Below are positions 1-24,829 of a DNA stretch of 24,829 bases, in pieces. The position numbers were made by a program, and so were the translations under genes. The notes under the pieces were generated by a model. It searched no databases and had not been told where the DNA came from. It saw only the letters and a list, made by a program, of their open reading frames with translations. Source of the DNA: Acanthamoeba castellanii str. Neff (lineage: Eukaryota; Discosea; Longamoebia; Acanthamoebidae). Every line of letters begins with the position of its first letter. Position 1 is the first letter of the stretch. Location: the NCBI RefSeq assembly GCF_000313135.1, contig NW_004457586.1, positions 890,889 to 915,717 on the forward strand, given 5' to 3'.

Positions 1-1119
1 GCCGTCGTGTGCGTGTGTGTGTGCGTGTGCGTGTGCGTGTTACTAGCGATGGGGTCAAGCGTACATCCGCGCCACATGGCGAGCACGCCCTCCTCGCGAC
101 AGATGCGGAGGAGTGCGTCGAACACGTTCTTGTAGCCTCGCCTCTGCTCCGGCGGCAATCGGCCGTCCGACGTCATGCGGATGAGGGCCACCTCGGCCGG
201 CGTGCCGATCACGGCACCGAACCCGCCCGCCATCATGCCCGCCACCAGTTTCTGTGGTCCCCAACAGCACAGCACACGGTCACCACCGCCAGTCAATAAT
301 ATAATTCATATTATTACTTTTTGTTATATATACAATTTATATGTTCTTATATATAAATATATAAAATTTATAATGTTGTACAATAAACGAACCTGGTAGA
401 AGGGGATGGCCGCGTTGCCGTTGTTGCGGGCGACGAGCCAGTCGTTGATGATGGAGTACATGCCCAGCCGGGCAGTCGTGTAGGTCGCTTGCCTCAGCAG
501 GCCAGCCGAAAGCCTGTGGTGTGTGTCGTGCAAGGTCATGCGCGACCACGCGTGGGGGTTGCACACAGGAGTGGGAGTATGTTGTGGCGAGTGGGACAGG
601 GGCGGGTGGAGTGGCCGAACCCCTTGTAGAGTGAAGAGGGTCCCTCAGTGCGCGCGATGTTGGCCATGGCGTGGAACGACGTCTTGTGCGCCTTGGCACC
701 GCCGCCCTCGCCGCTCAACTGCATCCTGTGTTAATTGCAAATTAGCATAAAACGCCACAAGCCACTGAATCGGTCGATGGTTACGACGGTGGCTGGCCAT
801 CAAGTGACGCCACACAGCGCGAAGTGCTGGTTGAGATTTACAATCGCATTTTGTGTAGATCAACAAAATTTAGAACGAACGGTCCACCCTCGAACTCTTC
901 ACCATCTGCACGTTTGTTGTGCAGCCTCTTCTTTCTCACCGCCAGTGGCGTTGAGCAGGAATCAATCGGTAAAGCGGCGATCGGGAGATGCCGAAAGCGA
1001 GAACGGTACCGTGTTTTGACCAGGTCGAGGGGCTGGACGACGCAGGTGGCGAGCATGCCACTGAGGCCACCGAACAGGAACTGCATACCCTTCCCCGCCT
1101 TACGCTCTCCCGTGGCCAT
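1..1119 (-). CDS. Mitochondrial 2-oxoglutarate/malate carrier (SLC25A11-like), partial
   Basis: This encodes an inner-membrane carrier exchanging 2-oxoglutarate for malate. Exons read on the minus strand are 1119-1010, 725-621, 513-393 and 251-65, giving 174 residues; the C-terminal half lies outside the window. The start is the ATG at 1119, followed by a short basic N-terminus and FLFGGLSGMLATCVVQPLDLVKTR. That segment contains the carrier signature Px[DE]xx[KR] at the end of the first membrane helix. The next exons carry MQLSGEG, LSAGLLRQATYTTARLG and GTPAEVALIRM, the last being the second carrier repeat signature. These segments closely follow the animal oxoglutarate carrier as known from the family, so the substrate call is firmer than for most SLC25 members. 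All junction phases agree. The intron at 392-252 is very A/T-rich; the intron left of 65 begins GTACGC and contains a GT-rich microsatellite. The 266 bases upstream of the start separate it from the RING gene and should hold its promoter. Confidence 0.93.
10..40. repeat. GT/GTGTGC microsatellite in carrier intron
   Basis: Simple GTGTGC-type repeat just inside the intron that follows exon 4 of the carrier gene. It resembles the GT/CA repeats in many other introns of this window. Confidence 0.8.
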
Positions 1120-1385
1120 CTTTGTTGTGTCGTGTGTGCTTGAATCTCGCTTCAAACTTCTGTTTGGTTGAAGTTTGGTGTGGCACATACCTGGCATTCC
1201 AAGAATGACACACGCGCGTGCGCACGCACTGCCCGGGGAAAACAAGGGGAGCGATGACGCCACACGCAGGCCAAGAAGGAGCATAGAACGTTGTTGTATG
1301 TAGTTATGTACATGAACCAAAAAAATATATCGTTTGTACATGGAGTACGGCAGATAGACGAAGCTTGGACGCGTGAACATGTTGT

Positions 1386-2183
1386 TCAAGATGTTGCGGG
1401 CACGAGACGCAGGATGTCCCTGGCACAGTACTCGGCCTTACACAGCGGCTGCACGTCCACAACGACCGCAAGGTTAGTCCACGGTGAGTGCAGCGGCACA
1501 CACGCGATCACTCTACAAACACATGCGCGCACTCTTTGATGGAAAGGGAGTGGTACGCATTTGGCGCGATAGCGGCCCTTCTGCTTCATCACCGAGTTAG
1601 TGCCCTGCCATAGGGCCTTCCCCACGCATCCGAAACACACCGAGAAGTCCTTGCAGCTGCACGCGTGTCCTGACGATCGATAAAGAATGAAACGCGGTGA
1701 GCTCTCCAACTTCATCACCAAAGATGGCGTGTAGCGTGTGCACATAATAGAAAAGGGCATTGCCCTGTGGCACGACACACGAAGGCAACACGACACGTCG
1801 TGTACAGGGAATGGGGGAAGCACGTACCCTCACAAGGGAAATTCTCGCAACGGCACAACCCTGCACGAGCACCACGAAGGCGAGTCAGGAAAAGTGCGGG
1901 AAATGGTACTGAGTAGAAGGGGAGTACTCTTGAGGATGCATCGGTCCTTGAGCTTGTCGGTGCACACGAGGCATGTCTCCTCGTCGTCCTCTACCTCGGC
2001 CTCCTTCTCCTTGTTCTTGGGCACGGTGGGGGCTACCGCCACCTTCTGTACGCGCACCCGCTTGGCGAGGTCCTTCTTAAATTCCTCCCAGTTCAGCTTG
2101 GACTTGGGCACCGTCCCGCTGGCCTGGTAGAAGTAGTCCTGCTGTGCACCCTGGCCTCCTCCATCGTACAACATGTACGCCAT
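1386..2183 (-). CDS. Small RING-type zinc finger protein
   Basis: Three exons, 2183-1928, 1669-1557 and 1448-1386, join in phase to give 143 residues ending PATS. The N-terminal half is polar (Tyr/Gly/Gln start, then a Lys/Glu-rich linker). The C-terminal half is a RING-like zinc finger: CLVC, then RHACSC, VCFGC and, after a loop of about 24 residues, KCPLCK. RING proteins of this kind usually act as E3 ubiquitin ligases by binding an E2 enzyme. The spacing is unusual: the residue before RH, normally Cys, is Lys, with a Cys four residues earlier, so zinc coordination may be atypical. The ATG at 2183 was chosen because it follows an acceptor-like TGCACAG at 2210-2204, which suggests a 5'UTR intron; an extra upstream coding exon is possible. 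Substrate and pathway are unknown. An E2F-type site lies about 170 bases upstream of the start. Confidence 0.72.
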
Positions 2184-2550
2184 CTCCTTCTCCTTCTCCT
2201 TCTCTGTGCAGTATTTTGTTTGTTTTCTGGGCCACTTCAAAAACAAACACCTCGCGAAATTCCCGCTTCGAGTTTATGCAAAATTTCTCAGGTGCTGCTG
2301 AACGCTGAAAAACAATTGGCCGAAAAACCCTTCCGAGAAAAGCCAGGAAATTGTTTTCCCGCCAAAATACGTTGGAGACGACAGAGCTGCACAAGAAGAG
2401 AGACGATCGTCAACCGAGGAGGATTGAAAGGATTCCTTTCCGGATGGTGCGACTACAGGGGATAGAAGGAGATGAAGGTGACAAAGACGATCAACGGCCA
2501 CACAACAGGCTAGGCGTGGCGCGGACGTGGCGTGGGTCGGTCGAGAGCTC
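2184..2550. other. Intergenic: RING gene promoter and pyruvate kinase 3' end
   Basis: This stretch separates the stop codon of pyruvate kinase (2551) from the RING gene start (2183), both on the minus strand. It holds two E2F-like motifs and an acceptor-like TGCACAG at 2210-2204. I see no clear AATAAA for pyruvate kinase and no convincing coding frame. Confidence 0.6.
2354..2367. promoter_or_regulatory. E2F/DP-type binding site upstream of RING gene
   Basis: The sequence TTTTCCCGCCAAAA matches the E2F consensus (TTTSSCGC) on one strand and TTTTGGCGGG on the other. It lies about 170 bases upstream of the RING gene ATG. A weaker relative, with CGCGAAATTCCCGC as core, lies at 2253-2266. Binding is inferred from the motif only. 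Confidence 0.5.
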
Positions 2551-2707
2551 TTACTCGGGGACCTGACGGACCTGGAACATGTTGGTGGCACCCGACGTGC
2601 CCTCGAGGAAGCCCGACGTGATGACCACGAAGTCACCTGCGCAGTGATGAAGAGGGCGAGAGCGTTCAGGAACACGATCGGTGGCGACACGTTACACAAC
2701 GCCACAG

Positions 2708-2738
<31 letters not shown>

Positions 2739-4756
2739 CGGGCGAGCACGTACCAGCCTTGACGATCTTGAGCTCATCCTTGGCATGCCGGATGGCACTC
2801 TCGATGACCTTATCCGTACCCTTCATCGACTCCACGACGTAAGGGATACAGCCTCGCGAGATCTGAATCTGGCGGCTCACACTGTTGTCGCCAGCGCGAA
2901 GGTTGTCCGTTAGGAATGCTTTGGGGTTAGGAAACGCTGTGGGTTGGGTTGGGTTGGGTTGGGTTGACGTACTAAGCGTTGGGAGTGACGCAGAGGATGG
3001 GACACGACGGCCTGTACTTGGACACGAGCCTGGCGGTGTTACCAGTCTCAGTGAGACAGATGATGGCGGAGGCGGCGATATCCCACGACGACTTGACCGA
3101 GGACGAGGCAATGGTGTCGGGAACGGAGATCGGGGGAGCGATGACCAACTCACGAATCTTTCTGTAGAGAGCCCTATAGTCGATGTCGGACTCGGCCTGA
3201 TAGCAGATCTGGGCCATCATCTCAACAGCCTCCACGGGGTACTTGCCTGTAAGAGGAAGAGTGTGTGAGCAAGGTATGAATACGTCCACAGACTAAGCTG
3301 GCATGAGACGCATCGTACCTGCAGCAGTCTCACCCGACAACATGACGCAATCGGAACCGTCGAAGATGGCGTTGGCAACGTCGGTGGCCTCGGCACGAGT
3401 GGGACGCGGGTTCTGGATCATCGACTCGAGCATCTGCGTAGCGGTGATGACGGGCTTGCCTGCAATTCATTGAGGGAAGGGTTTGTCAGACGGGCACAGT
3501 GAGACAGTGGATACAACCACACAACGCGGGCAATGGGAGCTTACCAACGGAGTTGCACTTGGTGATCATCATCTTCTGAGCGGTGGCGACCTTCTTGATG
3601 GGGATCTGGACACCCAAATCACCGCGGGCAACCATGACACCGTCCGACTCCTCGACGATCTCATCAAAGTTGTCAAGACCCTCCTGGCTCTCGATCTTGG
3701 AGATAATGAGGATCTTGGCCTCCTTGATGCCGGGGAGAGCCCTGATGTCCCTCACGTCCTCGGCCTTACGGATGAACGAAGCGGCGATGAAGTCCACCTC
3801 CTGCTGGACGCCGAACTCGATGTCCTTGATGTCCTTCTCGGTCACGGCGGGCAAATCGACGATCACGCCGGGCAAGTTGACGTTCTTGTTCTCACCCATG
3901 GTACCTACAATAAAGCAGGGCACGGTCAGTGGCCACAAAAAATAAAGTAATATCAAAAAAATAGAAATCAACGCAGCCGTCCTACGCACCAGAGTTCTCA
4001 GCCGTAGATTCGATCCAGCCGTTGTCCAACACCTGGAGCACCACGAAGGCGAGCAGACCGTCGCCGACGAGGATACGGTCACCGGGCGAAACGTGCTGGG
4101 CGTGGAAAGCGAGGATTGATGATCAGCGAAGATTCGAGATGGAGCGCGATTAAGAAGTAAGGGTGGTGGTACCTTGGCGATGTTGAGCCACGAGAGGGCA
4201 CCAAACTTGTCGTCACCGAGGAAGCCCTCCTCAGGGACCCACGTGTAGGAGTCACCCACGTTAAACTTGACCTGATGAGAGTGCAAAAGAGCATTAAAGG
4301 AATGTTTGCACAATCGAGACGATGTGAATCGGTATGAGCGGATGGACTCAGATTGTGAAGACGAGAGCCGGCGTGGGTTACCTCCTTCCTGCCGTCCCTG
4401 TACTTGCCGGTCCTGATCTCGGGTCCCTTGGTGTCGAGCATGATGGCACAAGTGTGGCCAGTGGCCTTGGACGCGGCGCGCACGTTCTGGATGACGCTGG
4501 CGTGGTACTCGTAGCTGCCGTGCGAGAAGTTGAGCCTGGCGACGCTCATGCCGTTCTTGAGCAGCTCGGAGAGGATCTCCACGTTGTTGGTGGCCGGACC
4601 GACGGTGCAGATGATCTGCGAACGCACGTTCACAGGGTTGAAGGGCACCTCCTCCTTCTGCTGCAGGGAGTGCTTGAGCGAGCGCTTGATGCTCTGACCC
4701 GGGGCCATGGTCTTGTACTGGGCCTTGGCCGAGTGGGGAAGGGGGGCGTTCAACAT
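2551..4756 (-). CDS. Pyruvate kinase
   Basis: This is the last glycolytic enzyme, converting phosphoenolpyruvate and ADP to pyruvate and ATP in the cytosol. Eight exons join in phase: 4756-4382, 4271-4173, 4095-3990, 3904-3545, 3459-3319, 3246-2973, 2881-2754 and 2636-2551. They give 522 residues, a normal full length. Visible family motifs are [45 protein letters not shown] (catalytic Lys), [13 protein letters not shown] (metal-binding Glu/Asp region), TQMLESM, the substrate-loop region [14 protein letters not shown] and CVMLSGETA. The C-terminal allosteric domain ends RQVPE. The start at 4756 sits one base after an acceptor (CTGCAG), so the 5'UTR is very likely spliced; an additional upstream coding exon cannot be excluded. 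An N-terminal extension of about 35 residues precedes the catalytic barrel. I see no clear mitochondrial targeting peptide. The intron at 2972-2882 contains a GGGTT repeat and that at 2753-2637 a GA repeat. Confidence 0.97.
2708..2734. repeat. GA dinucleotide repeat in pyruvate kinase intron
   Basis: About 13 GA units lie in the last intron of pyruvate kinase. On the coding strand this reads as a CT-rich tract. Confidence 0.9.
2941..2965. repeat. GGGTT pentamer repeat in pyruvate kinase intron
   Basis: Five perfect GGGTT units lie inside the intron between exons 6 and 7 (AACCC on the coding strand). The unit is telomere-like, but it is short and intronic. Confidence 0.9.
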
Positions 4757-5378
4757 TCTGCAGACAAAAATCACATCAACCACGTCAGCACGCTTCCACT
4801 TGCCTACAACGATCTAGTGCAACCCTTGAGGGTCTTGCGATCATTCGTGTGCAAAATCTCGCGCTTTGGTGTTGATCGCGTGTAGCGCGAGCAAAATGCT
4901 CTGATGAAAGATGGCAGCGAGAAGGGGAAGACGAAGTGGGAGAGCAGAGTTTGGTGAGGATCAGGACCTGATGAAGTGTGGGTGGATCGATCGCTGCTAG
5001 TACGTCGGTTGGAAACGAAGGAAAAAAGATGGCCTCTAGCCCTTTGCGCGGACACCCCCAAAGTCCGAGGGCGCGTAAGAGTTTGTCACTTAACCCACCC
5101 CCACCATGTTGGCCGCCACCATTGGCTCGGGCGCGGACTTCTGGTGGCATCGCTGCCGCACAGGCCAACTTGTTCATCAACCGCCGGCGGGCCAAGAGCT
5201 CGACAAGTGATGACGGCTGTCAAGCGAAATTGTGGCACCATTACAATAGTGCACCCTCCCAGATACCAGGGGATCACACACCGATGCACGTATGTTTGTT
5301 TTGTCAGTGCTGTTTATTGTGTTGCATCGCCTCAGCGGGCACTCGTGTGCGTGTGACATTCACAGGCCAGCACAGCTC
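4757..5378. other. Intergenic: pyruvate kinase 5' region and 3' end of giant gene
   Basis: This stretch lies between the pyruvate kinase start and the stop of the giant gene upstream. Next to the ATG is a likely 5'UTR intron of 46 bases, 4803-4758, with a GC donor (AG then GCAAGT), a CTGAC branch-like element and a TCTGCAG acceptor. Further up, open frames such as that at 4785-5195 lack family resemblance and do not join in phase, so I read the area as 5'UTR plus promoter. The distal end holds the polyadenylation signal of the giant gene. Confidence 0.6.
5313..5318 (-). terminator. Polyadenylation signal AATAAA of the giant gene
   Basis: AATAAA on the minus strand, about 60 bases downstream of the stop codon at 5381-5379. 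It is the only canonical signal close behind that stop. Confidence 0.55.
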
Positions 5379-6141
5379 TTAGTCCCGGCCCTGGAAGAGC
5401 GAAGGCGGAGACGACGATGTGGCCGAGGAGCCCGACGACGACTCCGATGACGGCGCGGCGGGGATGGTCATGGCGGTGCCACCGGCTCGTCGCTTGCGCT
5501 CGCGCTCCTTCTGCTTCGTCTGCTCCTCCTGGAGGTCGCGTAGCTGCCACTTGAGCTCGTTGTAGAGCACGAGCGAGTACTGCTTGCGGAAGTGGAACTT
5601 GCGCTTGTAGAGCACCACGCCCACGATGCCCAGCACCGGGCCGACCCACGTCGGCGCGACCACCTCCTCCTCTTCCTCCTCCATCTCCTCCTCTTCGTTC
5701 TTGACCTTGGCCTCCCTATCCTCCGCCCGCTTCTGCGCTCCGTTGCCGGCGGCCGTCATCGAACCGCCGCCGCCGCCGGGGGTCATAGTGGCCTCTCGGG
5801 ATTTGGAGCCGATCACGATCTCGTTGGCGCCGCCCTGGAACACTCTGCCTATGTTGTTGGCGCCGTCGGTCCGTAGCGTCGCGGCGTGCCCGGCGAGAAG
5901 GCTGTCGACATCATTGGGCTCCTGTGTCGGTGGTGGTCGGTCAGATTGTATGTACAACATACTATAAATAATATGAATAATAGAAAGTACGTTTTGGCGG
6001 GTCGCTGGCGTTCGGCGGCTACGGCCTTCTGCAGCTCCTCGCGGATCTTTCGAGGCACGAGGCAGGGCGAGTGGTCCTTGTCCACCACCTGCACATACGA
6101 CGCCCACCAGCGAAGACATTGGTGAGACAGGACGGCGCACA

Positions 6142-6172
<31 letters not shown>

Positions 6173-7898
6173 CTCGGCGATGTGGGAGAAGATGGAAGCG
6201 ATGAGGGCCGTGTCCTCCGGGCACTCCCGCTCGGCCACGGCTTCGATGAGCGCGTCCTTCACCGAACCGATGGGCACCTCCATGTTGTCCTCGAACATCA
6301 TCTGAATGAAGCCGCCCAGCTTGCCCAGCACGAAGCGCAGCGCCAACTCTATTTCGCGCAGGTTCAAAGAGTCAAGGTGAGCTCGTGCATGCCGTGTGTG
6401 TCGTGTCGCGTGTCCCACGTACCGTCGTTGGTGGTTTCTTCGAGGAAAACGTCCATGAAGTAGTACTCCGAGTAGATGTGCGGGATCTGCGCCTTGAGCA
6501 GCAGGTACTGGATGACCGCGATCGTGTCATCGAAGCCGGCCACAAGTTTGACCCTGCCAGACAAAAGCGTCGTGTGCGTGTAAGCAGCGCCTCCTGCGTG
6601 CGTGTGCGGTGGTGCGTGTGCGGTGGTGCGTACTTTCCGCGATGGTGCTGATCGGCTTCTGCGACAACATCGTCGAACACCTCCTGGAGCAACTGCACAC
6701 CGCGGATGGTCAGCAACGCTTCGCATGACATGCGGTTGGGGAGATGAGGTCGATGCGTACGCGGGCCTTGAGGTAGGGCGAGGGCAAGCGGGGCAGCTGC
6801 TTGAGGGCCTCGATCTGCGGCGCGTAGGGCTGCGACACTCCCTTCAGCCGCCACTCCTCCGGGGCGCCCAGGTCCTGTCCACCGAGCACCACATCGTGAG
6901 CACAGCGTCACGACACACGCAACACGCAACACGCAACACGCAACACGCACGGAAGGTGTACCTCGAGGGTGAGGTGCTGGAAGGAGGCCATCTTCTTGGA
7001 GACGAAGTTGTTCTTGTGGGTGTGGTTGGCCTTGATGCGCTCGAACAGAATGTCGTGGAGCAGCGGGAAAATCACCTCACCTGCCACCGCTTCCTGCGAC
7101 CGAGCACCATCCCACAAATCAGAAAATTATCTACTAATAATAATAGATCTATTAAAAATAAATAAATAAACAAATAAATAAGCACAGAGGAAATTATAAG
7201 GCCGTGCCTTCATTTCGAAGAAAGACAGGTCGTCGGCGAGGTTGACGAGGAAGTCGAGGAGGAACTTGATGAAGAGCTTCACGTCGCTCACGGCTGCGGA
7301 GAGGGCCGAGTTCGAGTGTCGGCTCGTGGAGTAGCGACGCGCGAACGCCTGCCTATAGTAGTGCAGCATATCTGCATCGGGCAGCTCGATTAGACACGCC
7401 ACACGCCACACGCCACACGCCACACGCCACACGCCACACGCCACACGCCACACGCCACACGCCACACGCCACACGCCACACGCCACACGCCACACGCCAC
7501 ACGCCACACGCCACACGCCACACGCCACACGCCACACGCCACACGCCACACGCCACACGCCACACGCCACACGCCACACGCCACACGCCACACGCCACAC
7601 GCCACACGCCACACATATGACACGCGCACGTACCAACGAAAGGCCCGCGTTCATCGGCGAGCATTCGGTGGAAGTCCTCCGCGCTGCACTGCCAGCCCTG
7701 TGGTCGCCTGCGCAGTAGTGGTTAGCTATTAGTGGGCGTGGGCGCGTGCGGTGGAGCGTGCGGCGTGTACTTGTCGAGGTCCTCCCGGGAAAGGAGGCTG
7801 GTGCGCCGCTTGATCCGCGCAGTGTCCACGAGATCGGAATCGTCGGCGTCCGACTCGGAGAGATCGAGCTTCACCTGTGTGTGTGCGTGTGCGTGTGT

Positions 7899-7943
<45 letters not shown>

Positions 7944-10900
7944 CGCGAAGCCAAAACGTCATAAATTTGCGTGCGTGCGTGTTGTGTTTCGAAGGCATCG
8001 CGTGCGTACGTCTTGCAGGCCCGCGCTTGGGTCCTCGTCGTCCATGTTGATGCTGAACGACAGGCCGTTGTCCTCGTGGTCGCTGTCGTCCGTGTCGTCC
8101 TCTAATTCAGACACGAAACGACACACAACGCGCGACACACGGCACGGCACGGCACGACACACGATGGCGAGATGAGCCAAGGCTTCGAGCGACAAATAAA
8201 ATACGTTGCAAGAAGGCTGCGCACCCTCGCGGTAGACGGGCCAAAGGAGGTAGTTCTTGACGGTATCGAGGTCGGGTAGCAACAGGTCGCCCACGATCGG
8301 TTGCCACTCGTCACTATCATATGTCGCAGAGAGTGAGCCCAAGAAGCGAAAGCGAACGCGAAAACGAGAAAGAGAGGTGTGGTCACCCGTCGCCTTCGCC
8401 AAAGGTCTCTTCCGGGATGTTGATGCACTCCTCGCTTTGCAGCCGTACCTCGCTGCTGAGCGCCTCCAGGATCACCTCGATTCTCGGTCGCTGCACCACA
8501 CACACACCACACACCACACACCACACACCACACACCACATCACACCACACACACACACACACACGGTAAGCAATCCGGCAATGGTTGAGGGGACGAGGGG
8601 CGCACAAACCTTGCTCGGCTCGGGGTCGGCGCAGCTGTCGATAAGTTGGCGTATGTGATAGGGGCACACCTCGGGCAGCTCGATCGAATGCCAGTCCTCC
8701 ATCGCTGCGTTCGAATTGTAGAACACCTTCACCAGCGTTTTCTGCAGCCCACAATAAAATGTGAATAAAAAAAATGAAAAATAAGAAGCAAAAGTACAAG
8801 AATAAATAGAATATAAAAGAAATAAGCATTTGTAAGGTGGCGATGGGCGTCACAGCCAGGGTACGCACCCGGATCGTCTTGCCAAAGCCGTAGACGTCCG
8901 ACGCCTTCGTGGGCGCTCCGCCCTTGGTCACCTCGGGAGCCTTGTAGCGTTGCGCGGAGGCCTTGGTGGCGGCGGACGGCGACGAAACCAGCGACGCCGC
9001 GCTGCCGAAGGACATGCCCACCAGCAGCGCCTTCTCCTTCCTCCGGCCTCGCAGCTCCTGCACCACGACGTTACCTAAATCGCGATAATGACACATTGAC
9101 GCATTCGCACCGTGGTCAGCCCGATCGACACGCGACACAACAGGCGCACGACACGACACGACACGACACGCGCGGCACGACGAAACTATGATAGTTGTAC
9201 CGGGCTTGACGTTCTTGTGGATGAAGCCCAGGACGTGAAGGTAGCGGATGGCCTTGGCGACGTCCTTGAGCACCTGGAGGCCTCGCAGGAAGCCCACCTC
9301 CTCGGCCGACCACAGCACCTTCTCGAGCGTTCGCGGGTAGAACGGCCGCACGATCTGTGGTGCGTTGCGTTGCGTTGCACACTGGGGTGAGCAATCGAGT
9401 CGAGCTGTACCGAGGATTGAGGGTGGGCCGAAGGCCGGTGGTGAGCGCTGTGGGCTGTTAACGTACCTGGAAGGGATTGTCGTGACGTGGCAGGTGGTCC
9501 TCGGGAGCGTGGGCGCCCAGGACCTTTACGATTTGCTTGCACCCGCTCGTGAGCACCATAGCCGCCAGCTCGCTGGTGTGGCCCAACAGCGCATGAGCCA
9601 TAAATAATGTATTTTTATATATTAGTTCTAACGCATAATGCATAATAATTGAAAGGACCGAGTACCTTCTGAATTCATGGGCCGACCAGCCGGCGTAGTA
9701 CTTGACGGCCACGGCCTTGCCGCGCCAGTTGCCCACCCGGATGTTGCCCACCGCCGGATTCGCGCATTCCAGCTTCTCCAGGGGCCTGCACGCACGCACG
9801 CGCACGCCAGCGCATCACAGCGACAAGAGAAAGGGTGCGTGTGTAAGAAAGGAGATGTGTGCGGTGCCGAGCGAGGTGTGGAGTTGTCACATACCTGTGC
9901 AGGTAGGCCCGGCCCTTCTTGATGTCCTGGTAGAGCGGCGCCAACATCAGAGCCAGCACCTCCGCTGCATCCGGTCGCCTGGATGTGCGCATGTGCGCGT
10001 GCGGTCAGTGGTCCGTTGCTGGAACCACACGCCCACACGCCCACACACGCCCACACGCCCACACACCCAACGAACAGAGACACGCACTTGATTGTGGCCG
10101 CGATGTAGCGATGGACTCGCACGATGTCCCACCGGTGGCAAATGGGGCAGCAGAACAGCTTCACCGTCTCGTCGACCGTCTTGGCAAAGTCGTGCTCGTC
10201 GCCGCCGCCGTTCGCCCGTATAAGCGTCTCCTTCTCCGCGGCGGCGCCGTCGATCAACGCGTCGTCGTCCTTCTCCTTCTCCTTGCCCTTGTCGCGCACG
10301 CGTTCCCGGGCCTCGCGGTCGCGCTCCCGCTCACGCTCCATCTGCCGCACGCGCTCGCCGTAAGCGCCCACCTTGTACAGGTCGCCAACGGCATCGCTGC
10401 GGCCGCTGACCGGCGTCGTGGGCGCCGATGATGACGTGGTGGTGGTGGTGGTCGGCGTTGAACCGGGCGAAGTGGGCGACGCCATTGGCGACATCTGCAC
10501 GGGCGACGACGACCACGACGCGCCGCGCCAGGCCGTCGTTGGGCCGGCGGCCTCCTTGCGTTCGCGTTCGCGCTCGCGTCGCTCCCTGGCGCGCTGGGCC
10601 ACGCGCCACTCACACACGTCGTCTTCGAGGAACTGCTCGAGCCGCGAGAGGCTGCGGCAGCACACGGCGCAGATCGGGTGGCCGCACAGCTGCAGCCGGA
10701 TGGCCTTGCCGCTCAGGCACAACACGCACACCAGCTCGCCCTCGTTGCTGACGCCCGACGCCAACGCCGCCTCGCGCGGGCTCGTGGGCGAGGCGCGTCG
10801 GGTGGGCGATGACGACTTGCGGGGCGTGGGGGTCGCCTTGGCCGGCGTCGGCGTCGGCGTGGCGGCCACGTCGGCTGCTTCATGTTGCCCATGCTCTGGC

Positions 10901-13900
10901 TGCGGTCCCGCATCTGCTCCGACCGGCGCTTCTTGTGCTCCCCCTCCATCGCGTGCTGCAGGTTCGACGTCGACGCAAAGAACTGTTGCACCGCTTGCGT
11001 CAGCTAGAGCGGTTGACCGCACACGCGCCACCGCACGCACGCACAACCGCACACGCGCGCAAAGAAAGAAGCGAACCATCGGCGGGGACGTGGAGGCAGA
11101 GGGCAAGGTCGTGGCGGGGTGATAGGGCCGGTAGCAGAGCACGGAGAAGAGGGTCTCGACTTCGTCGGCGCCGATGTCGCGCTTGAGGTCGCGCAGGTTG
11201 ACCAGGTGGCCGTAGACGGGGAACATGGACGACAGCTTCATCCGCCGCGCGGCTACCACCCGGTGGTCGGCGGTGGCGCCGCTCTCGTCGCCCGACCCGG
11301 CCACGCCGCCGACGTCGTGGTGCTCTTTCCTGTCCACTTCCCCCGCCGCCGCCGACGAAGACGCGGCGAGTTGCTTCTTGCGCTCGCGCTCCAGCTTCTC
11401 GCGGCTCTCACGCCGCCGTCGGCTGCCGCGCTGCTGCAGTTGCTTGCGCAGCTTGACGCCGCCGATGTCGCCGCTGATGTCAAAATCGTCGCTGTCGCCA
11501 CCACCGCCGGTGGCGTCGCTCTCACGCGCGTGGGCGACCTTGTCGTGGGCGAAGCGGTCGAGGTAGGCCGTGAGGTGGGTCAGCGAGACCGCGCACTCGG
11601 TCGACTCCAGTATGTCCGCGCACCACAGCGCGAACTCCTCGTAGCGGAACGACGAGTTGCTCTTCATCCGTTGATGCGACTTCTTCTTCCGCGCATTGAC
11701 GGCACTACGCGACCGCACACAACACACAACACACGACCGCACACACACAACACGCGGTTTGAGACGAACGTGTGTCGTGCGGAAATTGGGGTGGGGGGGC
11801 GACGCACGCCGGGCTCTCGTCGGGCTCGTAGGAGAGGGTGAGGAACTGGTCCCGCACCTGCTGGTTGCAGCCGTCGAGCAGGGTGCCCAGGACGTCGGAC
11901 ACGGCGGTGGGCTCCACCGCCCACGCCACGCAGAGCTCCCCGAGGTAGTGCACGAAGCTCTCCGCGACGACGTACTTCCAGAGCGAGGCCATCAACAGGC
12001 GATTGCTCGACTCCTCGAGGTGGACCGCACTACGCAACGCCAAGTCGGTCAGTAAGCAAGCGTGTGTCGTGTCGTGTCGTGCCGTGCGTCTAGTGTGTGT
12101 CGTGCCTGTTAAAGTAGTGCTGGCTCTTGATTAATCGGACCAACTTCTGGACGGCGTGGTACGCCTCTCCCTTGTAGGCGTCGACCATCGCAGTGTTGAG
12201 CAGCTGTTCTCGACTGCGTTCGTACATATCATTAGATCTAGACCGCAAAATTGCAGGCGAGGGGGGGAGAGAGGCCGCAGTACTTGGACGCTGGAACGAC
12301 GGCGGTTGCCGGGTCGGCCTTCTCCCGTCGCGAGTATTCATACATGGTCGACAGCAATATGGCCCACCCCAGCTGCAGCGTAAGGCGACACCACCTCTTC
12401 GTGTGAGATTCGTTCTCCCGTCTCATTGGCCGTGTCGTGTCGTGTCGTTGGTCGTGTCGTTGGTCGCGTCGTTGGTCGTGTCGTGTCGTGTCGTGTCGTG
12501 TCGTGTCGTGTCGTGTCGTGTCGTGTCGTGTCGTGTCGTGTCGTGTCGTGTCGTGTCGTGTCGTGTGTATTTGTCATAGGTTAAAGTGTGCGTACCACGG
12601 ACTGACGCGGAGGAAGGAGGAACTCCTTGAACCGACCTCGCCAGAACTGGGACAGCAGATTATTCTCGGGCAGCTCCTTGCCGTTGTTCTCCACAAACAC
12701 CAGCGCATCTGCGACACGACACACGACACAGCACACCACGACACACGACACACGACACACGAGACGTAGAATAAATATTAGCCAAGAGGTCCGGGACGTA
12801 GACATGTCGGTGGCATACCCGAGGTGCTTCGGGCAAAGTAGAGCGGGTGGGGCAACGAGTTGGAAATGCGCTTGGGGTCGTAATTGATGTTGTAGTGCAC
12901 CAACACGAAGCCCTCCAGGAAATACACGGCCGACCTGTCGTCGTCGCGATTGATCGGGTGAGTGCTACGTGCGTGTGTGCGGTGGTGCGTGTGTGCGTGT
13001 GCGGTGTCGGAGTGGGGAGCATGGAACCTGTTGGTATCGCCTTTGTACATGAACTGAGCACCGTTCTGCTCGAGGCAGAAGAAGAGGATGGCCAGCGGAT
13101 GCGTGAGCTCCTTCCCCGGCCATCGCTCCGGCCCCGCCGCACTACACGCCCCCCAAGGAAAAGAATAGAAAGGAAAAGAAAGAAAAAGAAAAGGTCAGCG
13201 CCGATCGCCTGCCATGGTGCGCGCTTGCGTGACGAGAGGCGTACCTCTCTCGAATGTCGCTTATCTTGTACAGATCGGCCGCTTGCTCTCGCGTGTGTCG
13301 TCCGATCACGGAGATCACCGTCACCGGCCTGCGAACGACGACGCGTGTCACGTGTGAGAAGCCACCAAAGCCCACCCGACTGTGGGCTCATCAACCAAGG
13401 GAAAAGAAAGAAAGAAAGAAAGAAAGCAAGCAAGCAAGAAAGACAATCTGGGGCAGAACCCAACGCACTTGGCAAAATTGGGGTTGTCGCGGAAGTGGGC
13501 TATGAACCGGCGCACGTTGAGCGCCAGGTACTCCTCCTCGGAAGTCGACAGCAGCTGGAAGTTGACCGTCGCCTCCACCCGCTTCTTGCAAATCGGGCAC
13601 CTGATCGGTTTCCCCGGCTCCACTGTTACCGACGACACACGACACACACGACACACGACACGCGGCACACGAGACACACCGCACACACGACACGTGCACG
13701 AGACACACCGCACACGTGACACACACGCACGCGACGGGGTACCTAGCATTGAGCTTGACGAGCTTTTCGATGCAGTATTGGCAGAAGGGGTGGCCGCAGA
13801 ACATGAGACGCCCGCGGCACTGGTTGGTCTGGCAGATGAAGCAGACCTCGCTGTTGAGCACCCGCGGGGAGACCGACTCGACCAACAGCAGGAGGCGACT

Positions 13901-16900
13901 GAAGAAGTCCAACGGCTGGTACTGCAGCTTGTTGTACGCCGCGTGCTCCTTGATGAACAGCTCGCACAGATGCGACTCGAGCTCCGCCTCATCGGCGTAT
14001 TCCTGGCGTGTCGTGTGTGTCGTGTGTGTCGTGTGTGTCGTGTCGGTTCACAGGAATGAAGCTGCAGATGGGGCGAGTGTGTGGTACGGTACCTGGAAGG
14101 GTCCGTCCCACACGTTCAGCTGGGAGGCCATCTTTCTATAGAACATCTTGCCGAACTGCCGCCTGGCCTTGGCCCACATCACCCTGTAGTGGCCGCGCAT
14201 GTGAGACCTGTTACGTGCGTGCGTGCGTGCGTGCCACGAACCTGGGGTAGAAAGGGAGATTGGACGCTTCGGAAACCCAGATGTCGGTCTGACTTCGGTG
14301 GGAGATGTGACCGTTCCTGACCTGGGTGCAGTAGATCGGCATTCCGTCGCCGTCCACGCACTCCGGTCGCTTGGCCGAACAAGGACCCACCTGCGCACAT
14401 AATTTCGCATATTATTATTATATATTATGAAATATTAATAAGCATCATTATTATGAAATATCGTCGTCAGATCTGAAAAATAGAAATGAATAAATACATT
14501 GATATTGAGATTACCTCGTGGAAGCGCTGCCAGATGAAGCCGACAAGGCTGCGGTAGAGCTTGTGCTCCTCGAATTCGACCTGCTTGGTCTTGTGATGAT
14601 CGAGGATCGATTGCGTGGCGGGCGAGGCCGGCGGGGTCAGATGCCCGATCGCCTGGACATCCACGCGAATCCCATCAGAAAAAGATGCGCAAGCGGGGGG
14701 TTGTTGTGACGTGGCACCTCGCTGCGCACTTTGTCGACTCCGCGGTAGGGCGACGACGCGGTGCTCGGCGAAATAAGGGCCGTGTACAGATTGCGTAGCA
14801 GCGACCCCGTGGCGTCTGGTATGCCGGCCACATACCACCGACGCCGCGTTAGTGTATCGTGTCGTGTGCGTGTGCGTGTCGTGTGCGTGTCGTGTCGTGT
14901 GAGCCTTTCGGGCCAGCTGCGTACCTTTGCTGTCGAACGGATCGGGCGATTTGCTGGTCGCGCGGGTGCGTAGCAGGCCAGAGAGACTCAACGACTGGCA
15001 GCACGCAAATAAATAAAAATATAAATTGAAAATGAAACGCAATGCAATAACGAAAAACATAATCAGGAAAAAACGAAAGTTGCGAGCTTGCCCCGGGGGC
15101 GAGTACCGGCATGGGCTCCTCGCCCTCGTGTCCTTCCTCGTAGGCGACGCTGGCGAGCATGCCATCGACCACCTTGTTCATCTCCGGCAGGAATTGCGAG
15201 AGCAGCGCTTCGTTGTTGGCCGCCACCGTCATCATCGCCAGCAGTTTGATCGAGGCTGCGCCGCACATGAGAGAGAGAGAGTCAGCAACGGGGCGATGAT
15301 CAGTGATGACTGGGTGACAGCCACTTGGTCTCTGTCGGGGTACCTTCGCAGGCCTGCTTGTAGTTGTCCCACCGGCCCTCGGACGGCTTGTCGTCGTAAA
15401 TCGAATGGAAAAAGTCGACAATAACCGACTCGAGTTTGTACTGTGGGTTGGGGAGCAGAATGACCGTCGTCACCGTGAGCACGCGGCACACACGCGACAC
15501 TCAACGCACGCACGACATACGCAGCCCTCACGACATGCGCAACACGCTGGTGGAGTGGGGGGGAGTACCTGAGGGCCGATCTTGAGCGAGACTTCGTAGG
15601 GCGTGACCTTGAGCTCCTGGTGGAAGTTGTACACGATCCACCGAAACTTGTCGCCCCACTGCGCTCGATTCAGATTGCTAACCGACACAACACGCACACA
15701 CGACACACGACACACACGACACACACCCGGTGAGTCTTCCGACATGCGGCGGAGACAAGGCGCAGAGGCAGCGAGTGGATAGAACCTGTTGTGCTGCTGT
15801 CGGATCTGCTCCTGTTCCTGCAGCAGCAGCTCCAGGTGCAGCTTGAGCACGTTGATCTGCTGCAGGAACCGGAAGTAGTTCTTCTCGGTGCCCTTGTCCG
15901 GAATGTACACGCAGACGACCCGCAGGAAGGCCTGCCCCAGGAGCTTGTTCTTGTCGTGCGTCTCCAAATAGAGGCGCGTCGTTTCCTGCGAATAAGGAAT
16001 ATTATTGGTATTATTGGTTATTATTATTTAGAAGAGGAGGAAGAACCTCGACCGACATTTCGAGGTCGTTGATGGTGCACTTGTTGCACACGATGAGGAG
16101 CGAGGGCGGGAACGACGACGCAACGCCGGTCGTCGATTGCTGAGCGAACTCGAGCATGTGCTTGAACGGACTGCAATGAACGATCGCGTCAGCAGGAACT
16201 CTCGCCTGACACACACGGCACACACGTGAAGGTACCTTCTTCGGGCAAAATTGGCTTCATCGACGTAAATGATGACGTTGGAGATGGTGTAACATAGTCG
16301 GGGCAGCTTGTTGACGTTGCTCAGTCTCTGCTTGATGTCCCGAATCGACAGCTTCTTAATGTCCTTGGCCGTCACCGCAGGCGTGTTGGGTGACGCGTCG
16401 ATACCTGCAGGTACCAGGCACACACCGAACCACAGCCCAATTCGCCAACACCATCGCAATCCATTCAAAATGAAATCAGTTTCGAAATACATTTCATTGG
16501 TTGCAAGTGAGCCGGTTGCGAGGGGTTACCTTCGACATCGAGCACGAGGATGCGCTTGGACGATACCTGCTCCTTGAGGGTGGTTGTCGACAGAAACATG
16601 ATGTCGTCGTACATGTTGACCTGAAAAAAACAAAAAACAAAAAAACAGGCACTTATGATAAGATCACTCCTACCCTTGCCATGGCCAGGTATGCAACGTA
16701 CGTTGTTGGTCGTCGGCTGGAAGACGCCCTTCTGGGAAACGCGCGGCCGTTGGGGCATGTGGGGGTACATGTGACAGATCAGCGTCGACTTGCCTACGCA
16801 CGCGTACAACCCAACAACAGTTTAGGCTGGCGTTTAACACGGCACACACACACACACACGACACACACAACACGACACACGACACAGGCCATACCTGAGT

Positions 16901-17275
16901 GGGTCGGACCCACGAACGACACGACACGCGAGGTTTGCTTGGGGTAGTTGCGTAGCACTTCCGAGAGCAGGTCCTGCGTTAGCCGTGGTTAGTGTGGCCG
17001 CCCTTTCTCGGTCCTGGGCGTAAGGGTCCCCGATGGTGCGCGTACCTCGTTGATGTCGAATCGGTTGGCTTCGGTCACCTGCAGCAGCTCGGTCTCCAGT
17101 TCGCGCACGCTGGGCACGTCGGTGGTGGCGGAGAGGTGCTCGCACAGGACCTGCAGATTGTTGCGGTAGTCCTCGGTGACCTCCAGCAGATATTCGAGCT
17201 CCTCCTTGCGCCCCTTGAACATCGGGTAGTTTGTCTGGTAGATGTGTCTGGTACAAATCAACAGAATTAGCACTT

Positions 17276-17307
<32 letters not shown>

Positions 17308-19106
17308 GACACACACACGGCACAGACCTGCGCAGCTTGTTGGCTAGCTTGTGTAGCCGGGTCATCTTGGTGATGGCGATGGAGGTGTTAAGCGGAATCC
17401 CGTTGGCGAGGAACTCGATCTCGTCGTACTTGCGCTGCAGCTTCTCCATCGAGAAGTCCTGAATCTGGTGGATCTCCTTGACGATGATCTGTGCGTACTT
17501 GTCGTCGCCCAGGATCGCGGCCAGGTCTTCGAGGGGCACGCTCTTTAGAGTCTCATAGTTGCATATGTGACACTCCCTGGACACGACACGCAACACGCAA
17601 CACGCAACACGCAACACGACCAACGACACGGCACACGACACGAGTGTAAGAGCAGATGATGACCACATGAGGAGGAGGAAGAAGAATGATAAGAATGCAC
17701 AAGTACTTGAGCTGTTCGGTGATCTGCGCGGATATGGCTGGGCTCTTGAGCTTGGGGATCATGCGGAGGAAAGCCTCGACGTCCATGTCCAGCGGCGACT
17801 CCTCGCTCCGGTAGATGGTGATCAGCTCTCGCTGCATAGGAAGGCGGTTTAGTACTCTCTGGCTAGCAGCGGCCACACTACTGCGGGCGGGGTCTAACCT
17901 GGAGGCAGCTCAGGAATCTGTTGACCGGCCAGTTCTTCAGGAGGTGGGCCTTGGTGCTCGGGCTGTCCAGCTGCAAATCGGAAAAGTCCCTGATCGTGTG
18001 TACCTGTGATCGTCGAATATATTAGCATCATTATTTATATCATAATCGATGTTTTCTATGTGTATGATATATAAATAAATAAATAAATAATACAGTGGAA
18101 TATGTGGTGTGGACCTTGAGCTTTTGGTTGAGCACGTTGAGAGCCCAGGTGATGTCCTCGTTCTTGAGCCGGCAGTGGTGCGAGCAGGAGAGCACGCGAT
18201 GCAGTGCGTCGTCCAGCGTCTCCTCCTTCATCGGGTGAGCCGACGGTGGTGATATCGAGCTGGGCGAGAAGTTGAGCTGGCGGCTGGCCGACGCCAATGA
18301 ACCCAAATCTAATCGCATCACACGACACACAGCGACACGCAACGTCAGATATGAGGTTAGCACTAGAACGCGTTGAGGTCTAAGAATGTGCAGTTGTGAG
18401 CGCGCACGTGAAACACTCTCGCCTGGATGCGGCGAGGCCGGCCTCTTTGGAAAGGACTCTCGAAGCTTGTACTGAACCAATCAATAAATCTCACATTAGC
18501 ATTCCCTCTGCGCGTGGCTAACAACCATCAACGATCACCATGTGACGTACCTCCATGTCTGGATCGTCAAGCACGTCTTCCATGGATGTGAACTGCGGTG
18601 TCACCCATGGAGAGGCGAGTGTAAACATAAATGATGGTATGGCGCAACGAGCCCACGACGAGCGATAGAGGAATAGAGCCGAGTGAGTGAGTGTGAGTGA
18701 TCGGTGGTGGTACCCGGGCGGGGCCGAGCCTCTGTCCGCGGCGTGTCGTGGGCGAGGAAGAAATGGCGGACGGCAGCGTGGCGAAAGTGCTGCCGAAGGA
18801 CCTGGGTGAGCGGCTGTTGCTTGTAGCCGAAGCCACGCTTGCATTGTGAGTGACGTATTTGCCAATTGCGTGTCGCGGTGTGCGGTGCCGTGTCGCACGC
18901 GTGTGCGGCCAGGTATGATACAAAATGAAAAACAAGGCGGGCAATTATGTGCTCACGCTGTAAAAATGAAAACAGGCAACGCAGAAAGGGTAGATGCGGT
19001 TGTACCTGCGTCGCTCATCCTTCTGGCGCTGCATGGCGTCGTGGCTGGGGCTGCGCTTCAGCTCGCGCTGTCCGTGCCGGGTACTGTGCGGCCCAGGAAT
19101 GTCCAT
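5379..19106 (-). CDS. Giant GTPase-RING-RING-pseudokinase-VPS9 protein
   Basis: Fifty-three exons join in phase without a stop: 19106-19006, 18837-18714, 18592-18551, 18471-18417, 18308-18115, 18003-17899, 17831-17707, 17576-17328, 17247-17046, 16973-16895, 16793-16702, 16620-16530, 16404-16236, 16170-16047, 15985-15786, 15677-15569, 15440-15344, 15255-15107, 14994-14925, 14815-14718, 14652-14515, 14390-14242, 14207-14093, 14002-13743, 13600-13469, 13328-13245, 13141-13028, 12934-12819, 12708-12596, 12372-12284, 12213-12106, 12029-11808, 11704-11077, 11003-10088, 9978-9895, 9785-9666, 9572-9467, 9354-9201, 9074-8869, 8741-8610, 8490-8387, 8313-8225, 8101-8010, 7874-7771, 7707-7634, 7371-7208, 7093-6962, 6874-6761, 6692-6634, 6553-6423, 6348-6173, 6088-5991, 5901-5379. 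The product is about 2,773 residues if one base is missing in exon 34, or 2,743 if that exon hides an 89-base intron. Domains by residue: Ser/Arg-rich N-terminus 1-75; helical region with a CHIC motif near 250; GTPase about 400-650; RING 1013-1050; helical region 1060-1450; split RING 1674-1870; pseudokinase 1915-2188; acidic linker about 2220-2250; VPS9 2364-2565; acidic stretch, hydrophobic segment and basic coiled tail 2665-2773. Least certain: the start of exon 30, the exon 48/49 junction, and whether RNA shows one transcript or several. Function inferred: a scaffold linking ubiquitylation to Rab-controlled membrane traffic. Confidence 0.72.
5609..5651 (-). other. Short hydrophobic segment near C-terminus of giant protein
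   Basis: Residues about 2684-2698 read TWVGPVLGIVGVVLY, directly after a Glu run and before a basic Lys/Arg-rich stretch. Fifteen residues is short for a membrane helix, so this may be a membrane-associated or amphipathic element rather than a true transmembrane anchor. Confidence 0.35.
6173..7093 (-). other. VPS9 domain (Rab5-family GEF) of giant protein, exons 47-51
   Basis: VPS9 domains activate Rab5-type GTPases on early endosomes and phagosomes. The order of elements fits the family: EVIFPLLHDILFERIKAN, then a Lys-rich segment, HLTLEDLGAP, a helix ending LPSPYLKA, then AGFDDTIAVIQYLLLKAQIP with HIYSEYYFMDVF, and a closing helix ELALRFVLGKLGGFIQMM. The Asp in GFDD and the hydrophobic strand after it match the conserved core where GEF-active members carry Asp and Tyr/Thr. 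The call is by remembered pattern, not by a profile search. Residues are about 2364-2565. Confidence 0.65.
6914..6949. repeat. ACACGCA heptamer repeat, intronic
   Basis: About five ACACGCA units lie in the intron between exons 47 and 48 of the giant gene. They are a one-base relative of the large ACACGCC array at 7394-7614. Confidence 0.85.
7394..7614. repeat. ACACGCC heptamer tandem array, about 31 copies
   Basis: A near-perfect minisatellite of 7-bp units fills most of the intron between exons 45 and 46 (7633-7372). Because seven is not a multiple of three and no unit contains a stop, the minus strand is open in all three frames and each frame spells the same heptapeptide VWRVACG. It is intronic by splice phase and is not called as coding. 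Confidence 0.95.
7875..7941. repeat. GT microsatellite, intronic
   Basis: GT/GTGTGC repeats lie directly next to the acceptor of exon 44 of the giant gene. On the coding strand the tract is CA-rich. Confidence 0.9.
8387..9785 (-). other. Pseudokinase domain of giant protein, exons 36-41
   Basis: A protein-kinase fold is visible at about residues 1915-2188. The glycine-rich strand and VAVK lysine are present (IRVGNWRGKAVAVKYY). The helix before the catalytic loop reads IRYLHVLGFIHKNVKPGNVVV, where the HRD aspartate is Asn (residue about 2038). The DFG motif is replaced by MSFG (Ser at about 2063). RYKAPEV supplies the APE motif and SDVYGFG the helix-F aspartate. Loss of both catalytic Asp residues indicates a pseudokinase, likely a binding or allosteric module. 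The overall pattern is like the tyrosine-kinase-like (TKL) group common in amoebae, which is inference. Confidence 0.8.
8496..8563. repeat. ACCACAC-type heptamer repeat, intronic
   Basis: A run of CACACC/ACCACAC units occupies the intron between exons 40 and 41 of the giant gene, next to the acceptor of exon 41. Confidence 0.85.
10138..10728 (-). other. Second RING finger of giant protein, split by a low-complexity insert
   Basis: The first six zinc ligands read CVLC, ten residues, CGHPICAVC (residues about 1674-1696). The last pair, CCPICHRW, comes about 170 residues later (about 1866-1870). The insert between them is Arg/Glu-rich, then Ser/Thr/Pro-rich, then Lys/Glu/Asp-rich, and lies in the same open exon. 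A typical RING has about 10-20 residues at that point, so the fold would need this segment to loop out. Confidence 0.65.
12430..12567. repeat. TCGTG pentamer tandem array
   Basis: About 25 units of TCGTG, with a few GTTGG-containing variants at the left end, lie in the intron between exons 29 and 30 of the giant gene. The array makes spurious long open frames of VVSCR type on the plus strand. Confidence 0.92.
12714..12763. repeat. CACGACA-type simple repeat, intronic
   Basis: Degenerate ACACGAC units fill the intron between exons 28 and 29 of the giant gene. Confidence 0.8.
13402..13442. repeat. GAAA/GCAA tetramer repeat, intronic
   Basis: AAAG units followed by AAGC units lie in the intron between exons 25 and 26. 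The coding strand reads as a CTTT/CTTG tract. Confidence 0.85.
13588..13843 (-). other. First RING finger of giant protein, exons 24-25
   Basis: Residues 1013-1050 give a textbook C3HC4 RING: CFIC, eleven residues, CGHPFCQYC, ten residues, CPIC. It is split by an intron right before the last zinc pair. Acceptor choice is decided by phase: using the CAG at 13603-13601 restores both the frame and the spacing, while a more upstream CAG does not. RING fingers of this class bind E2 enzymes and promote ubiquitin transfer. Confidence 0.88.
13630..13735. repeat. CACGACA/CACACGA-type simple repeat, intronic
   Basis: Degenerate ACACGAC and CACACGA units cover the intron between exons 24 and 25, which separates the two halves of the first RING finger. 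Confidence 0.8.
15786..16973 (-). other. GB1/RHD3-like GTPase domain of giant protein, exons 10-15
   Basis: The P-loop GPTHSGKST (residues 421-429) is split by an intron after Ser-Gly. A PTT element about 25 residues later may be switch I. The strand ILVLDVEG (480-487) gives the DxxG motif in the DVEG form typical of RHD3/atlastin-like and guanylate-binding GTPases. A second hydrophobic strand, ISNVIIYVDEANF, follows, then SLLIVCNKCTIND at 566-578, where NKC stands in the position of the usual N/TKxD but lacks the Asp. Guanine specificity is therefore uncertain. A long Gln/Glu helix rich in coiled-coil character ends the region. Confidence 0.62.
17281..17307. repeat. CA microsatellite, intronic
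   Basis: Thirteen or so CA units lie in the intron between exons 8 and 9 of the giant gene. Confidence 0.92.
17582..17617. repeat. ACACGCA heptamer repeat, second copy
   Basis: Four to five ACACGCA units lie in the intron between exons 7 and 8 of the giant gene. The unit is the same as at 6914-6949, more than 10 kb away in the same gene. Confidence 0.85.
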
Positions 19107-19505
19107 GTGGTTCCACAATCACGCGTGCCCGCTTGTGAATCGCAGAGAAAATGATATCTATCTGCGATTTTTTCCAAGAGCCGCTTGGCCGGCGTCTGTG
19201 GGCAGAGAGTTCGCAATGGAAGAGGCGGCCGCTCGAATTGAATCGATGTAGTATTGTTGCAATGTGGTGCCTTGCGTTCTCTCCCGTGCGGGAACTGCCT
19301 TCCCTTTATCTTTTCCCTAATTTTCCTTTATTATTTTCCTTTCGCTGGCAAGAGAAAAAGCGTTTTTTTGTAAACAAAGAAAAAGAGATGAGCCGTTGAC
19401 CGCTTCAGAGGGGCAACTACCTTGGGTTGGCAGTAGTTCCAACCTTTTACTCCTTGGTTTAGGCCTAACTTCTGAAAACGGACCTCCCACTCTAAGGTAC
19501 GTTGC
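19107..19505. other. Intergenic: upstream region of giant gene
   Basis: This is the left part of a head-to-head gap. I find no supported coding exon. The right end holds a hairpin at 19425-19444 (GGTTGG, 8-base loop, CCAACC) followed by TTTT. The promoter of the giant gene should lie here; no TATA-like box stands out. Confidence 0.5.
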
Positions 19506-19577
19506 GGGGCGTTGGTGAAAGTGGAATCATGTAGGACTCCAGATCCTGAGGTGCGGGTTCAATTCCTGCACGCCCCA
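19506..19577 (+). tRNA. tRNA-Trp (anticodon CCA)
   Basis: A 72-base cloverleaf folds without gaps. The acceptor stem GGGGCGT pairs perfectly with ACGCCCC. The D arm GTGA/TCAT has one G-T pair. The anticodon stem TAGGA/TCCTG encloses the loop CTCCAGA with anticodon CCA at 19539-19541. The variable loop is four bases, and the T arm GCGGG/CCTGC encloses TTCAATT. The A box TGGTGAAAGTGG fits the TRGYNNANNNGG consensus and the B box GGTTCAATTCC is intact. The loop CTCCAGA is the same as in animal tRNA-Trp as I recall it. There is no intron, CCA is not encoded, and a TTTT polymerase III terminator follows at 19590-19593. Confidence 0.9.
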
Positions 19578-19864
19578 CAACACATAACGTTTTCCTCCAC
19601 ACCAGAGACGAAAAAGGCTCGGTCTATCATTGGCCTGGTTGCAGCCTACAACTGTCCAGCCGGCTGTAACTCGGCCAACGAAGTGTGATCGAATGTACCC
19701 TGTCCTGTCGCCGACACAGCATTTTTGGTGGCCACACTACTTTTCTTTTTCTTTTTTCTTTCTCGCGCAGCCCGTGGGTCGGGCAGCCAACCAGAACTTT
19801 GAAGACGGACTACACTATGAACCCAACTGTTTTACTCTACGCTTCTCCACGCCACACAACAGCA
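19578..19864. other. Intergenic and 5' region of the MRH gene
   Basis: After the tRNA terminator this stretch contains a strong pyrimidine tract ending in CTCGCGCAG near 19770, which looks like a 3' splice site. A GTACCC donor-like element lies about 70 bases earlier, so the MRH gene may have a 5'UTR intron. An in-frame upstream ATG at 19817 could extend that protein by 16 residues. Confidence 0.45.
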
Positions 19865-21055
19865 ATGACCAAGTCGGCCATTGTGGCCACATTTGTGGTT
19901 CTTGTGGCGGTCTCTGTGGTCGTCCAGGCCGGCCCCATCTGCCGATACCCCGTCAATGGCTACCTGTACGATATCACTCCGCTCCAGGCCTACCCAGGTA
20001 ATAGCTCCCCTCACCCACCCGAGAAGCTTCGCGGAGCTGTTCAACTCAGCTTTTCCCACCAACCTCAATGCGCTACACACAAGTTAGAAAGTGCAGTGGA
20101 ACACCTTCGGCCAGACCATTGTGGTGACCTACCACCCCTGCGAGCCCATCGCGGTACCTCTTCTTCTTCTTCATGCCCTGTTTCTACCGGAGAAATGTAA
20201 ATATGTCATTATCTCTCTATTTGCGTACTGATCCTCTGACATCTGATCGGTCACAGTGCGGGAATGCCACGGACTCGGCCATGTGCATCTACTACGGAGT
20301 CCAACCAGGTACGCTTTGCGGAACGCTTGGTACGGTTCCAGCCAAAGGGTACTGACTCATGCCACACCAGGTTCTTCGTTGGGCGATTTCTCAAGTGGTC
20401 ACTGGCTCGGGTCTGGCCTGGGCAACGACAAGGTACCCTCACGCTCGCTAGCTCATGATTTCCTTCGTACTTCTTCGCTTCGTTCTTCTTCGTTCTTCTT
20501 TCCTCTTCTCGCGTTCGTACATTCACTCCTTTTGGGTCGGGTGGTTCGTGAACCAGGGCTTCCGCATGCGCTTCACCACCGCCTCACTCCCTCGGATCAC
20601 CACCACCATCAACTTCACCTGCGACCCCTCCATCAGCGTCGGTGCCCTCAGGCAGGTACCGTCGATCACCACACCACCACCACCTTCACCACTACCGTCA
20701 CACCAATCTTGGCCCTCACCAAGACTGGTGATCTGGTTGACAGATGCCCGACTGGAATAATCAGCCGCGTTACAACTACGAGTTCGAGTGGCGCACGTCG
20801 TTCGCCTGTCCGGTGGCGGCCTATCGCAGCCCGAGCCCGAGCCCCACCGCGAGCCACACCCCGAGCCCGAGCCCGAGCTTCGTGCCATCGCCCTCGCCCC
20901 CGCCCCGGGTCAACCTGTGCTGCCTCTACTTCGCCAAGGCCGACCCGAACACGAGCAAGACCCTGTGCGCCGTCAACCAGTGCCCGACCACCATCACCGG
21001 CTACACCTTCTCGAGCCAGTGGCAGGTCGACTCCTGCAGTGACTGCCACTTCTAA
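19865..21055 (+). CDS. Secreted MRH-domain lectin-like protein
   Basis: Six exons, 19865-19997, 20092-20153, 20257-20308, 20371-20432, 20557-20655 and 20744-21055, give 239 residues. A clear signal peptide covers residues 1-22 (AIVATFVVLVAVSVVVQA). Then comes an MRH domain (mannose 6-phosphate receptor homology): CRYPVNGYLYDITPL, a Trp-Asn-Thr strand, paired cysteines, FRMRFTT with a candidate sugar-binding Arg, INFTC, and the closing YNYEFEWRTSFACP carrying the usual Glu and Tyr. Such domains bind mannose 6-phosphate or N-glycans in the secretory and lysosomal route. A Ser-Pro repeat linker (about 165-192) leads to a Cys-rich C-terminal segment of about 45 residues with CC, CAVNQC and CSDC. 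No membrane segment follows, so the protein is probably secreted or lumenal. The acceptor of exon 2 was set by phase at 20092; the nearby CAG at 20096 would break the frame. Confidence 0.82.
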
Positions 21056-21179
21056 CCAACACTTGCCACTCCACTTTACATCCCTTTATATTTATGATAA
21101 ATGTCTTTTATATTTAAGTATCTTGTAGTGTTCTATTGTAGTGTGAGAAGACACATATGTCCAACAATCAGCGGTGATG

Positions 21180-24100
21180 TTAGAAGCGGGTGTTGGTCTT
21201 CTGGATGCGCTTGATGAGGTTCATGGTCTCCAGCTCGTCCTGGTCGTCCATCATCGAGAGCGAGGACGTGAGCGAAAGCGAGAGCGAACCGGCGGGTGCC
21301 GACGTCGCACCGCCAAAGATGGAGCCGGTCACCGCCGATGACGACGCTGGCTTCTTGGTCGTCTTCTTCATCGCCGCTGCCGCCGACTTCCTGCTGTTGC
21401 TGTTGAACTTGGCGTTCGTCTTCTTGGCCATGTCCTTGCCGTTCTCCTTATCGCTGCCATCGTCGTCATCTTCATCATCGTCGTCGTCGTCATCGTCATC
21501 CTCCTCCTGCTCCTCCTTGTCGTACATGTCCCACACCTTCATCTCGCTCTTCTTTGTCTGCGCCAGGGCCATCTGTCGTCGCGCCTCGTCTTCTCCGCCA
21601 CCATGGCGACTTCCCTCATCATCGTCGTCTTCGTCATCGTCATCCTCCTCGCCCAGCTCCGACGGGCAGAAGCGTCGCATGATGGCCTTGAGCTCCTCGT
21701 CCTCCCTCTTATTCTGCCAGCTGGTATGGTACGATGTCGCCTTCGCCTTCGAACCGGCCGCTTCCTCCTCGTCGTCGTCCTCCTCTTCGTCTTCGTCTTC
21801 GTCTTCTTCATTCGCTTCATCGTCGTCGTCATCATCATTCTCCTCCTCCTGTGCCTCGCTTCGTCCTTCAAGCTCAGCGATGAGGGCCTCTTCGTCGTCG
21901 AGATCTTCTTCTTCGCCGCCGCCGCGCAGCTCCTCCGATACCTTCGCCTTCGCGGGGTCGACCTGCCCAACGGCCACTGCTGCCATCTTCTTCACCTCTG
22001 CGGCCTTGTGCTCCGTCTTCTCGACCGCTTCGTCGTCATTGTCGGAATGCGCGTCGTCCTTTTGGTCGCTGCTGCTCGCGGCACCACCGAAGATGGCACC
22101 CAGGTCGTCATCCTCACCGACCGCCTGCGCGTTTGCAAAAAAGTGGTCAGTTTTAAGTGGTCAGTTGCTCGAACTGCGCTAGATGTCCAGGAAGCCAGGC
22201 GCGGGCGGGGGAAAAAGGTACCAAGGCGGGTGTGGTGACGGGGTGGTCGAGGGGCATGGCGAGGGACATGGACGGATCGAGCGTGGGCTCGTAGGTGAGC
22301 GCGAGGCCAATGGCCGGGTCGAATTGCTGCGCCTGCTGGCCAAGCGCCGGCTTCGAGGCCTCCTCGACGCTCTTGGGCTGCTCGTCATCCACATCGTCGC
22401 CGCGGCTCATGCTCCACAGGTCCTGGGTGGTCTCCATGGGCATCTCCAGGCTGGCGGCAGCCCAGTTGGCCGGCGTCTGCAGTAAATGGAGAAGAAGGTG
22501 AGAAGGATTGCACGAGCCTTCGAGGAAGACCTTGCGCGCGCCGAGCAATCGTGTCAGATAAGTACCGACTGGATGGGCTCCTCTTCTACGACCGCCTTCT
22601 CTTTCTCCTTTTCCTCGGCGGCTTGATCATCACTCTCGGAGGAACGACGCCATGGGCCTCCTTGGCCTCGCCGATCTCCACCTCCATCTCTTCCGCCTCC
22701 TGCTTGGCTTCCTTCGGCGAACCGGACTCGGCAGAAGGAGGGCACACGTAGAGCCCACCTCCAGCACGGGGCGGCTTGGTGTCGGCAGACAACCGGGGCA
22801 CAGCCCTGCAGGAGGGAGAGAGATCAGTCAAGATGATGATCTCAACACTCGCGTGTGTGTGACGTGCCAGTTCTGGACGTACATCGGAGTGTTGCGCAGG
22901 ATGGCAGAGCGTCGGATGAGGCGATTGGCCAGGGCCTGCACATCCATCTCGGGCGCTTCGATCCTCTCGAAGTTGAGCCGTCCCTCTGTTGTTTAAAAAA
23001 AGATTAGAGCAATTAGAGACCTCAGCGCGTGCGGGCATTTGGGCGAGTGGGTGCCGTACGGCGCAGGATCTTTTGGGTGACGCGCGACGCCTTCTCGCGG
23101 GCCGACTCGACCTCCTTGGCCACCTTCTTCTTCTGTCGCTTGCTGGGCGGACCCTCCTTCTTATTGGCCCTCTTGCCCTTCTTGCCTGCCTTCTTCGACT
23201 GCTCGTCCGTGCCCTCTTCTCCGTCACTGTCACTGGAACGGCGGCGCTGTTTTGTGATAGGGTCAAGTGAGTGTGCGGTGGTGCAGGCGGGCCGCCGAAA
23301 GGTGCGTACCTTCTTGCTGGCAGAGGTGGTGGACTCGTAGTCAGCATCCTGAGCGCTCGACTTCTTCTTATTCTTCTTCTGCGCCTCCTCTTCGTCATCG
23401 CTGATGTTGCCGTTGAGGAAGTTGAGCAGCTCGTCCTCCTCGTCTTCTTCCCCGTCGTCGAGCTTCCGCTCGCGAATGCGCTCCCCGATCGGACGTCGGT
23501 CTTCTTCCTCTTCGTCTTCATCTTCGCTTATCTCTCGCTCCTTCTTCAACTTCTCCTTTTTGTCAAGCTGGTCGTCTTCATCTTCTGAGGACGAGTCCCT
23601 CGTCTGCTGCACCTTGCCATGGTCCGACTTGACGACCTCCTTGCTTTCGTCTTCGTCGTCGACCACCCTCATCTTTGCCAGCTTAGCCCTTTCCTCCTCG
23701 TCTCTCTTTTTCTGTTCTGCCTCTCTCCTCTTCTTCTCCTGATGCTCCTTCGCCTCCTTCTTCTGCGCTTCGTTCCTCTTGGCCACGATCTCACTCTCCC
23801 TGGCAGCGACTACGTCCCTGTCCTCCTCCTTCTCGATAACAGGCTTCTTCTGCTTCACGGGCGATGCCACAACTTTCGCTGCCACCTCAGCCCCTGTGCC
23901 CATCCATCAGTTAATCGAAGATTTGGTTTTGAGATTTGTGTAGCACGATATGGTTTCGGATGATGGTACCTTTCTGGGCCGGTGGTTCGGCGGCGACAGC
24001 GGCATCTGTGGCGGGTTGGTCGCCGGCAGGCTCTTCGGAGGAGACGACCTCCTCGCAGAGATCAAAGTCGTCTACGTCGTCGAACGCGTCGCTCTCGCCG

Positions 24101-24513
24101 GCGGTGAAGGGGACGACGTCGTTGTGACCGAAGGCGTGCAGCTGTTTGGCCAGCGTCTGCAGCCCCGCCGCCAATCCGCCGCTCGTGGCTTCATCTGCCA
24201 GACCATGCTTCTCCTTCTGCTGCTTCGCCTCAACGATCTGGGGCTCTTCCTCTTCATCCATGACGTCGTAGTCATCTTGCGTGGCGTCTAATCGCTCGAA
24301 TGCGTTGTTCAGCTTAGCGCCCACCTTGGACACGACCTCATCCCCCTTCTTCTTTTCCGGCTCTGCTCGTGGCTTCACCTTGAGCTTCATCTTCATGTTC
24401 GGTCCCGCCGTGCTGCCCTCATCTGCCACAGTCGCGTTTACCTCATTCGCTTCACTCTTCTCCGATCGCCGACGTCGCGCGTAGCGCACGGAAGGGCTCC
24501 CCTTAGTCTCCAT
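21180..24513 (-). CDS. Acidic/lysine-rich nuclear-type protein, possibly Claspin/Mrc1-like
   Basis: Seven exons: 24513-23970, 23893-23310, 23246-23060, 22985-22883, 22805-22566, 22476-22222 and 22124-21180. They give about 952 residues if one base is missing in exon 5. The chain is mostly charged low complexity: Lys/Glu-rich helices, SDSD/SEDEDEEEE blocks and an Asp run of about ten near 21480. It contains many acidic, casein-kinase-like Ser sites and basic stretches that resemble nuclear signals. The only family-like segment spans exons 3-4: REKASRVTQKILRR followed by RLIRRSAILR. It resembles the conserved Claspin/Mrc1 stretch that joins a Ser/Gln-Arg-Leu helix to a basic helix. Claspin mediates the replication checkpoint. 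An E2F-type site about 100 bases upstream would fit S-phase expression. The identity is tentative: other acidic nuclear proteins remain possible. Confidence 0.6.
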
Positions 24514-24649
24514 TCTCTTCTTCAGTTGATGGATCAATGAGGTTGTTTGCGCGTGATTTGATGTGCCTTGACCAATCTACAACCCAACGGTCTGCCCCCA
24601 ACGGCGTTCTTTCGCGCCAAAATAAAATAAAATAATTATTGTTTTCCGT
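24514..24649. promoter_or_regulatory. Promoter region of the Claspin-like gene
   Basis: Only 136 bases separate the ADAL-type stop from the start of the acidic protein. The start is the first ATG at 24513; upstream in-frame reading has only TTG. The E2F-type motif TTTCGCGCCAAAA lies at 24610-24622, followed by an AAAAT repeat. Confidence 0.5.
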
Positions 24650-24829
24650 TCAGCCCAAGAGAGACGTGGTGGCTGATTCGCGCCAGAGCTGCCTGAGGGC
24701 TTCTTTGTCGTGTTCCGGAGCGAAGATGCACTCGATGCTGGCGCGCGAGAGCTCGAACAGCTGCTTTGGCGAGAGGCCGAAGGCGACTGCAGCGAGCGCG
24801 TATTCGTGCGAGAGCGAAGTGGAGAAGAT
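24650..24829 (-). CDS. Adenosine deaminase-like (ADAL/MAPDA type), C-terminal exon, partial
   Basis: Sixty codons are open from the window edge to TGA at 24652-24650. The frame has no ATG in it because it is the last exon. It reads IFSTSLSHEYALAAVAFGLS, then ELSRASIECIFAP and a tail ending TTSLLG. This matches the C-terminal end of adenosine deaminase family enzymes after the catalytic DD, and is closest to ADAL, which deaminates N6-methyl-AMP (established for plant and human members). The Glu-Tyr pair and the Ser-Ile helix are the family's usual features. The catalytic metal-binding residues lie outside the window. Confidence 0.82.
   Translation of the reverse strand: MFSTSLSHEYALAAVAFGLSPKQLFELSRASIECIFAPEHDKEALRQLWRESATTSLLG

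Follow-up and report, generated by a model that had tools for sequence, protein, structure and literature searches.

Gene structure and homology

The window, i.e., the whole stretch of DNA that was analysed, comprises 24,829 nucleotides of Acanthamoeba castellanii str. Neff (contig NW_004457586.1). On its minus strand lies one long gene, represented here by a hand-edited model (M2) with an ATG at 19106 and a stop codon ending at 5379. The features of the gene are as follows (residue numbers refer to the M2 protein).

5379..19106, minus strand: whole coding region, model M2; 54 exons, 2713 residues; supported by a free-start gene search, an end-to-end homolog (P0001) and colinear exon matches
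16929..18234, minus strand: conserved N-terminal region, residues 119-400; 137/280 identical to P0001; no known domain
15869..16928, minus strand: P-loop NTPase core, residues 401-609; motifs GPTHSGKST, LDVEG and CNKCT
13850..15868, minus strand: conserved region behind the NTPase core, residues 610-984; 176/293 identical to P0001; no known domain
13576..13849, minus strand: RING1, C3HC4 with eight ligands, residues 985-1028; PF13920; intron 13742-13601 within
10738..13575, minus strand: middle region, residues 1029-1614; low-complexity inserts beside conserved stretches; exon 34 uncertain, as is its join
10123..10737, minus strand: RING2-like region, residues 1615-1819; CVLC, CGHPICAVC, a long insert and CPIC
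8437..9908, minus strand: pseudokinase, residues 1855-2116, by profile; beta-3 Lys kept (AVK), HRD changed to HKN, no DFG Asp
6083..7637, minus strand: VPS9-like domain and preceding region, residues 2252-2513; Pfam match near the cut-off, motif reading
5382..6082, minus strand: C-terminal tail; includes a low-complexity segment and a VLYNELKW block that is conserved; its first join (53/54) uncertain

The introns of M2 (50 GT-AG and three GC-AG) are 58-262 bases long, so that the largest gap between exons is 262 bases. The same two ends, 19106 and 5379, were chosen by a free-start search on codons and splice sites with a score of 697, compared to 118 when the plus strand is searched over this span and 3 to 7 for all 20 of 20 first-order shuffles. 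This search and the homolog P0001 bear out the single minus-strand gene proposed in the first-pass annotation, of which the count of 53 exons and about 2,770 residues is revised to 54 exons and 2713 residues.

P0001, a database protein of 2079 residues, is encoded by one unbroken frame, and the contig that carries it is no longer than 6411 bases, for which reasons it is probably derived from a transcript. It aligns with M2 from end to end, with identity at 1049 of 2021 aligned residues, and supports the exon joins over most of the length. This alignment settles the single-chain question: the gene is real, and its sequence predicts one long chain with a P-loop domain, two RING-type fingers, a dead kinase and a VPS9-like domain, in an order that is conserved in P0001. 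Matches of P0001 across the Acanthamoeba genome revealed no second copy of the gene. A profilin encoded in this genome is identical to PDB 1f2k, in agreement with Acanthamoeba as its source.

The possibility that two or more genes in tandem were wrongly fused by the modelling is extremely unlikely. The gene search chains into one model whatever can be joined, and a few of the joins (34/35, 53/54) indeed use weak splice sites. However, P0001 possesses the same regions in the same order in a single unbroken frame, 27 of its 29 genomic matches fall inside the window, colinear with the exons, and the longest gap between exons is 262 bases. We reject separate genes on account of P0001 and of the gap lengths.

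Exons 1-4, 19, 20 and 34, as well as the joins 34/35 and 53/54, are uncertain, as they are either not covered by P0001 or poorly aligned with it; exons 19 and 20, in the region behind the NTPase core, have no counterpart in P0001.

Protein searches recovered no homolog beyond P0001 (the alignment of the N-terminal half retrieved no protein, the core of P0001 only itself), and the conservation reported here consequently rests on two sequences. Likewise, no viral or bacterial relative was found in two scans of viral contigs (43 and 144 pattern stretches) and one scan of genome contigs (23 pattern stretches), although these scans exclude little because each used two short peptide patterns. Structure predictions for a piece of P0001, alone and together with window exons, were not usable (mean pLDDT 36.1 and 34.2).

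Domains of the predicted protein

Conservation is highest in the P-loop core, in which M2 and P0001 agree at 142 of 202 aligned residues. Of the Ras-like motifs, the G1 P-loop and the G3 DxxG are present, and the G4 motif NKxD reads NKCT in M2 and NKST in P0001, i.e., the Asp of this specificity motif is replaced by Thr in both. The excised domain of either protein matches no Pfam family over its cut-off. The matches below the cut-off, led by AAA_23 and AAA_22, further include AAA_29, DO-GTPase2, RsgA_GTPase, MMR_HSR1, ABC_tran, cobW and some others. SRP receptor beta is also matched weakly (E 0.025), with a similar order of motifs. GBP, dynamin, Roc and Ras models are absent from the Pfam list of the excised domain for both proteins, a list from which the HMMER filters dropped most matches above E 0.1. 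We reject membership in the GBP/RHD3/dynamin-superfamily GTPases, as no such profile is among the matches that passed these filters for the excised domain in either protein; a genome search with PF02263 was uninformative, returning no match here and likewise none in control genomes. The domain had first been called a GTPase. It has a P-loop, DxxG and an NK motif that lacks the customary aspartate, passes no family cut-off and has no GBP/RHD3 profile among its listed matches. Since failure of a GTPase profile was the refuting result named along with the original domain claim, we regard that claim as confirmed in part. The nucleotide bound would probably be GTP, and the motifs are the basis on which the domain might sense a nucleotide state.

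RING1 retains all eight C3HC4 zinc ligands in M2 and in P0001, and scores 27.5 and 29.4 bits, respectively, with PF13920 (cut-off 27). Residues following the last ligand of a RING often matter for activity, and these positions differ between the two proteins (KK vs AQ). In the RING2 region eight zinc ligands are recognizable by eye in both proteins, separated by an insert that is long in M2 and short in P0001, and no Pfam RING profile exceeds its cut-off in either. The two RINGs of the first-pass annotation are thus retained, RING1 by profile and RING2 by motif without a profile match. Transfer of ubiquitin by these fingers would be consistent with their intact zinc ligands.

The kinase profile scores 57.6 bits in the final M2 (cut-off 23.1). 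In P0001 the region passes the cut-off of PK_Tyr_Ser-Thr (26.1, cut-off 23.1) and misses that of Pkinase (30.0, cut-off 31.7). The catalytic Asp of HRD is absent from both proteins, which read HKN, and the DFG stretch of M2, KALLVGMSFGSAAS, contains no Asp; P0001 likewise lacks DFG. An active kinase is therefore rejected, and with both catalytic aspartates gone the original assignment as an inactive kinase holds. NCBIfam and PADLOC scans of P0001 placed defence-kinase models on the pseudokinase (MkoA 1.5e-12, mad6 3.5e-12 and MAD6 1.7e-10, the last far under its own cut-off), which we take as general kinase similarity.

The VPS9 profile of Pfam (cut-off 27) scores 26.2 bits in the final M2 (E 1e-5) and 23.0 in P0001 (E 1e-4), and 27.3 bits in a scan confined to the C-terminal portion of a draft model. 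In both proteins the alignment stops at position 81 of the 104 profile positions. VPS9 is not among the precomputed domains of P0001, and no VPS9 chain is among its PDB matches listed (60 of 111). PDB searches with the VPS9 region yielded two chance matches, and with a short piece of the region none. The front part of the region is taken, by analogy, as a helical bundle.

Two residues of Rabex-5 provide a reference for the catalytic part. Its aspartate finger (Asp313) is essential (PMC3919270), and the catalytic tyrosine (Tyr354) is critical in tested VPS9 domains, with Asp-to-Ala and Tyr-to-Phe exchanges each severely cutting the activity of a tested VPS9 protein (PMC4379102). The finger is kept in M2 as FDDTIAV (6534-6514, minus strand) and in P0001 as YDDTVAV; among four other VPS9 genes of the same genome, three have DD at this position and the fourth EE. 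By contrast, the stretch of the final VPS9 helix contains no Tyr in either protein, in any register, and the VPS9 proline is alanine in both. The VPS9 domain first proposed thus lies at about the profile cut-off, just short of it in the final model and clearly below it in P0001, and keeps the finger. The further claim, that it activates a Rab5-type GTPase, is weakened by the truncated profile match and by the missing catalytic tyrosine and helpful proline, which render activation doubtful, while the retained finger would leave some GEF activity possible.

Function of the protein

We interpret the product of this gene, of which one copy was found, with about even chances of being right: the protein, some 2,700 residues long, would be a RING E3 or a scaffold linked to ubiquitin, whose shape depends on the P-loop domain and in which the kinase and VPS9-like parts serve for docking. 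The P-loop domain would set the shape of the protein by nucleotide switching, the RINGs would give E3 activity, and the pseudokinase and VPS9-like domain would have a docking instead of a catalytic role. Through its VPS9-like part the protein may be recruited to Rab5-class GTPases on endosomal membranes. A scaffold is likelier than a working activator because two of the "enzymes" have lost catalytic residues. Of the reading first given to the gene, the single chain that joins a nucleotide-binding part to RINGs, a pseudokinase and a VPS9 part is supported, and activation of Rab5 is weakened. The control of phagosomes or pathogen vacuoles suggested there would be speculative.

Alternatively, the P-loop domain might be an ATPase or a structural nucleotide-binder instead of a GTPase, which would be compatible with a scaffold or E3. 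The AAA_23 and AAA_22 models at the top of the Pfam matches, all of them sub-cut-off, and the Thr in place of the NKxD Asp speak for this possibility, which we nevertheless hold to be somewhat improbable given the DxxG that follows the P-loop, the motif order resembling SRP receptor beta and the GTPase models that are also found among the sub-cut-off matches. An active all-in-one regulator, as first proposed, with a switching GTPase, RINGs that transfer ubiquitin and a VPS9 domain that turns on a Rab5-class GTPase, appears unlikely. It could draw on the VPS9 profile match in both proteins (E 1e-5 and 1e-4) and on the shared aspartate finger, essential in Rabex-5 (PMC3919270), but both proteins lack the tyrosine, have exchanged the proline for alanine and lose the Pfam match at position 81 of 104, and a Tyr-to-Phe exchange, like Asp-to-Ala, severely reduced the activity of a tested VPS9 protein (PMC4379102).

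Quite unlikely, in our view, is a role as a brake, in which the degenerate VPS9 domain would bind a Rab5-class GTPase without activating it and the RINGs would ubiquitylate that Rab. Intact RING ligands combined with a VPS9-like domain with finger and without tyrosine fit such a role, as does the downregulation of Rab5 by its monoubiquitination (PMC5624781); yet the RINGs end about 1,350 and 560 residues before the VPS9 core. More speculative still is a nucleotide-gated ligase with two RINGs that would have converted a kinase and a Rab5 activator to docking parts. It would grip Rab5-class GTPases via a finger-only VPS9 domain and attach ubiquitin to them, so that the borrowed domain would now serve the opposite role; we give this version little credence.

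If the VPS9-like part of the favoured scaffold or E3 binds Rab5 without activation, it would represent an evolved case of an activator domain reused for targeting. In any event, the tyrosine should be checked before an amoeba VPS9 match is called a Rab5 activator.

Comparison with known proteins

The individual parts of the protein are each of a known kind. Their combination was not found described in open-licence PMC papers, as judged from titles and the beginnings of abstracts among the matches listed.

Roco proteins such as LRRK2 likewise join a nucleotide-binding domain and a kinase in one chain. However, the kinase of M2 is without catalytic residues, and RINGs and a VPS9 part are added. 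Roc and COR models are missing from the Pfam lists of M2 (E<=1) and P0001 (E<=5), and membership in this family is rejected for want of a Roc-COR tandem.

In RNF112 (neurolastin) the RING comes first. The RINGs of M2, by contrast, come after the P-loop domain, for which the Pfam lists contain no dynamin/GBP model, and further domains are present. Common to both is the presence of a RING and a P-loop domain in one chain, the latter being a dynamin-superfamily GTPase in RNF112 (PMC12012479).

Among lineage-specific VPS9 proteins, single-taxon additions including a P-loop NTPase and a zinc finger are on record (PMC6032885) and resemble the additions in M2. Unlike M2, the proteins of section 2.7 of that paper are named with neither a kinase nor a RING, and the word Acanthamoeba does not occur in its main text.

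In Rabex-5 (RABGEF1), too, a VPS9-type domain occurs together with a zinc finger that is linked to ubiquitin. Rabex-5 is several times shorter than the M2 protein, which in addition has RINGs, a P-loop domain and a pseudokinase, and lacks the VPS9 tyrosine. Membership is rejected, as the Pfam lists of M2 and P0001 contain no A20-type zinc finger model. Few proteins are known to couple ubiquitin transfer with Rab5 control within a single chain, Rabex-5 being the standard case; to this pairing the Acanthamoeba protein would add a domain for nucleotide binding and an inactive kinase.

Gene model and homolog

In the stretch holding the giant gene, a dynamic-programming search with a free start, which scored codons and splice sites generically with hand-chosen values untrained on this gene, returned a minus-strand chain from 19106 to 5379 with a score of 697. 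The plus strand scored 118, and first-order shuffles 3 to 7 in 20 of 20 cases. After adjustment of exon ends by eye, the resulting model (M2) has 54 exons and 2713 residues, close to the first-pass annotation (53 exons, about 2,770 residues). Its 53 introns measure 58-262 bases (median 103; 50 GT-AG, three GC-AG). Exons 1-4, 19-20 and 34 and the joins 34/35 and 53/54 are provisional. By eye, the introns at about 12430-12560 and 7400-7610 consist mostly of short tandem repeats of CACGA and GTGTGGC type. The neighbours in the window are:

3-1437, minus strand: mitochondrial carrier gene, in pieces and cut by the window start (PF00153, 48.8 and 29.3 bits)
about 3480-4813, minus strand: pyruvate kinase gene, in pieces (PF00224, 111 and 177 bits for two of them)
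19506-19578, plus strand: tRNA-Trp gene, close upstream of the point where the giant gene begins
about 21180-24576, minus strand: frames of very acidic, lysine-rich low-complexity protein (two of these frames were scanned, and neither matched a Pfam family)

The proposal that a single chain carries all the domains is independently supported by P0001, the sole match to M2 in a search of 5.8 billion proteins (7,980 candidates scored) that depends on shared five-residue words, which distant relatives escape. P0001 has 2079 residues in an uninterrupted frame on a contig no longer than 6411 bases; as this leaves no space for introns, it most likely represents a transcript. Its alignment with M2 starts at the first methionine and runs as far as the C-terminal tail, with 1049 of 2021 aligned residues identical. 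Conservation, here and below as a statement about these two sequences, is highest in the P-loop core (142/202), RING1 (29/44) and the VPS9 core (84/131), and reaches its minimum over the first 118 residues (9/37).

The window belongs to a genome of 38.4 Mb in 250 contigs, assigned to Acanthamoeba by a profilin that matches PDB chain 1f2k ('PROFILIN II'), a protein of Acanthamoeba castellanii, at 125 of 125 residues; this agrees with the phagocytic amoeba of the first-pass annotation. Searched with P0001 at E<=0.01, this genome (35 candidates, 23 scored), the one eukaryotic genome covered, gave 29 matches. Twenty-seven are colinear on the minus strand of the window and span P0001 residues 44-2069, with a gap at 1185-1476; one of them is weak, overlapping and contains two stops. 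The remaining pair lie on different contigs and match the kinase part only, and thus no second copy was found at this threshold.

Domain identities

The nucleotide-binding domain shows GPTHSGKST, LDVEG and CNKCT or CNKST in this order. Excised from M2 and P0001, it reached only sub-cut-off Pfam families, with AAA_23 or AAA_22 on top and DO-GTPase2, RsgA_GTPase and MMR_HSR1 lower. A two-sequence profile found SRP receptor beta as the best PDB match, at E 0.025, the P-loop and NK motifs following one another as expected. Eight further matches (E 0.26 to 0.81) include two more chains of SRP receptor beta; the rest are mostly unrelated chains or other P-loop proteins. These results point to a P-loop NTPase that is probably GTPase-like, and not to a GBP.

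Of the two RINGs originally proposed, RING1 (CFIC, C, CGHPFCQYC, CPIC, given splice 13743/13600) is confirmed by Pfam at 27.5 bits against a cut-off of 27; it scored 23.4 in a draft model with a different splice and 29.4, over cut-off, in P0001. RING2 (CVLC, CGHPICAVC, a long insert, CPIC) retains the same ligands around a short insert in P0001 and is a motif call, because no Pfam RING profile reaches cut-off there.

The kinase domain scores 57.6 bits in M2; in P0001, PK_Tyr_Ser-Thr (26.1) is over and Pkinase (30.0) just under cut-off. The beta-3 lysine is present (AVK). At the catalytic loop M2 has HKNVKPGN and P0001 has HKNVNPGA, the DFG-equivalent stretch of M2 (KALLVGMSFGSAAS) lacks Asp in any register, and DFG is absent from P0001, all in agreement with the pseudokinase assignment.

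The VPS9-like domain falls just short of its cut-off of 27 in M2 (26.2 bits, E 1e-5) and lies below it in P0001 (23.0), the profile match stopping at position 81 of 104 in both. For comparison we used four other VPS9 genes of the same genome, drawn from six over-cut-off exon matches, two of which belong to one gene. The aspartate finger is kept in the pair (FDDTIAV, YDDTVAV), and its position holds DD in three comparison genes and EE in one. All four have Pro where M2 and P0001 carry Ala. A final-helix tyrosine occurs in three, and in the fourth (L005) a tyrosine lies near the end of the readable frame; M2 and P0001 have none in this stretch in any register, which holds even though automatic alignment placed the helix badly. 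L002 (G000:C114:195873-196097), also a VPS9 gene from this genome, shares with the giant gene's domain the layout around PPYEKA and KADIP and may be the nearest cousin, although unlike the giant gene it retains the tyrosine.

Possible function and comparison with known proteins

According to PMC3919270, Asp-to-Ala abolishes Rabex-5 activity; PMC4379102 reports severe losses in another VPS9 protein after either the Asp or the Tyr change, and that Pro317 and Glu351 of Rabex-5 matter too. Set against these mutants, the residues of M2 and P0001 make Rab binding plausible and Rab activation doubtful. The RINGs and the nucleotide site look intact, and the kinase and VPS9 domains look disarmed. The simplest reading would be a nucleotide-regulated RING ligase or scaffold that uses both disarmed domains for docking, perhaps in one case to Rab5-class GTPases.

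The architecture appears undescribed: no description of the combination was found among the open-licence papers listed by searches for it, and neither "RING" nor "Acanthamoeba" occurs in the main text of a paper on VPS9 evolution (PMC6032885). Each part is of an already known kind, and section 2.7 of that paper records single-taxon additions to VPS9 proteins, namely P-loop NTPase, RasGAP, CAP-Gly, PH, zinc finger and kelch domains.
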